From Saccharothrix ecbatanensis (GTDB lineage Bacteria > Actinomycetota > Actinomycetes > Mycobacteriales > Pseudonocardiaceae): a stretch of DNA of 64,000 bases. The DNA is taken from NCBI RefSeq assembly GCF_014205015.1, contig NZ_JACHMO010000001.1, positions 9,238,001-9,302,000 of the forward strand. The letters are read 5' to 3'. Both the position numbers and the translations under genes were made by a program. Shown here piece after piece: positions 1 to 64,000 of this stretch; within the stretch, counting starts at the first letter, position 1, and every line of letters begins with the position of its first letter. Under the pieces are notes generated by a model. That model was not told where the DNA came from. It searched no databases and saw nothing but the letters and a program-made list of their open reading frames with translations.

Positions 1-857
1 TCCAGCGCGGCGGCCTGGTGCGCGATCCCCTCGCCCACCACGTGGTCCTCCAAATTGGACAGACGCAGCTTCAACGCGGTCAACGGGTTGCGCAGCTGGT
101 GCGAGGCGTCCGCGACGAACGCCCGTTGGGCGGCCAGAACATCGCTCACGTTCGCCGCCATCTGGTCGAACGACCGGGACAGCTGCCGCAGTTCCGGCGG
201 ACCGTCGGACGAGCCGACCGGCTGCACGGGCTGACCGGACACCACCGCCGCCAACAGCCGCCCGGTCGCGTCGTCCAGCCGCCGCACGGGCCGCAACGTC
301 CACCGGACCAGCGGCAACGCCACGAACACGCCGAGCACCAGCACCAGCAGGCTCGACCCGAGCAGCACCGACCACCACACCACGATCTCGACCCGGGTCT
401 TCGACGTCGGCGACATCGTCACCACCGCGCCCCGGACCTCGCCCGCCTCCAGCACCGGCTCGGCCAGCACCAGCTCGGTCGACTCCCACGGCATGACGAG
501 CGCGGGCGCGACCGGCTGCCGACCGGCCAGCGCGCCCCGCACCAGGTCGGCCACCTCGGGTGAGGACACGTCCACGTCGTCCGAGGACGCCGCCACCACC
601 TGCCCGTCCCGGCCCAGCAACGCCACCCGGACCCCGTACAGCTCGTGGTACCGGCGCAGCTCCGCTTCCAGCACCTCGGGCTGGTCGTCGATGAACGGCC
701 GCTGCGCCACCGACGCGAATCGGTTGGTGTCGGTGAGCCGGTCCAGGAACAACTCCTGCTGCTCGGTCTGCGCCACCCCGCGGCCCAGCGGCACGCCCAT
801 GCCGACCAGCACGAGCACGACCAGCGTCAACACGATGCCCAGCAGCCGCGACCGCAC
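1..857 (-). CDS. Sensor histidine kinase, C-terminus beyond the window
   Basis: Membrane sensor kinase, partner of the response regulator just upstream. The GTG start directly follows that gene's TGA stop. Visible in order: N-terminal membrane segment (about residues 4-24, rich in L and V), an extracytoplasmic sensing region, a second membrane segment (about residues 155-180), a HAMP-like linker with LRPVRRLDDAT, and the dimerisation/phosphoacceptor helix with the H-box FVADASHQLRNPLTALKLRL. The His in SHQLRNP is the expected phosphorylation site. The ATP-binding domain lies past the left edge, so the gene is partial here because of the window, not because it is broken. The signal sensed is unknown. 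Confidence 0.92.
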   Translation of the reverse strand, partial: MRSRLLGIVLTLVVLVLVGMGVPLGRGVAQTEQQELFLDRLTDTNRFASVAQRPFIDDQPEVLEAELRRYHELYGVRVALLGRDGQVVAASSDDVDVSSPEVADLVRGALAGRQPVAPALVMPWESTELVLAEPVLEAGEVRGAVVTMSPTSKTRVEIVVWWSVLLGSSLLVLVLGVFVALPLVRWTLRPVRRLDDATGRLLAAVVSGQPVQPVGSSDGPPELRQLSRSFDQMAANVSDVLAAQRAFVADASHQLRNPLTALKLRLSNLEDHVVGEGIAHQAAAL

Positions 858-1529
858 TCAGCCCCCGCTCAACCGGTACCCGACCCCGCGCACCGTCTCC
901 AACAAAGAAGGACGCCCGAGCTTCGTCCGCAGCGTCGCCACGTGCACGTCCAGGGTCCGGTTGGCTCCCGCCCAGGTGCGTCCCCACACCTCCGCCAGGA
1001 TGCGCTCCCGGGTGCACACCGCGCCACCCGCCGCCATGACCAGCGCCAACACCTGGAACTCCTTGCGCGACAACGCCACAGGTTCACCCGCGACGGTGAC
1101 CTCGTGCCGGCCGAGGTCCACCCGCACGTCGGACACCTCGAACACCTCGGTGCCGGTGCCGCCGAGCCCGACCGGGTCGCCGCGCCGCCGCCGCACCGCG
1201 TGCACCCGGGCCACCAGCTCCCCCACGTCATAGGGCTTGACCAGGTAGTCGTCCGCGCCGGCGTGCAGGCCGAGGATCCGGTCGTCGATCTCGCCGCGGG
1301 CCGACACGACGATGATCGCGACGTCACTCGCCGCACGGATGTGGCGGCAGAGCGTGACACCGTCCACATCTGGCAGCCCGAGATCGAGCAACACCACGTC
1401 GATCCCGGCCAACCGATCGAGCGTCCCCCGTCCGGTGGCCTGACGGTCTACCGTGAACCCGCGCCGCGTCAACGCCGGTACCAGCGCTTCTGCGACGCGG
1501 TCGTCGTCCTCGACCAACAGCACCCGCAC
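858..1529 (-). CDS. OmpR-family response regulator
   Basis: DNA-binding response regulator of 223 aa, first gene of the pair with the downstream kinase. The receiver domain (residues 1-115) shows the acidic pocket E7-D8-D9, phosphoacceptor D49 in LLDLGLPD and the conserved K98 in KPYD. The C-terminal winged-helix domain (about 125-222) carries the recognition-helix pattern NRTLDVHVATLRTKLG and ends in the typical VRGVGYRL. The GTG start is preceded by GGGGAGG. Transcribed divergently from the glutamate transporter operon; whether it controls that operon cannot be told from sequence. Confidence 0.95.
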   Translation of the reverse strand: MRVLLVEDDDRVAEALVPALTRRGFTVDRQATGRGTLDRLAGIDVVLLDLGLPDVDGVTLCRHIRAASDVAIIVVSARGEIDDRILGLHAGADDYLVKPYDVGELVARVHAVRRRRGDPVGLGGTGTEVFEVSDVRVDLGRHEVTVAGEPVALSRKEFQVLALVMAAGGAVCTRERILAEVWGRTWAGANRTLDVHVATLRTKLGRPSLLETVRGVGYRLSGG

Positions 1530-1664
1530 CGTGGAGCCTCCCCGATAAGTGTCGCCACCCTGTGACAGAGTTGAGACCCTAAGTCTTGCTCAACCGCCTG
1601 GACTGGTGTGGTGATACGCACCTAGGTTTCCGCCATCGCTCAGGAACCCCTACCTGGAGGACTG

Positions 1665-2420
1665 ATGACCGCCGCCACTCCTGCTCCGCCGATGATCCGG
1701 ATGGCGGGCGTGGACAAGTTCTTCGGACCTCTGCACGTCCTCAAGGACGTGACGTTGGAGGTGCCGAAGGGGCAGGTCGTCGTGGTGCTCGGGCCGTCCG
1801 GCTCGGGCAAGTCCACCCTGTGCCGCACGATCAACCGGTTGGAGCCGATCAACGCCGGCGCCATCGAGGTCGACGGACAGTTGCTGCCCGCGGAGGGCAA
1901 GGAGCTGGCCCGGCTGCGCGCGGACGTGGGCATGGTCTTCCAGTCGTTCAACCTGTTCGCCCACAAGAGCATCGTGGACAACGTGATGCTCGCGCCGGTG
2001 AAGGTCCGCAAGACCCCGCAGGCCCAGGCCCGCAAGACGGCCATGGAACTGCTGGAGCGGGTCGGCATCGCGAACCAGGCGGAGAAGTACCCCGCCCAGC
2101 TGTCGGGCGGGCAGCAGCAGCGCGCGGCGATTGCCCGCGCCCTGGCGATGCGCCCCAAGGTGATGCTGTTCGACGAGCCGACCTCCGCGCTGGACCCCGA
2201 GATGGTCCAGGAGGTGCTGGACGTGATGACCACGCTGGCCAAGGAGGGCATGACCATGCTCGTGGTCACCCACGAGATGGGCTTCGCCCGCAAGGCCGCG
2301 GACCGGGTGATCTTCATGTCCGACGGCGAGATCGTCGAGGACTCGGTGCCGGAGACGTTCTTCTCCGCACCCAAGTCCAACCGCGCGAAGGACTTCCTTG
2401 GCAAGATCCTGACCCACTGA
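1665..2420 (+). CDS. gluA: Glutamate ABC transporter ATP-binding protein
   Basis: Cytoplasmic ATPase of a polar amino-acid importer, 251 aa. Walker [10 protein letters not shown] (residues 43-51), Q-loop in [11 protein letters not shown] signature [15 protein letters not shown], Walker [15 protein letters not shown] and switch histidine in VVTHEMGF are all present. This is the full length for the family. ATG at 1665 follows TGGAGG at 6-8 bp. First gene of gluA-gluB-gluC-gluD, the order known from Corynebacterium glutamicum; it energises glutamate uptake through GluC/GluD. Confidence 0.95.
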
Positions 2421-2432
2421 AGTCCCACGACC

Positions 2433-2454
2433 GCGGCGCTGAGCCTGGCGCCGC
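2433..2454 (+). terminator. Hairpin between gluA and gluB
   Basis: Perfect 7-bp stem GCGGCGC (2433-2439) with GCGCCGC (2448-2454) and an 8-nt loop, 29 nt before the gluB start. No U-tract follows. It may stabilise or partly terminate the message to set GluB above GluA levels; this role is inferred. Confidence 0.45.
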
Positions 2455-2482
2455 TCTACCGAACAAGAGCAGGAGAAGGACG

Positions 2483-3370
2483 ATGAGGGTTCGCACCCTT
2501 GCGGTGGCGCTGCTGGCCGGCGGCCTCGCCCTGACCGCATGCGGCAAGGAGGGCACCCCGGGCGACACGGGGACCGCCCCCTCCCAGCAGGTCGCCAGCG
2601 ACGTGAAGGTCGACGGTTCGGCGACGTTCGAGAAGATGACGAAGCGCGGCAAGGTCATCGTCGGTGTCAAGGAGGACCAGCCGGGCCTGGGTTACAAGGA
2701 CCCGACCACGAACAAGTACACCGGTTTCGACATCGAGATCTCGAAGCTCGTCGCGGCCAAGCTCGGCTTCGCCGAGGACAAGGTCGAGTTCAAGTCGATC
2801 CCGTCCGCCGGTCGTGAGCAGGCGCTGATCAACGGCGACGTCGACTACTACGTCGGCACGTACACGATCAACGACAAGCGCAAGCAGCAGGTCGCGTTCG
2901 CCGGCCCGTACTTCACCGCGGGCCAGGACCTGCTGGTGAAGAAGGACGACAACTCGATCACCGGCCCGGAGACGCTCAAGGGCAAGAAGGTCTGCTCGGT
3001 GACCGGCTCCACGCCGATCCAGAAGGTCAAGACCGACGGCCTCACCGAGGCGGGCAACATCGTCGAGCTCCAGACCTACTCGCAGTGCGTGACGCAGCTG
3101 CTCGAGGGCGCCATCGACGCCGTCACCACCGACGACGCGATCCTCAAGGGCTACGCCGCGCAGACGCCGGACAAGCTGAAGGTCGTCGGCAAGACGTTCT
3201 CGAACGAGCCGTACGGCATCGGTCTGCCGAAGGACGACAAGGCCCTGCGCGACAAGGTCAACGACATCCTGGACGCGGCCATCAAGGGCGGCGACTGGCT
3301 GTCCGTCTACGACGCGACGCTGGGCAAGTCGGGCTCCCCGGCCGACAAGCCGGTTATCGACCGCTACTGA
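2483..3370 (+). CDS. gluB: Glutamate-binding lipoprotein of the ABC importer
   Basis: Substrate-binding lipoprotein of 295 aa on the outer face of the membrane. Signal peptide MRVRTLAVALLAGGLALTAC ends in a lipobox (LTAC), followed by a G/T/P/S-rich linker to about residue 45, then the SBP_bac_3 fold. Family hallmarks include GKVIVGVKEDQPGLGY, KYTGFDIEISKLVA, YYVGTYTINDKRKQQVAFAG and DAVTTDDAILKGYA. ATG 2483 follows AGGAGAAGGA; the same frame stays open upstream but lacks the signal peptide there. A related orphan binding protein occurs at 36764-37597. Confidence 0.94.
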   Translation: MRVRTLAVALLAGGLALTACGKEGTPGDTGTAPSQQVASDVKVDGSATFEKMTKRGKVIVGVKEDQPGLGYKDPTTNKYTGFDIEISKLVAAKLGFAEDKVEFKSIPSAGREQALINGDVDYYVGTYTINDKRKQQVAFAGPYFTAGQDLLVKKDDNSITGPETLKGKKVCSVTGSTPIQKVKTDGLTEAGNIVELQTYSQCVTQLLEGAIDAVTTDDAILKGYAAQTPDKLKVVGKTFSNEPYGIGLPKDDKALRDKVNDILDAAIKGGDWLSVYDATLGKSGSPADKPVIDRY

Positions 3371-3432
3371 TCACGGTTCTCAACCGCAGCTGATCACGGC
3401 CTTCGACCGCTGCTGATCACCTGCGCACCGCG

Positions 3433-3451
3433 GCCGGTCGCCCCTACCGGC
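3433..3451 (+). terminator. Hairpin between gluB and gluC
   Basis: Perfect 6-bp stem GCCGGT (3433-3438) and ACCGGC (3446-3451) with a 7-nt loop, in the 172-bp gap between gluB and gluC. Such gaps often hold a structure that keeps binding-protein mRNA more abundant than permease mRNA. No U-tract, so termination is uncertain. Confidence 0.4.
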
Positions 3452-3462
3452 GGCCGGCCGCT

Positions 3463-3536
3463 CCACCACTCTGGCTGCACCAGCTCCACCACCTAGCTGC
3501 ACCACCAGCTCCACCACCGACACCACCTAGCCGAGG
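3463..3536. repeat. Imperfect CCACCA-rich repeats before gluC
   Basis: Pyrimidine-rich direct repeats built from words such as CTGCACCA, GCTCCACCACC and CACCTAGC occupy the sequence just upstream of the gluC start. They fill the usual ribosome-binding region, leaving only GAGGAAG right before the ATG. Origin and role unknown. Confidence 0.5.
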
Positions 3537-3542
3537 AAGCCG

Positions 3543-4214
3543 ATGGACGTCCTGCTCGACAACCTGGACCTGTACGGGCCCGGGTTCCTCAGCACCATTT
3601 GGCTGTTCCTCATCTCGGCGGCCGCGTCGCTGGTGCTGGGGGTGATCCTGGCGATGCTCCGGGTCGCGCCGGTCCCCGTGATGCGCGCCATCGGCGCCAC
3701 GTATGTGACGCTTGTTCGCAACACCCCTCTCACGCTGGTGTTCTTCTTCTTCGCGTTCGCGTTCCCGCTGCTGGAGATCGTGACGTCGAACACCTTCGGC
3801 TCCGCGTCCGGCTACTACTTCTTCGCGGCGCTGATGGCGCTGATCCTCTACACCTCGGCGTTCGTGTGCGAGGTCGTGCGGTCGGGCATCAACACCGTGC
3901 CCGTCGGCCAGGCCGAGGCGTCCCGCGCCCTGGGGCTGACGTTCGGCCAGATGCTCGCCTCCGTGGTGTTGCCCCAGGCCACCCGCGCGGTCGTGCCGCC
4001 GATGATGAGCACGATGATCGCGCTGCTCAAGAACAGCACCATCGCGGCCGGTTTCTCCGTGTTCCAGGCGGGCTCGATCAGCCTGTACCTGTCCGAGCGC
4101 GGGGAGAGCCAGATGATCGGCCTGCTGTGGGTCGCGCTGTTCTTCATCCTGCTCGTGATCCCCATGTCCCTGCTGCAACGCAGCCTTGAGAAGCGGTGGA
4201 GCATCGCCCGATGA
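3543..4214 (+). CDS. gluC: Glutamate ABC transporter permease GluC
   Basis: Integral membrane permease of 223 aa with about five hydrophobic segments, starting with TIWLFLISAAASLVLGVILA. It contains the HisM-type EAA loop, seen as GQAEASRALGLTFGQMLASVVLPQA (about residues 121-145), which docks on GluA. The ATG follows GAGGAAG. The stop overlaps the gluD start by 4 bp (ATGA), so the two permeases are likely translated in a coupled way and form a heterodimer. Confidence 0.94.
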   Translation: MDVLLDNLDLYGPGFLSTIWLFLISAAASLVLGVILAMLRVAPVPVMRAIGATYVTLVRNTPLTLVFFFFAFAFPLLEIVTSNTFGSASGYYFFAALMALILYTSAFVCEVVRSGINTVPVGQAEASRALGLTFGQMLASVVLPQATRAVVPPMMSTMIALLKNSTIAAGFSVFQAGSISLYLSERGESQMIGLLWVALFFILLVIPMSLLQRSLEKRWSIAR

Positions 4215-5056
4215 GCTCGGTCCTGTTCGACGTCCCCGGGCCCCGGGCCCGGCTGCGACACCGCCTCTACGCGCTCCTCACCATCGCCGTGGTGGCCGGC
4301 GCGCTCGGCTTCGTGGTGTACCGGTTCACCGTCACCGGCCAGTTCGAGCCCGACAAGTGGGCGTGGCTCCAGTACGAGCAGATCCAGCTGTCCTTGGTGG
4401 AGGCGCTGCTCAACACGCTGAAGGCGTTCGCGGCCGGCGCGGTGCTGGCCATGGTCTTCGGCGCGATCTTCGCCGCCGGTCAGCTCTCCGACCACAAGAT
4501 CATCCGCGTGCCGGCGTTGGTGGTCGTCGAGCTGTTCCGCGCCGTGCCGCTGGTCGTGATGATCTTCTTCTTCCACTACGGCGTGCTGAAGGGGGACCCG
4601 TTCTACTCGGTCGTCCTCGGCCTGACCCTCTACAACGGCTCGGTGCTTGCCGAGGTGTTCCGTGCGGGCGTCCGGTCGCTACCGCGCGGGCAGAGCGAAG
4701 CGGCCCAAGCGGTGGGCATGCGCAAGACCCAGGTGATGTCCTACGTGCTGCTGCCGCAGGCCGTCCGGGCGATGCTGCCCGCGATCATCAGCCAGCTGGT
4801 GGTGCTGCTCAAGGACACCGCGCTCGGCTTCCTCATCACCTATGACGAGCTGCTGGAGTACGCACGCGAGCTGGGCGGCGCCTTCCAGTTCGACCGGCCG
4901 CTGGTGCCCGTCACCCTGGTGATCGGCGCGATGTACATCGCGATGTGCCTGCTGCTGACGTGGCTGGCCACGTACCTGGAGAAGCGCAGCCGGCGGAACA
5001 AGAAGGTGCTGAAGCTGGAGAAGAAGCCGGCCGAGGACGTCGTCGCGGCAGTCTGA
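4211..5056 (+). CDS. gluD: Glutamate ABC transporter permease GluD
   Basis: Second membrane permease of 281 aa. A 12-residue basic N-terminus precedes the first membrane segment (LLTIAVVAGALGFVVYRF). The EAA-type loop is GQSEAAQAVGMRKTQVMSYV followed by LLPQA. The C-terminus is basic (KRSRRNKKVLKLEKK), consistent with the positive-inside rule. The ATG at 4211 overlaps the gluC stop; an in-frame ATG 15 bp upstream lies inside gluC and is less likely. Last gene of the glu operon. Confidence 0.93.
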   Translation: MSSVLFDVPGPRARLRHRLYALLTIAVVAGALGFVVYRFTVTGQFEPDKWAWLQYEQIQLSLVEALLNTLKAFAAGAVLAMVFGAIFAAGQLSDHKIIRVPALVVVELFRAVPLVVMIFFFHYGVLKGDPFYSVVLGLTLYNGSVLAEVFRAGVRSLPRGQSEAAQAVGMRKTQVMSYVLLPQAVRAMLPAIISQLVVLLKDTALGFLITYDELLEYARELGGAFQFDRPLVPVTLVIGAMYIAMCLLLTWLATYLEKRSRRNKKVLKLEKKPAEDVVAAV

Positions 5057-5091
5057 GGTTCGCCGCGGCGGTCTGAGGTTCTGAGGTTCGC

Positions 5092-5140
5092 CGCGGCGGA
5101 TCGGCTGACACCGCGGTCGGCCAGGCGGGTGTCCGCCGCG
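5092..5140. terminator. Terminator hairpin after gluD
   Basis: Arms CGCGGCGGA (5092-5100) and TCCGCCGCG (5132-5140) are perfectly complementary, and an inner ACACC/GGTGT stem extends the structure. It sits between the convergent gluD and the 5242-6330 gene and could stop transcription from either side. A direct repeat CTGAGGTTCGCCGCGGCGG at 5053-5099 overlaps its left arm. Confidence 0.55.
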
Positions 5141-5211
5141 CTTGAGGCACGTGAGCGCGGCGTGACCCCTCTCTGCCTCGTGACCCCTCTCCACCTGGAG
5201 AACGGGGTGCC

Positions 5212-5250
5212 AGTAGCAACGGGTGCTAGTAGCAACGGGTGCTAGTAGCG
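5212..5250. repeat. 16-bp tandem repeat over a stop codon
   Basis: Two perfect copies of AGTAGCAACGGGTGCT (5212-5227, 5228-5243) and a partial third (5244-5250). The repeat overlaps the stop codon of the minus-strand baeRF gene at 5242-5244. Confidence 0.85.
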
Positions 5251-6330
5251 CAGTAGCGCGCCGACACCCTCACGCAGACCGGCGACGTCGGCGACCACCA
5301 CCTGGGCGCCGGTCGCCGCGGCGGCGGTGCCCAGGGCCTCGTCGGCCCGGTGCTCGCCCACGTGTTCGACACCCAGCGTGCGCAGGTCGTTCTCCCGCAG
5401 CGCGACCTGGGCGGGGTCGTCGCCGGACCACACGGTGCGGTCGCCCAAGGCCGGGTCGGACACCACCAGCGCGGCCACCTTCGCCTCCCTCAGCGCCGCC
5501 ACCACGGGCTCCAGGCCCTGCACCGCGAGCCCGTCCGGACGGCCTGCCTGCGCGGTGAACTCCTCGACCACGTCGTTGTCCAGGTCGAACTGGTACTGGG
5601 CCACGAGCGCCTGCACGGCGTGGTCGAACGCGGCGTCGTCCGCCCCCTCGGCGAGGGTCGCGTGCTCGACCTCAACCAGCACGTCCCGGCACCGCGTGCT
5701 CAGCTCCGCCCGCACGTCCGCCCTCGCCTGGACCTCGCCGCCTAGGATCAGCAGCCGGGCCTTCAGGTCGGTGACCAGCCGGTCGACCTCCTCGGCGACC
5801 TGCGTCGCGTTGCGCTTGGTCGTCTCCTCGACGCCCTTCTGGATCCGGCGGTGCGAGTAGCCGCCACCGCCGACCTTGTGCAACGGGTGCTCGTCGCCGT
5901 GCACCTCGGCCGTGGTCCGCTCACCTTGGCCGTCGTAGCCGTGCAGGTCCGCGCCCGCCCGGTCGACCAGCGCGACGACGTGCGGCACGTCCGGCTCCAT
6001 CCAGGTGGCCAGCGGCAGCACGTGCGGCAGGTCGGACCAGCGCACCGTCTCGGTGGCGGGCGGGCGGGGCAGCACCCGGTCCAGCAGCAGCCGCCCGTGC
6101 GCCGCGATCATCGCCCGGCCGGACTTGCCCACGACCGGCGCGAGCGCCGCCTCCTCCATAGCGTCCAGCGTGGCCTCGTCCGCACCCTGCCGGGCGAGTT
6201 CCGCGCGCGCCCCGCGCCACCGCAGCTCCATGGCCCTGGCCGCGTCCTCGGTGTCGTGCGAGGCGTCCAGGTAGACCGACGCGAACGGGCCGCGTTGCCT
6301 GACCAGCTCTCCCAGCGAAGACATGTCCAT
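5242..6330 (-). CDS. baeRF/Vms1-like (Rv2629-type) protein
   Basis: A 362-aa cytoplasmic protein resembling mycobacterial Rv2629 and the bacterial eRF1-like (baeRF, Vms1/ANKZF1-related) family, thought to act near peptidyl-tRNA release or ribosome rescue. Seen: an N-terminal alpha/beta region (MDMSSLGELVRQRGPFASVY), the basic core segment GGGYSHRRIQKGVEETTKRN around residues 155-175 typical of these proteins, and a C-terminal eRF1 domain-3-like part with WSGDDPAQVALRENDL and a final degenerate Rossmann segment. Divergent from the EcsC-family gene with a 42-bp gap. The precise reaction is unproven. Confidence 0.75.
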   Translation of the reverse strand: MDMSSLGELVRQRGPFASVYLDASHDTEDAARAMELRWRGARAELARQGADEATLDAMEEAALAPVVGKSGRAMIAAHGRLLLDRVLPRPPATETVRWSDLPHVLPLATWMEPDVPHVVALVDRAGADLHGYDGQGERTTAEVHGDEHPLHKVGGGGYSHRRIQKGVEETTKRNATQVAEEVDRLVTDLKARLLILGGEVQARADVRAELSTRCRDVLVEVEHATLAEGADDAAFDHAVQALVAQYQFDLDNDVVEEFTAQAGRPDGLAVQGLEPVVAALREAKVAALVVSDPALGDRTVWSGDDPAQVALRENDLRTLGVEHVGEHRADEALGTAAAATGAQVVVADVAGLREGVGALLRY

Positions 6331-6372
6331 TGGCCTCGGCTACCCGCTCGCGCGCCGCGTAATCTCGGGGGC

Positions 6373-7074
6373 ATGGTGGACGAACCGGGTGCGATCACCA
6401 AGGTGCAGCAGAGCGCGGTCGACCACCTGCTGAAGGTGGGCATCAGCGGGTTCGGGCCGTTCAAGGGCGCCGAACGGATGGCCGTGGAGGCGCTGGAGAA
6501 AGGGCTGACGCCCGAGGAGGCGATCAAGCACCTGATCCGGACGCACGTGGCGGCGGCGGGCGTGCAGGGTTTCGCCACGAACGTCGGCGGCCTGATCACG
6601 CTGCCGATCAGCCTGCCCGCCAACCTGACCGCCTCGTACCTGGTGCAGACGCACCTGATCGCGTCGATCGCCGCCGTGTACGGGCACGACCTGGAGAGCG
6701 ACGAGGTGCGCACGGCGATCCTGCTGTGCCTGCTCGGCAACGCCGGGACGGAGCTGCTGAAGAAGGCGGGCATCAAGGTGGGCACCAGGCTCACCATGAA
6801 CCTGATCGAGCGAATTCCCGGCCAGCTCATCCGTGAGATCAACAAGCGGGTCGGGTTCACGCTGCTGGCGAAGTACGGCACCAGCAGGGCGACCGTCACC
6901 CTGGCCAAGGGCGTGCCGCTGGTGGGTGGCGTGATCGGCGGAGCGTTCGACGCCGTCACGACGCGCGCCGTGGGCGCCTTCGCCTCCCGCTTCTTCACCG
7001 AGCGCGAAGCCGCGCCGCCGGCGGTCGTGGACGGCATCGTCATCGACGGCGAGGTGCTGGAGATCCGGGAGTGA
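6373..7074 (+). CDS. EcsC-family protein
   Basis: A 233-aa protein with the EcsC pattern: a helical N-terminus, then GGLITLPISLPANLTASYLVQ and IASIAAVYGHDLESDEVRTA, a Gly-rich hydrophobic hairpin VPLVGGVIGGAFDAVTT, and a short acidic tail. EcsC-family proteins are membrane-associated and poorly understood. I chose ATG 6373, 42 bp from the divergent baeRF gene; the frame remains open far upstream but only as antisense of that gene. The stop codon is part of a long hairpin (7073-7122). Confidence 0.7.
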   Translation: MVDEPGAITKVQQSAVDHLLKVGISGFGPFKGAERMAVEALEKGLTPEEAIKHLIRTHVAAAGVQGFATNVGGLITLPISLPANLTASYLVQTHLIASIAAVYGHDLESDEVRTAILLCLLGNAGTELLKKAGIKVGTRLTMNLIERIPGQLIREINKRVGFTLLAKYGTSRATVTLAKGVPLVGGVIGGAFDAVTTRAVGAFASRFFTEREAAPPAVVDGIVIDGEVLEIRE

Positions 7075-7122
7075 TTGGTCCAGCCGGACGTGCCTGAAAC
7101 AGGCTCACGCGGTGGACCAATC
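7073..7122 (+). terminator. Nested hairpin over the EcsC-gene stop codon
   Basis: Outer arms GATTGGTCCA (7073-7082) and TGGACCAATC (7113-7122) pair over 10 bp, and an inner stem GCCTG-AAA-CAGGC spans 7092-7104. The gene's TGA stop (7072-7074) enters the outer stem. No U-tract. Likely transcript end or 3' protection for the EcsC gene. Confidence 0.6.
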
Positions 7123-7140
7123 TGTCTCGCGGAAAACCGG

Positions 7141-7170
7141 TTGGCGTTCCGGCGGGAAGCAGGCTAACGT
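7141..7170 (+). promoter_or_regulatory. Putative promoter of the leader-peptide transcript
   Basis: TTGGCG (7141-7146), 18-nt spacer, TAACGT (7165-7170). Transcription from this -10 would begin close to the ATGs at 7172 and 7178, so the leader peptide could be made from a nearly leaderless mRNA. Confidence 0.45.
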
Positions 7171-7171
7171 C

Positions 7172-7201
7172 ATGACCATGTTCTTCCAGATCTACTTCTG
7201 A
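7172..7201 (+). CDS. Candidate leader peptide MTMFFQIYF
   Basis: Nine-codon open frame encoding MTMFFQIYF, or MFFQIYF from the second ATG at 7178. Five of nine residues are Phe, Tyr or Ile. It lies directly after a plausible -10 box and is followed by a hairpin (7279-7301) and the small gene at 7342. Short peptides of this layout act as ribosome-stalling leaders for attenuation; this function is inferred from architecture only. Confidence 0.45.
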   Translation: MTMFFQIYF

Positions 7202-7278
7202 GGACTTCTTCCTCCAGCGCCGCGCAGGCCTCGGGCCGCGCCGCGCCCTTCTCCTGGTGGCCTTAGCGGCTCTTCACG

Positions 7279-7301
7279 CGACCCCGTTGAACCGGGGGTC
7301 G
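7279..7301 (+). terminator. Attenuator-like hairpin
   Basis: Perfect 7-bp stem CGACCCC (7279-7285) with GGGGTCG (7295-7301), 9-nt loop, midway between the leader peptide and the small gene at 7342. Followed by a T-containing but not T-rich stretch (GTAGCCTTCT). Candidate attenuator. Confidence 0.5.
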
Positions 7302-7341
7302 TAGCCTTCTGCACGCCTCGACCTTCCGAGGAGGCGATCGC

Positions 7342-7494
7342 ATGCCCACCATGCGCAACGAACCACCACACGACGGTCAGCCGACCAGCCGTGCCGCCCG
7401 GCGCGGTGCTCGTTCGTCCGGCGCGGTCCAGCCGCGTTACGGCGGGGGACGGGCTGTCGTCAACCAGCGCCAGTACGCCATGCGGCGTCGCTGA
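7342..7494 (+). CDS. Small basic protein with RAARRG motif (copy 1)
   Basis: A 50-aa, strongly basic protein. The ATG follows GAGGAGG at 8 bp. Sequence features: a polar N-terminus, the motif TSRAARRGAR at about residues 15-24, and an Arg-rich end (NQRQYAMRRR). It is clearly related to the next gene (RAARRG followed by V, G, V and a final RR). No domain recognised. Size and charge fit an RNA- or ribosome-binding peptide, which is only a guess. Confidence 0.65.
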   Translation: MPTMRNEPPHDGQPTSRAARRGARSSGAVQPRYGGGRAVVNQRQYAMRRR

Positions 7495-7526
7495 CCAGCG
7501 ACTTCGCCACACCTCAGGAGGCACAC

Positions 7527-7736
7527 ATGACCAAGAACGACGTTCCGCAGGGCGAGGCCGAGTCGGCGCAGCAGGAGCCCGAGCAGGAGTCGCAGGAAGA
7601 GCCTGCCGCCCCGCTCAACCGCGCCGCCCGACGCGGTCACGCCGCCAAGAACGACAGCGTGAACAAGGTCCCCGGCCGTCCGCAGCAGAACACGTTCGTG
7701 GGACGGCGCGTCTTCCGCCGCACCAGCGGCGGCTGA
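7527..7736 (+). CDS. Small basic protein with RAARRG motif (copy 2)
   Basis: A 69-aa protein with an acidic Glu/Gln-rich N-terminal half and a basic C-terminal half containing LNRAARRGHAAKNDS and VGRRVFRRTSGG. The ATG follows AGGAGG at 6 bp. It lies 32 bp after copy 1 and shares its RAARRG core, so the two are tandem paralogues probably on one transcript. Function unknown. The LuxR-type regulator begins 45 bp further on. Confidence 0.7.
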   Translation: MTKNDVPQGEAESAQQEPEQESQEEPAAPLNRAARRGHAAKNDSVNKVPGRPQQNTFVGRRVFRRTSGG

Positions 7737-7781
7737 CGGACCCCGCCGGCACGACACCGCTCGACTAGTCTCCGGTGCGCT

Positions 7782-10421
7782 ATGAGCGCACACCTGGTGA
7801 GCCCGGAGCTGGTCGGGCGGTCGGCCGAGATCGGGCACCTCGCGGGCGCGTTGGCCAACGCGCCCGCGACGGTGCTCGTCGGCGGTGAGGCGGGCGTCGG
7901 GAAATCCCGGCTGGTCAACGACTTCACCGCCGGGCTGGACGCCACGGTGCTGCTCGGCGGCTGCGTCGAGCTGGACGGCCTGCCGTTCGCGCCGTTCGTC
8001 GCCGCGCTGCGGGGCATTCCGGTCACGGACCGGGAACGCGTCGACCTCGCACCCCTGCTGCCCGCGTTCGGCGCACAAGCAGCGGGGGACGAAGCACGTC
8101 CACGCCTGTTCGAGGGCGTGTTGTCGCTGCTGGCCCGGCTGTCGGACCAGCGGCCGGTGGTGCTCGTGGTCGAGGACGCGCACTGGCTGGACCGTTCCAG
8201 CCGCGACCTGCTCGACTTCCTGGTGCGCAACCAACGCGCGGTGCCGCGGTCGTTGGTCGTGGTCACGTACCGGTCCGACGAACTGGGCGGCCCGGTGCGG
8301 CCGTTGTTGGCGGAGCTGAGCCGGGTGCCGTGGGTGCGCCGGATCGAGCTGCCCCGCCTGTCCGCCCGCGACGTGCGCGCCCAACTCCGGGGAATCCTCG
8401 GCGCCGAACCGGATCCGGTGACCGCACGCGACGTTTTCCGCCGCAGTGAAGGCAATCCGCTGTTCGTCGAGGCACTGGTGGACGGCGGGGCGGAGCTGTC
8501 GCTGGAGGAGCTGCTGCTCAGCCGGGTGGAACGACTCGCCGCGGACGCCGTAGCCCTCGTGCGCGCCGCGGCCGTCGGTGGCAGGCGCATCTCCCACGAC
8601 TTGCTCGCCAAGGTCCACGACGTGAGCCCCATCCGGTCCATTGTGGACGCGGGAATCCTGGTTGTGGACGGCGACGGCTACGCGTTCCGGCACGCGCTGA
8701 TCCGTGACGCGGTGTACCAACGCCTCCTCCCCGGTGAACGGGTCGAGCTGCACGCCCGTTACGCCGCCGTGCTGCCCCGGTCGGTGGCGGCCGAGTTGGC
8801 CCACCACCGTTACGCCGCCGGCGACATCCCGGGTGCGGTGTCCGCCGCGTGGGAAGCTGCCGGCGCGGCACGGCGGGCGTTGGCCTACGCCGAGCAGCTG
8901 GCGATGCTCGAACGCGTGTTGTCCTTGTGGGACAACGCGTCCCACCTCGAAGTGGACCGGCTCACGGTGCTGGAAGCGGCTGGTGAGGCGGCGAGCCGGG
9001 CCGGGGAGCACGAACGCGGTGAGGAGCTGACCACCGAACTGCTGGCCGACCTGGACCCGGCCACCGAGTGCATCCGGTACGCGGCCGTGCTGGAGCAACG
9101 CGGTCGGCTGCGCGCGCAGTTGGGCCGGCCAGGAGCGCTGGAGGACCACCGCGAGGCCGTGCGACTCGTGCCGGTCGGGCACCCGATCCGCGGCTACCTG
9201 CTCAACTCGCTGGCCGCCCGGCTGATGCAGATCCCGCTCCCGGACGAGGCCCGAGAGGTCGCGGAGGAGGCGTTGGGAGCTTCCCACCACGCCGGTGACG
9301 ACCCGTCCGAGGCCGCCGCGCTGATCACGTTGGCCGTCCTGGACGCACGGCTCGGTGACCTGGACGCGCAGTTGCCCCGGCTCCGCCATGCCAGGGCCAT
9401 CGCCGAGAACGTCGCCGCGCACCGCGTCCGGCTGCGCGCTTTGCACTGCGAGGCGTCGCTGTCCGAGGCCTATGGGCGGCTTGAGGAAGCCGAGGAGCTG
9501 GCACGGCTGGGCATCCGAACGGCCCGCGAACTCGGGCTGGCACGGTCCGCCGGCGCGTCGCACGCCGTCGACCTGACCCGGACGCTGATCGGTGCCGGCC
9601 GGTGGGACGAGGCGCTGGAGTGCGTCGACCACGCCCTCGACCACGCGCCGCCCGCCGTCTACCACGCGCACCTGCTGTGCCTGGCGGGGTTCGTGGACGT
9701 GCGCCGGGGCGAGGTGGACCGGGCCGAGTGGGCGTTGACGCGGGCGCGTGAGCTGGCGGACGTGCCGTTCGCCCAGAACCCGCTGCAACTGCCCGGGTTG
9801 GAGGCCGAGGTGCGGCTGGCCCAGGGCCGGTTGGACGAGGTGGCGGCGGTGGTGCGGGCCGCGTTGGACCTGCCGAACGCGCTGGTGGCGTCCCGGTTCG
9901 CGTGGCCGTTGGTCGCGCTGGGCGTGCGTGCGGGGCTGCCGGTGCCGGACATGCCGGTGGCCGGACCCGTCCAAGCGGCGTGGGCGTTGACGTGTCGGGG
10001 CGAGTGGCCCGAAGCGGTCGCCGCGTGGGAGGCGTTGGGGCAGCCCTTGTGGCACGCGGAGGCGTTGTTCGGCCTGGCTTCCGTGACGCGCGATCCCGCC
10101 GCGATGCGCAAGGCCGCGGAGCTGGCGGACGGACTGGGCGCGGCGCCGTTGCGGGACCGGATCGCCGACCTGGCACGGCGGGCGCGGGTGACGCTGACCG
10201 GCGACGGCCCGGCGGAACGGGCGCGGTTCGGGTTGACCGCACGTGAGGTGGAGATCCTGCGGCTGGTCACGGACGGGCTGGCCAACCGGGAGATCGCCGA
10301 GCGGCTGTTCATCTCGGCGAAGACCGCGAGCGTGCACGTGTCGAACATCCTCGGCAAGCTCGGCGTGGCGAACCGGGTGGAGGCGGCGGCGACCGCCCAC
10401 AAGCTGAGGCTGTTCGAATAA
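7782..10421 (+). CDS. Large LuxR-type ATPase regulator (LAL family)
   Basis: An 879-aa transcription regulator. N-terminal AAA/STAND ATPase: Walker A GGEAGVGKS (residues 34-42), Walker B VVLVVEDAHWLD (about 126-137). A long helical, TPR-like middle region (about 330-780) is rich in Ala, Leu and Glu. The C-terminal LuxR HTH (about 815-875) shows FGLTAREVEILRLVTDGLAN, REIAERLFISAKTASVHVSN and ILGKLGVANR. Full family length. Such LAL regulators respond to ATP and an inducer. Targets are unknown; the small basic genes upstream and the FMN reductase/MFS pair downstream are candidates by proximity. Confidence 0.93.
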   Translation: MSAHLVSPELVGRSAEIGHLAGALANAPATVLVGGEAGVGKSRLVNDFTAGLDATVLLGGCVELDGLPFAPFVAALRGIPVTDRERVDLAPLLPAFGAQAAGDEARPRLFEGVLSLLARLSDQRPVVLVVEDAHWLDRSSRDLLDFLVRNQRAVPRSLVVVTYRSDELGGPVRPLLAELSRVPWVRRIELPRLSARDVRAQLRGILGAEPDPVTARDVFRRSEGNPLFVEALVDGGAELSLEELLLSRVERLAADAVALVRAAAVGGRRISHDLLAKVHDVSPIRSIVDAGILVVDGDGYAFRHALIRDAVYQRLLPGERVELHARYAAVLPRSVAAELAHHRYAAGDIPGAVSAAWEAAGAARRALAYAEQLAMLERVLSLWDNASHLEVDRLTVLEAAGEAASRAGEHERGEELTTELLADLDPATECIRYAAVLEQRGRLRAQLGRPGALEDHREAVRLVPVGHPIRGYLLNSLAARLMQIPLPDEAREVAEEALGASHHAGDDPSEAAALITLAVLDARLGDLDAQLPRLRHARAIAENVAAHRVRLRALHCEASLSEAYGRLEEAEELARLGIRTARELGLARSAGASHAVDLTRTLIGAGRWDEALECVDHALDHAPPAVYHAHLLCLAGFVDVRRGEVDRAEWALTRARELADVPFAQNPLQLPGLEAEVRLAQGRLDEVAAVVRAALDLPNALVASRFAWPLVALGVRAGLPVPDMPVAGPVQAAWALTCRGEWPEAVAAWEALGQPLWHAEALFGLASVTRDPAAMRKAAELADGLGAAPLRDRIADLARRARVTLTGDGPAERARFGLTAREVEILRLVTDGLANREIAERLFISAKTASVHVSNILGKLGVANRVEAAATAHKLRLFE

Positions 10422-10489
10422 GCCCGAGTAAGTCCGAATAGGGCTGTCGCCCGATGCCTTGCCGGGTGCCTTAGACCGACCGTTGACGC

Positions 10490-11029
10490 ATGGAGATCTT
10501 GGGTATCGCGGGAAGCATTCGCGCGCAGTCGTTCAACCGGAGGTTGCTGGCCGCCGCACGGCACGAGTTGCCTGATGGCGTGCGGTTGGCGCAGTGGGAC
10601 GGGCTCGCGTCCGTGCCGCCGTTCGACGAGGACGCCGAGGACGGGCCGGTGCCGCCGGCGGTGGCCGAGTTGCGGGAGGCCATCGCGTCGGCGGCGAGCC
10701 TGCTCATCGCGACGCCGGAGTACAACGGGTCGATCCCCGGGCAGCTGAAGAACGCGCTGGACTGGGCGTCCCGGCCACGCGGTGCGGCGGTGCTGGCGGG
10801 CAAGCCGGTGGCCGTCGTCGGCGCGAGCCCCAGCCCGCACGGGGCCGCGATGGCCCAGGGCGACCTGCGGAGGGTGCTGACGACGTCCGGTGCGTCGGTG
10901 GTCGGCGAGCCGGTCGTGGTCGGGCAGGCGTTCCGGCAGTTCGACGAGCACGACCGGCTGCTGGACCACGAACTGCGGGCCGCGTTGGCCGGCGTGCTCG
11001 TGGAGCTCACGAGCCGGGTGGTCGTATGA
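10490..11029 (+). CDS. NAD(P)H-dependent FMN reductase
   Basis: Flavodoxin-like reductase of 179 aa. Seen: the FMN phosphate loop GIAGSIRAQSFNRRL (residues 5-19) and the family signature TPEYNGSIPGQLKNALDW (about 76-93). Supplies reduced flavin or reduces quinones/azo compounds with NAD(P)H. Overlaps the following MFS gene by 4 bp, so the two are co-translated; the pair may form a detoxification unit. Confidence 0.88.
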   Translation: MEILGIAGSIRAQSFNRRLLAAARHELPDGVRLAQWDGLASVPPFDEDAEDGPVPPAVAELREAIASAASLLIATPEYNGSIPGQLKNALDWASRPRGAAVLAGKPVAVVGASPSPHGAAMAQGDLRRVLTTSGASVVGEPVVVGQAFRQFDEHDRLLDHELRAALAGVLVELTSRVVV

Positions 11030-12195
11030 CCACTGCCCTGGAGCGCACGCGGTGGGGTGCGGTGTTCGCGGTGTCGTCGGGCATCGTGCTCGCGGCGCTC
11101 GACATGACGGCCGTCGCCGTGGCGTTGCCGGTGCTCGGAGCCGATCTCAGTGCCGGGCCTTCGGTCACGCAGTGGGTCCTGCTGGCGTACAACATCCCGT
11201 TGATCGCGTTGAGCATCCCGGCCGGGCGGTGGCTGGACCGGGCCGGGCACCTGCCCGCGTTCCTGCTTGCGGTCGGCGGGTTCGGCGCGACGAGCCTGCT
11301 GATCGCGGTCGCGCCCAACACCGAGGTGGTGCTGGTCGGACGGGCGTTGCAGGGGGCGTTCAGCGCGTTGATCGGCGCGGTGACCATGCCGATCATCGCG
11401 GGCAACGTGCGTCCCCAGCACCGGGCCCGCGCCATGGGGATCGTGCTCACCCTGATCCCGTTGAGCGGGGTGGCCGGTCCGGCGTTCGGCGGGTTGCTCA
11501 CCGACCTGTTCGGCTGGCGGTCGGTGTTCCTGATCAACCTGCCGGTGGTGGCGGTCGCGGTGCTGGCCGGTCGGCGGGGGATCGCGGACGACGGGCGCGG
11601 GTTGCCGTGGCCGGGCCGGCGGATCCTGGTGGAGTCCGTCGTCTTCAGCGCGCGCGTGGTGCGGCGGCGGTCGTTGGCGTTGCCGCTGGTGGCGTTGCCG
11701 TTGATGGTGGCCGGGGTCGGGGCGTTGAACTTCGTGGTGCCCTACCTGCTGGTGGACCTGCCGTCGCGGACGGTCGGGCTGGTGCTGCTCGCGCTGTCGG
11801 CCGGGATGGCGGTGCTGTCGCCGATCGCGGGCGTGATCGCGGACCGGTACGGGTACCGGACGGTCGCCTTGACCGGTGCCGCGGTGATCCTGATCGGTAC
11901 CGTGCTGCTGCTCCGAGCGGGTGACGATCCGTGGGACCTGGCGTGGCGGTTGGCGGTGATCGGGATCGGGCACGGGCTGTTCGCCGGACCCAACGCGGCG
12001 GCCCTCCTGGCGCGCACGCCACCGGAGCTGATGGGCACCGCCGGCGGCATGACGACGCTGGTACGCACGGTGGGCTTCTCCGTCGGGCCCGCGTTGGGCG
12101 CGTCGCTGGGAGGGTTCCACCCGACCGTCGTGGTGCTGGTGGTGATCACCGCTCTGGGGGTGCTCGCGACGGCCGCGCAGCAGCGGGCCGACTGA
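11026..12195 (+). CDS. MFS transporter, drug-exporter type
   Basis: A 389-aa membrane protein with about 12 hydrophobic segments. The first helix carries LDMTAVAVALPVLG, the motif-C-like start of DHA2-type exporters, and the loop between helices 2 and 3 has GRWLDRAG. A central cytoplasmic Arg-rich loop (about residues 185-210) separates the halves. The ATG overlaps the stop of the FMN reductase gene (ATGA). Substrate unknown. Confidence 0.85.
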   Translation: MTTALERTRWGAVFAVSSGIVLAALDMTAVAVALPVLGADLSAGPSVTQWVLLAYNIPLIALSIPAGRWLDRAGHLPAFLLAVGGFGATSLLIAVAPNTEVVLVGRALQGAFSALIGAVTMPIIAGNVRPQHRARAMGIVLTLIPLSGVAGPAFGGLLTDLFGWRSVFLINLPVVAVAVLAGRRGIADDGRGLPWPGRRILVESVVFSARVVRRRSLALPLVALPLMVAGVGALNFVVPYLLVDLPSRTVGLVLLALSAGMAVLSPIAGVIADRYGYRTVALTGAAVILIGTVLLLRAGDDPWDLAWRLAVIGIGHGLFAGPNAAALLARTPPELMGTAGGMTTLVRTVGFSVGPALGASLGGFHPTVVVLVVITALGVLATAAQQRAD

Positions 12196-12219
12196 GGGCG
12201 CAGTGCTCCTATCGGGCGC

Positions 12220-12235
12220 GTGATCTGCCGATCAC
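12220..12235. promoter_or_regulatory. Perfect inverted repeat before the CBS gene
   Basis: GTGATC-TGCC-GATCAC, 64 bp upstream of the CBS gene start and 24 bp after the MFS stop. Could be an operator or a short terminator stem for the MFS gene. Confidence 0.4.
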
Positions 12236-12298
12236 TTGCGCGGAGAACTAGCCTGAGGTGGGTAGCAACCGGATCCGGTGTAGATCGGGAGGCGCCCC

Positions 12299-12727
12299 AT
12301 GAGGATCGCTGACGTGTTGCGTAACAAGGGCTCGGCCGTGGCGACGGTCGAGTCGAGAGCGTCGGTAGCGGATCTCGTCGCCGCGCTGGCCGAGCACAAC
12401 GTGGGCGCGATGGTCGTGATCGGGCCCGAGGGCATCGCCGGGATCGTGTCGGAACGGGATGTCGTGCGGAAGCTGCACGAGCGGGGCGGCGAGCTGTTGG
12501 GCGCACCGGTGTCGGACATCATGACCAGCGAGGTGCACACCTGCACACCGCGCGATTCGGTCGACAGCCTGACCCTGTTGATGACCGAGCAGCGCATCCG
12601 GCACGTGCCGGTGCTCGACGACGGCCGGTTGGTCGGCATCGTCAGCATCGGCGACGTGGTGAAGAGCCGGATCAACCAGCTCCAAGAGGACCAGGACAAG
12701 CTGACCGCCTACATCGTGCAGGGCTGA
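12299..12727 (+). CDS. Two-CBS-domain protein
   Basis: A 142-aa protein consisting of a CBS pair. First CBS about residues 8-65 (VADLVAALAEHNVGAMVVI, GIVSERDVVRKL), second about 72-128 (IMTSEVHTCTPRDSVDSL, RHVPVLDDGRLVGIVSIGDV). Such stand-alone pairs bind adenine nucleotides and resemble actinobacterial hypoxic-response proteins such as HRP1. Preceded by GGGAGG at 6 bp. Ligand and partner unknown. Confidence 0.9.
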   Translation: MRIADVLRNKGSAVATVESRASVADLVAALAEHNVGAMVVIGPEGIAGIVSERDVVRKLHERGGELLGAPVSDIMTSEVHTCTPRDSVDSLTLLMTEQRIRHVPVLDDGRLVGIVSIGDVVKSRINQLQEDQDKLTAYIVQG

Positions 12728-12754
12728 GCGCACGACCGACCGCGCGGGCGCCTT

Positions 12755-12850
12755 CGGGTGTTCGCGCGGCTTGGCGTCCGGCTGGCGTCCGGCTGGCCTC
12801 CGGGGCTTGGCGTTCGGCTGGCGTTCGGGGCTTGGCGTTCGGCTTGGCGC
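12755..12850. repeat. Degenerate GCTTGGCGTTCGG repeats
   Basis: Between the convergent CBS and CGNR genes, the word GCTTGGCGTTCGG or GGCTGGCGTCC recurs about seven times with small changes, giving a roughly 12-25 bp periodicity. No coding function seen. Confidence 0.7.
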
Positions 12851-12853
12851 CGG

Positions 12854-13447
12854 TCAGTCGCGCGTGCGGTGGTAGTGCCGGCTGACCCTGGCCCGGTTGC
12901 CGCACGACGGGTTGCACCACTCCTGCCGGGCGTGCGCCTTGACGAAGTACCGGATGCACCGGGGCCCTTGGCACGCCCGCAGCTCCTCCCGCGTCCCGCT
13001 CGCCAGGAACTCGATCGCCGCCGTCGCCAACGTGGCCAGCAGGCGGTCGACGGGGGCGGCCGAGTCCTCGTAACGCAGTCGCGGTTGCTCGGTCCAGTCC
13101 AACTGGGCGGCACGCGGCACCCGGGCGGCGGCGTCGTTGACCGTCTTCAGCGCGCTCTCGAAGTCCAACAGGTAGGGCGTGTCGAGGCGCTCGTTCGCCC
13201 GCGTCACGTGCGCGAACAGTGATCGCACGGCCCAGCGCAGCTCGATCACCCGCTGCCGTGACACCTCGTCCGGTTCTACGCCGGCCGTCACCGCTCCCGT
13301 CCACGCCGCGAAACCCTCCGGTGTGGCCAGGGCGTCCGTCAGCCCGCCGTGCCCGTCGTACCGGACCGTCCTCGCGAACTCCAGTGCCAGCGCCACCCGA
13401 GCCAGTCTAGTGATAGGTTCCCTAACGGAGTTAAGGTTATCAACCAT
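12854..13447 (-). CDS. ABATE/CGNR zinc-finger transcription regulator
   Basis: A 197-aa protein with an N-terminal ABATE-type stress-sensing domain (about residues 15-140) and a C-terminal CGNR zinc finger. The zinc ligands are C159, C164, C178 and C182 (CQGPRC and CNPSCGNR), followed by the basic RVSRHYHRTRD. The CGNR finger is thought to bind DNA. Divergent from the DinB-like gene, with an operator-like palindrome between the two starts. Confidence 0.92.
   Translation of the reverse strand: MVDNLNSVREPITRLARVALALEFARTVRYDGHGGLTDALATPEGFAAWTGAVTAGVEPDEVSRQRVIELRWAVRSLFAHVTRANERLDTPYLLDFESALKTVNDAAARVPRAAQLDWTEQPRLRYEDSAAPVDRLLATLATAAIEFLASGTREELRACQGPRCIRYFVKAHARQEWCNPSCGNRARVSRHYHRTRD
13411..13442. 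promoter_or_regulatory. Operator-like palindrome between CGNR and DinB-like genes
   Basis: Inner imperfect inverted repeat CCCTAAC-GGA-GTTAAGG (6 of 7 pairs) inside an outer pair TGATA (13411-13415) and TATCA. It occupies the 11-bp gap and the 5' ends of the divergent promoters. A natural binding site for the CGNR regulator; inferred. Confidence 0.5.
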
Positions 13448-13458
13448 TAGGGGGAGTG

Positions 13459-14109
13459 ATGACGATCCAGGAGAACGCGCTGGACGCCTATCGCGGGTTG
13501 GCGGTCCTGATCGAAGACGTCACGGACGCGCAGGTGGCCGAACCGTCGGTGCTGCCCGGCTGGACTCGCGGCCACGTGCTGGCGCACATCGCCAACGCCA
13601 CCGCCGGCCTGGCCGGTCAGGCGGAGAACGAGGGCGTCATGGTCGAGGTCTACGCCGGTGGACGGCCCGCGCGGGACGCCGCGATCGAGGCGGACGCGGG
13701 GCGTTCGGCGGCGGAGCACCGGGCCGCGATCGGTGACGCCGTCGCCCGGCTCGCCAAGGCCTGGGCCGGCGTCCGCGACTGGGACACCCCGGTCGTCTAC
13801 CGCGACGGCACGCTGACCGGCACCGCCTACGCGTTGTGGCGCGAGGTCGAGATCCACGCCCATGACCTCGACCTGGGGCCCGTCACGTGGTCGCCCGAGT
13901 TCTGCGACCACGCGGTCGAGTTCCTGTCGGCGCGGGCGCCCGACGGCGTCCGGCTCACGTTGCAGGCCGAAGATCGCCGGTGGGTGCTGGGCGAGGGCGC
14001 GGACGTCACGCTCACCGGCTCCCGCACCGACCTGGTCACGTGGCTCGCCGGGCGCGAGCCGACGGGCCCGATCACCGGCGACCGGCCGGAACTCAAGCCC
14101 TGGCCGTAG
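13459..14109 (+). CDS. Maleylpyruvate isomerase/DinB-like mycothiol-dependent enzyme
   Basis: A 216-aa four-helix DinB-fold protein of the mycothiol-dependent maleylpyruvate isomerase family. Visible: GWTRGHVLAHIANATAG (H39, H43 as likely metal ligand region) and WREVEIHAHDLDLG around residue 135, giving further metal ligands, followed by the SCP2-like C-terminal part. I prefer ATG 13459 over GTG 13456 because the AGGGGG ribosome-binding site would be too close to the GTG. Divergent from the CGNR regulator. Confidence 0.85.
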   Translation: MTIQENALDAYRGLAVLIEDVTDAQVAEPSVLPGWTRGHVLAHIANATAGLAGQAENEGVMVEVYAGGRPARDAAIEADAGRSAAEHRAAIGDAVARLAKAWAGVRDWDTPVVYRDGTLTGTAYALWREVEIHAHDLDLGPVTWSPEFCDHAVEFLSARAPDGVRLTLQAEDRRWVLGEGADVTLTGSRTDLVTWLAGREPTGPITGDRPELKPWP

Positions 14110-14154
14110 CGCCGGCTGTGGGCGCACGGACGTCGAGGCGGATAAGTTCGGGTA

Positions 14155-15090
14155 ATGCTGCACGAGATCGCCGAAGCCACGCGGGGCTTCCTCGACCTGT
14201 TGGACGACGGGCAGCGCGCGGTCGCGGCGCGGGAGATGTCCGACGACGACCTGCGCAAGCGGTGGGCTTACACGCCGGGGGAGCGGCCGGGCGTCGTCTA
14301 CGGCTCCCTGGGCCGCGACCAGCGCAAGGCCGTGCACCGACTGCTGTCGTGCGTGCTCAGCCCGCACGCCTACGCGCAGGCCAGCACGGTCATGGCGTTG
14401 GAGGACGTGCTGGACGACCGGGAAGGCGGGCTCCGCGACCGGCACCAGGGCGACTACTGGGCCGTCCTGCTCGGCGAGCCCGGTGACGAGCCGTGGGGCT
14501 GGCGGGTCGAGGGGCACCACCTGTCGGTGAGCGTGGTGGTGGCCGACGGACGTGTGTCGGCCACCCCGTTCTTCCTCGGCGCGAACCCGGCGCGGACGTC
14601 GTACCGGGGCCGGACCGTGTTGCAGCCCTTGCGGTTGGAGGAGGAGTTGGCCCGCGAACTCCTCGACCGGATGGGCCGGACGGCGCGCGGGCTGGCCGTG
14701 GTCGCCGACACCCCGCCGCCGGACCTCCGCACCGGGAACTCGCCCCGCGTGGGCGATCTGGAACCCGCCGGCGTGACGCCCGGACAGCTCGACCGGGCGT
14801 CACGCGGGCTGCTCGTCGGGCTGGTCCGGTACTACCTCGACCGGCTGCACAGCGACCTGGCCGACGAGGAGTTCGACGCCCTCGACCTGGAGCGGCTGCA
14901 CTTCGCGTGGGAGGGTTCGGCCAAACGCGGCGACGGGCACTACTACCGGATCCAGGGGCCGGAATTGCTGATCGAGTACGACAACACGGCCAACGACGCC
15001 AACCACGCGCACTCCGTGTGGCGGCGGCGGTCCGGCGATTTCGGTGACGACCTGCTCGCCGCGCACCGGGCGTCGGTGAGGCACGAGTGA
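14155..15090 (+). CDS. DUF3500-family protein
   Basis: A 311-aa protein of the DUF3500 family. Typical blocks: an N-terminal FLDLLDDGQRAVA-like segment, WGWRVEGHHLSVSVVVADG in the middle and HYYRIQGPELLIEYDN followed by HAHSVWRRRSGDFGDDLL at the end. The conserved His and Asp residues suggest metal binding, but the function is unknown. The stop overlaps the start of the endonuclease V gene by 4 bp (GTGA), so both are co-translated. Confidence 0.88.
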   Translation: MLHEIAEATRGFLDLLDDGQRAVAAREMSDDDLRKRWAYTPGERPGVVYGSLGRDQRKAVHRLLSCVLSPHAYAQASTVMALEDVLDDREGGLRDRHQGDYWAVLLGEPGDEPWGWRVEGHHLSVSVVVADGRVSATPFFLGANPARTSYRGRTVLQPLRLEEELARELLDRMGRTARGLAVVADTPPPDLRTGNSPRVGDLEPAGVTPGQLDRASRGLLVGLVRYYLDRLHSDLADEEFDALDLERLHFAWEGSAKRGDGHYYRIQGPELLIEYDNTANDANHAHSVWRRRSGDFGDDLLAAHRASVRHE

Positions 15091-15719
15091 CCCCCGACGA
15101 AGCGATCGCGGAGCAGGAACGGCTGCGTCCGCTGGTGTCGACGCGGACCGATCCGGGGCTGGTGGTGCGGCACGTCGCCGGGCTCGACGTGTCGTACGCG
15201 GACGACGACCGGTTGGCGGCGGCGATCGTGGTGCTCGACGCGGAGTCGTTGGAGACGGTGGACTCGGCCGTGGTGTCGGGCAAGGCCGATTTCCCTTACG
15301 TCCCAGGCTTGTTCGCATTCCGGGAGCTGCCGTCGCTGCTGGAGGCGATGGAGAAGCTGACCGTCACGCCGGACCTGCTGGTGTGCGACGGTCAGGGGTT
15401 GGCGCATCCACGGCGGTTCGGGTTGGCGTGCCACCTCGGGGTGGTGGCGGACATGCCGAGCATCGGCGTGGCCAAGACGCCCATGGGGCAGTTCACCATG
15501 CCCGACGACGTGCGCGGCGCCCACACCGATCTCGTGGACGACGGCGAGGTCGTCGGGCGGGCGTTGCGGACGAGGGAAGGGGTGAAGCCGGTGTTCGTGT
15601 CCGTGGGGCACCGCATCGACCTCGACCGGGCGTGCGCCGAGGTGTTGCGGCTGTGCGTGACGAGGCTGCCGGAGACGACCCGGCGTTCGGACTCGTTGGG
15701 CCGGGCTCAGCTCAGGTAG
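15087..15719 (+). CDS. nfi: Endonuclease V
   Basis: Deoxyinosine-specific repair nuclease of 210 aa that nicks DNA 3' to the deaminated base. Family signatures are clear: GLDVSY with catalytic D34, PYVPGLFAFRELP with E80, DGQGLAHPRRFGLACHLG with D101, and IGVAKTPMG. GTG start within the DUF3500 stop. Its last 13 bp overlap the 3' end of the convergent GH4 gene. Confidence 0.95.
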   Translation: MTPDEAIAEQERLRPLVSTRTDPGLVVRHVAGLDVSYADDDRLAAAIVVLDAESLETVDSAVVSGKADFPYVPGLFAFRELPSLLEAMEKLTVTPDLLVCDGQGLAHPRRFGLACHLGVVADMPSIGVAKTPMGQFTMPDDVRGAHTDLVDDGEVVGRALRTREGVKPVFVSVGHRIDLDRACAEVLRLCVTRLPETTRRSDSLGRAQLR

Positions 15720-16927
15720 GCCAACTCCGGGTGCCGTCGGACGTAGGTGTCCAGCAGGCTCTTGGCCGTGGCGACCGAGTCGACCAGCGGGTGCAGCGCG
15801 AACGCCTTCAACGCGGCCGACCGCGTGCCCTCCATGACCAGCCGGTCCACCGCCTTGACCGACGTGACGAGCCCGGCCGCGTGGTCGGGCAGCGGAGTCA
15901 CCGGCATCGGACGTGCACCCGTCGCGTCCACCTCGCACGGCACTTCCACGATGGCCTGGTCGTCCAGTGTGGACAGTGTGGAGTTGTTGGGCACGTTCAG
16001 GATCAGCGTTGCGGTCTCGTTGTCCGCGATGGCACGCATGACCGCCATGGCTACGTGCTCGTACCCACCGCCCTCCAACGTGTCGCGTTCACGCTCTTGA
16101 GCCATGTACGTCGCTTCACGCTCCAGCCGAGTGGTCTCCCAGTCGACTTCACCGTCGTAGAAGCGTTGTTGTTGGCCGAGCAGGAACGCCCCGCGGTTGT
16201 CGCCCAGCGCTTCCCGCGTCGAGTAGTAGTAGTGCAGGTACTCGTTGGGGATGACGCCGAGCGCGCGCAGCCATTCCGCGCCGAACAGGCGGCCTTCCTC
16301 GAAGCCGGCCAGGGCGTTGTCGTCGGCCAGGAGAGTGGGGAGCAGGTTCTCCGTGCCCAGGTACACGCCTTGCAGCCACCCGAGGTGGTTCAGGCCCGCG
16401 TAGTCGAACGTCGGGTTCTCCAGGTCGAGGGCATGGGCGACGCGGCGGCACAGGCCGATCGGCGAGTCGCAGATGCCGATCACCCGTTCGCCCAGGTGGC
16501 GGGCCATGACCTCGGTGATCAGCCCGGCCGGGTTGGTGAAGTTGACGACCCAGGCCTGCGGGGCGAGTTCGGCGATCCGCCGGGCCAGCCGATCGGCCAC
16601 GGGGGCGGTGCGCAGGCCGTACGCGATGCCGCCCGCGCCGACCGTCTCCTGACCCAGGACGCCGTGCGCGTGGGCGACCTCCTCGTCGATCGCCCGCCCG
16701 GCCAGACCGCCGACCCGGATCGCGGAGAACACGAAGTCCGCGCCGCGCAGGGCCTCGTCCAGATCGGTGGTGGCGGTGACGGGCGGGCCGCCGCGCAGCA
16801 CGTGGTGGATCGCGTCCAGCCGGTTCGCGTCCACGTCGTGCAGCACGACTTGGGTGATGTGCTCGTCCAGCGCCTTGTGCACGAGCGGCACGCGGAACCC
16901 GCCGCCGCCCAGGATGACCAGCCTCAT
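15707..16927 (-). CDS. GH4 family 6-phospho-beta-glucosidase
   Basis: NAD- and metal-dependent glycosidase of 406 aa. N-terminal Rossmann motif VILGGGGFRVP; Mn-binding residues C153 (GICDSPIGL) and H181 (YAGLNHLGW); NPAGLITE at 132-139; NVPNNSTLSTL near the middle. Reading from ATG 16927 overlaps the LysR gene's stop by 4 bp, so it is translated after the regulator. Cleaves phosphorylated beta-glucosides in the cytoplasm; no PTS genes are nearby. Confidence 0.9.
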   Translation of the reverse strand: MRLVILGGGGFRVPLVHKALDEHITQVVLHDVDANRLDAIHHVLRGGPPVTATTDLDEALRGADFVFSAIRVGGLAGRAIDEEVAHAHGVLGQETVGAGGIAYGLRTAPVADRLARRIAELAPQAWVVNFTNPAGLITEVMARHLGERVIGICDSPIGLCRRVAHALDLENPTFDYAGLNHLGWLQGVYLGTENLLPTLLADDNALAGFEEGRLFGAEWLRALGVIPNEYLHYYYSTREALGDNRGAFLLGQQQRFYDGEVDWETTRLEREATYMAQERERDTLEGGGYEHVAMAVMRAIADNETATLILNVPNNSTLSTLDDQAIVEVPCEVDATGARPMPVTPLPDHAAGLVTSVKAVDRLVMEGTRSAALKAFALHPLVDSVATAKSLLDTYVRRHPELAYLS

Positions 16928-17790
16928 GCGTCCCATCCTGCACCGGCGAGCAAGGTCACGAAGGCCGACGTGAGCGGGTCCGGGGACTTGTGCGCGTAGG
17001 CGACGAGGGTTCTCCGCACCGGGGGATCGGTGCTCAGGACGGCGCCGTCGAACGTCTCGGGCAGGATGTTCCGCGGCACCAACGCCGGGCCCAGACCCGA
17101 CGCGGCCAGCACCGGAGCCGCCGCTGTCTGCTCGGTGCGAACCGCCGCACCCGGCTGGAAACCCCGCGCCGCGCACGCCGCGTCGACCAGGTCCGCGAGG
17201 CCGTTGCCCGGCGCGTAGTGCACCCACCCGACGTCGGCGAGCACCCGCAGGTCGATCGGTTCGCGGTGGTGGGTGTCGGGCGGCAGGACGATCACGAACT
17301 CCTCCACGCCCAACGGCTGCTGGAAGCCGACCCAGTTCGCGGGTTCCGGCCCGAGGGCGATGTCGGCCTGACCTTCGGCCATCGCTTCGCGCAGCTCGTC
17401 GGCGTGGCGGTGCTCGAACAGGCGGATGCGGACGTCCGGGTGTTCCGCGCGCCAACGCCTGAGCACGGGCGGCAGCACGCCGAGGGTGAGCGAGTAGAGC
17501 GTGGCCACGCGGAGTTCCCCGCACTCCAGGCCCGCCGTGCGCCGTGCGGCGGTGAGCGCGCGCTCCGCGTCGGCCAGGGCGGCACGGGCGTGGGGGAGCC
17601 AGGCACGTCCGGCGGGCGTGAGGCGGACGGCGCGGGGCAGTCGGTCGAGCAGTTGCGTGCCCACCGTGCGTTCCAGCGCCCTGATCTGGTGCGAGAGGGC
17701 GGGCTGGGTGACGTGCAGCAGCTCGGCGGCGCGGGTGAAGGAGCCTTCGTCCACGACCGTGACCAGGTACTCGAACTGCCGCAGTGTCAT
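16924..17790 (-). CDS. LysR-family transcription regulator
   Basis: A 288-aa LysR regulator. The N-terminal HTH is MTLRQFEYLVTVVDEGSFTR followed by AAELLHVTQPALSHQIRALE; the effector domain starts near residue 90. It precedes the GH4 gene on the same strand (4-bp overlap) and is divergent from an esterase gene, the typical LysR target layout. Confidence 0.93.
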   Translation of the reverse strand: MTLRQFEYLVTVVDEGSFTRAAELLHVTQPALSHQIRALERTVGTQLLDRLPRAVRLTPAGRAWLPHARAALADAERALTAARRTAGLECGELRVATLYSLTLGVLPPVLRRWRAEHPDVRIRLFEHRHADELREAMAEGQADIALGPEPANWVGFQQPLGVEEFVIVLPPDTHHREPIDLRVLADVGWVHYAPGNGLADLVDAACAARGFQPGAAVRTEQTAAAPVLAASGLGPALVPRNILPETFDGAVLSTDPPVRRTLVAYAHKSPDPLTSAFVTLLAGAGWDA

Positions 17791-17816
17791 GAGCGGAGTT
17801 TATGGGTTCGAGAAAG

Positions 17817-17835
17817 GATATGCCTTGGACTTATC
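17817..17835. promoter_or_regulatory. LysR-type box between divergent genes
   Basis: GATA-N11-TATC inverted repeat, 27 bp from the LysR start and 27 bp from the esterase start. LysR regulators bind short inverted repeats with an 11-bp core in such divergent regions, so this is a candidate autoregulatory site. Confidence 0.4.
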
Positions 17836-17861
17836 AGACCTGGTGAGCCGATGATCGGTCC

Positions 17862-18764
17862 ATGTCATTGAACGAACAGGCACGCGCGGTGCTGGAGAAG
17901 CTCGCGGGCGCGCCTGCGTTGGAGGACCTGACGGTCTTCGAGGCACGTCGGTCGCAGTGGGGGTTCATCGGATTCCAGAGCGCTCCGGAGCCGGTCACGC
18001 GGATCGAGCACTTCTACGTGCCCGGACCGACCGCCGACCTGCCCGCGCGGATCTACTACCCGGAGGGCGACGGCCCGTTCCCGGCGATCGTGTTCCTGCA
18101 CGGCAGCGGGTGGGTGACGTGCAACCTCGACATCTACGACGTGGCGCTCCGGGCGTTGGCCAACGCGACCGGGCACGCGGTGTTCGCGGTGAACTACCAG
18201 AAGGCGCCCGAGCACCCGTTCCCCGTGCCGCTGGACGACTCGTACGCGGCCACCGCCTGGCTGTTCGAGCACGCCGAGTCCCGGGACGTCGACCCCGCGC
18301 GGATCGGGGTCATGGGTGACAGCGCGGGCGGCAACCTCGCCGCGGCCGTGGCGTTGAAGGCCCGGGGAACGCTCGACTTGGCGTTCCAGGTGTTGGTGGT
18401 GCCTGCGCTGGACGTCGACTTCACCACTCGGTCCTATGTGGACAATGCGGCGGGCTACGGGTTGTCGACGGACGGGATGCGGTGGTTCTGGTCCCACTAC
18501 CTCGGTTCCGGCCAGGTCTCCGAGTTCGCCGCGCCGCTGCGGGCGTCGGTGGACGGCCTGCCGCCGACGTTCGTGGCGATCTCCGAGTACGACCCCGTGC
18601 GTGACGACGGCGAGCGGTATGCGGCGAAGTTGGCGGCGGCGGATGTGCCGGTCCGGCTGCGCGAGTTCGACGGCACGATTCACCCGTTCGTGTTGATGGA
18701 CGGCGTGCTGGACGAGTACCGCGTGCTGCTGGGCGAGCTGCGGACCTGGCTGGGTGCGCTGTGA
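17862..18764 (+). CDS. HSL-type alpha/beta hydrolase (esterase)
   Basis: A 300-aa esterase/lipase of the hormone-sensitive lipase group. Oxyanion motif HGSG at residues 80-83 (usually HGGG), nucleophile S154 in GDSAGG, then an acid near EYDPVRDDG and a catalytic His in GTIHPFV. No signal peptide, so cytoplasmic. Divergent from the LysR regulator and overlapping the following MFS gene, suggesting a regulated esterase/exporter operon. Confidence 0.9.
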   Translation: MSLNEQARAVLEKLAGAPALEDLTVFEARRSQWGFIGFQSAPEPVTRIEHFYVPGPTADLPARIYYPEGDGPFPAIVFLHGSGWVTCNLDIYDVALRALANATGHAVFAVNYQKAPEHPFPVPLDDSYAATAWLFEHAESRDVDPARIGVMGDSAGGNLAAAVALKARGTLDLAFQVLVVPALDVDFTTRSYVDNAAGYGLSTDGMRWFWSHYLGSGQVSEFAAPLRASVDGLPPTFVAISEYDPVRDDGERYAAKLAAADVPVRLREFDGTIHPFVLMDGVLDEYRVLLGELRTWLGAL

Positions 18765-19957
18765 TGCCTCCAGCGTTGATCGCGCTGGCCATCGGCGCGT
18801 TCGGCATCGGCACCACGGAGTTCGTGATCGTCGGCCTGTTGCCGCAGGTGGCGGGGGATCTCGGGGTGTCGATCCCGTCGGCCGGTCTGCTCGTGACGGG
18901 CTACGCGCTGAGCGTCGTGGTCGGCGCGCCGTTGATCACGGCGGGCGGGTCGCGGTTGCCGCGCAAGCAGATGCTCGTGGGTCTGATGGCGTTGTTCATC
19001 CTGGGTAACCTCGTGTGCGCGGTCGCCGACGACTACGCGGTGCTGATGGCGGGACGGGTCGTCGCCGCGCTGTGCCATGGCGCGTTCTTCGGCGTCGGGT
19101 CGGTGGTGGCGGCCGGGCTGGTCCCGCCGGACCGGAGGGCGCGGGCGATCGCGCTGATGTTCACCGGGCTGACCGTGGCGAACGTGCTCGGCGTTCCGGC
19201 GGGCACGGCGTTGGGGCAGGAGTTCGGCTGGAGGTCGACGTTCTGGGCGGTGACGGCGCTGGGCGTGGCCGGGCTGGTGGGGATCATCGCGCTGGTGCCG
19301 GTCCAGCCCGCATCGACGGGGTTGCGCGGCGAGTTGGCGGTGTTCCGCCGGCCGGGGGTGTGGCTGGCGCTGGCCACGACGGCGCTCGGGTTCGGCGCGG
19401 TGTTCGCGTCGTTCACCTACATCGCGCCGATGATGACGGAGGTCGCCGGGTTCTCGCCGGGCGCGGTGACGTGGCTGCTGGTGCTGTTCGGGGCCGGGCT
19501 GTGCGTGGGGAACGTGATCGGCGGGCGTGCGGCGGACCGGAGCCTGATGCCGAGCCTGTACCTGTTCCTGGGCGCGCTCGCGGTGGTGCTGGTGGTGTTC
19601 GTGTTCACCGCGCAGTCGGCCGTTCCGGCGGTGATCACGATCGCGGTGTTCGGCGTGTTCGGGTTCGCGACCGTGGCGCCGTTGCAGGCGCGGGTGCTGG
19701 AGCAGGCGGCCGGTGCGCCCGCGTTGGCGTCGGCGGCGAACATCGCGGCGTTCAACCTGGGCAACGCGGCGGGCGCGTGGCTGGGCGGCGTGGCGATCGA
19801 CGCCGGGTTCGGCTACACCGCGCCCAACTGGGTCGGCGCGGCGATGGCGTTGGCCGGGCTCGGCGTAGCAGTGGCCGGTGGGCTGAACGGCCGACGCCGT
19901 CAAGGGCCGATCGTCGGGTCTTCTTCACCGTCCACAGTGGACGTGAAGCGCCCTTGA
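18764..19957 (+). CDS. MFS transporter, DHA1 type
   Basis: A 397-aa permease with about 12 membrane segments. Start AIGAFGIGTTEFVIVGLLPQVA is typical of AraJ/Cmx-type drug or sugar exporters, as is GRVVAALCHGAFFGVGSVVA. The ATG at 18764 shares its first base with the esterase stop; a GTG 3 bp earlier is an alternative. Substrate unknown. Confidence 0.85.
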   Translation: MPPALIALAIGAFGIGTTEFVIVGLLPQVAGDLGVSIPSAGLLVTGYALSVVVGAPLITAGGSRLPRKQMLVGLMALFILGNLVCAVADDYAVLMAGRVVAALCHGAFFGVGSVVAAGLVPPDRRARAIALMFTGLTVANVLGVPAGTALGQEFGWRSTFWAVTALGVAGLVGIIALVPVQPASTGLRGELAVFRRPGVWLALATTALGFGAVFASFTYIAPMMTEVAGFSPGAVTWLLVLFGAGLCVGNVIGGRAADRSLMPSLYLFLGALAVVLVVFVFTAQSAVPAVITIAVFGVFGFATVAPLQARVLEQAAGAPALASAANIAAFNLGNAAGAWLGGVAIDAGFGYTAPNWVGAAMALAGLGVAVAGGLNGRRRQGPIVGSSSPSTVDVKRP

Positions 19958-20020
19958 CAGGGGTTGTGCCGGGGGGAAGGGTCTGCCCGAAACCTGTCCT
20001 ACACATGATAGGGGTTCGGC

Positions 20021-21880
20021 GTGAAGGGTGTACGGAGAGCCGCGGTGCTCGCCGCTCTGGTGACGCTGCCGCTGGGGTCGATCCCCGCGGTGGCCGGCGC
20101 CGGGGCGGATGGTCCGGTGTTCGTCGGCGGCGAGGCGCAACCCGTCTTCGACCCGAAGGACGTGGTGCGCGAGAGCGTCTGGGTGCGCGCGCCGGTCGAC
20201 AGCGACCACGACGGTCAGGACGACGAGGTCTACACCGAGGTGGTGCGCCAGACGGCCACCGACCGCGGGCTCAAGGTGCCGGTGGTGTTCTTCAACAGCC
20301 CTTACTTCTCCGGCGGCAACGACGTGGCCAACCACGACGTCGACGTGGAGCTGTACGTGCCGAACCGCCGCGGCGGGTACGACAAGCGCGACGGGTCGGT
20401 GCTGAAGGCCGAGGCGGACGAGCGGATCGCGGCGGCGGTCGGGCCCAACCCTGGTCCGGAACCGGCGCCGATCCGGTCCGGGCGGTACGAGGACTACTTC
20501 CTCGCCCGCGGCTTCGCCATGGTGTACGCCGAGTCGCTGGGCACCGGCAAGTCGTCCGGCTGCCCCACGTCGGGCGGGCACAACGAGACCATCGGCTCGA
20601 AGTCCGTGGTGGACTGGCTCAACGGCCGCACGACCGCGCGTGACGCGGCCGGCGCCGCCGTCGAGGCGGACTGGACCACCGGCAAGGTCGGCATGATGGG
20701 CGTGTCGTACAACGGCACCCTGCCGAACGCCGTCGCGGCGACCGGGGTCGAGGGCCTCGAAGCCATCGTGCCCATCGCGGCCATCTCCAGCTGGTACGAC
20801 TACTACCGGGCCGACGGCGCGGTGGTGGCGCCCGGCGGGTACCAGGGCGAGGACCTGGACGTGCTGGCGGAGTACGTCTACACGCAAGCGGACCGGGAGA
20901 TCTGCAAGCCGGTGATCGCGGACATCGCGGCCCGGCAGGACCGGGTGACCGGCGACTACAGCGCGTTCTGGGACGAGCGGAACTACGTCAAGGACGCCGC
21001 CAAGGTGCGGGCCGCGGTGCTCGCCGTGCACGGGCTGAGCGACTGGAACGTCAAGGTCAAGCACGTCGCGCAGTGGTACGAGGCGCTGCGCAAGCACGGC
21101 GTCGAGCACAAGATCTGGCTGCACCAGGCCGCGCACACGGACCCCGACACGCTGCGGCCGGTCGAGTGGCGGCGCACGATCAACCGGTGGTTCAGCTACT
21201 ACCTGTACGGGGTCGACAACGGCATCGAGCGCGAGCCGAAGGCGACGATCCAGCGTGAGGACAAGACCACGTGGGTGGACGAGGCCGACTGGCCCGCTCC
21301 CGGCACGTCCACCGCGCGCGTGCACCCGTGGGCCGGTGGTTCGGCCAAGGGCTCGCTGCGGTTCCAGTCGGTGCCCGGCAGCGCGGTGGTGGAGTCGTTG
21401 CGCGACGACTCGTCCAAGCTCGCCGAGGACCTGATCGACCTGCCCGCCTCGGGCAACCGCCTGTCTTACGCGACGAAGCCGGCGACGTCGCCGGTCCGGT
21501 TCTCCGGTGTCGCGCGGGTCGACCTGGCGGTCTCGTTCGACCGGCCGGCGGCCAACGTGACCGCGTTGCTGGTGGACCGGGCGCCGGACGGCACTTCGCA
21601 CGTGATCACGCGGGGGTGGACGGACCCGCAGAACCGGGTGTCGCCGTCGCGGACGAAGCCGATCGAGCCGGGCAAGCAGTACCGGGTCGAGGTGGAGCTG
21701 GAGCCGACCGACTACGTGGTCCCGACTGGTCACAGCGTGGAGTTCGTGGTGATCTCTTCTGACCACGACTACACGCTGCGTCCGATGCCGGGCACCGGCC
21801 TGTCGATCGACCTCACGTCGACGGTGGTGGCACTCCCGGTGGTCGGTGGCAGCGACGCGTTGCGCCGGTCGGTTGGTTAG
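20021..21880 (+). CDS. Secreted Xaa-Pro dipeptidyl-peptidase (CocE/NonD family)
   Basis: Exported 619-aa peptidase. Signal peptide of about 27 residues (VLAALVTLPLGSIPAVAGA). The catalytic alpha/beta-hydrolase domain shows the PepX pattern YAESLGTGKSSGCPTSGG (169-186) and the nucleophile S229 in MGVSYNG; the His is likely in HQAAHTD. A C-terminal jelly-roll domain runs from about residue 425 to the end. Removes X-Pro dipeptides. GTG start. First of a run of secreted proteins. Confidence 0.9.
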   Translation: MKGVRRAAVLAALVTLPLGSIPAVAGAGADGPVFVGGEAQPVFDPKDVVRESVWVRAPVDSDHDGQDDEVYTEVVRQTATDRGLKVPVVFFNSPYFSGGNDVANHDVDVELYVPNRRGGYDKRDGSVLKAEADERIAAAVGPNPGPEPAPIRSGRYEDYFLARGFAMVYAESLGTGKSSGCPTSGGHNETIGSKSVVDWLNGRTTARDAAGAAVEADWTTGKVGMMGVSYNGTLPNAVAATGVEGLEAIVPIAAISSWYDYYRADGAVVAPGGYQGEDLDVLAEYVYTQADREICKPVIADIAARQDRVTGDYSAFWDERNYVKDAAKVRAAVLAVHGLSDWNVKVKHVAQWYEALRKHGVEHKIWLHQAAHTDPDTLRPVEWRRTINRWFSYYLYGVDNGIEREPKATIQREDKTTWVDEADWPAPGTSTARVHPWAGGSAKGSLRFQSVPGSAVVESLRDDSSKLAEDLIDLPASGNRLSYATKPATSPVRFSGVARVDLAVSFDRPAANVTALLVDRAPDGTSHVITRGWTDPQNRVSPSRTKPIEPGKQYRVEVELEPTDYVVPTGHSVEFVVISSDHDYTLRPMPGTGLSIDLTSTVVALPVVGGSDALRRSVG

Positions 21881-21899
21881 AAAGTAATTCACGAAGGAT

Positions 21900-21911
21900 C
21901 TATCTGGATAG
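21900..21911. promoter_or_regulatory. Short palindrome before the M23 pair
   Basis: CTATC-TG-GATAG lies between the peptidase stop and the M23 start at 21976. Possible operator; no further support. Confidence 0.3.
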
Positions 21912-21975
21912 TCTTCCACTTGCCCTGCGGTTGTGGTCGGATCGGCGCCACAGTCGTGAAGGAAGGTGGCAGCAC

Positions 21976-22488
21976 ATGAGCCGGATAAGGCGTGCGTTAG
22001 TCGCGGCCCTCGCCGCGCCGCTGGTCGGCCTCGTCCTCGTGCAGGGCGAGGCCGCCGCGGCGCCCGCGTTCCAGATGCCGTTCCCGTGCGGGCAGGTCTG
22101 GGAGGGGCAGACCCGGACCAGTCACAGCCCGGCCAACGCGGTGGACTTCAACCGGGCCAACGACCTCGGCGACGCCGTGGAAGCGGCGGCGGGCGGCACC
22201 GTGACGCGGGTGGCGAACGAGGGCAGCACCAGCTACGGCCGCTGGATCGAGATCGGCCACGGCAGCGGCTGGACCACGCGGTACGCGCACCTGTCGGTGC
22301 AGCGCGTGTCGGTGGGGCAGAACGTGTCGCGTGGGCAGCGCATCGGCGATGTCGGCTCGACCGGCGGCTCGACCGGCCCGCACCTGCACTTCGAAGAGCG
22401 GCTCAACGGTGTCGCGCAGCGGGTCGTGTTCAACGGCAGCACGATCTTCTACTGGGGCACCCGCAACTACACCAGCCGGAACTGCTGA
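21976..22488 (+). CDS. Secreted M23 metallopeptidase (copy 1)
   Basis: Exported 170-aa peptidase of the LytM/lysostaphin family, likely acting on cell-wall peptides. Signal peptide MSRIRRALVAALAAPLVGLV to AAA about residue 28. The M23 core has HSPANAVDFNRAND (first zinc ligands H and D), VEIGHGSG-like IEIGHGSGWTTRYAHL and the GPHLHFE motif. Only the catalytic domain is present. ATG 21976 gives the signal peptide; an earlier GTG in frame does not. Overlaps copy 2 by 1 bp (TGATG). Confidence 0.92.
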   Translation: MSRIRRALVAALAAPLVGLVLVQGEAAAAPAFQMPFPCGQVWEGQTRTSHSPANAVDFNRANDLGDAVEAAAGGTVTRVANEGSTSYGRWIEIGHGSGWTTRYAHLSVQRVSVGQNVSRGQRIGDVGSTGGSTGPHLHFEERLNGVAQRVVFNGSTIFYWGTRNYTSRNC

Positions 22489-23252
22489 TGAAGCGGATCA
22501 CGCGCGCGTTCGTGACCGCTCTGGTCGCGCCGCTGGTCGGGCTCGTCCTCGTGCAGGGCGAGGCTTCCGCGGCGCCGGCGTTCCAGCTGCCGTTCCCGTG
22601 CGGCCAGGTGTGGGAAGGCCAGACCCGCACCAACCACAGCCCCGCCAACTCGGTCGACTTCAACCGCGCGAACGACGACGGCGATCCCGTGGTCGCTTCG
22701 GCCGGCGGGACCGTGACGCGGGTGGCGAACGAGGGCTCCACCAGCTACGGCCGGTGGGTCGAGATCGGCCACGGTTCGGGTTGGACCACGCGGTACGCGC
22801 ACCTGTCCGTGCAGCGGGTGTCGGTCGGGCAGACCGTGTCGCGCGGGCAGCGCATCGGCGACGTCGGCACGACCGGTGGTTCCACCGGGCCGCACCTGCA
22901 CTTCGAGCAGCGGCTCAACGGTGTGGCGCAGCGGATCGTGTTCAACGGCAGCACGATCTTCTACTGGGGCACCCGCAGCTACACCAGCCGGAACGCGTGC
23001 AGCGGCGTGACCGGCACGGTCGGCACCGACAGCGGCGCTTCGGTGACCATCCGCTCGGGTCCGGGAACCGGGTACGCGGCCGTGGGTTCGGTCGCCAACG
23101 GCGCGACGGTGACGATCAGGTGCCAGACCCGCGGTGAGACGATCACCGGCAAGTACGGCACGACCAGTTTGTGGGACCACATCGGGTCGGGTTACATCTC
23201 CGACGCGTTCGTATACACAGGTTCGGACGGCCAAGTGGCCCCGAACTGCTGA
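22488..23252 (+). CDS. Secreted M23 metallopeptidase with SH3 domain (copy 2)
   Basis: A 254-aa paralogue of copy 1, about 90 percent identical by eye over the signal peptide and catalytic domain, including HSPANSVDFNRAND and GPHLHFE. It adds a C-terminal bacterial SH3 domain (about residues 170-250: GASVTIRSGPGTGYAAVGSV, LWDHIGSGYISDAFV), expected to bind cell wall or protein partners. Directly coupled to copy 1 (ATG at 22488) and followed by a strong terminator. Confidence 0.93.
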   Translation: MKRITRAFVTALVAPLVGLVLVQGEASAAPAFQLPFPCGQVWEGQTRTNHSPANSVDFNRANDDGDPVVASAGGTVTRVANEGSTSYGRWVEIGHGSGWTTRYAHLSVQRVSVGQTVSRGQRIGDVGTTGGSTGPHLHFEQRLNGVAQRIVFNGSTIFYWGTRSYTSRNACSGVTGTVGTDSGASVTIRSGPGTGYAAVGSVANGATVTIRCQTRGETITGKYGTTSLWDHIGSGYISDAFVYTGSDGQVAPNC

Positions 23253-23268
23253 GTTTCCGCAGGTGACT

Positions 23269-23301
23269 GGGCCGCTTCCGGTTCGCCGGGAGCGGCCCTT
23301 T
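23269..23301 (+). terminator. Strong terminator after the M23 pair
   Basis: 13-bp stem (GGGCCGCTTCCGG with CCGGGAGCGGCCC, one G-U pair), TTCG tetraloop, then TTT. Best rho-independent-type terminator in the window. Confidence 0.85.
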
Positions 23302-23367
23302 CGCAGTTGTCCACAGACCTGGCTTTCGTGGTGGGCCGCGCGATCGGCTTCCGACACAGTCGGTCCC

Positions 23368-24396
23368 ATGACGAAGCTGCTTCCCCCGACCAGGCTCACG
23401 GACCCGGGCGACCTGATCGCCGCGGTGCCCCACCTCCTCGGCTTCCACCCGGCCGATTCGATGGTCGTGCTGGTGGTGCGGGACCACGACATCGCGATGA
23501 CCCTGCGGATCGACCTGCCCCCGCCCGACGCTGCCCACCGGGTGGCCGAGCAGCTGGCCGGGCCGTTGTCGCGGTGCGGTTCGGCCAAGGCGGTGGTGGT
23601 CGTGATCGGTGGTGGTTCGGGTGATCCACCGGAAGACCTGCCGCACGACTCGTTGGTCGACGTGATGGACGACGCCCTGCACGCGGCGCGCGTGCCGCTG
23701 CTGCTGGCGGCTTGGACCCGTGCGACGGCCAAGGGGGAGGCGTGGTTCGACTACCACGACGCGGGCACGTCGGGCACGGTGCCTGATCCGACGAGCACGG
23801 CGTTCGCCGCCAAGTCGGCCGCAGACGGCCACGTCACCTACGCCAACCGTGCCGCGATGGGGGAGTTGCTGGCCCCGGACCCGGCGGAGGTGTTGTCCCG
23901 CCGAGCCACCCTGCTGAACCGCTTGGCCGCCGACGCCGAGCCCCTCCCGCCGGACGGCACCGTGCCGCCTCGGCATCGTGACCTGATCCACGCGGAGGTG
24001 GTCCGTGCGGCTGGGCGGAAGCGTCCGTTGACCGATTCGGAGGTGGCGGATCTGGCGCACGCGTTGTCGGACCCGTGGGTCCGTGATTCGGCGCTTGGCT
24101 ACTGCGTGGGTCAGCACGCCCGGAGCGCCGAGGCCCTGTGGACCGAACTGACCCGAGCCTGTCCCGCTCCGGAGCGTGCGGAACCGGCTTCACTGCTCGC
24201 GTTCTCGGCCTACGTCAATGGGCTAGGCACTCTGGCATCCCTAGCCCTGGACCGGGCGGAACAGGCCCACCCCGGCCACCGCCTGACCGAACTGCTCCGG
24301 GCAGCTCTGGAGACGGGCTTGTCCCCGGACCACCTGCGGCGACTCGCCGAGCGGGCGGCGGAGACGGATTGGAGCACCCCACCGGCCAGCTGCTAG
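23368..24396 (+). CDS. DUF4192-family protein
   Basis: A 342-aa cytoplasmic protein of the actinobacterial DUF4192 family. The start region LTDPGDLIAAVPHLLGFHPADSMVVLVV is the family hallmark. No catalytic motif known. ATG 23368 chosen because the conserved N-terminus begins there; the frame is open for another 230 bp upstream through the terminator, which argues against a longer protein. Confidence 0.88.
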   Translation: MTKLLPPTRLTDPGDLIAAVPHLLGFHPADSMVVLVVRDHDIAMTLRIDLPPPDAAHRVAEQLAGPLSRCGSAKAVVVVIGGGSGDPPEDLPHDSLVDVMDDALHAARVPLLLAAWTRATAKGEAWFDYHDAGTSGTVPDPTSTAFAAKSAADGHVTYANRAAMGELLAPDPAEVLSRRATLLNRLAADAEPLPPDGTVPPRHRDLIHAEVVRAAGRKRPLTDSEVADLAHALSDPWVRDSALGYCVGQHARSAEALWTELTRACPAPERAEPASLLAFSAYVNGLGTLASLALDRAEQAHPGHRLTELLRAALETGLSPDHLRRLAERAAETDWSTPPASC

Positions 24397-24399
24397 AGC

Positions 24400-25110
24400 G
24401 GACCGAGCCGGGCCAGTTCGGGCCGACCGCGATTCCCCCAACCCAACCGCAACACCGCAACTGAGCCAACCCGGCCCACCGCAACCCCGCCCAGCACGCC
24501 GCGGCCCAACCCAACCCAGGCCGAGCGCAGCTGCGGCCCGACCCGGCCCGACCCAACTGCGGCCGAGCGCAGCTGCGGCCCGGCACGCCTGCGGTCCAGC
24601 GCACCCGGCCGAGCGCAACCCGGCCCAACGCACCCCGGCCCGCACGCCTGCGGCTGGGCCAACCGCAGCTGGGCAACCCCGGTTCAGCGCGACGCTGGCG
24701 GGGCCAACCGCAGCTGGGCAACGCCGGTTCAGCGCGGCGCCAGCTGTACCAACCCGGCTGGGCCTGCGCTGGCTGAGCGGCGGTGTCGGCCGGGGTCAAC
24801 TGCGGCTGGGCCTGCGCAGGCTGGGCAAACCCCAGCTGGTGGGCCAACCCCAGCGGGCCCAACTCCGGCTGAGCGCAGCGCTGGCGGGGGCAACCCCCGG
24901 CTGGGGCCGGCACCGGCGGGGTCAACTGCGGCGGGTCAACCGTGGTTGGGCGAGCGTCGGTATCAGCGCGGTGCTGGCGGGGCCAACCCCGGCTGGGCTG
25001 GCGTCGGTTCAGCGCGGTGTCGGTCCAGCGCCGGCCCGGCGCCGGCTCAGCGGTTTGGGCTCAGGGTGGGTTCGGGTCCAAGACGGCGGCGCTGGCGCCA
25101 AGGCGGTGCC
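24400..25110. repeat. About 700 bp of degenerate GC-rich repeats
   Basis: Gene-free stretch between DUF4192 and a small secreted-protein gene. It is built from recurring words such as GCCCAACC, CAACTGCGGC, GCAGCTGGGC, GGCGGGGCCAACC and GGTTCAGCGCGGTG, in both orientations and with irregular spacing. Open frames exist on both strands but have repeat-driven composition, no ribosome-binding sites and no recognisable domain. No transposase, inverted ends or direct flanking repeats seen. Confidence 0.8.
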
Positions 25111-25128
25111 GGCGTACAGCGGCTCCGG

Positions 25129-25473
25129 TCACCACCAGCCGGTGCAGCGGCCGGACGAGCTGTCGCAGAGGCGGAACGCGATCTTGGTGACGTCCTGGTA
25201 GCTGCCGGAGTAGGACGAGTTCGTCACCGAACCATCCTCCGAGCGCTGGAGGTACGTGCGCGAAGGCAGGGAGGACGGGCCGTTCGTCCACCACCTGCCG
25301 TCGTAGTCGTTGCCGTCCCAGACCCAGGACTTGCACAACGGCAGCGTGCCGCCCTCTGGCCCGCTCAAGTTCGCGCACTGTTGAGCGGCCGACGCCGGAG
25401 AGGCGGCGACGATGGCTGCGCCGGCAACCGCGGCGAGGACGACGCCGACCCTTCGGGCAACGGAAAGAAGCAT
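25129..25473 (-). CDS. Small secreted protein, unknown
   Basis: A 114-aa exported protein with a clear signal peptide (VGVVLAAVAGAAIVAASPASA, cleavage near residue 30). The mature part of about 85 residues has four Cys (two likely disulfides: C33, C47, then CDSSSGRC) and many Trp/Tyr (SWVWDGNDYDGRWW and a final GWW). ATG 25473 follows GGGGG. No family recognised. It neighbours a ricin-type lectin on the same strand. Confidence 0.75.
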   Translation of the reverse strand: MLLSVARRVGVVLAAVAGAAIVAASPASAAQQCANLSGPEGGTLPLCKSWVWDGNDYDGRWWTNGPSSLPSRTYLQRSEDGSVTNSSYSGSYQDVTKIAFRLCDSSSGRCTGWW

Positions 25474-25510
25474 GGTGAAACCCCCGGGTTCGTGGTTGTG
25501 GGACAGGAGA

Positions 25511-26005
25511 TCAGGCGTCGATGATCCGGGCGTCGAAGTACCAGCCCTGCTCGGCGCCGCCGTTGGCCGACCACTGGACCACCTTGGCGCCGTTGACGGT
25601 GCTGCCACCGTCGGACACCGAGGCGACCTTGCCGCTCTTGGCGTTGACCAGGTAGCCGTTCGACGTGTACCAGGACTGCTCGGCCCCGCCGTTGCAGGTC
25701 CACTGGATCAACTCGGCGCCATTGGCGGTGCTGCCGCCGCCGGAGACCGACAGGCACTTGCCGCTCTTGCCGTTCTTCAGCTGGCCGCCGGACCAGTACC
25801 AGAGCTGTTCGCCGCCGTCGTTGCAGCGCCACTGGATGATGTTGGCGCCGTTCGTGGTGCTGCCGCCGCCCTCGACGGACATGCACTTGTTGCTCTTGTA
25901 GTTCACGAGGTTGTAGTAGGTCGCCGCGCCGGCCTGCGGTGCCATGGCCACGGTCAGCCCGACGACCGCCAGGGCAGCGAAAACCGTTCTACGAAAGCGG
26001 AACAC
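25511..26005 (-). CDS. Secreted ricin-type beta-trefoil lectin
   Basis: A 164-aa exported protein: signal peptide of 27 residues ending APQAGA, then one ricin-B-like trefoil with three repeats, each with a GGGST-NGA-QW core and EQ-WY end. Repeats 1 and 2 carry the Cys pair (KCMSVE...WRCN, KCLSVS...WTCN); repeat 3 lacks both Cys (KVASVS...WSAN). Likely binds carbohydrate outside the cell. GTG 26005 follows AGGAG and gives the shortest signal peptide; a longer start is possible. Confidence 0.88.
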   Translation of the reverse strand: MFRFRRTVFAALAVVGLTVAMAPQAGAATYYNLVNYKSNKCMSVEGGGSTTNGANIIQWRCNDGGEQLWYWSGGQLKNGKSGKCLSVSGGGSTANGAELIQWTCNGGAEQSWYTSNGYLVNAKSGKVASVSDGGSTVNGAKVVQWSANGGAEQGWYFDARIIDA

Positions 26006-26150
26006 GACACTCCTGCACGTGATCGGTGCGGGTCGGGTGACCCGCACCGCCACGTTACGAACGTCCGGTTTGTGCGCGCAAAGATCCAGTGATCAAGTTC
26101 GCTTGATCTTCACCTGCGCGCCATCCGGGCGACCGGCGTCCCGAGTGCGA

Positions 26151-28205
26151 CTAGAGCAGTTCCGGTCGGCGCCAGGGCTCACCGAGCACGTGCTCGGCCA
26201 GGAAAGCGAAGATCGTTTCGTACCAGACCTTCGCGTTCCCGGGCGTGAGGATCCAGTGGTTCTCGCTCGGGAAGTACAGGAACTTCGCCGGCACCCCGTG
26301 CCGCACGAGGTCGAAGTAGAGCCGTTGGCCCTCGCCGATCGGGACCCGGTAGTCCTTGTCCCCGTGGATCACCAGCATCGGCGTCTTGATGTCCGCCACC
26401 CGCAGGTGGGGCGAGTTGGCCCGCACCTGCTCCTGCTGCCGAAGGGGGTCGCCCATCTCGCGGATCCAGTAGTACGAGTCGTCCGTGGTCCCGGTGAACG
26501 CGTCCAGGTGCCACAGCGACGCGTGCGTCACGATCGCCTTGAACCGGTCGGTCTGAGTGGCGATCCAGTTCGCCATGTACCCGCCGAACGACCCACCCAT
26601 GGCGGCCGTGCGCGAGTCGTCGATGTCGTCCCGCCGCACGGCCACGTCGGTGATCGCCATCAAGTCCGTGTACGGCTTCACACCCCACGAAGCCCACCCC
26701 GCGCGGACGAAGTCGTGGCCGTAGCCGGTGGACAGCGCCGGGTCCGGAAGCAGCACCGCGTAGCCCCGCGCGGCCATCAGCCACGGGTTCCAGCGCCAAC
26801 TCCACCCGCTCCAGCTCATCACCGGACCGCCGTGCACCCACAGCAACAGCGGCGCGGGCCGGTCGGTCGACGCGCCGGCCGGCAGCACCAGCCACGCGCG
26901 AACGGTCCGGTCGTCCTCGACCACCGTGTCGATCTCGGTCAACGTGCCGGGCAGCGCCTCGACCCCACCGGGCGCGGGCAGCGGCACGGCGTCCTGGTCC
27001 ACCCCGGACGCGGACAGCCGCACGGGCTGCGGCGGGTGGTCCCACGCGTTGCGCAACGCGTACACCGACGCACCGTCGGGGCTGACCATGACGTTGGTGT
27101 ACGCGCCGGACGCGGTCAGCTTCACCACCGCGCCGGACGCCAGGTCGAGCTTCCAGATCGGCTGGTGCCCCCGGTGGCTGCTGGTGAAGTACACCGCGTC
27201 ACCGGTCGGGCTCACCACCGGGCTGTCCGGCTCCTCGGGGAAGTCCGCCGCCAGCTCCTCGACCGCGCCGGACTCCAGGTCGACGCGCACCAACGTGTTC
27301 GTCCACGGGCTGTCCGGCGTCGAGTCGAACGCCCGCACCGCGATCACCCCGGACGAGTCCGGCAGGAACACCGGCTGGAGGAACGAATACCCCTCACGAT
27401 CGGCCAGGACGCGATCCGTGGCGCCGTCGGTCGACGTCAGCCGCAGCCGGATTCGCGAGCCGTACGACGCGCTCACCGCGACGCGCTCCGCATGCGCCAC
27501 CCACCGCCCGTCCGGGCTGATGGCGGGGGAGTCGTCCAACCGCGCGGCGGCGTTCGGCGTCAGGTCCACCAGACCCTCGGCCTGGTCGATCCGCGCGCTG
27601 TCCACGTCCACCGGCGACGTGGTGGCCAGCAGCCGGGGGAAGCTCGGGCCGAGGTCCGAGTCCCAGTACCGCACCGGGTACGACTCGTGCAGGATCGCGG
27701 TCACCCCGGCGTCCTCACGGGCCTTGCGGTGCTGTTCGTCCTGCTCGCCGAACTCCGCGTGAGGGTGCGCGCCCGCCGCGAGCAGCACCGTGCCCGCGTC
27801 CCGCGCCACCGCGAACTCCGACACGCCACCGGCGGGCCGGTACAGCTCGCGCGCCTCACCCACGGGAGGCAGCAGCCACAGCGCGGCCTTGTCCTTGGCG
27901 GCCTTGCCGTCCGCCGGCTTGGCCTCCTGGTCCGGCCGCGCCGAGACGAACAGCAGCGCGCCGTCCGGCGTGAACGCGGGCGCCGATTCGCCCTTCCCAC
28001 CACGGGTCAACCGCCGCGCGGGCCGTTCGCCGGCGGGGTCGATCTCCCACAGCGCGCCCTGCCACGTCTTGCCGTCCGGCGCCAGGGTCGCCACCACGGC
28101 GACCATCCGCGTGCCGTCCGGCGACAGCGCCGGCGACGACACCCGCGGCATCTCGTTGTACGAGTCCAGGTCCCCGAACCCGGCCTCGGTGCTCTCGCCT
28201 GTCAT
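26151..28205 (-). CDS. S9 family prolyl-oligopeptidase-type peptidase
   Basis: A 684-aa serine peptidase. N-terminal beta-propeller with repeated SPDGRWV-type blades (DGTRMVAVVATLAPDG, SPDGASVYALRNA). C-terminal alpha/beta hydrolase: nucleophile in MGGSFGGYMANW, acid in VIHGDKDYRVP, His in SENHWI. No signal peptide, so cytoplasmic acylaminoacyl- or dipeptidyl-peptidase-like. ATG 28205 overlaps the galE stop by 4 bp, making it the last gene of the ideR-galK-galE operon. Confidence 0.92.
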   Translation of the reverse strand: MTGESTEAGFGDLDSYNEMPRVSSPALSPDGTRMVAVVATLAPDGKTWQGALWEIDPAGERPARRLTRGGKGESAPAFTPDGALLFVSARPDQEAKPADGKAAKDKAALWLLPPVGEARELYRPAGGVSEFAVARDAGTVLLAAGAHPHAEFGEQDEQHRKAREDAGVTAILHESYPVRYWDSDLGPSFPRLLATTSPVDVDSARIDQAEGLVDLTPNAAARLDDSPAISPDGRWVAHAERVAVSASYGSRIRLRLTSTDGATDRVLADREGYSFLQPVFLPDSSGVIAVRAFDSTPDSPWTNTLVRVDLESGAVEELAADFPEEPDSPVVSPTGDAVYFTSSHRGHQPIWKLDLASGAVVKLTASGAYTNVMVSPDGASVYALRNAWDHPPQPVRLSASGVDQDAVPLPAPGGVEALPGTLTEIDTVVEDDRTVRAWLVLPAGASTDRPAPLLLWVHGGPVMSWSGWSWRWNPWLMAARGYAVLLPDPALSTGYGHDFVRAGWASWGVKPYTDLMAITDVAVRRDDIDDSRTAAMGGSFGGYMANWIATQTDRFKAIVTHASLWHLDAFTGTTDDSYYWIREMGDPLRQQEQVRANSPHLRVADIKTPMLVIHGDKDYRVPIGEGQRLYFDLVRHGVPAKFLYFPSENHWILTPGNAKVWYETIFAFLAEHVLGEPWRRPELL

Positions 28206-29167
28206 CACGCCCCCTGTTGTGCCCGGGTGAAGTCCCACGCGTCACGCACGATGCCGGCCATGTCCACCCGCTCCGGCTTCCACCCCAACTCCGTGCGCGC
28301 CCGCTCGCTGGAGGCGACCAGCACCGCCGGGTCACCCGCCCGGCGCGGCGCCACGTCCGCCGGGATCGGGTGCCCGGTCACCTCGCGGCACGCGTCGATG
28401 ACCTGCTTGACGGAAAAGCCCATCCCGTTGCCCAGGTTGTAGATCCGGTGCTCACCCGCCGAGGCGTGCGCCAACGCCCGCAGGTGCGCGTCGGCCAGGT
28501 CCACGACGTGGATGTAGTCGCGGACGCACGTGCCGTCGTCGGTGGGCCAGTCGTCGCCGTACACCTGCACGCGTTCACGCTTGCCCATCGCGACCTGCAA
28601 CACGATCGGGATCAGGTGCGTCTCCACGCCGTGCCGCTCGCCGAACCGCCCGTACGCGCCGGCCACGTTGAAGTAGCGCAGCGACACGGCGGCCAGGCCG
28701 TGCGCGGCGGCGTAGGAGCTGATCGCGTGGTCGATCGCGAGCTTCGTCGCGCCATAGGTGTTGGTGGGCCGGGTCGGCGCGGTCTCCGCGATAGGCACCT
28801 GCTCCGGCTCGCCGTAGGTCGCGGCGGTGGAGGAGAACACCAGCCGGGACGTGCCGTGCTCGCGCATCGCGTCCAGCAGCCGCAGCGACGTCACCACGTT
28901 GCCCTGCCAGTACTTCGCGGGATCGACCATGGACTCGCCGACCAGCGACTTGGCCGCGAAGTGCAGCACGCCGTCGAAACCTTCGGCGAGCACCTCGCCG
29001 ATCGCCTCGTCGATGCCCGCCTCGACCAACCGCGCGCCGTCGGGCACCGCGTCGGCGTGCCCGGTGGACAGGTCGTCCAGCACGACCACCTCGTGCCCGG
29101 ACTCCACCAGCCTGGCCGCGCACACGCTGCCCACGTACCCGGCACCGCCCGTGACGAGCAACTTCAC
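28205..29167 (-). CDS. galE: UDP-glucose 4-epimerase
   Basis: Leloir-pathway epimerase of 320 aa interconverting UDP-galactose and UDP-glucose. NAD-binding [20 protein letters not shown], catalytic [10 protein letters not shown] with the following [12 protein letters not shown] (Tyr-x-x-x-Lys). GTG start preceded by AAGGTGG. It lies 22 bp after galK and overlaps the S9 peptidase. Confidence 0.95.
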
Positions 29168-29189
29168 CGCAATCCCACCTTCTACTGGA

Positions 29190-30350
29190 TCATCTGTCGC
29201 GCCCGGCGCCCGCCGAGGGCACCGCAGTGAAAGTCCTGGGCGCGGTCCAGCCGCGCTCCGCGAACGCCGCGTGCACCCGCCGCACCACGTCGTCGTGCCG
29301 CTGCACGGGTACCAGCGCGATCGCCGACCCGCCGAAGCCGCCACCGGTCATCCGGGCGCCCAGCGCACCCGCCGCGTTCGCCGCGTCCACCGCGACGTCC
29401 AGCTCCGGCGCCGACACCTTGTAGTCGTCACGCAGCGAGGCGTGCGACGCGTCCAGCAGCGGCCCCAACTCGGCAATCCGGCCCGCGCGCAGCAATCCCA
29501 CCGACGCCAGCACCCGCTCGTTCTCCGTCACCACGTGCCGCACCAGCGGGCGCAGGCCCTCTGGCAGCCGGGCCGACGCGGCGTCCAACCCGTCCACGTC
29601 CACGTCCCGCAGCGCGGGCACACCCAGGATCGAGGCGGCCTTCTCGCAACCCGCACGCCGCGCGCCGTAGCCGCCGTCGGTGTGCGAGTGACTGGCCCGG
29701 GTGTCGATCACCAGCACTTCCAGGCCGTGCTCGGCCGCGTCGAACGGCACCTGCTCGGCCTCGAACGAACGGACGTCCAGGAACAGGACGTGCGCCTCGG
29801 TGCAGCACAGCGACGCCGTCTGGTCCAGCAGACCGGTGGGCGCGCCGACGAACTCGTTCTCCGCCCGCTGCACCCAGCGCGCGATCCGCGGCAGGTCGTC
29901 GGCGGGACGGTCGGCGAGCCCGAGCAGCGCCAGCGCCACCGCGCACTCCAGCGCGTGCGACGAGGACAGGCCCGCGCCCGTCGGCACGTCACCGGCGATC
30001 ACCAGGTTCGCGCCGCCGGTCACGCCCTGCGCGCGCAGCGCCCACGCCACACCGGCCGGGTAGGCGGCCCAGCCGCCGACCGCGCCGGGTTCGAGGTCGG
30101 CCACCGCGATCGGCGACGCTTGCTGCACCGTGCCGCCGTCACCGACCGTGGCCACGTGCAACCGGCCGTCGGCCCGCGGCGACGCGGCCACCGCCGTCCG
30201 GTGCGGCAGTGCGAAAGGGAGCACGAACCCGTCGTTGTAGTCCGTGTGCTCCCCGATCAAGTTCACCCGACCGGGCGCCGACCACACGCCAACGGGCTCG
30301 GCGCCGTGCAGCCGGGTGAACGCGGCGACCGCACGCCGCGCCGGACTCAC
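29190..30350 (-). CDS. galK: Galactokinase
   Basis: ATP-dependent galactose kinase of 386 aa (GHMP family). Motifs: galactokinase signature [20 protein letters not shown] near the N-terminus, GHMP phosphate loop [14 protein letters not shown], and C-terminal [18 protein letters not shown] 30350 overlaps the ideR stop by 4 bp. Works with GalE; no galT is visible in the window. Confidence 0.95.
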
Positions 30351-31039
30351 CGCGCCTGCACCATGACGGCGTGCGCCACCGCCGGGTCCAGTTCGGCCAC
30401 CGTGCCGTTGCCGCGCACCTGGACGACCTTCGCCCCACCGAGCGAGTCGACCTCGATCAAGCCGCCCGGCACCACGCCGGCGGCCTTCAACTCGGCCATC
30501 AGGTCCGGGTCGAGCTGCACGTGCTCGGCGATCCGCCGCACCTCGACGCGACCGCCGCCACGCCGGGCCACCTCGTCCACCCGCACCAGGTCCGCCTCCG
30601 CGGGCGGCGCGGGCTCGCCGTCGCCCAGCTTGTCCAGACCGGGGATCGGGTTGCCGTAGGGAGAGGTGGTGGGGTTGCCGAGGAGCTTGACCAGCTTGCG
30701 CTCGACGGCCTCGCTCATCACGTGCTCCCAGCGGCACGCCTCGCTGTGCACGTGCTCCCACTCCAGGCCGATGATGTCGACCAGGAGGCGCTCGGCGAGC
30801 CGGTGCTTGCGCATGACCGCGATGGCCAGCCCGCGACCCTGCTCGGTCAGCTCCAGGTGGCGGTCGTCCGCCACGATGACGAGACCGTCGCGCTCCATCC
30901 GGCCCACGGTCTGGCTGACCGTCGGACCGCTCTGCGCCAACCGCTCCGCGATCCGCGCGCGCAGAGGCACTACGCCCTCTTCTTCGAGCTCGTAGATCGT
31001 GCGGAGGTACATCTCGGTAGTGTCGATGAGCTCGTTCAC
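30347..31039 (-). CDS. ideR: Iron-dependent repressor IdeR/DtxR
   Basis: A 230-aa metal-sensing repressor, exactly the length of mycobacterial IdeR. Winged HTH residues 1-65 (RIAERLAQSGPTVSQTVGRM). The metal sites are intact: M10, C102, E105, H106 (primary) and H79, E83, H98 (ancillary). A C-terminal SH3-like FeoA domain begins near residue 150. GTG 31039 gives this exact N-terminus. First gene of ideR-galK-galE-S9 peptidase; a dtxR-galE order is known in corynebacteria. Confidence 0.95.
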   Translation of the reverse strand: MNELIDTTEMYLRTIYELEEEGVVPLRARIAERLAQSGPTVSQTVGRMERDGLVIVADDRHLELTEQGRGLAIAVMRKHRLAERLLVDIIGLEWEHVHSEACRWEHVMSEAVERKLVKLLGNPTTSPYGNPIPGLDKLGDGEPAPPAEADLVRVDEVARRGGGRVEVRRIAEHVQLDPDLMAELKAAGVVPGGLIEVDSLGGAKVVQVRGNGTVAELDPAVAHAVMVQAR

Positions 31040-31100
31040 GCCCGCTCCCCTTCGTATGCCGTCAATGCTAGTCGGCCGGTCACGGGTGCAGGATGGTGCC

Positions 31101-31940
31101 GTGCATCCACTGATCAGCACCGAAGCCCTGGCCGCCGCACTGGACGGCGCCGAACCCCCCGCCGTGCTCGACGTCCGATGGCGACTGGGTGGACCGTCGG
31201 GACGTCAAGACTACGAGGTCGGCCACGTTCCCGGCGCGGCCTACCTGGACCTGGACACCGACTTGTCCTCGCCGCCCGGCGCCGGCGGCCGTCACCCCCT
31301 GCCGGACCCGGCCGCGCTCCAGGCCGTGCTGAGGGCCGCCGGCGTCCGCGAGGGTCACCCGGTCGTGGCGTACGACGCCGGTGACGGCTCGGTCGCGGCC
31401 CGTGTCTGGTGGCTGTTGCGCTGGGCCGGTCACCCGGAAGTGGCAGTCCTGGACGGTGGCTTCGCCGCCTGGGCCGCCGAGGGCCGTCCGGTCGACGCAG
31501 ACACGCCCGCGCCCACCCTCGGTGACATCGTCGTCCGCCCCGGCGGCATGCCCGTGCTGAACGCCGACGAGGCCGCCGCGTTCACCGACGACGGCACGCT
31601 GCTGGACGCCCGCGCCCCCGAGCGCTACCGCGGCGAGACCGAGCCGGTGGACCCCCGCGCCGGTCACATCCCGGGGGCGCTGAACGCCCCCACCTCGGGC
31701 CACACCGCCAACGGCCGCTGGCTCGCCGGGCAGGCTCTCGCGGAACGCTTCCAGGCCATCGGCGTCTCACCGGACCGCCCGGTAGCGGCCTACTGCGGCT
31801 CCGGCGTCACGGCATCCTCGGTGGTCATGGCACTGGAACTAGCCGGAATCACCACCCCGGACGCCCCTGCGCCGCTCTACGCGGGCTCTTGGTCCCAGTG
31901 GTCCTCAGACCCGTCCCGCCCAGCAGCCACGGGCCCATGA
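31101..31940 (+). CDS. Thiosulfate/3-mercaptopyruvate sulfurtransferase
   Basis: Two-domain rhodanese of 279 aa. The N-terminal domain is non-catalytic (VLDVRWRLGGPSGRQDYEVG, VVAYDAGDGSVAARVWWLL with D at the Cys position); the C-terminal domain has the active C232 in YCGSGVTAS. Transfers sulfane sulfur to cyanide or thiols. GTG start with AGGA upstream. Divergent from ideR. Confidence 0.93.
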   Translation: MHPLISTEALAAALDGAEPPAVLDVRWRLGGPSGRQDYEVGHVPGAAYLDLDTDLSSPPGAGGRHPLPDPAALQAVLRAAGVREGHPVVAYDAGDGSVAARVWWLLRWAGHPEVAVLDGGFAAWAAEGRPVDADTPAPTLGDIVVRPGGMPVLNADEAAAFTDDGTLLDARAPERYRGETEPVDPRAGHIPGALNAPTSGHTANGRWLAGQALAERFQAIGVSPDRPVAAYCGSGVTASSVVMALELAGITTPDAPAPLYAGSWSQWSSDPSRPAATGP

Positions 31941-32030
31941 GCCCGCGAGGTCGCGTCGATCGTTCGCGGGGCGCGAGCGGTCGACTTCCCAGGCGACCGA
32001 GCCGCCGTCTGCGGAGCAGCGGCCATTAGA

Positions 32031-32654
32031 TCAGGCGTTCGGGATCTTGCCGAACGCCGTGGTGGCCAGCTTGAGGGAGGCTTCACACGCGTCGAAGTCG
32101 CCGAGCGGCGTGACGCTGACCATGAACGCCGGGGTGAACTCATCGGGGTCGTCGGTCAGCATGACGAGGATCGTGCACTCGCCTTCCTGCTTGACCTCGT
32201 AAGCGGTGTTGCCGCCGACCTCGATCACCCGCGGTTCGCCCTCCTGCTCGGCCGGCGCGAGCATGAACAGCACGACCGAGAACGGTTCCTCGGTGCTCTG
32301 CAAGCAGCCCTTCTCGTCGACCTTCGTCGAACCGACGGCCGCGGCCACCTCCTCGGGCGTGAGGATTTCGCACACGTCGTAGCCGTCGGTCTTCTTCTTC
32401 GTGGTGATCTTGATGTCACCGGACGGCTTGGCCGCGCCGCTCGTCGTCACGGCGCTCGTGGGCGGCTTGGACACACGGCTCGCCGTGGCGGACGACTTGG
32501 TCGAGGACGGCTTGCCGGAGGTGGTCTCCGCGGCCGACGCCCCCGCCGCGGCGACCGGCTTGCCGTCGACCTGGGTGGCGCACGCCGTCAGGCCGAACAC
32601 CAGCCCCAGGGACAGGGCAGCAGTGGTGAGGGCGGAGACTCGTCGCAGGCGCAT
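32031..32654 (-). CDS. DUF3558 lipoprotein
   Basis: A 207-aa lipoprotein: signal peptide and lipobox LTAC at about residue 23, a Ser/Thr/Lys-rich linker (about 35-80), then the DUF3558 domain with DVCEILTPEEVAAAVG and the conserved Cys pairs (KGCLQS, GECTILV, FDACEASL). Such lipoproteins are common in Pseudonocardiales and face the outside; role unknown. An ATG 36 bp earlier is possible but weakens the signal peptide. Confidence 0.87.
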   Translation of the reverse strand: MRLRRVSALTTAALSLGLVFGLTACATQVDGKPVAAAGASAAETTSGKPSSTKSSATASRVSKPPTSAVTTSGAAKPSGDIKITTKKKTDGYDVCEILTPEEVAAAVGSTKVDEKGCLQSTEEPFSVVLFMLAPAEQEGEPRVIEVGGNTAYEVKQEGECTILVMLTDDPDEFTPAFMVSVTPLGDFDACEASLKLATTAFGKIPNA

Positions 32655-32719
32655 ACCTCTGTGACCCCGTTCCGACGTGCGGGGTTCCATCTTCGATGGC
32701 CGCGATCCTGGCCCGCCTC

Positions 32720-32733
32720 GTCTCGGCAGAGAC
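32720..32733. promoter_or_regulatory. Inverted repeat before acuC
   Basis: GTCTC-GGCA-GAGAC in the divergent gap between the DUF3558 lipoprotein and acuC, 48 bp before the acuC start. Candidate operator. Confidence 0.3.
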
Positions 32734-32780
32734 TAAGGCGCGACCGGATGGTCGGCTGCCGGGTGGGTTAGGTTTCGGGC

Positions 32781-33956
32781 ATGGGCAAGGCAGCCGCTGT
32801 CGTCTGGGACGAGTCCTTCCTCGGCTACGACCTGGGATCGGACCACCCGCTCAACCCCGTCCGGCTGGACCTCACGATCCGGCTGGCCACCGCGCTGGGC
32901 GTGCTGGACGGCGTGGACCTGGTCACGCCGGAGCCGGCGACGGACGCCGAGATCGAACGCGTCCACGAGCCGTCGTACCTCAGCGCCGTGCAGGCCGCGC
33001 CGATGGCGGGCTGGGACGTCGGCCACGGCCTCGGCACCGCGGACAACCCGGTGTTCGCCCGCATGCACGAGGCGTCCGCGCTGGTCGTGGGCGGTTCGCT
33101 GGCCGCCGCACGCAAGATCGCCTCGGGTGAGGCGGACCGCGCGGTGAACATCGCGGGCGGGCTGCACCACGCCATGCCCGACCACGCCGCCGGCTTCTGC
33201 GTCTACAACGACTGCGCGGTCGCGATCTCCTGGCTCCTCGACAACGGCTTCGACCGGATCGCCTACATCGACGTCGACGTGCACCACGGCGACGGCGTCC
33301 AGACCGCCTTCTACGACGACCCGCGCGTGCTCACGGTGTCCGTGCACCAGAGCCCGCTGAGCCTGTGGCCGGGAACCGGGCGGGCGGCCGAGCTGGGCGG
33401 GAAGGGCGCGGAGGGCGCCAGCGTCAACCTGGCACTGCCGCCCGGCACCGGCGACCAGGCCTGGCTGCGCGCGTTCGACGCCACCGTCCCCGCCCTGCTG
33501 AAGGTTTTCCGGCCGCAGGTCCTGGTCACGCAGTGCGGCGTCGACACGCACCGCGAGGACCCGCTGGCCGACCTCGCGCTCACCGTGGACGGCCACCGCG
33601 CCATCTACTACCGCCTGCGCGAACTCGCCGAGGAGACCGCGAACGGCCGCTGGCTGGCGCTCGGCGGCGGCGGGTACGAGCTGCTCCGCGTCGTGCCGAG
33701 GAGTTGGACGCACCTGCTCGCCACCGTCCTGGACCGGGACGTGGACCCGAACACCCCGCTGCCCGCGGACTGGGTCGCCCACGCGTCCACCATCGCGCCG
33801 AACTGGCCGCTGCCGTCGTCCATGACCGACAGCGCCGACACGGAGTTCCTGCCGTGGGGCGGTCAGGTGGACACCCCGGTCGACCTGGCGATCCTGGAGA
33901 CCCGGCGCGCGCTGTACCCGCTGCACGGCCTCGACCCGGAAGATCCGAGGGACTGA
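32781..33956 (+). CDS. acuC: Histone-deacetylase-family lysine deacetylase (AcuC-like)
   Basis: Zinc-dependent class I HDAC-fold protein of 391 aa, the AcuC group that removes acetyl groups from lysines, classically of acetyl-CoA synthetase. Active-site features: H129-H130 in GGLHHAM, D164-x-D166-x-H168-H169 in YIDVDVHHGDG, a distal D in TQCGVDTH and GGGGYE near residue 295. The next gene begins 2 bp after the stop and is a lysine acetyltransferase, so the operon encodes eraser and writer together. Confidence 0.93.
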   Translation: MGKAAAVVWDESFLGYDLGSDHPLNPVRLDLTIRLATALGVLDGVDLVTPEPATDAEIERVHEPSYLSAVQAAPMAGWDVGHGLGTADNPVFARMHEASALVVGGSLAAARKIASGEADRAVNIAGGLHHAMPDHAAGFCVYNDCAVAISWLLDNGFDRIAYIDVDVHHGDGVQTAFYDDPRVLTVSVHQSPLSLWPGTGRAAELGGKGAEGASVNLALPPGTGDQAWLRAFDATVPALLKVFRPQVLVTQCGVDTHREDPLADLALTVDGHRAIYYRLRELAEETANGRWLALGGGGYELLRVVPRSWTHLLATVLDRDVDPNTPLPADWVAHASTIAPNWPLPSSMTDSADTEFLPWGGQVDTPVDLAILETRRALYPLHGLDPEDPRD

Positions 33957-33958
33957 TC

Positions 33959-36628
<2,670 letters not shown>

Positions 36629-36763
36629 CGCGGTCATGTTCTTGATGCACAACCGTCACCCTTGACCGATCCGGTGTCCCCTATCTTCCCCGTGGCTATG
36701 GACGCCAATCCCCGGGCCCGCTTAAGTTCCGGGCATCCCGAGGAACTCCCGAAAAGGGGAAGA

Positions 36764-37597
36764 ATGGCTCTGGCATCGCTGCGCGCCCTTGTTGTGGCGT
36801 GTTCCGCCTCGCTTGTCCTCACTTCGTGTGCCACCGGTGACGGCACCACCGTCGCCGGCAAGGCGGACAGCTCCAACGAGTTGACCATCGCCGTGGCATA
36901 CGACCAGCCCGGTCTCGGTGTGCGCCGTCTCGACGGCACGTACCGCGGCTTCGACGTCGACGTGGCGCGCTATGTGGCGAAGGAACTGGGTGTCGATGAA
37001 TCCGGTATCAAATTCACGGAGGCGACCCCTTCGGAACGCGAGAAGCTGCTCACCGAGGGCGGCGCGGACCTCGTCGTGTCCAGCTATTCGATCACTGACA
37101 AGCGCAAGGAGGTCATCGACTTCGTCGGCCCGTACTTCGTGGCTGGTCAGGACCTGCTGGTCAGGCTGACCGACGAGCGGATCACCGGCCCGGACTCGCT
37201 CGACGCGAGTGGTCTGAAACTGTGTTCTGTGAAAAACACCACCTCTGCGCAGTATGTGAAGGAGAAGTTCGCGCAATCTGTGGAACTCGTGGAATATCCC
37301 AACTTCAGCGACTGCGTCACCGCGCTGCTCGCCGAGCAGGTGGACGCGATGACGACCGACGACGTGATCCTCGCCGGCTACGCCGCGCAGAACCCCGAGC
37401 TGCTGCGGGTCGTCAACAAGCCGTTCAGCAAGGAGGAGTACGGCATCGGGATGCGCCAGGGCGACCCCACCAGCAAGGCGAAGGTCACCGCCGCCGTTCG
37501 GAAGATGATCGATACGGGCGAATGGCGCAGGTCGCTTGAGGCCAATGTGGGCGCATCCGGTTACGCCATCCCGGACCCGCCTGAAATCACGTCCTGA
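36764..37597 (+). CDS. Orphan glutamate-type ABC substrate-binding lipoprotein
   Basis: A 277-aa lipoprotein related to GluB: signal peptide with lipobox LTSC, then the SBP_bac_3 fold (LTIAVAYDQPGLGVRRLDGT, TYRGFDVDVARYVAKELG, SSYSITDKRKEVIDFVGPYF, DAMTTDDVILAGYA). ATG 36764 follows AAAAGGGGA; an earlier ATG at 36662 would bury the signal peptide. No permease or ATPase adjoins it, so it may feed another transporter such as GluACD. A GntR regulator follows 22 bp later. Confidence 0.9.
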   Translation: MALASLRALVVACSASLVLTSCATGDGTTVAGKADSSNELTIAVAYDQPGLGVRRLDGTYRGFDVDVARYVAKELGVDESGIKFTEATPSEREKLLTEGGADLVVSSYSITDKRKEVIDFVGPYFVAGQDLLVRLTDERITGPDSLDASGLKLCSVKNTTSAQYVKEKFAQSVELVEYPNFSDCVTALLAEQVDAMTTDDVILAGYAAQNPELLRVVNKPFSKEEYGIGMRQGDPTSKAKVTAAVRKMIDTGEWRRSLEANVGASGYAIPDPPEITS

Positions 37598-37619
37598 GCC
37601 GCGCCCGTAGGCTCGGAAT

Positions 37620-38393
37620 GTGCATGCCTCGCAATACGTTCCCCAGTACCGCGCGGACGGGCCGGTCCGCGCCGGTATCCCCGAACACGGTCGCGTCCCC
37701 CGCTACTACGCGGTGAAGACGGAACTGCTGTGGCTGATCGACGCGCTGGGCGAGGGCGCCGCGCTCCCGCCGGAGCGTGAGCTCGCCGAGCGGTTCTCGG
37801 TGTCCCGGGTGACGCTGCGGCAGGCCGTCGGCGAACTGGTGCTGGAAGGCAAGCTCCAGCGTCGCCAGGGGAGCGGCACGTACGTCGCGCCGCCCAAGCT
37901 CGTGCAGCCGCTGTCGCTGCTCAGCTACGCCGAGGGCATGCGGCGGCAGGGCGTGGTCCCGACGCGCAGCGTGATCACGGTCGAGCACCTGCCCGCGGAC
38001 GAGGTGCTGTCGCGGGACCTGCGGGTCGACCGGGGTGAGCCGGTCGTCCACCTGGAGCGGGTGCTGCTGGCCGACGACGAGCGGGTCGGGTTGGAGTCCA
38101 CCTACCTGCCGGCGGCGAGGTTCCCGACGCTGCTGGAGGTCTTCGACCCGACCACGTCGCTGTACGCGTGCCTGCGCGACCGGCTCGGCGTGGTGTTCAG
38201 CGAGGCCGAGGAACGGGTGGAGACCGTGCTGGCCACGCCGCGCGAGGCGTTGCTGATCGGCACGAACCCGGCGTTGCCGATGCTGCTGGTGCACCGGGTG
38301 TCCCACGACGACGGCGGTGAGCCGATCGAGCGCGTCCGTTCGCTGTACCGGGGTGACCGGTTCAGCTTCGTCGCCCGCCTCCGTTCGGAGTGA
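37620..38393 (+). CDS. GntR/HutC-type transcription regulator
   Basis: A 257-aa regulator. N-terminal winged HTH (about residues 27-95: LPPERELAERFSVSRVTLRQ, GKLQRRQGSGTYVA) and C-terminal UTRA ligand domain (about 105-255), as in HutC, NagR and DasR. A GTG start directly after the binding-protein gene suggests co-transcription. Ligand unknown. Confidence 0.92.
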   Translation: MHASQYVPQYRADGPVRAGIPEHGRVPRYYAVKTELLWLIDALGEGAALPPERELAERFSVSRVTLRQAVGELVLEGKLQRRQGSGTYVAPPKLVQPLSLLSYAEGMRRQGVVPTRSVITVEHLPADEVLSRDLRVDRGEPVVHLERVLLADDERVGLESTYLPAARFPTLLEVFDPTTSLYACLRDRLGVVFSEAEERVETVLATPREALLIGTNPALPMLLVHRVSHDDGGEPIERVRSLYRGDRFSFVARLRSE

Positions 38394-38407
38394 CGATCAG
38401 TCCACTT

Positions 38408-38434
38408 CGGACGGAGGTGTGATCGTCCCGTCCG
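38408..38434 (+). terminator. Hairpin after the GntR gene
   Basis: CGGACGG (38408-38414) pairs with CCGTCCG (38428-38434) across a 13-nt loop, 15 bp after the GntR stop. No U-tract. Confidence 0.5.
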
Positions 38435-38521
38435 TCGGACCGTCACCAAATCTTTTCCTTGAACCGCCCGTTGGCAGTAATTTCGGTGTACCCCGGCAGC
38501 GGTACCGTGGTGTATTGGGAC

Positions 38522-38551
38522 GTGAGTCCTCCTCACCCGCGATGACGCGGG
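38522..38551 (+). other. Two adjacent small hairpins in a 5' leader
   Basis: GTGAG/CTCAC (38522-38526, 38532-38536) followed by CCCGCG-ATGA-CGCGGG (38536-38551), ending 18 bp before the GTG of the 38570 gene. May control translation of that gene. Confidence 0.4.
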
Positions 38552-38569
38552 GGAAGCGGGGGTGGCGCC

Positions 38570-38896
38570 GTGACGTTCAAAGAGGAGTTCCTGGCGGAAC
38601 TCGAGGACTGTCTGCGCGGGTACGGCGCGGTGCCGGTGAGCAGGCCTGCCGCGCTGGCCCGGTTCATCGACTACGTGCGCCGCCTGCCGGAAGACGATTC
38701 GAGGCTGCGCTGCCTCGACGGCGTCGACCAGGGCTCCGGCTCGTTCTGGAACAACCCGGCGGTGTGGTGGGAGCAGGTGCCGCAGTTCGGTGTCGGCTCC
38801 GCGGACTGCTCCGACCTGCTCGACCGGATGCTGGACGAGGCGATCAGCGACGAGATCGACGTCCTGGAGATGGAGATCCGCGAACTGCCCGGCTGA
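38570..38896 (+). CDS. Hypothetical protein
   Basis: A 108-aa soluble, acidic protein with no recognised domain. Composition and coding bias look like its neighbours. Features: an N-terminal helix (FKEEFLAELEDCLRGYG), a central WNNPAVWWEQVPQFG segment and an acidic helical end (LLDRMLDEAISDEIDVLEME). GTG start with GCGGGGG upstream. Its stop codon sits in the first unit of a 16-bp tandem repeat. Confidence 0.65.
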   Translation: MTFKEEFLAELEDCLRGYGAVPVSRPAALARFIDYVRRLPEDDSRLRCLDGVDQGSGSFWNNPAVWWEQVPQFGVGSADCSDLLDRMLDEAISDEIDVLEMEIRELPG

Positions 38897-38949
38897 GCGC
38901 GAACCCGGCTGAGCGCGAACCCGGCTGAGCGCGAACCCGGCTGAGCGCG
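38891..38949. repeat. 16-bp tandem repeat, about 3.7 copies
   Basis: Unit GGCTGAGCGCGAACCC, perfect over three copies (38891-38938) and partial in the fourth. Begins in the last two codons of the upstream gene. Confidence 0.9.
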
Positions 38950-38961
38950 GTCTGTTCGGCT

Positions 38962-39018
38962 GGAGACGTGAACACCCGTTGTGCACCTGGGTCGCCAGAC
39001 GCACAACGGGGAGTCTCC
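38962..39018. terminator. Long, nearly perfect stem-loop
   Basis: Three stacked stems: GGAGAC/GTCTCC (38962-38967, 39013-39018), CCCGTTGTGC/GCACAACGGG (38975-38984, 39001-39010) and CTGG-GTCG-CCAG (38987-38998), separated by small internal loops. It lies between the convergent 38570 gene and the DrrB-like gene and could end both transcripts. No poly-T on either side. Confidence 0.6.
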
Positions 39019-39165
39019 ACGTGTCACACGGAAAGCAGTCGGTCGAAGCGTTCCTGGTCGGTCACGACCGTGCTCCCTTCCGGTGATCGCTCATCCAACC
39101 GGCTACCCGACCCGCGACTGGTTCGAAACCTGTTCGCCTCTTGACATGGAGAACCAGGGATGGGG

Positions 39166-39969
39166 TCAGCGCGCGACGGCCTTGCGGTACTGCCGGATCG
39201 CCAGCGGCACGAAGACCAGCAGGAACACCGCCACCCAGATCAGGGTCATCAACACGGGGTGCTGGAGCGACCACACGTCCGCCACCGGCGCCTCCGGGTG
39301 GGTGTTGCCGAACAGCTGCCGCGCCGCGGCCGTCACCGCCGACACCGGGTTCCACTCGGCGAACGTCTTCAGCGGCCCGGGAAGGCTGCTCTCCTGCACG
39401 AAAGTGTTGGCGATGAACGTCAACGGGAAGATCGCGATGAACGAGGCGTTGTTGAACACCTCGGGGCTGCGCACCATCAACCCGACGATCGCCATGCCCC
39501 ACGACACCGCGTAGGCGAACAGCAGCAGCAGGGCGAACCCGGCCAGCGCCTCCAGCGGCGACGAGTGGATCCGCCAGCCGACGATCAGACCGGTGATCGA
39601 CATGACCACGATGACGATGACGTTGTTCGCCAGGTCGCTCGTGGTCCGCCCGATCAGCACGGCCGACCGCGCCATCGGCAGCGACCGGAACCGGTCGATC
39701 ACGCCCTTCTGGATGTCGTCGGCCAGCCCGGCGCCGGTGATGGTCGCGCCGAACACCACGGTCTGCGCGAAGATGCCCGCCATCAGGAACTCGCGGTAGT
39801 CCATGCCGGGGATGGCGATCGACCCGCCGAACACGTAAGCGAACAACAGCACGAACATGATCGGCGACAACGTCGAGAACACGATCAGGTCCGGGACCCG
39901 CTTGATCTTGATCAGGTTGCGCTTGGCGACGACCGCGCCGTCACCCAACGCCTGTGCGAACGCGCTCAT
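39166..39969 (-). CDS. DrrB-like ABC-2 permease
   Basis: A 267-aa membrane protein of the daunorubicin-resistance permease type with six hydrophobic segments. Typical stretches: LIVFSTLSPIMFVLLFAYVF, DIQKGVIDRFRSLPMARSAV and LTFIANTFVQESSLP with WNPVSAVTAAARQLFG. The ATG overlaps the ATPase gene's stop by 4 bp. Likely exports a hydrophobic compound or lipid. Confidence 0.93.
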   Translation of the reverse strand: MSAFAQALGDGAVVAKRNLIKIKRVPDLIVFSTLSPIMFVLLFAYVFGGSIAIPGMDYREFLMAGIFAQTVVFGATITGAGLADDIQKGVIDRFRSLPMARSAVLIGRTTSDLANNVIVIVVMSITGLIVGWRIHSSPLEALAGFALLLLFAYAVSWGMAIVGLMVRSPEVFNNASFIAIFPLTFIANTFVQESSLPGPLKTFAEWNPVSAVTAAARQLFGNTHPEAPVADVWSLQHPVLMTLIWVAVFLLVFVPLAIRQYRKAVAR

Positions 39970-40940
39970 TCTCCCTTTTCCCCCTGCTTTTCCTCGGCTG
40001 CGTGGCCGGTCAACGTGAGGAACACGTCGTCCAGAGTCGGCCTGCGCAGCCCGATGTCCAACACCTTGATCGACTCGGCGTCCAGCCGCCTGATCCCGTC
40101 GACCAGCACGTCCGCGCCGCCCGACACCGGCACGGTCAGCCGGTGGCCGCGGTCGTCCACCGCGATCTCCCCGATCGCCAACGGCGCCAGCGTGGCCTTC
40201 GCCATCGCCGCGTCCTGCGCGGAGCTGACGGTCAGCTCCAGCCGCTCACCGCCGACCTGGTCCTTCAACTCGTTCGCGGTGCCCAGGGCGATGACCCTGC
40301 CGTGGTCGATCACCGCGATCTTGTCCGCCAGCCGGTCGGCCTCCTCCAGGTACTGCGTGGTGAGCAGCAGCGTGGTGCCGCCGGCCACCAGCTCCGAGAT
40401 CACGTCCCACATGCCCAGCCGGCTGCGCGGGTCGAGCCCGGTGGTCGGCTCGTCCAGGAACAGCACCGACGGCTTGGCCACCAGCGCTCCCGCCAGGTCG
40501 AGCCGCCGGCGCATGCCGCCCGAGTAGCCCTTGACCGGCCGGTCGGCCGCTTCCACCAGGTCGAACCGCGCCAGCAGCTCGCGCGCACGCTCCCGGCTGA
40601 GCTTCTTGCCCAGGTGGTAGAGCCGGCCCACCATGTCGAGGTTCTCGAAGCCGGTCAGGTTCTCGTCCACGGCCGCGTACTGCCCGGACAGGCCGATCCG
40701 GCGGCGCAGCTCCTTCGCGTCGGCGACGACGTCCAGCCCGGCGACGGTCGCCTTGCCCTCGTCGTGCTCCAGCAGGGTGGTGAGCACCCGGACCGTCGTG
40801 GTCTTGCCCGCGCCGTTCGGCCCGAGCAGACCCATGACGGTGCCCTCCGGCACCACCAGGTCGAGGCCGTCGAGTGCGACCACCGACCCGTAGCGCTTTA
40901 CCAGTCCTTCGGCCACGATTGCGTCTGCCATGCGGGTCAT
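39966..40940 (-). CDS. DrrA-like ABC transporter ATP-binding protein
   Basis: A 324-aa ATPase. Walker A GPNGAGKTT, signature YSGGMRRRLDLAGALV, Walker B VLFLDEPTTGLDPRSR, switch His replaced by Gln in LLTTQYLEEAD, as usual in DrrA. The C-terminal DrrA extension includes RRPTLDDVFLTLTGH. Starts possible at TTG 40961, ATG 40940 or ATG 40931; I chose 40940, which has AGG at a fair distance. Partner of the downstream permease. Confidence 0.93.
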   Translation of the reverse strand: MTRMADAIVAEGLVKRYGSVVALDGLDLVVPEGTVMGLLGPNGAGKTTTVRVLTTLLEHDEGKATVAGLDVVADAKELRRRIGLSGQYAAVDENLTGFENLDMVGRLYHLGKKLSRERARELLARFDLVEAADRPVKGYSGGMRRRLDLAGALVAKPSVLFLDEPTTGLDPRSRLGMWDVISELVAGGTTLLLTTQYLEEADRLADKIAVIDHGRVIALGTANELKDQVGGERLELTVSSAQDAAMAKATLAPLAIGEIAVDDRGHRLTVPVSGGADVLVDGIRRLDAESIKVLDIGLRRPTLDDVFLTLTGHAAEEKQGEKGE

Positions 40941-40980
40941 GATGGACCTGGGGTCCGACAATTTCAGGTCGTTTTCGCCG

Positions 40981-41721
40981 TCAGGCGAGAAGTTCCCCCC
41001 GCAGATCCCCGTTCCGCAGCACGTCCAACGCCCACGGCGTGTCCTTGAACACCCGGTCCGCGCCGGGCGAGAGGGCCAGCCGCAGCATCGCCTGGCACAC
41101 GTCGGCGAACGGCTGCCCCTGCATGGTGAGCACGGCCTCGCGCATCTCGTCCCGCGCGTCCCGCGCCTGCGCGTCCGTCCACCGGTTCAGGCACATCAGG
41201 ACCACCCGCCGTGCGTGCACCCGGCCCTGCGTGAGCACCGGCCGGTTGAGCCCGCACACGTCGATGGTGGCGGCGCCCTTCGCCGTGCGCGCCACGTACA
41301 CGCCCAGTGACAGCGTGAGCAGGAGGTGGTCGAACGGGTCCTCGGTGGTCGGGTCGACCAGCAGCGGCGTGCCGTCCGCGTCCACCGGGTACCGGTCCCG
41401 CTTCAGGTTGCTGTTGCACGTCGAGCACGCCAGCAGGTGGTTGAGCCAGTCGAACGTGCGCAGCGGGTTGAGCGACAGCGGTTCGAAGTGGTCGATGTCC
41501 GTGCCCTGGCTGTCGCCGCAGTACATGCACCGCTGGAAGCCCGGCGCCATGCCCTCCAGTAGCCGCCTCAACGGCGCGTGCACGTTCCGCCGCACCACAG
41601 CGCGTTTCCACAACGCCCGCGCGGTGCGCGTTCGCTGCGCGGACTCCTCGATCTCCGCGGTCAGCCCGGGTAACCGGTCCGCGAGCGCGGTGGGCAGCAC
41701 CGGCCGGACAAGTCGGATCAC
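40981..41721 (-). CDS. HNH endonuclease, PtuB-like (Septu-type pair)
   Basis: A 246-aa nuclease with an HNH core: C65-x-x-C68 (CMYCGD), DIDHFEP with D77/H78, WLNHLLACSTCNSNLK with N94 and C99-x-x-C102. This is the zinc-bound HNH pattern of PtuB-type effectors. ATG 41721 overlaps the stop of the AAA-ATPase gene (ATGA), so the two are made together. Predicted to cut nucleic acid on phage infection when released by the ATPase; inferred from the pair architecture of Septu systems. Confidence 0.8.
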   Translation of the reverse strand: MIRLVRPVLPTALADRLPGLTAEIEESAQRTRTARALWKRAVVRRNVHAPLRRLLEGMAPGFQRCMYCGDSQGTDIDHFEPLSLNPLRTFDWLNHLLACSTCNSNLKRDRYPVDADGTPLLVDPTTEDPFDHLLLTLSLGVYVARTAKGAATIDVCGLNRPVLTQGRVHARRVVLMCLNRWTDAQARDARDEMREAVLTMQGQPFADVCQAMLRLALSPGADRVFKDTPWALDVLRNGDLRGELLA

Positions 41722-43052
41722 GTGCCGTCGCGCTCCATCCGCGCCGTCACCTCGCGCGTGCGCGCCACCGGCGAACTCGTCAGCCGTGCGCGCAGCAGCT
41801 CGTACCGGCGCACCTGGCGTTCGTCCGCCGTGCCGCCGATCACCGCGACCTCCAGCTCCACCAGCTCGGCGCGCAGCCGCTGTGCCCGCTCCGAGTACGG
41901 CGTGTCCAGGCCGAACAGCTCGGACAGCACCGCGTCGTCACCGCTGCCGTAGACGATCCGCTCGTACAGCCCCTTGTCCACCACGCGCGGTGGTTCCTGC
42001 TGGTCCGGGCCGGGCAGCCGGATCAGCCCGCCCGGGTCGGCGGCCTGGCACAGGTACGGGCTGTGCGTGGTGACGATGAACTGGATGTTCGGGAAGTGCT
42101 CCTTGAGCCAGCCGCCGATCCGCTTCTGCCACGACACGTGCAGGTGCGCGTCCACCTCGTCGATGATCACCACGCCGGGCGCGGTCAACGCCATGCCGTT
42201 CGCGGTGGGCTTGTGCTCCAGCGTGCCGTAGGACTCCTGGATCTGCTTGATCAGGTCCACCACGAGCGCGGCGACGGTCCGGTAGCCGTCGCTCATCTCC
42301 CGCAGCGGGAACCGGTGCCCGCCGCTGACCACCCACAGGCCGTCGGAGTCGACGCCCTCGATCCGGTAGTCGTCGGGCAGCAGGCCGTCCGACAGCACGC
42401 CCAGCGCCACCGTCTTCAGGTCCTCCGCGCCGGGCCTGCGCTCCAGCGACCTCAGGTGCTGCTCGATCAGCCAGCCGACGCCCTCGGCCAGTGACGCGTC
42501 CTCGTGGAAGAGGCTCGCCAGCCGCGACACCGGGCCGGGGCTCAGCATCAGCCGCTGCGCGTCGCCCGCGCCGCCGACGAGCCGCCGGAAGGGCCCGTAC
42601 GCCGCGCAGAACCACCCGGTCGGGTTGTCCTGCCACGGGCCGCGCGCGGCGGCGGTCTTGCTGCCTTCGAGCTTCTCCCGCAACGACGGCTGGAGACCCC
42701 GGTGCGTCGGGCGGCTCTCCTCGTCCGGCATGGTCCAGCTCAAACCGGCCCACAACCTGCCCTCCGGAGGACGGCCCTTGCCGAACCTCTCCACCCGTCG
42801 GTCATGGGTGAACTGCACCTGGACGACGCCTTCGCGCTGCCCGGCGGTGACCCAGTTCTCGAAGTCGGGCACCAGGTTGCGGGCCACCGCGGGGCCGCTC
42901 ACGGCCAGCGCGATCGCCCGCAGCAGGGACGTCTTGCCGGACCCGTTGCGGCCCGCGATCACCGTCCAGCCGGGCGCGGCGAGCTTCAGATCCACTTCGC
43001 GGGCACCGTGGAACCCCTTGACGTTCCGTAGGCGGACCTGCGAGATGTACAT
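41718..43052 (-). CDS. AAA ATPase, PtuA-like (Septu-type pair)
   Basis: A 444-aa RecF/SMC-like ATPase. Walker A GRNGSGKT (residues 34-41), ABC-like signature MSDGYR (253-258), Walker B VVIIDEVDAHLH (294-305) and switch His in VTTHSPYL (about 328-334). It has no TOPRIM domain, which separates it from OLD/GajA nucleases. The C-terminal 90 residues are helical and basic. Coupled to the HNH gene. The longer frame upstream of ATG 43052 lacks homology, and a -10-like TAAAGT sits just before this ATG. Confidence 0.8.
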   Translation of the reverse strand: MYISQVRLRNVKGFHGAREVDLKLAAPGWTVIAGRNGSGKTSLLRAIALAVSGPAVARNLVPDFENWVTAGQREGVVQVQFTHDRRVERFGKGRPPEGRLWAGLSWTMPDEESRPTHRGLQPSLREKLEGSKTAAARGPWQDNPTGWFCAAYGPFRRLVGGAGDAQRLMLSPGPVSRLASLFHEDASLAEGVGWLIEQHLRSLERRPGAEDLKTVALGVLSDGLLPDDYRIEGVDSDGLWVVSGGHRFPLREMSDGYRTVAALVVDLIKQIQESYGTLEHKPTANGMALTAPGVVIIDEVDAHLHVSWQKRIGGWLKEHFPNIQFIVTTHSPYLCQAADPGGLIRLPGPDQQEPPRVVDKGLYERIVYGSGDDAVLSELFGLDTPYSERAQRLRAELVELEVAVIGGTADERQVRRYELLRARLTSSPVARTREVTARMERDGT

Positions 43053-43091
43053 GTGGCCAGACTTTAGTCGGGGCCGATCACGACTCGTCCA
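43053..43091 (-). promoter_or_regulatory. Possible leaderless promoter of the ATPase/HNH pair
   Basis: On the minus strand, TAAAGT (43066-43061) lies 8 nt before the ATG at 43052, with GGACGA about 18 nt further upstream. No ribosome-binding site is seen, so a leaderless mRNA is plausible. Confidence 0.4.
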
Positions 43092-43272
43092 GTTCGCCGG
43101 GCACGTCGCACAGCGTGTCCGGTACCGCCGACGGCACCACCGGAGGGCGGTCGACAGGACCATGTCATAGGGGCGTATATGCACCTTTTGGACGTTCGAT
43201 CGAGTGAAACTGGGCAGGACGCGGGACCGCACTAGGGTGTTCGCAGTTCTTTTCCAGCGAGGAGAGATCCGC

Positions 43273-44127
43273 ATGGCAGCCGTCCAAACCCGACGCAAGC
43301 GCAAGCTTGGTCAGTTCCTCAACGCTTTGCGCAAACGCGCGGGCAAGACCGAGATCGACTACCACGCGCTGACGCGGAAGACGCAGTCCACGCTGTCGCG
43401 GATGGAGAACGGGTACATCAGTCCCAGTTGGACCGAACTGGGGGCGCTGCTGGGCCTCTACGGCGCGACCGACGCCGAACGGCGTGAAGCGGAAGCGTTG
43501 TGGGAGGACGCCAAGCAGGACGGCACCCGTCTGGTCTACGCGGCGGCGTACACGCCTGAAGCGCGGACCTACGCCCGTCAGGAAGCGGACGCGACCGAGG
43601 TGCGCACCATCGAGATGATCGTCATTCCGGGCCTGCTCCAGACCTCCGCCTACGCGGCGTCGATCCGGCTCGCCGGCCGGCGGTTCATGGACTCGTCCGT
43701 TTCGGTGGAACAGGTGGCCGCCGCACTGGCCAACCGGCAGCGCCGACTGCCCGGGTTACGCCTGCACGCGGTGATCGACGAAGCGGCCCTGCACCGGGTC
43801 GTGGGCGGTCCCCTCGTCATGCGCGAGCAATTGTCGCATTTGCTGGAGAAGGGAAAGCAGGACAACATCACCATCCAGGTGGTTCCGTTCGGGGCGGGGG
43901 CTCACGGGACCATGTCCGGTGGTGGCGCGACCGCTCTTCGCTTCGAGGACAGTGATCCTTCGGCCGTGTACCTGGAGTACGCGGGCGGCGGGAAGTGGGT
44001 GGACAATCGCGCCGACGTGCAGAAGTACCTGCTGCACTTCGAGGAAATGGTGAGCGAGGTCGCCCTGTCGCCCAAGGAGTCGGCTTCGTTGATCAGAAAA
44101 CTGGCAACGGCACTGAAGGACACATGA
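43273..44127 (+). CDS. Scr1-like HTH regulator with DUF5753
   Basis: A 284-aa XRE-type regulator. N-terminal HTH (about residues 8-65: LGQFLNALRKRAGKTEIDYH, KTQSTLSRMENGYISPSW), then the DUF5753 domain (about 100-275: MIVIPGLLQTSAYAASI, GALHRV-like EAALHRVVGGP, NITIQVVPFGAGAH). Pairs with a DUF397 gene downstream by a 4-bp overlap, the actinomycete arrangement described as a Scr1/Scr2 toxin-antitoxin-like system. ATG follows GAGGAGAG. Confidence 0.93.
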   Translation: MAAVQTRRKRKLGQFLNALRKRAGKTEIDYHALTRKTQSTLSRMENGYISPSWTELGALLGLYGATDAERREAEALWEDAKQDGTRLVYAAAYTPEARTYARQEADATEVRTIEMIVIPGLLQTSAYAASIRLAGRRFMDSSVSVEQVAAALANRQRRLPGLRLHAVIDEAALHRVVGGPLVMREQLSHLLEKGKQDNITIQVVPFGAGAHGTMSGGGATALRFEDSDPSAVYLEYAGGGKWVDNRADVQKYLLHFEEMVSEVALSPKESASLIRKLATALKDT

Positions 44128-44300
44128 ACAACGACAAGACATGGCGCAAGAGCACGCACTCCGGCGCGGGGAACAACTGCGTCGAACTGGCCGTGGGACG
44201 GAACACGACCAGCATCAGGGACACCAAGCGACCAGGACCGGGATTGACCTTCGCCGATCGTCCATTCAGGGCGTTCATCACAGCCCTTCGACAAACCTGA
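44124..44300 (+). CDS. DUF397 protein (Scr2-like)
   Basis: A 58-aa DUF397 protein with the family signature WRKSTHSGAGNNCVELAVG and RDTKRPG. Overlaps the Scr1-like gene (ATGA). DUF397 proteins act with their DUF5753 partner in regulation; proposed as the toxin-like half of the pair. Confidence 0.92.
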   Translation: MNNDKTWRKSTHSGAGNNCVELAVGRNTTSIRDTKRPGPGLTFADRPFRAFITALRQT

Positions 44301-44338
44301 CCGTCACCGCCAACCCGCCGTCCGCCCCGGTGTCGCGG

Positions 44339-44572
44339 TCACCGTCGCACCGTGGGCGGCGCGTCGACCAGCTTCGCCGCCGCCAACGCCGTCGCGGCCA
44401 GTGAACCCGGGGCGGTGGTGGCGTGGTGACGGAGTTCCTCGCGCATCCGGGGATCCCAGAAGCGCTCGATGTGGTCGGCGACGGCCCTCGCCGCCGCGTC
44501 GGGCGGCTGGTGCTGGAACTGGCGGGCGATCTCGTTCACCAGCCGGACGGTGGGCGGGGTCGCGTCGCTCAT
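44339..44572 (-). CDS. fdsD: Formate dehydrogenase delta subunit
   Basis: A 77-aa small subunit of the NAD-dependent molybdenum formate dehydrogenase. Family pattern: VRLVNEIARQFQHQPPDAAA, VADHIERFWDPRMREEL. Last gene of fdsG-fdsB-fdsA-fdsD; its ATG overlaps the fdsA stop by 4 bp. FdsD-type proteins help assembly or stability of the complex. Confidence 0.9.
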   Translation of the reverse strand: MSDATPPTVRLVNEIARQFQHQPPDAAARAVADHIERFWDPRMREELRHHATTAPGSLAATALAAAKLVDAPPTVRR

Positions 44573-47349
44573 AGCGGTGAGACCTCGGCGGGTTGGGCCA
44601 CCAGGGCGACCTGGACGGCGGTCACCTTGTACTCCGGGCAGTTCGTCGCCCAGTCGGAGTTCTCCGTGGTCACGACGTTCGCGCCGGTCACCGGGTGGTG
44701 GAACGTCGTGTACACGACACCCACCGGCATCCGGTCCGATATGACCGCGTGCAACGACGTCGTGCCGACCCGGCTGGCCAGCGTCACCGAGTCGCCGTCG
44801 CGGATGCCGCGCACCTCGGCGTCGTGCGGGTGGATCTCCAGCACGTCCTCCGGGTGCCACGCGATGTTCGCCGTCCGCCTGGTCTGCGCGCCCACGTTGT
44901 ACTGGCTCAGGATCCGCCCGGTGGTGAGGATGAGCGGGTACTTGCGGGTCGAGCGCTCGCTGGTCGGCACGAACGACGTCGGCACGAACCTGCCCTTGCC
45001 GCGGGTGAACGAGTCCACGTGCATGGTCGGCGTGCCGGCCGGCGCGTTCTCGTCGCACGGCCACTGGATGCTGCCCAACCGGTCGAGCGCCGCGAACGAC
45101 ACCCCGGCGAACGTCGGCGTGAGGGCCGCGATCTCGTCCATGATCTCGCGCGGATGGGTGTACTCCATGTCGTAACCCAGCGCCGCCGCCAGCTCGCACA
45201 CGATCTGCCACTCCTGCTTGCCGGTCTTCGGCGCCATCACCGGCCGCACCCGGTTGATCCGCCGCTCGGCGTTGGTGAACGTGCCGTCCTTCTCCAGGAA
45301 CGACGTGCCGGGCAGGAACACGTGCGCGAACTTGGACGTCTCGTTCAGGAACAGGTCCTGCACCACCACCAGGTCCATCGCCTTCAACGCCGCCGTCACG
45401 TGCGCGGTGTTCGGGTCGGACTGGGCGATGTCCTCACCCTGCACGAACAGCCCGCGGAACGTGCCCGCGACGGCCGAGTCGAACATGTTGGGGATGCGCA
45501 GGCCCGGCGTCGGCAGGATGCTGCGCCCCCACACCTGCTCGAACACCGTGCGCACCGCGTCGTCGGACACGTGCCGGTAGCCGGGCAGCTCGTGCGGGAA
45601 CGATCCCATGTCGCACGAGCCCTGAACGTTGTTCTGCCCGCGCAGCGGGTTCACCCCGACGCCGTCACGGCCCACGTTGCCGGTGGCCATGGCCAGGTTC
45701 GCCATGCCCATCACCATCGTCGAACCCTGACTGTGCTCGGTCACGCCCAGCCCGTAGTAGATCGCGGCGTTGCCGCCCGTCGCGTACAGCCGGGCCGCCG
45801 CCCGGATCTCGGACGCCGGCACGCCGGTGATCGACTCGACCACCTCGGGGCTGTTCTCCGGCTGCGCGATGAACCGCGCCCACTCGTCGTACCCCTCGCA
45901 GCGCGACGCCACGAAATCGGCGTCCACCAGACCCTCGGTGACGACGACGTGCGCGAACGCGTTCACCACGGCGACGTTGGTGCCGGGCTGCAACTGGAGG
46001 TGGTGCGTCGCCTCGACGTGCGGCGACCGGACCAGGTCGATCCGGCGCGGGTCGACCACGACGAGCTTCGCGCCCTCCCGCAGCCGCCGCTTCATCCGTG
46101 ACGCGAACACCGGGTGGCCGTCGGTCGGGTTCGCGCCGATGACCACGATCACGTCCGCCGCCGCCACCGACCGGAAGTCCTGGGTGCCCGCCGACTCGCC
46201 GAACGTCTGCTTCAGCCCGTACCCGGTGGGGGAGTGGCACACCCGCGCGCACGTGTCGACGTTGTTGTTGCCGAACGCCGCCCGCACCAGCTTCTGCACC
46301 ACGTACACCTCTTCGTTGGTGCACCGGGACGACGTGATCCCACCGATCGAGCTCACCCCGTAGGACGTCTGGATCTCCCGCATCCGTGACGCCGTGTAGG
46401 AGATCGCCTCCTCCCACGACACCTCCCGCCACGGATCGGTGATCTTCTCCCGCAGCATCGGCTTCATCACCCGGTCCGGGTGCGTGGCGTAGCCGAACGC
46501 GAACCGACCCTTCACGCACGAGTGACCTTCGTTCGCGCCGCCGTCCTTGTAAGGCACCATCCGCACGAGTTCGTCACCGCGCAGCTCGGCCTTGAAGGAA
46601 CACCCGACACCGCAGTACGCGCACGTCGTCAACACCGTCCGGGTGGGCATCCCCAGCTGCACCACGGACTTCTCCTGCAACGTCGCCGTAGGGCACGCCT
46701 GCACGCACGCGCCGCACGACACGCACTCGGAATCCATGAACGACACGCCGCCCGCGGACACCTTCGACTCGAACCCGCGCCCTTCGATGGTCAACGCGAA
46801 AGTTCCTTGTGTCTCACCGCAAGCCCGGACGCACCGTGAACACGAGATGCACTTGGACGGCTCGAAGTCGAAGTACGGGTTGCTGGTGTCCTTCTCCAGT
46901 TCCAGGTGGTTCTCGCCCTCGTACCCGTACCGCACCTGCCGCAGGCCGACCACACCGGACATGTCCTGCAACTCGCAGTCGCCGTTCGCCGAGCACGTCA
47001 GGCAGTCCAGCGGGTGGTCGGAGATGTACAGCTCCATCACGCCCTGCCGCAGCTTCTCCAGCTTCGGCGTCTGGGTGCGCACCTTCATCCCGTCTGTCAC
47101 CGGTGTGGTGCACGACGCGGGCGTGCCGCGCCGGCCGTCGATCTCCACCAGGCACAGCCGGCACGACCCGAACGCCTCCAGGCTGTCCGTCGCGCACAGC
47201 TTCGGGATGTCGACACCGCTCGTCGCGGCGGCGCGCATGACCGACGTGCCCGCCGGCACGGTCACCGGCATGCCGTCGACCTCCATGGTCACCTCGGTCG
47301 TCGAGGTCGAAGCCGGTGTGCCGAAGTCAGGTTCCTTCAAGATCGTCAC
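44569..47349 (-). CDS. fdsA: NAD-dependent formate dehydrogenase alpha subunit
   Basis: Catalytic molybdenum subunit of 926 aa oxidising formate to CO2. N-terminal NuoG-like [2Fe-2S] domain (C52, C63, C66, C80), an H/C3 cluster site (DHPLDCLTCSANGDC), two [4Fe-4S] sites (CISCSRCVRAC at 167-177, CVSCGACVQAC at 209-219), then the FDH core with its own [4Fe-4S] (C243, C246, C250) and the molybdenum ligand C371 in RVCHSPTGYG (Cys, not selenocysteine). C-terminal molydopterin-binding beta domain. GTG start overlaps fdsB by 4 bp. Confidence 0.95.
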   Translation of the reverse strand: MTILKEPDFGTPASTSTTEVTMEVDGMPVTVPAGTSVMRAAATSGVDIPKLCATDSLEAFGSCRLCLVEIDGRRGTPASCTTPVTDGMKVRTQTPKLEKLRQGVMELYISDHPLDCLTCSANGDCELQDMSGVVGLRQVRYGYEGENHLELEKDTSNPYFDFEPSKCISCSRCVRACGETQGTFALTIEGRGFESKVSAGGVSFMDSECVSCGACVQACPTATLQEKSVVQLGMPTRTVLTTCAYCGVGCSFKAELRGDELVRMVPYKDGGANEGHSCVKGRFAFGYATHPDRVMKPMLREKITDPWREVSWEEAISYTASRMREIQTSYGVSSIGGITSSRCTNEEVYVVQKLVRAAFGNNNVDTCARVCHSPTGYGLKQTFGESAGTQDFRSVAAADVIVVIGANPTDGHPVFASRMKRRLREGAKLVVVDPRRIDLVRSPHVEATHHLQLQPGTNVAVVNAFAHVVVTEGLVDADFVASRCEGYDEWARFIAQPENSPEVVESITGVPASEIRAAARLYATGGNAAIYYGLGVTEHSQGSTMVMGMANLAMATGNVGRDGVGVNPLRGQNNVQGSCDMGSFPHELPGYRHVSDDAVRTVFEQVWGRSILPTPGLRIPNMFDSAVAGTFRGLFVQGEDIAQSDPNTAHVTAALKAMDLVVVQDLFLNETSKFAHVFLPGTSFLEKDGTFTNAERRINRVRPVMAPKTGKQEWQIVCELAAALGYDMEYTHPREIMDEIAALTPTFAGVSFAALDRLGSIQWPCDENAPAGTPTMHVDSFTRGKGRFVPTSFVPTSERSTRKYPLILTTGRILSQYNVGAQTRRTANIAWHPEDVLEIHPHDAEVRGIRDGDSVTLASRVGTTSLHAVISDRMPVGVVYTTFHHPVTGANVVTTENSDWATNCPEYKVTAVQVALVAQPAEVSPL

Positions 47350-48893
47350 TGGGTGGCCCTCCTTGGCGTGAAGTCGTCGGCGAAGTGCTGGAGCGCGCTC
47401 CGCACCGGATTGGGCGTCAGGCCGCCCATCGCGCACAACGACCCGTCGGTCATCAGTTCGCAGAGATCCCCGAGCAGGGCCAGGTTGTCGTCGACGTCCT
47501 CGCCGCCGACGATCCGGTCGATCACCTCGACCCCGCGCACCGCGCCGACCCGGCACGGCGTGCACTTGCCGCAGGACTCCTCCGCGCAGAACGAGAACGC
47601 GAACCGCGCCATCGACGCCATGTCCACGGTGTCGTCGAACACCACGATGCCGCCGTGGCCGAGCATCGCGCCCGCCTCGGCGAACGCCTCGTAGTCCATC
47701 GCCAGGTCCAGCCCGGACGCCGGCAGGTACGCCCCGAGCGGCCCGCCCACCTGCACCGCGCGCACCGCACGGCCGGACAGCGTGCCGCCGCCGTGCTCCT
47801 CGATCAGATCCCGCAACGAGATGCCGAACGCCGTCTCGAACACGCCGCCGCGCGCGATGTTGCCCGCGAGCTGGAACACCTGCGTGCCGCGGGACCGCTG
47901 CACGCCCAGCGCCTGGTAGGCCGCGCCGCCGTCGGCCAGGATCGCGGGCACCGAGGCCAACGTCAGCACGTTGTTCACGACGGTCGGCTTGCCGAACAGG
48001 CCGGTGATGGCGGGGATCGGCGGTTTGGCCCGCACCACGCCCCGCTTGCCCTCCAGGCTTTCGAGCATGGAGGTCTCTTCACCGCAGATGTACGCGCCCG
48101 CGCCGACCCGCACCATCAGGTCGAACTTCAGGCCGGAGCCGAGCACGTCGTCGCCGAGCCAGCCCTGCGCGTAGGCGATGTCGATGGCCCGGCGGAACGT
48201 CCGCACCGCTTCGGGGTACTCCGACCGTATGTAGATGTAGCCCTCGGTGGCGCCCACGGCGTGTGCCGCGATGGTCATTCCCTCGATCAGGCAGAACGGG
48301 TCGCCTTCCATGAGCATCCGGTCGGCGAACGTGCCGCTGTCGCCCTCGTCGGCGTTGCAGCACACGAATTTCACCTCACCGGGCGTGTCCGCGACTGTTT
48401 TCCACTTGATGCCCGCCGGGAACCCCGCGCCGCCGCGTCCGCGCAACCCGGAGTCGGTCACCTCGGTGACGGTGGCCGCCGGGCCGATCTCCAGTGCGCG
48501 CCGCAGGCCCGTCAAGCCGCCGTGCGCTTCGTAGTCGTCGGGGGACAGGGGGTCGGTGACGCCTACGCGGGCGAAGCACAGGCGGTTCTGGGCGCGGAAC
48601 CACGGCAGGTCCGCTACGACGCCGACCCGCAGTTCGTGATCGGCGCCGTCGAACATGCCGGCTTTCACCAGACCTGGCACGGCGTCGGCGGTCACCGGCC
48701 CGTACCCGATGCGGCCGGTGTCGGTGACCACCTCGACCAGCGTCTCCAGCCACAACATGCCGCGTGAGCCGTTGCGGACGACGCGGACGGGACGGTCGGC
48801 GAGGACGGCTTCCCTGGTGATCGCGGCGGCCACTTCGTCGGCGCCGACCGACAGTGCGGCGGCGTCGCGGGGGACGTACACGGTGGTGGTCAT
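47346..48893 (-). CDS. fdsB: NAD-dependent formate dehydrogenase beta subunit
   Basis: NADH-forming subunit of 515 aa, NuoF-like. An N-terminal thioredoxin-like part is followed by the FMN/NAD domain (GLRGRGGAGFPAGIKWKTV, CNADEGDSGTFADRMLMEGD, GAYICGEETSMLESLEGKRG) and the C-terminal [4Fe-4S] site in ESCGKCTPCRVG. Passes electrons from FdsA to NAD. Overlaps its neighbours on both sides by 4 bp. Confidence 0.95.
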   Translation of the reverse strand: MTTTVYVPRDAAALSVGADEVAAAITREAVLADRPVRVVRNGSRGMLWLETLVEVVTDTGRIGYGPVTADAVPGLVKAGMFDGADHELRVGVVADLPWFRAQNRLCFARVGVTDPLSPDDYEAHGGLTGLRRALEIGPAATVTEVTDSGLRGRGGAGFPAGIKWKTVADTPGEVKFVCCNADEGDSGTFADRMLMEGDPFCLIEGMTIAAHAVGATEGYIYIRSEYPEAVRTFRRAIDIAYAQGWLGDDVLGSGLKFDLMVRVGAGAYICGEETSMLESLEGKRGVVRAKPPIPAITGLFGKPTVVNNVLTLASVPAILADGGAAYQALGVQRSRGTQVFQLAGNIARGGVFETAFGISLRDLIEEHGGGTLSGRAVRAVQVGGPLGAYLPASGLDLAMDYEAFAEAGAMLGHGGIVVFDDTVDMASMARFAFSFCAEESCGKCTPCRVGAVRGVEVIDRIVGGEDVDDNLALLGDLCELMTDGSLCAMGGLTPNPVRSALQHFADDFTPRRATQ

Positions 48894-49354
48894 CGCATCT
48901 CCGCTTCCGCGTTGATCAGCCCGTCCAGGCGGGTGGGGTCGAGCCGTCCGTGCAGTCGGCCGTTGACTTGGGCGGCTGGTCCGAGGGCGCAGTTGCCCAG
49001 GCAGAACACTTGGGTCAGGGTGACTGTGCCGTCGGTGCTGGTTTGGCCGACCTTTACGCCGTAGGCGGTTTCGGCGTGGGTGACCAGGCGTTCGGAGCCG
49101 ACTGCTTGGCATGCTTCGGCGCGGCACAGTTGGACCGTGACGCGGCCGGCGGGTTCGCTGCGGAAGTCGCTGTAGAAGGTGACGACGCCGTGGACGTCGG
49201 CGCGGGAGAGGTTCAGTTCCTTGGCCACCAACGGGATGACCGACTGGTCGACGTAGCCGAATTCGGCCTGGATGCCGTGCAGGATCGGGAGCAACGCGCC
49301 CCGGTCGCCGCGGTGTGCCTCGATGACGGCGAGCACCCGTTCCACCACGGTCAT
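48890..49354 (-). CDS. fdsG: NAD-dependent formate dehydrogenase gamma subunit
   Basis: A 154-aa NuoE-like subunit with one [2Fe-2S] cluster: LCRAEACQAVG and VFCLGNCALGPAAQ provide the four Cys. Begins the fdsGBAD operon. An operator-like palindrome lies 22 bp before its start. Confidence 0.94.
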   Translation of the reverse strand: MTVVERVLAVIEAHRGDRGALLPILHGIQAEFGYVDQSVIPLVAKELNLSRADVHGVVTFYSDFRSEPAGRVTVQLCRAEACQAVGSERLVTHAETAYGVKVGQTSTDGTVTLTQVFCLGNCALGPAAQVNGRLHGRLDPTRLDGLINAEAEMR

Positions 49355-49375
49355 GGCGCCTCCATGCAGTAGCCA

Positions 49376-49394
49376 GCAGACTGTATACCGTATC
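49376..49394 (-). promoter_or_regulatory. Oxalate/formate operator-like site A (fds)
   Basis: On the minus strand: GATACGGTATACAGTCTGC, 22 bp before fdsG. The core GGTATACA is palindromic. Thirteen of 18 core positions are identical in sites B (51388-51406) and C (58415-58433), giving ATACKGTATRCRRTCTRC. The GTATAC-type core resembles FadR/VanR-group GntR sites. Confidence 0.7.
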
Positions 49395-49414
49395 CACCAT
49401 ACGCTCAGGCCGGT

Positions 49415-51361
49415 CTAGGCAACAGACACACGGGCATGCCCACCGACACCAGGCCCACCGACACCAGGCCCACCGACACCAGGCCCACCGACACCAGGCC
49501 CACCGACGCCAGGCCCACCGGATCGAGCTCCGCCGGAACCAGCCCCACCGGAACCAGCCCCACCGGAACCAGCCCCACCGGCGCCATTCACACCAGCACC
49601 AGGAGCACCGGCACCAGGCCCACCCGCAAGTGGCAGCACCTCAACCTCGCCGCCCCCAAAGCCCGGCGGCACCACCGCCAACCCGTCCGCCAACGCCGTG
49701 CCCCACAACGTCCCCGGCTGGTCGTGCCCCACCGTCACCGCTAGAGAGCCGGTCACCACCACCGGCACCAACCGCGTGTCGTGTTCGTGCGCCTGGGCCG
49801 CCGCCAACTCGACTTTCCGGGCGGGACGGGGTTCGCGTCCGGACAACGCCTCCATCAAGGGCGTGAGCAACGTCAGCCCGGCAGCCAACGCGGCGAACGG
49901 GTTGCCAGGCAGTCCCACGACGAACCGCCCGTCCGGCAGCACGGCGAGCATTTGGGGATGGCCAGGCCGACACGCGACCCCGTCCACCAACACGTCCGCG
50001 TGCAGCACCCTCAGTGCCTCGTGCAGGTGATCGGCCGGGCCGACGGACGTCGCGCCACCGACGACGAGGACGTCCGCATCGATCTCCCACAAGGTTTCGA
50101 CCAGCGCCCCAGCCTGATCGGAGAGGTACACCACCCCCGCCGACTCCCCGCCCGCCGCAACAATCAATCCGGGCAACACAGGCCCAATGGCATCCCGCAC
50201 CAAACCCGGTCGGGGCAGACCGGCAGTAACCACTTCGTCCCCGGTCACAACGGCGGCCACGCGAGGACGTCGGTGCACGGCAAGGGTGTCGTGCCCAACG
50301 CTCGCCGCGAGCCCGAGGACAGCAGGCGTAACCACCACGCCCGCCGGTAACAGCAGTTCGCCAGCCGGACAAGTCTCACCAAGCCGCCGAATATGCCGAC
50401 CAGCCACCACATCCCCCATGACCAGCCCACCAACCACCTCGACGCACTCCACCGGCAAAACCCCCACCGCCCCACACGGCACCGGCGCCCCAGTAACAAT
50501 CCCGACCGCCTGCCCGTCAGCCAACGACCCCCCAACCCAGCCCGCCGCCGAGTCAGCGGCGAGGCCCGCCACCGGACCCGCCACCGAGTCCACCGGTTCG
50601 CCCGACACTCGACCTGCGGTCGGGTCTGCGGTCGGGTCCACCACTGGGCCCGCCAGTGGGCTTGCCACTGGGCTTGTCGCCGAGCCCGCCGCCGGGTCGG
50701 TCGCTCCGCCCGGTACTGGGTCTGCCGCCAGGCCTGTGGCGGGGTCCGCCGCCAGACCTGTGGTCGGGCGCGGTGCCGAGTCCGCCGCAGGGCCTGTCAG
50801 AGGGTCGACCACCGGGCCTGTTGTTGAGTCGGCTACCGAGTGCGTTGACGAGTGCGCCGCTGAGTTCTTCATCGTGCGCGCCGCTTGGCTTGTCGCTGGC
50901 CCTGTCATCGAGTCCGTCGCTGAGCCTGCTGCCGGTCGCGGCACCGAGTCCGTCGGCGGGTTGGTCGCTGAATGTGCCGCCGGGTTCGTTGCCGGTTCGA
51001 TCTGCTGGCTTGTCGCCGAGGCCGCTGCTGAGTCTGTCGTCGGGACTGTTGGCGGGAGTGTTGGTGGGCCTTTTGTCGGTGCACTTGTCGGCGGGCTGGT
51101 GGAAGCCACCGTGGAGCCTGCGCGTACCCGGCCCACCACGGTCCACGGGCCTTGGCCGGCTACTGCGTAGCCGTCCATCGCCGAGTTGTCGAACGACGGG
51201 ATGGCCGTGAGTGCGTGCAAAGGTGCCGCCAACACCGCGCCCAAAGCCTGCGCCAAAGGTACTTCCACCACGTTCAACGGCTTGCCTGCTTGTCGTGCCG
51301 CCTGCCTTGCCTCTGTCCACGGGATTCGCATGGTGGTCCGCCCGACTGAAGGGGTGGTCAC
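49415..51361 (-). CDS. moeA: MoeA-type molybdopterin molybdenumtransferase with large low-complexity insert
   Basis: Inserts molybdate into adenylylated molybdopterin; needed for FdsA. Family blocks: PSFDNSAMDGYAVAG (55-69), VGIVTGAPVPCGAVGVLPVE (286-305), VVTGDEVV (371-378), VVGGATSVGPADHL (433-446), CRPGHPQMLAVLPDGRFVVG and LPGNPFAALAAG (464-495). A canonical MoeA is about 400 aa; this one is 648 because residues 84-276 are a Pro/Ala/Thr/Ser/Asp-rich repeat insert and residues 579-645 a Gly-rich tail with five PGVGG units. The frame stays open throughout. GTG 51361 or ATG 51331 as start. Divergent from the OFA transporter. Confidence 0.88.
   Translation of the reverse strand: MTTPSVGRTTMRIPWTEARQAARQAGKPLNVVEVPLAQALGAVLAAPLHALTAIPSFDNSAMDGYAVAGQGPWTVVGRVRAGSTVASTSPPTSAPTKGPPTLPPTVPTTDSAAASATSQQIEPATNPAAHSATNPPTDSVPRPAAGSATDSMTGPATSQAARTMKNSAAHSSTHSVADSTTGPVVDPLTGPAADSAPRPTTGLAADPATGLAADPVPGGATDPAAGSATSPVASPLAGPVVDPTADPTAGRVSGEPVDSVAGPVAGLAADSAAGWVGGSLADGQAVGIVTGAPVPCGAVGVLPVECVEVVGGLVMGDVVAGRHIRRLGETCPAGELLLPAGVVVTPAVLGLAASVGHDTLAVHRRPRVAAVVTGDEVVTAGLPRPGLVRDAIGPVLPGLIVAAGGESAGVVYLSDQAGALVETLWEIDADVLVVGGATSVGPADHLHEALRVLHADVLVDGVACRPGHPQMLAVLPDGRFVVGLPGNPFAALAAGLTLLTPLMEALSGREPRPARKVELAAAQAHEHDTRLVPVVVTGSLAVTVGHDQPGTLWGTALADGLAVVPPGFGGGEVEVLPLAGGPGAGAPGAGVNGAGGAGSGGAGSGGAGSGGARSGGPGVGGPGVGGPGVGGPGVGGPGVGGHARVSVA
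49440..49580. repeat. 15-bp tandem repeats in the moeA tail
   Basis: Five copies of a 15-bp unit (CCACCGACACCAGGC on the plus strand, the last with one change) at 49440-49514, then about four copies of a related unit (CCACCGGAACCAGCC). They encode the PGVGG and GSGGA runs at the MoeA C-terminus. Confidence 0.92.
50534..51112. repeat. Degenerate repeats encoding the MoeA insert
   Basis: About 580 bp with irregular 9-21 bp repeats such as GAGTCCGTCGCTGAG, GCCACTGGGCTTG and CTGCCGCCAGGCCTG. They keep the moeA frame open and encode motifs like DPATGLAAD, TGPAADS and SVAGPVAG. No transposon features. Confidence 0.8.
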
Positions 51362-51387
51362 GGGTGTATGCAGGAGGTAGGCTACTT

Positions 51388-51406
51388 AATACTGTATACG
51401 ATCTGC
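51388..51406 (+). promoter_or_regulatory. Oxalate/formate operator-like site B (moeA/OFA)
   Basis: AATACTGTATACGATCTGC in the 63-bp gap between the divergent moeA and OFA-transporter genes. Same 18-nt core as sites A and C. Likely controls both directions. Confidence 0.7.
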
Positions 51407-51424
51407 AAGGCGGGGTGAGCGCTC

Positions 51425-52744
51425 ATGCAGGTGCGTGAAGTCCTCGATGTCTACGGCCGTCGCTACCGCATCGGCGAGACCGATCATGAACTGCTGGGTG
51501 GGCCACGGGGTCGGGTTGCGTGGCTTAGCGGCCTCGCCATGCTTGTCACCGGCATGGCGCAGTATGGGTTCGGCGCACTCGTTCCAGTCCTGGAGCAGCG
51601 GTGGGGTTTGGTTGAGCTGTGCTGGGCGTTCGCGCTTTGGGCCGCTTGCCAAGCGGGCATTGCGTTTCCGGCTGCATGGCTGCGCGAGAGAGGTCTGCTG
51701 CCACCACGCAACGCCGTCGTCCTCGGCGCGGTGCTGAGCGCGATCGGGCTGCTGACCCTGGGGTCCGCCGACCACCTACTCATCCTCTACCTCGGCTACT
51801 CCCTTGTCGGCGGCATCGGCACGGGCCTCGTCTACGCGACCTGCGTCGGCACCGTCATCCGCTGGTTCCCCGACCGCGTCACCCCCCGCATCGCCCTCAT
51901 CACCAGCACGTTCGCCCTCGGCGGCGTGCCCTTCGCACTGGCCGCCGGACTCTGGCTCGCACCCGACAACCGGACCGCCTTCCTCTCCACAGCCGCCCTC
52001 GTGACCCTCATCGTCGTCACCGCCTGCGGCCTGCCACTGCGCGACCCGCCACGAAACTGGTGGCCCGCCGACATCGACCCGAGACAACGCGAAACCCGCA
52101 CCCACCGCACCAACCGACCCGCCATCCGCCACTTCAAACCAGGCGAGGCGCTGCGCAGCGGTGTCCTCGTGCCGATGTACGTCACCGTGGTGTTCGCAGC
52201 AGCCGTGTCCCTGTTCGACCTGGTCTTCCTAGCCGCCCTGGCGGCAGACACGAACGGCACGGTGTTCGCGGCGGTGGCGTTGGCCGTGCTGGCGGCATCG
52301 GCGGGCGCGGGACGTTTGCTGGCGGGGCGGATCTCCGAGGCCATCGGTCGGCGGCTCACCCTCCGGCTGGCGATGGCCACCGGCGGCCTCGCCCAACTCG
52401 TCCTGCTGTTCGGCGGACAACGACAGGACGCCGTGGCACTGCTGATCGGCGCGGGCGTCGCAGGACTGGGCACGAGCTGCTGCTACTCACTGCTTGTCGG
52501 CCTGGTCCGCGAGTACTTCGGCGAGGACACCGCACCGCTCAACTTCGCCGTCATCTACAGCGCCAAAGCCCTCGGCGGCGTCGTGGGCGTCGGCCTCGCC
52601 TCACTGATCGTCGTCGCCCACGGCTACCCGGCCACCTTCCTCACCGCCGCCGCCCTCGGCGTGGCGGGCGCCGCGCTGGCCGGCCGGTTCGGTCACCCCG
52701 GACGCCCCCACCGCCTCCTCCCACACCCGCGTGAGGCGTCGTGA
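51425..52744 (+). CDS. OFA-family MFS transporter (oxalate/formate type)
   Basis: A 439-aa membrane protein with about 12 segments and the OFA start pattern WLSGLAMLVTGMAQYGFGAL. Other family features: GYSLVGGIGTGLVYATCVGT, VIRWFPDRVTPRIAL, and GLVREYFGEDTAPLNFAVIY with AKALGGVVGVGL. Likely imports oxalate, exchanging formate or carbonate. Starts 19 bp after operator B. Overlaps the next gene by 4 bp. Confidence 0.88.
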   Translation: MQVREVLDVYGRRYRIGETDHELLGGPRGRVAWLSGLAMLVTGMAQYGFGALVPVLEQRWGLVELCWAFALWAACQAGIAFPAAWLRERGLLPPRNAVVLGAVLSAIGLLTLGSADHLLILYLGYSLVGGIGTGLVYATCVGTVIRWFPDRVTPRIALITSTFALGGVPFALAAGLWLAPDNRTAFLSTAALVTLIVVTACGLPLRDPPRNWWPADIDPRQRETRTHRTNRPAIRHFKPGEALRSGVLVPMYVTVVFAAAVSLFDLVFLAALAADTNGTVFAAVALAVLAASAGAGRLLAGRISEAIGRRLTLRLAMATGGLAQLVLLFGGQRQDAVALLIGAGVAGLGTSCCYSLLVGLVREYFGEDTAPLNFAVIYSAKALGGVVGVGLASLIVVAHGYPATFLTAAALGVAGAALAGRFGHPGRPHRLLPHPREAS

Positions 52745-53310
52745 CCACCCGCCTGCCCCGACTCGCCCCGGGCCGACACCCCAGCCCCGCGCACGGCTGC
52801 TGCCTGCTGGAACTGGTCTCCACGCTGGCCGACGAGGAGTGGACCGACCGACCCGCAACGGTGCACCCCGTCCTCGCCGCCGTGGCACGCTGCGTGAACG
52901 ACTTCAGCACACCGGACGGCCGCCGCGCCCTACCCGAGTTCGCCATCCCACTCCTGGGAACCGCGCAAGCCCGCTGCACCGACGCCCTGGTCGACCACTG
53001 CCTCCGCGCGGCCGGCCAACCGCGCGCCCGGTGGATGAAGTGGTGGCCGGCCCTTGCGGTCCACAGTGCCACCAAAGCCGTAGCGGCTAGAGCGGGGGAC
53101 GAAGCCCTGCGCCGCCTGCTGGCCGACTGCACCGCCCTGTGTCAGAGAACAGAGGAGTGTCCACATGGGACGCGTGACGAGCAGGCGCCGGGTAGTGCGA
53201 CTGGTGGACGGCGTAGCGGACGCCCGCGCCGACACCCTCACCGTGGAAGAACCGCTGGAGATCCGGGTCGCCGGCAAACCCCTGTCCGTCACCATGCGCA
53301 CGCCCGGTGA
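52741..53310 (+). CDS. Conserved hypothetical protein overlapping fdhD
   Basis: The first 140 residues look like an actinobacterial family with a CLMELVS-type start (GCCLLELVSTLADEEWTDRP, HPVLAAVARCVNDF, PLLGTAQARCTDALVDHCL). The remaining 49 residues, which overlap fdhD in another frame, are Arg/His-rich and look non-native. A one-base frameshift near 53150 would instead end the gene at 53174, so a sequencing error or real decay is possible. GTG start within the OFA stop. Function unknown. Confidence 0.6.
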   Translation: MTTRLPRLAPGRHPSPAHGCCLLELVSTLADEEWTDRPATVHPVLAAVARCVNDFSTPDGRRALPEFAIPLLGTAQARCTDALVDHCLRAAGQPRARWMKWWPALAVHSATKAVAARAGDEALRRLLADCTALCQRTEECPHGTRDEQAPGSATGGRRSGRPRRHPHRGRTAGDPGRRQTPVRHHAHAR

Positions 53311-53998
53311 CGATTTCGACCTGGCCGCCGGCTTCCTGGTCAGCGAAGGCGTCGTCCGCAGCGCCGAACACATCACCACCATCCGCTACTGCGCCGGCGC
53401 GACCGAGAACGGCGCCAACACGTTCAACGTGCTGGACGTGGGTCTGGCCGCAGGCGTGCCCCCACCCGACCCGTCGATCGAACGCAACTTCTACATGACG
53501 TCGTCCTGCGGCCTGTGCGGCAAGGCCAGCCTTGACGCCGTCCGCACCAGCGTGACCTGGCCGGTAGCCGACGACCCCCTCACCATCGACACCGACACCC
53601 TCGCCACCCTGCCGAACGAACTCCGCGCCGCCCAACGGGTCTTCGACCGCACGGGCGGCCTCCACGCGGCCGGGCTGTTCAACGCCGAGGGCCGGCTGCT
53701 GTGCCTGAGGGAGGACGTCGGCCGGCACAACGCCGTCGACAAGGCAGTCGGCTGGGCCATGAAGAACCACAGCCTCCCCCTGACGTCCACCGTGCTCATG
53801 GTCAGCGGCCGGGCGTCGTTCGAGCTGGTGCAGAAGGCAGCGATGGCCGGCATCCCGATGCTCGCCGCCGTCTCCGCCCCCTCCTCGCTGGCGGTCGACC
53901 TGGCCGCCGAACTGGGTATGACCCTGGTCGGTTTCCTGCGCGGCACCTCGATGAACGTCTACACGGGCCGCCACCGCCTCCTCGACCGCCCGCGGTAG
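53165..53998 (+). CDS. fdhD: Formate dehydrogenase accessory sulfurtransferase FdhD
   Basis: A 277-aa protein that delivers sulfur to the molybdenum cofactor of formate dehydrogenase. Typical start MGRVTSRRRVVRLVDG, DTLTVEEPLEIRVAG, RTPGDDFDLAAGFLVSEG, the sulfur-carrying pair C115-x-x-C118 in SSCGLCGKA, and ALCLREDVGRHNAVDK-like CLREDVGRHNAVDKAVG. ATG follows GAGGAG. Together with MoeA it serves FdsA. Confidence 0.95.
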   Translation: MGRVTSRRRVVRLVDGVADARADTLTVEEPLEIRVAGKPLSVTMRTPGDDFDLAAGFLVSEGVVRSAEHITTIRYCAGATENGANTFNVLDVGLAAGVPPPDPSIERNFYMTSSCGLCGKASLDAVRTSVTWPVADDPLTIDTDTLATLPNELRAAQRVFDRTGGLHAAGLFNAEGRLLCLREDVGRHNAVDKAVGWAMKNHSLPLTSTVLMVSGRASFELVQKAAMAGIPMLAAVSAPSSLAVDLAAELGMTLVGFLRGTSMNVYTGRHRLLDRPR

Positions 53999-54021
53999 TG
54001 ACCCACGCCATAGTCCGACCC

Positions 54022-54048
54022 TGTCAGGGATCGCGGCGCTGTCCCGTT
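54022..54048 (+). promoter_or_regulatory. ECF41-type promoter candidate
   Basis: TGTCAGG (54022-54028), 16-nt spacer, CGTT (54045-54048), close to the TGTCACA-16-CGTC pattern reported for ECF41 sigma factors. It precedes the oxidoreductase gene that is followed by an ECF41-like sigma factor, suggesting autoregulation. Confidence 0.45.
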
Positions 54049-54082
54049 CAAGGGGGCGAGCGAACCAGACAGGAGCACGAAC

Positions 54083-55273
54083 ATGGCGCACCGCATCATC
54101 GTCCTCGGGGCCGGATACGCCGGGGCCTATGCCGCTGGAAACCTCGCCCACCGACTCCACCGCGACGACTTCGAGATCACCGTGGTCAACGCCGAACCCG
54201 ACTTCGTCGAGCGGCTGCGGCTGCACCAGCTCGCCGCCGGCCAGGACCTGCGCCGCCACGAACTGGCGGAGTTGTTCGCGGGGACCGGCATCCGCCTGCG
54301 GCTGGCGCACGTCACCGCGATCGACCCCGAGCACCGGACCGTCACCGTGACCGACGGCGACGGCACCGACCGGCTCGAGTACGACACCCTCTTCTACTCG
54401 CTGGGCAGCACCGCCGCCGACCACGACGTGGAAGGCGTGGACGAGCACGCCTTCCACGTCGCCACCAAGCCCGCCGCACTACGCCTGCGCCGCCGACTGG
54501 ACGAGCTGGGCGAGAACGGCAGGGTGCTCGTCGTCGGCGGCAACCTGACCGCGATCGAGGCGGCCACCGAGCTCGCCGAATCCCGGCCCGGACTGCGCGT
54601 CACCCTCGCCACCACCGGTGAGCTGGGCGGTTGGCTGGGCACGAAGGCCCGCGACCACCTGCTGCGAGCCTTCGACCGGTTCGGCATCACGGTCCACGAG
54701 CACACCACCATCGACCACGTCGACGCGACCGGCGCCACCGCCGCCGACGGCACCCGCTTCGACGCCGACGCGACCGTGTGGGCCGCTGGCTTCGCCGTCC
54801 ACCCGATCGCCGCGGCCAGCGGACTGGACGTCACGGACGACGGCAAGATCCTGGTCGACCGCATGATGAGGTCGGTCTCGCACCCCGACGTCTACGCCGC
54901 GGGCGACAGCGTCCACGTCATCGGCGACAACGGCCGGCCGCTGCCGATGTCCTGCGCCTCGGCCGGGGTCACCGGCATGCAGGCCGTGGCCGCGATCGTC
55001 GGGGACCTGACCGGTCGCAAGATCTCGAACACCGCGCTGAGCTACTACGGCAACCACATCAGCCTCGGTCGGAACGACGCGATCTTCCAGGTGGTCGACG
55101 GCGACGTGCGCTCGAAGTCGTGGGCACTGCGCGGACGCACGGCCGCGCGCTTCAAGGCGGCGGTCCTCTGGGGGTCGGTCTTCGGCGTGGGCCACCCGAC
55201 GTTCGGCATGCCGACCCGCAAGCACCGCCTGGCGGCCGAGTCCGTCCGCTCGACCGTGACGGTCACCGCCTAA
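54083..55273 (+). CDS. FAD-dependent NADH dehydrogenase-like oxidoreductase
   Basis: A 396-aa pyridine-nucleotide-disulfide-type flavoprotein resembling NDH-2. FAD motif VLGAGYAGAYAAGNLA, NAD motif VLVVGGNLTAIEAATELAE, and the late FAD motif HPDVYAAGDSVHV. No membrane segment. Lies 10 bp before an ECF41-like sigma factor gene; such sigma factors typically control a neighbouring oxidoreductase. Confidence 0.9.
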   Translation: MAHRIIVLGAGYAGAYAAGNLAHRLHRDDFEITVVNAEPDFVERLRLHQLAAGQDLRRHELAELFAGTGIRLRLAHVTAIDPEHRTVTVTDGDGTDRLEYDTLFYSLGSTAADHDVEGVDEHAFHVATKPAALRLRRRLDELGENGRVLVVGGNLTAIEAATELAESRPGLRVTLATTGELGGWLGTKARDHLLRAFDRFGITVHEHTTIDHVDATGATAADGTRFDADATVWAAGFAVHPIAAASGLDVTDDGKILVDRMMRSVSHPDVYAAGDSVHVIGDNGRPLPMSCASAGVTGMQAVAAIVGDLTGRKISNTALSYYGNHISLGRNDAIFQVVDGDVRSKSWALRGRTAARFKAAVLWGSVFGVGHPTFGMPTRKHRLAAESVRSTVTVTA

Positions 55274-55283
55274 CGTGGTGTGC

Positions 55284-56219
55284 ATGGACAGCGCGACCGT
55301 GGAGCGTTTCGAGGCCAGCCGCGACCGGCTGGCCTCGTTGGCGTATCGATTGCTGGGCTCGGCCGCGGACGCCGAGGACGCCGTGCAGGACGCGTTCCTG
55401 CGCTGGCAGGCGGCCGATCGGGACCACATCGAGGTGCCCGAGGCGTGGCTGACCAAGGTGGTCACGAACCTGTCCCTCGACCGGCTCCGCTCGGCGAAGA
55501 CCCGGCGTGAACGCGCGGTCGGAGCCTGGCTGCCCGAACCGCTGCTCGACGGCGACCCGATGCTGGGCCCGGCGGACACCTTCGAGCAGCGCGAATCGGT
55601 GAACCTGGCGGTGCTGACGCTGATGGAACGCCTCACTCCGGTCGAACGGGCCGTGTACGTCCTGCGCGAGGCCTTCTCCTACAGCCACGCCGAGATCGCC
55701 GAGATCCTGGACATCACCGAGTCCGCGAGCCAGCAGCACGCCCACCGCGCCCGGCGCCACATCGCCGCCGGGCGCAACGTCGCGGAGGTCGACCGCGCCT
55801 CCGCGCGCCGGATCGTCAAGGCGTTCATCGCAGCCGCTGCCTCGGGCCAGACCGAACAGTTGGTGGCCTTGCTGACCGCGGACGCGACCGCGATCTCCGA
55901 CGGCGCCGGGTTGACCGAGAAGCTGCTGACGTACACGGACCCCGAACAGTTCGCCGCCGCGGCGCGAGCCTCCTTCAAGCCGACTCCGGCGAAGCGCAAG
56001 CTGATCGGCGGCTCGCCGTCGATCCACGCCGGAATGATCAACGGCTCCCCGGCCATCCTCGCCGTGCTCGAGGACCGGGTCGTCGGCGTGGCGATCCTGG
56101 AGGTCCGCGACGGCAAGGTCGCCACCGTGCGCGGCATGGCCTCACCCGCCCGGCTCGGCCGCCTCACCGACGAATGGCGGCGGGGCGGGCACGACGACCC
56201 GATCATCGACTTGTGGTGA
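55284..56219 (+). CDS. ECF41-type sigma factor (SigJ-like)
   Basis: A 311-aa extracytoplasmic-function sigma factor. Sigma region 2 (LASLAYRLLGSAADAEDAVQ, DAFLRWQAAD), region 4 (LTPVERAVYVLREAFSYSHA, EIAEILDITESASQQHAHRA), and a C-terminal SnoaL-like domain (about residues 180-300) that regulates activity in place of an anti-sigma factor. ATG 55284 is chosen; GTG at 55275 or 55278 is possible. Confidence 0.92.
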   Translation: MDSATVERFEASRDRLASLAYRLLGSAADAEDAVQDAFLRWQAADRDHIEVPEAWLTKVVTNLSLDRLRSAKTRRERAVGAWLPEPLLDGDPMLGPADTFEQRESVNLAVLTLMERLTPVERAVYVLREAFSYSHAEIAEILDITESASQQHAHRARRHIAAGRNVAEVDRASARRIVKAFIAAAASGQTEQLVALLTADATAISDGAGLTEKLLTYTDPEQFAAAARASFKPTPAKRKLIGGSPSIHAGMINGSPAILAVLEDRVVGVAILEVRDGKVATVRGMASPARLGRLTDEWRRGGHDDPIIDLW

Positions 56220-56225
56220 CCGGGT

Positions 56226-57113
56226 TCAGGGTCGGGACAGCACCTCCCGCAGCAGCCGGGCCGTCTCGCTCGGCGTCTTCCCGACCCTGACGCCCGCCGC
56301 CTCCAGCGCCTCCTTCTTGGCCTGGGCCGTTCCCGCCGACCCGGAGACGATCGCGCCCGCGTGACCCATGGTCTTGCCCTCGGGCGCGGTGAAGCCCGCG
56401 ACGTACCCGACGACGGGCTTGGTCACGTGCGCGCGGATGTACTCGGCCGCGCGCTCCTCCGCGTCACCGCCGATCTCGCCGATCATCACGATCGCCGACG
56501 TCTCCGGGTCCGCCTCGAACGCGGCCAGCGCGTCGATGTGGGTCGTCCCGATCACCGGATCACCGCCGATCCCGATCGCCGTCGTGAACCCGATGTCCCG
56601 CAGCTCGTACATCAGCTGGTACGTCAGCGTCCCCGACTTCGACACCAGCCCGATGGGCCCCGGTCCGCAGATGTCGTCCGGGATGATGCCCGCGTTCGAC
56701 TTGCCGGGACTGATCACGCCGGGGCAGTTCGGCCCGATGATCCGGGTCCGACCACCCGACGCGACCGCGTGCGCCCAGAACGCCGCCGTGTCGTGCACCG
56801 GCACGCCTTCCGTGATCACCACCGCCAACCCGATCCCGGCGTCGACGGCCTCCATCACCGCACTCTTGGTGAACGCGGGCGGCACGAACACCACGGTCAC
56901 GTCGGCGCCCGTGGCCTCCATCGCCGACGCCACGCTGCCGAACACGGGCAGCACGTGACCGTCGAAGTCGACCATCTCCCCGGCCTTGCGCGGGTTCACG
57001 CCGCCCACGATCCGCGTCCCGGACTTCAGCATCCGCTTGGTGTGCTTGGCGCCCTCGGCGCCGGTCATGCCCTGCACGATCACCCGGCTGTCCGCATCGA
57101 CGAACACGGCCAT
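56226..57113 (-). CDS. sucD: Succinyl-CoA synthetase alpha subunit (second copy likely)
   Basis: A 295-aa CoA-ligase alpha subunit. CoA-binding N-terminus ([19 protein letters not shown]), [19 protein letters not shown] and the active phospho-histidine H251 in [14 protein letters not shown]. Lies 1 bp after sucC. In an oxalate locus it may supply succinyl-CoA as first CoA donor for oxalate; this role is inferred. Confidence 0.93.
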
Positions 57114-57114
57114 C

Positions 57115-58275
57115 TCACACCCCCACGGAAGCGAGTTCGGCGGCCTTGTCGGCCGCGTTGTCCATCGTGTCCACGACTGTCACCAACGGGTGCGCCGCGT
57201 CGGCGAGGATGCGCCGGCTCTCGGCCACGTTGTTCCCATCCAAGCGCACCACCAACGGCTTGGTGGCCGCGTCGCCGAGCATCTCCAGCGCCGCCACGAT
57301 CCCGTCCGCCACCGCGTCGCACGCCGTGATGCCGCCGAACACGTTGACGAACACCGACCGCACGTCCGGGTCGTTGAGGATGATGTCCAGCCCGTCGGCC
57401 ATGACGGACGCCGACGCCCCGCCGCCGATGTCGAGGAAGTTCGCCGGCCGCACGCCGCCGTGCCGTTCACCCGCGTACGCGACAACGTCCAAAGTGGACA
57501 TGACGAGCCCGGCGCCGTTGCCGATCACGCCGACCTGGCCGTCCAGCTTCACGTAGTTGAGCCCGCGTGAACGCGCCGCCGCCTCCAACGGGTCCTCCGC
57601 CGAGACGTCCGTCAACGCCTCGTGCGCCGGGTGCCGGAACGCCGCGTTGCCGTCCAGCGTGATCTTGCCGTCCACCGCGATCACGTCCCCCGACCGCGTG
57701 AGCACCAACGGGTTCACCTCGACCAGCGTGGCGTCCTCCGCCACGAACGTCTCCCACAGCCGGACGACCACGTCGGCGATCCGGTCGGCCACCTCGGGCG
57801 GGAATCCGGCCGCCGTCACGATCTCGTGCGCGACCGTCAGGTCCACCGACGTCACCGGCACGCGTGCCAGCGCGTGGGGCCGGTGGGCGGCCACTTCCTC
57901 GATGTCCATCCCGCCCTCGACGGACGCCATGGCGAGGAACGTCCGGTTCGCCCGGTCGAGCAGGAACGAGACGTAGTACTCCGAGACGATGTCGCTGGCC
58001 TCCACGACCAGCACTTCGCGCACGACGTGCCCCTTGATGTCCATCCCGAGGATGTCCGAGGCCGCCTCCCGTGCGTCCGATGGCGTGCGCGCCAGGCGGA
58101 CACCGCCCGCCTTGCCCCGGCCGCCGGTCTTCACCTGCGCCTTCACCACAACGGTTCCGCCGATCGATGATGCCGCGGCGTGCGCCTCGTCCGGTGTCAC
58201 GGCTAGTACGCCGTGGGGCACCGGGACGGCGTGCGCCGCGAACAGATCCCTGGCCTGGTGTTCGTGCAGATCCAC
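57115..58275 (-). CDS. sucC: Succinyl-CoA synthetase beta subunit (second copy likely)
   Basis: A 386-aa ATP-grasp subunit. Start [20 protein letters not shown] (GTG), [48 protein letters not shown] and [23 protein letters not shown] precedes the start at 10 bp. Divergent from the ThDP enzyme gene, with operator site C between them. Confidence 0.93.
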
Positions 58276-58312
58276 GGCAGAAGTCCTCTCCGCGCGGTGG
58301 GGCGCCGATGTC

Positions 58313-58345
58313 GGACAACCGCCGGACAACCGCCGGGCAACTGCC
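58313..58345. repeat. 11-bp tandem repeat upstream of sucC
   Basis: GGACAACCGCC, GGACAACCGCC, GGGCAACTGCC: three units in a row, 38-70 bp upstream of the sucC start. Confidence 0.85.
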
Positions 58346-58414
58346 GGATTCGGCAATTTCCGGTGTTCCAGCCTCTGGACATCGGCGCGAACACGAGCAA
58401 CTATATGGCTACCC

Positions 58415-58433
58415 CATACGGTATGCAATCTAC
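58415..58433 (+). promoter_or_regulatory. Oxalate/formate operator-like site C (sucC/ThDP enzyme)
   Basis: CATACGGTATGCAATCTAC in the 235-bp gap between sucC and the ThDP gene. Shares the core with sites A and B, with ATACGGTAT as the palindromic part. A TATATG element lies just upstream. Confidence 0.7.
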
Positions 58434-58510
58434 AACCGGGCCAGTTCCAGGGTCGGGGGCCACTCCCGGAGGGGGCGGAGCCGACCGCGATCGAAGGAGT
58501 TGACCAGCAC

Positions 58511-60331
58511 ATGGCGCGGACAGCGACCGAGGCTGCGACGGGCGACAGCGCGGGACCGGCAGGCGAGCCCGACACCGGTCCGGCACAGATCTCCGGCCCA
58601 GCACAGGATCCCGGCCCGGAACAGCTCTCCGGCCCGGAAGCGACCTCCGGCCCGGAAGCGACCTCCGGCCCGGAACTGATCTCCGGCGGACACCTGGTGG
58701 CCAAGGCACTCAAGGCCGAGGGCATCGACACGATCTTCACCCTCTGCGGCGGCCACATCATCGACATCTACGACGGCTGCGTGGACGAGGGCATCGCGGT
58801 GATCGACGTGCGGCACGAGCAGGTCGCCGCGCACGCCGCCGACGCCTACGCCCGCGTCACCGGCAAACCGGGCTGCGCCGTGGTGACGGCCGGACCGGGC
58901 ACCACCGACGCGGTCACCGGCGTGGCCAACGCGTTCCGCGCCGAGAGCCCCATGCTCCTCATCGGCGGCCAAGGAGCGTTGAGCCAGCACAAGATGGGCT
59001 CACTCCAGGACCTGCCGCACGTCGACATGATGACCCCGATCACCAAGTTCGCCGCCACCGTCCCGTCCACCGCGCGGATCGCCGACCTGGTGTCGATGGC
59101 GTTCCGCGAGGCCTACAACGGCGCGCCCGGACCGTCGTTCCTGGAGATCCCGCGTGACGTGCTCGACGCGTCGGTGCCGGTGGACCAGGCGCGCATCCCG
59201 GAGGCCGGCCGCTACCGGGCGTCGACGCGCAACGCGGGCGACCCGCAGTCGATCGAACGGCTCGCCGGCCTGCTGGTGCACGCGAAGAAGCCGGTCGTGC
59301 TGTTCGGCAGCCAGGTCTGGACGACCCGGGCCACCGACTCCGCGGTCGAACTCGTCCGCACGCTCAACATCCCCGCCTACATGAACGGCGCCGGCCGCGG
59401 CACGCTCCCGCCCGGCGACCCGCACCACTTCCAGCTGTCCCGCCGCTACGCGTTCGACAACGCCGACGTGATCGTCATCGTCGGCACCCCGTTCGACTTC
59501 CGGATGGGCTACGGCCGCAGGCTCTCCGCCAAGGCCACCGTGGTGCAGATCGACCTGGACTACCGCACGGTCGGCAAGAACCGCGACATCGACCTCGGCA
59601 TCGTCGGCGACGCGGACCTCGTGCTCAGCGCGGTGACCCGGTCCGTCACGGGCGACACGGGCGCGGTGGCGCGCAAGCCGTGGCTGGAGGAATTGCAGGC
59701 GGTGGAGGAGAAGGCGCGCACGAAGCGGTTGCCGCAGCTGCACTCCGACGCCACCCCGATCCACCCGTACCGGCTGGTGCACGAGATCAACGAGTTCCTG
59801 ACCGAGGACTCGATCTACATCGGCGACGGCGGCGACATCGTCACGTTCTCCGGCCAGGTCGTGCAGCCGAAATCGCCCGGCCACTGGATGGACCCCGGTC
59901 CGCTGGGCACGCTCGGCGTCGGCGTGCCGTTCGTGCTTGCGACCAAGCTGGCACGACCGGACAAGGAAGTGGTGGCGCTGTTCGGCGACGGCGCGTTCAG
60001 CCTCACCGGCTGGGACTTCGAGACGCTGGTCCGCTACAACCTGCCGTTCGTCGGCATCGTCGGCAACAACTCGTCGATGAACCAGATCCGCTACGGCCAG
60101 GCGCAGAAGTACGGCGTGGCGCGGGAACGGATCGGCAACACGCTCGGCGACGTCCGCTACGACGAGTTCGCCCGGATGCTCGGCGGCTACGGCGAAGAAG
60201 TCCGTGACCCCAAGGACATCGCGCCCGCGCTCCAACGCGCGCGTGAATCAGGCCTGCCTTCCCTGATCAACGTCTGGGTCGATCCCGACGCGTACGCGCC
60301 CGGAACCATGAACCAGACCATGTACAAGTAG
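58511..60331 (+). CDS. ThDP-dependent enzyme, probable oxalyl-CoA decarboxylase
   Basis: A 606-aa thiamine-diphosphate enzyme. The first about 58 residues are a repeat-rich extension (GPAQ, SGPEAT units); the catalytic part begins at [20 protein letters not shown]. Catalytic Glu in [18 protein letters not shown], ThDP/Mg motif [20 protein letters not shown] to GNNSS. It resembles acetolactate-synthase/2-hydroxyacyl-CoA-lyase-like proteins more than E. coli Oxc, but frc follows 12 bp later and operator C precedes it, so decarboxylation of oxalyl-CoA to formyl-CoA is the likely role. Alternative: 2-hydroxyacyl-CoA lyase. AAGGAG precedes ATG 58511. Confidence 0.75.
58575..58689. repeat. 18-bp repeats in the ThDP-enzyme N-terminus
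   Basis: About five diverged copies of a unit like GGCCCGGAAGCGACCTCC, two adjacent copies perfect. They encode SGPEAT-type repeats in the N-terminal extension. Confidence 0.88.
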
Positions 60332-60343
60332 AGGAGCGGTGCG

Positions 60344-61573
60344 ATGGGCAAGGCTCTCGATGGCGTCCGGGTCCTCGACCTGACGCATGTCCAGTCCGGA
60401 CCGTCGGCCACGCAGATCCTCGCGTGGCTGGGCGCCGACGTGATCAAGGTGGAGGCGCCGGGCCGGGGCGACATCACCCGCGGCCAGCTGCGCGACCTGC
60501 CCGGCGTGGACAGCCTCTACTTCACCATGCTGAACGCGAACAAGCGCAGCATCACCTTGAACATGAAGAGCGACGAGGGCAAGGCGGTGTTCGGCCAACT
60601 CGTCACCACCGCCGACGTCCTGGTCGAGAACTTCGGACCCGGTGTGGTGGACCGGTTCGGGTTCACCTGGGAACGGCTCCAGGACTTGAACCCGGGCTTG
60701 GTCTACGCGTCCATCAAGGGCTTCGGCCCCGGCCGGTACGCCGACTTCAAGGCGTACGAGGTCATCGCGCAGGCCATGGGCGGCTCGATGGCCACCACCG
60801 GCTTCGAGGAGGGCCCGCCGCTGGCGACCGGCGCCCAGATCGGCGACTCGGGCACCGGCATCCACCTCGTGGCGGGCATCCTCGCGGCCCTGTTCCAACG
60901 CACGTCCACCGGCCGCGGCCAACGCGTGCAGGTGGCCATGCAGGACGCCGTGCTCAACCTGTGCCGGGTCAAGCTGCGAGACCAGCAACGGCTTGCGCAC
61001 GGCCCGCTGGTCGAGTACCCGAACGAGCACTTCGGCGACGAGGTGCCGCGCTCGGGCAACGCGTCCGGCGGCGGGCAGCCCGGCTGGGCGGTGCGCTGCG
61101 CGCCCGGCGGACCCAACGACTACATCTACGTGATCATCCAGCCGGTCGGCTGGCAGCCCATCACCGACCTCATCGGCAAGCCGGAGCTGGCAGACGACCC
61201 GGCGTGGGCCACTCCCGAAGCCCGGCTGGACAAGCTGGACAAGGCGTTCGCGCTGATCGAGGAGTGGACCGAGCGGCACACCAAGTGGGAGGTCCTGGAC
61301 GCGCTCAACGCCCACGACATCCCGTGCGGGCCGATCCTGTCCACCCGGGAGCTGATCGAGGACGAGACGCTGGCCGAACTCGGCACCGTGGTCGAGGTCG
61401 AGCACCCCGAGCGCGGCCCGTACAAGACCGTGGGCAGCCCGTTGAAGCTGTCCGACTCGCCGGTGGACGTGCGGCGGTCCCCGCTGCTCGGCGAGCACAA
61501 CGACGAGGTGCTGGCCGAACTCGGCTACCTGCCCGAGCAGTTGGCGCGGCTGAGGACCGCCGGCGCCATCTGA
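60344..61573 (+). CDS. frc: Formyl-CoA:oxalate CoA-transferase
   Basis: Class III CoA-transferase of 409 aa moving CoA from formyl-CoA to oxalate. Very close to E. coli Frc by eye: [80 protein letters not shown] and [11 protein letters not shown]. The catalytic aspartate is D168 in GDSGTG (D169 in E. coli numbering). GAGGAG precedes the ATG. Confidence 0.96.
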
Positions 61574-61612
61574 CCCCCGCGAACCCCCGCGAGAACCTTC
61601 CAAGGAGACGTC

Positions 61613-63745
61613 ATGCCGGACTACGACCGGACAGCGGTCGAACGGATCATCGCGGCGGTCACCGCCGAGGGGCGCGACTCGCTGACCGCGCCCGAGGGCA
61701 GGCTGGTCTGCGAGGCCTACGGGATCGCCACCCCGGCCGAGGGCCTGGCCAGGTCGCGGGACGAGGCGGTGGCACTGGCCGGTGAGATCGGCCTGCCCGT
61801 GGTGCTCAAGATCGTCTCGCCGGACATCCTGCACAAGACCGAGGCCGGCGGCGTGCTCGTCGGCCTCGGCACCGACGACGAGGTGGCGGCGGGCTTCGAC
61901 AAGATCGTCGCCAACGCCGTCGCCTACAACGCCGACGCGGACATCGTCGGCGTCCAGGTGCAGCAGCTGATGACCTCCGGCCACGAGGTGATCATCGGCG
62001 CGACCACCGACGACACGTTCGGCAAGATCGTCGCCTTCGGGTTGGGCGGCGTGCTGGTCGAGGTGCTGAAGGACGTCACGTTCCGCCTCGCGCCGACCAC
62101 GGCCGTCGAGGCGATGTCCATGGTGGACGGCATCGCCGCGGCCGAGGTGCTGCGCGGGGTGCGTGGCGCGGCTCCGGCCGACCGGGACGCGCTCGCGGAC
62201 CTGATCCGGCGGGTGGGCGACCTGGTCACGGACTTCCCGGAACTCGCCGAGGTGGACCTGAACCCGGTGCTCGCCACACCGGACGGCGCGACGGCCGTCG
62301 ACGTGCGGATCCTGGTCGACAAGAACGCCGCGCGCGAGCCGGTCCGGTTCAGCCAGGAGGACATCCTGGCGTCGATGAACCGGATCATGAAACCGGCGGC
62401 CGTGGCGGTGATCGGGGCGTCCAACGAGGCCGGGAAGATCGGCAATTCGGTGATGCGCAACCTGGTCAACGGCGGTTATCGGGGGGAGATCTACCCGATC
62501 AACCCCAAAGCCGACGAGATCATGGACCGCAAGGCTTTCCGCAGCATCGCGGACGTGCCCGGTGACGTGGACGTGGCGGTTTTCGCCATCCCCGCCAAAT
62601 TCGTGCCGGCCGCGTTGGAGGAAGTCGGCGCGAAGGGCGTGGCGGGCGCGATCCTCATCCCGTCCGGGTTCGGCGAGACCGGCAACCACGAGTTGCAGGA
62701 CGAGGTCGTGGCCATCGCGCGCAGGCACGGCGTGCGCATTCTCGGCCCGAACATCTACGGCTACTACTACACACCGGAAAATCTTTCGGCTACCTTTTGC
62801 ACGCCGTACGACGTGAAGGGAGGGGTAGCCCTGTCCTCGCAGAGCGGGGGCATCGGGATGGCGATCCTCGGGTTCAGCCGATCCGCCCGGATGGGTGTGT
62901 CCTCCATCGTCGGCGTCGGGAACAAAGCCGACATCGACGAGGACGACCTGCTGACGTTCTTCGAGCAGGACGACAACACCCAGCTGATCGCCATGCACCT
63001 GGAAGACCTCAAAGACGGCCGCGCGTTCGCCGAGACCGCGAAGCGCGTGTCGAAGAAAAAGCCGGTCGTGGTGCTCAAAGCGGGCCGCACCGCGCAAGGC
63101 GCGAAAGCCGCCAGTTCGCACACCGGCGCATTGGCGGGCAACGACAAGGTCTACGACGACATCCTGCGGCAGAGCGGCGTCATCCGGGCGCCCGGTCTCA
63201 ACGACATGCTGGAATACGCGCGCGGCGTGCCCCTGCTGCCCACGCCCCAAGGCGAGAACGTCGTCATCATCACCGGCGCGGGCGGCTCCGGCGTGCTGCT
63301 GTCCGACGCCTGCGTGGACAACGGGCTCTCGCTCATGGAGATCCCGGCCGACCTGGACGCGGCGTTCCGGAAGTTCATCCCGCCGTTCGGCGCGGCGGGC
63401 AACCCCGTCGACATCACCGGCGGCGAACCGCCGTCCACCTACCGCAACACGATCGCCCTCGGCCTCGAAGACGAACGCGTGCACGCGCTGATCCTCGGCT
63501 ACTGGCACACCATCGTCACCCCGCCGATGGTGTTCGCCGAACTCGTCGTCGAGGTCGTCCAGCACTACCGGGACCAGGGGATCCACAAGCCCGTCGTCGC
63601 CTCGCTGTCCGGTGACGTCGAAGTCGAAGAAGCCAGTGAGCACCTGTACCGGCACGGGATCGTGGCCTACCCGTACACCACGGAGAAGCCCGTCACCGTG
63701 CTGGGCGCGAAGTACCGCTGGGCCCGCTCCGCCGGGCTGCTCTGA
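61613..63745 (+). CDS. ADP-forming acyl-CoA synthetase (acetate-CoA ligase family)
   Basis: A 710-aa NDP-forming ligase with the ATP-grasp half first (residues 1-235: VVLKIVSPDILHKTEAGGVL) and the CoA-binding/alpha half second (from about 260: AAVAVIGASNEAGKIGNSV, IPSGFGETGNHE, LSSQSGGIGMAILGFSRSAR). The phospho-histidine is H503 in SSHTGALAG, so it should be active, unlike the Pat protein at 33959-36628. Could make oxalyl-, formyl- or acetyl-CoA at ATP cost. AAGGAG precedes the ATG; same operon as frc. Confidence 0.9.
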   Translation: MPDYDRTAVERIIAAVTAEGRDSLTAPEGRLVCEAYGIATPAEGLARSRDEAVALAGEIGLPVVLKIVSPDILHKTEAGGVLVGLGTDDEVAAGFDKIVANAVAYNADADIVGVQVQQLMTSGHEVIIGATTDDTFGKIVAFGLGGVLVEVLKDVTFRLAPTTAVEAMSMVDGIAAAEVLRGVRGAAPADRDALADLIRRVGDLVTDFPELAEVDLNPVLATPDGATAVDVRILVDKNAAREPVRFSQEDILASMNRIMKPAAVAVIGASNEAGKIGNSVMRNLVNGGYRGEIYPINPKADEIMDRKAFRSIADVPGDVDVAVFAIPAKFVPAALEEVGAKGVAGAILIPSGFGETGNHELQDEVVAIARRHGVRILGPNIYGYYYTPENLSATFCTPYDVKGGVALSSQSGGIGMAILGFSRSARMGVSSIVGVGNKADIDEDDLLTFFEQDDNTQLIAMHLEDLKDGRAFAETAKRVSKKKPVVVLKAGRTAQGAKAASSHTGALAGNDKVYDDILRQSGVIRAPGLNDMLEYARGVPLLPTPQGENVVIITGAGGSGVLLSDACVDNGLSLMEIPADLDAAFRKFIPPFGAAGNPVDITGGEPPSTYRNTIALGLEDERVHALILGYWHTIVTPPMVFAELVVEVVQHYRDQGIHKPVVASLSGDVEVEEASEHLYRHGIVAYPYTTEKPVTVLGAKYRWARSAGLL

Positions 63746-63809
63746 AGGGGACATGCCGTGAAGGGGGAAGGCCGGCCTTAGGAAGCAGTAACTCACCGGG
63801 AGGTCCGTT

Positions 63810-64000
63810 GTGGATACACCCAACTCACCCGCCGAACCGCGGTCGGGCGCGGACGTCACCACGCCTCCACCGGAGGAACGCGTGTGGCGGGCGGGGCGGC
63901 TGGAAGCGATGCCCATCAGGAAACTGCCCGACGCCCCGCCGTCCATCCACATCCTGGGCCCGACGGTGTTCCTCGTCGCCCTCGGCGTCGGCATGGGCGA
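63810..64000 (+). CDS. Probable Nramp-type membrane transporter, N-terminus only
   Basis: Starts at GTG 63810 after GGGAGG and runs off the right edge (63 codons). The first about 50 residues are a Pro-rich cytoplasmic tail; then IHILGPTVFLVALGVGMG begins the first membrane segment, which resembles the start of Nramp-family metal transporters (usually LGPG...GSGE). Assignment rests on this short stretch. Same direction as the frc operon, 64 bp after it. Confidence 0.5.
   Translation, partial: MDTPNSPAEPRSGADVTTPPPEERVWRAGRLEAMPIRKLPDAPPSIHILGPTVFLVALGVGMG

What the first reader, a model, noticed from the sequence alone, without database searches (positions are those of the whole stretch)
49376..58433. 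Three copies of one operator tie together formate and oxalate genes
ATACKGTATRCRRTCTRC occurs at 49376-49394 (minus), 51388-51406 and 58415-58433, each in a promoter gap: fdsG, moeA/OFA transporter, and sucC/ThDP enzyme. Thirteen of 18 positions are invariant and I noticed no copies elsewhere in the window. The GTATAC-like core fits a FadR-type GntR regulator, none of which is encoded here.
Basis: partly seen in the sequence, partly recalled or inferred. Interest (0 to 1): 0.75.

Follow-up and report, generated by a model that had tools for sequence, protein, structure and literature searches.

The report
GntR-controlled oxalate and formate regulon
Three short DNA switches beside oxalate- and formate-breakdown genes look like real operators, probably bound by a GntR-type repressor encoded just outside the window, and the same pairing recurs in many related soil bacteria.

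Summary
Confirmed and extended. The 18-bp motif occurs three times, each in a promoter gap, with no other copy in the window at up to 3 mismatches. These are the genome's only exact copies; a fourth (2 mismatches) lies 5.2 kb past the window end. In 25 genomes of the genus all 16 exact copies fall in this cluster, in the 6 genomes with formyl-CoA transferase (frc). In 397 genomes of the order, 27 of 27 frc genomes carry this GntR, against 3 of 370 others. In 80 named loci strong sites precede oxc 33/36, panE 38/41 and sucC 34/38, but none of four downstream genes (0/102). Sites lie at or just after predicted promoters, so repression is likeliest. The operator combines a dyad with a 7-bp repeat. 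The regulator family is known; limited open-access searches showed no paper on this regulon. Binding, effector and expression are untested.

The parts
49376..49393 (-). operator 1, ATACGGTATACAGTCTGC, 21 bp before the fdsG start codon
51389..51406 (+). operator 2, ATACTGTATACGATCTGC, between moeA and the MFS transporter gene, 18 bp before the latter's ATG
58416..58433 (+). operator 3, ATACGGTATGCAATCTAC, between sucC and the oxc-like ThDP gene, 77 bp before the latter's ATG at 58511. (Operator 4, the gntR gene and the panE-like gene lie beyond the window end; their places are in the full report.)
48890..49354 (-). fdsG, formate dehydrogenase gamma subunit
   Evidence: NF004638 201.4 bits vs cut-off 198
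47346..48893 (-). fdsB-like subunit (NuoF family, below NuoF cut-offs)
44569..47286 (-). fdsA, formate dehydrogenase alpha subunit
   Evidence: TIGR01591 928 vs 666 (scanned from an upstream start, 47481); start as
49415..51361 (-). moeA-like gene with low-complexity expansions
51425..52744 (+). MFS transporter related to oxalate/formate antiporters (below their cut-offs)
53165..53998 (+). fdhD, formate dehydrogenase sulfurtransferase
   Evidence: NF001943 393 vs 269
56226..57113 (-). sucD
57115..58275 (-). sucC
58511..60331 (+). oxc-like ThDP enzyme (2-hydroxyacyl-CoA lyase / oxalyl-CoA decarboxylase group)
60344..61573 (+). frc, formyl-CoA transferase
   Evidence: TIGR03253 659 vs 504
61613..63745 (+). 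ADP-forming acyl-CoA ligase (below the equivalog cut-offs)

Best explanation
The three motifs are operators of one local regulon for oxalate use. A GntR-family repressor with an FCD effector domain, encoded 3.9 kb past the window end, binds them (and a fourth copy beside its own gene) as dimers. They lie at or near the transcription starts of the transporter, oxc-frc-ligase, formate dehydrogenase and panE-like genes, probably also sucCD and moeA, and so block RNA polymerase. A ligand from the pathway (oxalate, oxalyl-CoA, formyl-CoA, glyoxylate or formate) would bind the FCD domain and release it, switching on uptake, activation, decarboxylation and formate oxidation together. Shown by computation: the motif, its conservation, the gene, and its co-occurrence with frc. 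Inferred: direct binding, repression, the inducer.
For: Own genome: 3 exact copies, all here; a fourth intergenic copy by gntR/panE. Genus: 16 of 16 exact copies in the cluster; 6 of 6 frc genomes have them, 0 of 19 others. Order, 397 genomes drawn alike in three searches: GntR (1e-60) in 27 of 27 frc genomes (1e-180) and 3 of 370 others (Fisher 7e-39, not corrected for relatedness); exact motif in 19 of 27 and 2 of 370. Of the 34 order-level motif rows, 26 loci were read: 25 hold oxc, frc, MFS or panE beside the site. Of the 8 frc genomes without the exact pattern, 7 have clear variants in the oxc or oxc-panE gap and the eighth weaker ones. 80 named loci: PWM score 18 or more upstream of oxc 33/36, panE 38/41, sucC 34/38 (oxc and sucC, and gntR and panE, often share one gap); acs 0/42, nramp 0/17, terC 0/16, sucD 0/27. 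Motif-blind k-mer enrichment recovers GTATGC, ATACTGTA and GTATGCAAT. Geometry: TGGACA-17/18-NANNAT ends 10-12 nt before the operator in 9 of 9 oxc promoters, 6 of them from one genus. A related FCD-GntR, Atu1419, binds ATGTATACAT (passages of PMC7797058).
Against: No binding or expression data. GntR occurs without frc in G009, G017, G020 and G373, G393. Frc occurs without GntR in G034, and a 55% Frc-like protein without it in G059. In the phylum-wide scan the exact motif turned up in only 4 genomes besides the own one, while the reversed control pattern turned up in 10, so outside the order a bare match means little; in the order scan the control had 2 hits against 34. The good site is far from gntR in this genome, and only 35 of 80 named loci reach 18 before gntR; before fdsG 7 of 26 do, and most Streptomyces sites are weak. 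The PWM was built from 35 sites, some of which it then scored in near relatives. The ordinary-gene control was contaminated by unmasked cluster genes (44 of 368 at 18 or more). Promoter boxes were sought by a free optimisation with recalled weights.
Confidence: 0.78

Rival explanations
1. The same GntR binds these sites but acts mainly as an activator, or as a repressor at some genes and an activator at others.
For: The mode of action is not fixed by sequence; in some rows the best-scoring -10 lies inside the operator (panE rows and own fds).
Against: Predicted -10 boxes lie just before or inside the operators in most rows, and three of the four own operators are 18-21 bp from a start codon; activators usually bind upstream of -35 (general knowledge).
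Confidence: 0.12
2. Another regulator (the ECF sigma factor at 55275-56219, the IclR-like gene at L015:15225-15950, or an unlinked protein) reads the motif, and gntR is only a neighbour.
For: Both genes lie in or near the cluster here. The loci were fetched around gntR or frc, so gntR's presence there is partly by construction.
Against: Of the 9 forty-kb loci with frc, 6 lack the ECF gene and 3 lack the IclR gene; neither was found in 20 further 16-20-kb loci (genes farther off would be missed). GntR tracks frc in 27 of 27 order genomes in a search not tied to the locus. The dyad core resembles a known FCD-GntR operator, and two of four phylum-level outlier motifs lie within 300 bp of a GntR gene of this type.
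Confidence: 0.07
3. The motif is a core promoter or 5' RNA element, not an operator.
For: TACKGT inside the motif fits TAnnnT (recalled actinobacterial -10), and in the four own sites the motif points towards the gene it precedes.
Against: Distance to the start codon varies (18 to 77 bp here). Separate -10-like hexamers precede it in most fds, MFS and oxc rows. A core promoter element should be scattered over the genome; exact copies are confined to this cluster.
Confidence: 0.03

Closest known systems
VanR-type FCD GntR regulators (Atu1419 of Agrobacterium fabrum, PDB 6za3)
   Same: GntR wHTH plus FCD fold (Foldseek E 1.6e-9); operator ATGTATACAT (PMC7797058 passages) shares the GTATAC core and 7 of 10 positions with operators 1 and 2; there too a palindrome overlaps a -10 box
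   Different: Controls hydroxycinnamate genes; operator a short 10-bp palindrome, whereas here it is 18 bp with a 7-bp repeat and a biased CTRC end; about 25% identity in the structural alignments
E. coli NanR sialoregulon repressor
   Same: FCD GntR; operators of closely spaced short direct repeats placed downstream of the polymerase site (PMC8012715 passages)
   Different: NanR subfamily cut-off not met (93.8 vs 260 bits); unrelated pathway; GGTATA repeats versus ATRCNRT heptamers
PmiR of Pseudomonas aeruginosa (7xp0)
   Same: Closest solved sequence (E 7.8e-19) and second fold match
   Different: 30% identity; different pathway, as far as I recall propionate/2-methylcitrate
Oxalate genes of Methylobacterium extorquens and the frc-oxc genes of E. 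coli (both recalled; for the first only a search listing seen)
   Same: frc and oxc in one pathway; in Methylobacterium also a panE-type oxalyl-CoA reductase and formate oxidation
   Different: In E. coli these genes answer to acid-stress regulators (recalled); I know of no equivalent FCD-GntR and operator in either

Membership tests
FCD subfamily of GntR regulators | N-terminal GntR winged HTH (PF00392) | tested here: met
   69.7 bits vs cut-off 27
FCD subfamily of GntR regulators | C-terminal FCD domain (PF07729) | tested here: met
   99.3 bits vs cut-off 24.3; all-helical C-terminal part in the model, mean pLDDT 85.2; FCD structures such as PmiR, VanR and TM0439 are among the fold matches
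FCD subfamily of GntR regulators | Conserved Asp/Asn and three His that bind a metal (recalled) | tested here: inconclusive
   N159, H163, H205 and H227 invariant in 21 sequences; metal binding and geometry not tested
FCD subfamily of GntR regulators | Binds a dyad operator at target promoters | not testable with these tools
   Dyad centred in the motif; no binding assay possible
NanR | NanR subfamily score | tested here: not met
   93.8 vs cut-off 260 bits
NanR | Operator of short direct repeats | tested here: inconclusive
   Among lags 1-12 in the 18-bp core, lag 7 is the clear positive one (+14.5; lag 12 is +0.5), but a dyad at centre 7.5 scores +13.5 as well
Formyl-CoA transferase (TIGR03253) | Equivalog cut-off | tested here: met
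   659.4 vs 504.2
Oxalyl-CoA decarboxylase (TIGR03254) | Equivalog cut-off | tested here: not met
   249.4 vs 739.4; closest solved sequences are 2-hydroxyacyl-CoA lyases, then lyases and oxalyl-CoA decarboxylases
Oxalate/formate antiporter (TIGR00890, TIGR04259) | Family cut-offs | tested here: not met
   110.8 vs 374.85 and 112.4 vs 335
NAD-linked formate dehydrogenase FdsGBA | Alpha and gamma subunits above cut-off | tested here: met
   TIGR01591 928 vs 666; NF004638 201.4 vs 198; NAD as acceptor is inferred from the NuoE/NuoF-like subunits

The most novel reading that the evidence does not exclude
A dedicated oxalate sensor-repressor runs a whole-pathway regulon across the actinomycetes, reading an operator made of phased pseudo-palindromic heptamers (dyad centres every 3.5 bp). 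Several dimers could then stack cooperatively as NanR does, giving a sharp switch that couples oxalate breakdown to molybdenum-dependent formate oxidation and perhaps to metal handling (Nramp and TerC genes).
Probability: 0.3. Interest if true: 0.65.

Novelty: new member of a known kind. Interest (0 to 1): 0.52.

Why it matters
Oxalate is abundant in soil and plants, and bacteria that use it return its carbon as carbonate (general knowledge). In the papers searched I saw no dedicated regulator of the frc pathway in actinomycetes. A regulator gene, four operators in one genome and a motif usable across many actinomycete genera make its control directly testable. The motif also marks genes of unproved role (panE-like reductase, MFS, sucCD, moeA) as probable members of the oxalate pathway.

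Tried and rejected
Promoter-element, ECF and IclR readings: see rivals.

Own-genome copies with 1-2 mismatches outside the cluster: nine places. I fetched six regions covering seven of them. Four (the sites of L004, L006, L007 and L009) lie inside called genes. The site of L010 lies just upstream of a called, probably partial, hydroxylase ORF. The pair L011/L012 lies in a gap without a called gene. None of these six regions holds a GntR of this type. L005 and L008 were not examined. L013 is operator 1 shifted by 7 bp.

Phylum-wide scan: the motif in 4 of 395 genomes besides the own one, the reversed control in 10; no oxalate gene was matched at three of the four new places (L109, L110, L111), and the fourth is L090 of the order scan, also without one. 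Two of the four have a GntR gene of this type in the locus. So no enrichment can be claimed there.

Ordinary-gene control is not clean and is not used; downstream genes of the cluster are used instead, and of these I chose acs, nramp, terC and sucD; fdsB (2/49) and aldh (2/13) had a few hits. Multi-genus alignment of the oxc-sucC gap was uneven because several start codons were only estimated; used only to spot the TGGACA block. Of the 35 sites, four (second oxc and sucC sites, the G039 gntR-panE site and one unplaced G047 site) were left out of the promoter test.

Papers: ten searches. 'oxalate + GntR + formyl-CoA transferase' and 'oxalate degradation + GntR' each gave only PMC5987411, whose passages link no GntR to oxalate genes. 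'oxalotrophic + GntR' and 'oxalate catabolism + transcriptional regulator + Streptomyces' gave none. Of the other searches I saw listings only, apart from passages of PMC8012715 and PMC7797058. Subscription journals are largely missing from this library.
Full report
OBSERVATION. They lie in the gaps before fdsG, between moeA and an MFS gene, and between sucC and a ThDP enzyme. The quoted spans were one base too long, and 13 of 18 positions are invariant. Because the pattern was written from the sites, I relied on whole-genome and cross-genome tests rather than on the shuffles.

WHOLE GENOME. The window is G000:C1:9238001-9302000 of a 9.69-Mb chromosome. A looser pattern (ATACNGTATRCNNTCTRC) has three exact matches, all in the window. 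At up to 2 mismatches 14 rows appear, one of them operator 1 shifted by 7 bp, against 3 for the reversed control. One of these rows is at window-equivalent 69162.

BEYOND THE WINDOW END (coordinates continued from the window; L015 position plus 59999). The DNA (L015) holds a gene at 67852-68589 (-), L015:7853-8590, with GntR (69.7 bits, cut-off 27) and FCD (99.3, cut-off 24.3) domains. Operator 4, ATACTGTATGCAATCACC, is at 69162-69179 (+), L015:9163-9180, 18 bp before a divergent panE-like gene at 69198-70223 (L015:9199-10224), which an aldehyde dehydrogenase gene follows. A GCATAC-N8-GTATGC pair at 68632-68651 (L015:8633-8652), about 43 bp upstream of gntR, may be a degenerate autoregulatory site; sites with TTTCGTATGCAAT precede gntR in Actinacidiphila L221 and Mycobacterium L217 and L218. 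No orthologue of the regulator is in the window. The genus is probably Saccharothrix: three same-genus genomes (G005, G010, G020) have contigs of exactly the lengths of named Saccharothrix records.

GENES. frc meets its equivalog cut-off, and so do fdhD, fdsA, fdsG and sucCD. The ThDP enzyme and the MFS transporter do not meet the oxalyl-CoA decarboxylase or oxalate/formate antiporter cut-offs; the ThDP enzyme is closest to solved 2-hydroxyacyl-CoA lyases and oxalyl-CoA decarboxylases. Their oxalate roles are inferred from the company they keep. That a panE-type gene can encode oxalyl-CoA reductase is recalled (search listing only).

CO-OCCURRENCE. Relatives set (60 genomes, own included): Frc (1e-120) in 11, GntR (1e-40) in 13, both in 9. 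G034 and the 55% Frc-like G059 lack the GntR; G009, G017, G020 and G050 (39% identity, probably not an orthologue) lack Frc. Genus (25 genomes): 16 exact motif copies in 6 genomes, all in the cluster, the same 6 that have Frc; GntR (1e-90) in 9; reversed control 0. Order (397 genomes, drawn alike in each search): Frc (1e-180) in 27, GntR (1e-60) in 30, both in 27. The pattern ATACNGTATRCNNTMTRC gives 34 rows in 21 genomes, 19 of them Frc+; the reversed control gives 2. Of the 34 rows I read 26 loci: 25 hold oxc, frc, the MFS gene or panE, and L090 (G129) does not. Fisher for Frc x GntR is 7e-39, not corrected for shared ancestry. Phylum (396 genomes): 4 further genomes with the motif, 10 with the control, so a bare match means little at that distance. 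In 40-kb loci of relatives the motif (0-3 mismatches) recurs at fdsG, MFS, oxc and gntR/panE, not at every gene in every genome; G020 and G009 had none, G017 only the gntR/panE one, and G050 one hit inside a gene. Of the eight Frc+ order genomes without the exact pattern, seven have variants such as ATACGGTATGCAGTATGT in the oxc or oxc-panE gap; G114 has weaker ones.

NAMED RELATIVES. Best PWM score of 18 or more from 350 bp upstream of the matched gene part to 20 bp inside it: oxc 33/36, panE 38/41, sucC 34/38, gntR 35/80, frc 12/54, MFS 10/40, fdhD 9/15, fdsA 10/50, fdsG 7/26, aldh 2/13, fdsB 2/49; acs 0/42, nramp 0/17, terC 0/16, sucD 0/27. oxc with sucC, and gntR with panE, often share one gap, so these counts overlap. 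22 of 25 Streptomyces loci carry fdsG, mostly with weaker sites; in five of the six printed Streptomyces maps with fdsG it is next to gntR. 26 of the 80 loci showed no Frc; I searched the genomes of 20 of them: 9 have a full-length Frc of 73-81%, 10 have at best a full-length 53-55% relative, and 1 (L158, Saccharothrix sp. S26) has none at 1e-120. Motif-blind k-mer counting, 28 genus-gene groups (oxc, panE, sucC) against 49 (acs, nramp, terC, sucD, frc, fdsB, aldh), returned TACAGT, GTATGC, ATACTGTA and GTATGCAAT, and also TGTCCAGA (12 vs 0), the TGGACA block discussed below.

ANATOMY OF THE SITE. The weighted motif of 35 sites is ATACTGTATGCAATCTRC. It is a dyad centred at TGTA|TRCA, and it also repeats itself at 7 bp: lag 7 scores +14.5, lag 12 scores +0.5 and the other lags from 1 to 12 are negative; dyad centres 4.0, 7.5 and 11.0 score +9.1, +13.5 and +6.8. 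So ATACTGT-ATGCAAT-CTGC can be read as heptamers ATRCNRT. Whether dyad or repeat is what the protein reads is open. Atu1419, an FCD-GntR, binds ATGTATACAT (PMC7797058, passages). NanR, another, binds GGTATA repeats cooperatively, downstream of the polymerase site (PMC8012715, passages).

POSITION. In 9 of 9 oxc promoters (6 from one genus) TGGACA-17/18-NANNAT ends 10-12 nt before the operator, which puts the operator just after the expected start. TAnnnT ends 0-12 nt before the operator in 10 of 31 sites, against 86 of 3,900 random non-coding positions; the 31 sites are not independent and four of the 35 were left out. In the panE rows and own fds the best -10 falls inside the operator. All this fits a repressor better than an activator.

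REGULATOR. The model (21-sequence alignment, mean pLDDT 85.2) has the wHTH plus helical FCD fold; the top fold matches include a Brucella GntR, PmiR, McbR and VanR Atu1419. N159, H163, H205 and H227 are invariant in the 21 sequences; that these are FCD metal ligands is recalled. Of the 9 forty-kb loci with frc, only 3 carry the ECF sigma gene and 6, all of the genus, the IclR gene; these loci were fetched around gntR, so gntR's presence there is by construction, and its link to frc rests.

VERDICT. What is new is the regulon, not the kind of regulator. Direct binding, inducer and response remain to be shown.

Noticed in passing
window 49415-51361: The moeA-like ORF (648 aa) carries low-complexity Thr/Ala/Pro and Gly repeats (15-, 12- and 24-bp tandem arrays); in G013 the gap between the two flanking operators has room for just over 400 aa at most.
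   Followed up: partly
L015:8730-9100 (window-equivalent 68729-69099): A tandem-repeat tract (22-48 bp units) fills the gntR-panE gap in this genome; in five genus relatives (G001, G005, G013, G017, G019) gntR is only about 100-155 bp from the operator.
   Followed up: partly
L015:3883-5316 and 5957-7057: An Nramp-family transporter (NF037982, no Pfam match) and a TerC/Alx-type protein recur in many of the clusters, suggesting metal handling linked to oxalate.
   Followed up: no
window 58511-60331: The ThDP enzyme next to frc falls far below the oxalyl-CoA decarboxylase cut-off and closest to 2-hydroxyacyl-CoA lyases: possibly a divergent oxalyl-CoA decarboxylase.
   Followed up: partly
L016:6487-6504 and 6627-6644 (G000:C1:8356486, 8356626): Two motif-like copies (2 mismatches) 140 bp apart, far from the cluster, in a gap without a called gene.
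   Followed up: partly
L110 (G465), L111 (G638): Two distant phylum members carry a matching site within 300 bp of a GntR gene of this type: perhaps a general operator type of the subfamily, though the control pattern is at least as common there.
   Followed up: partly
G009, G017, G020, G373, G393: These genomes keep the GntR orthologue but have no Frc match at the cut-offs used.
   Followed up: partly
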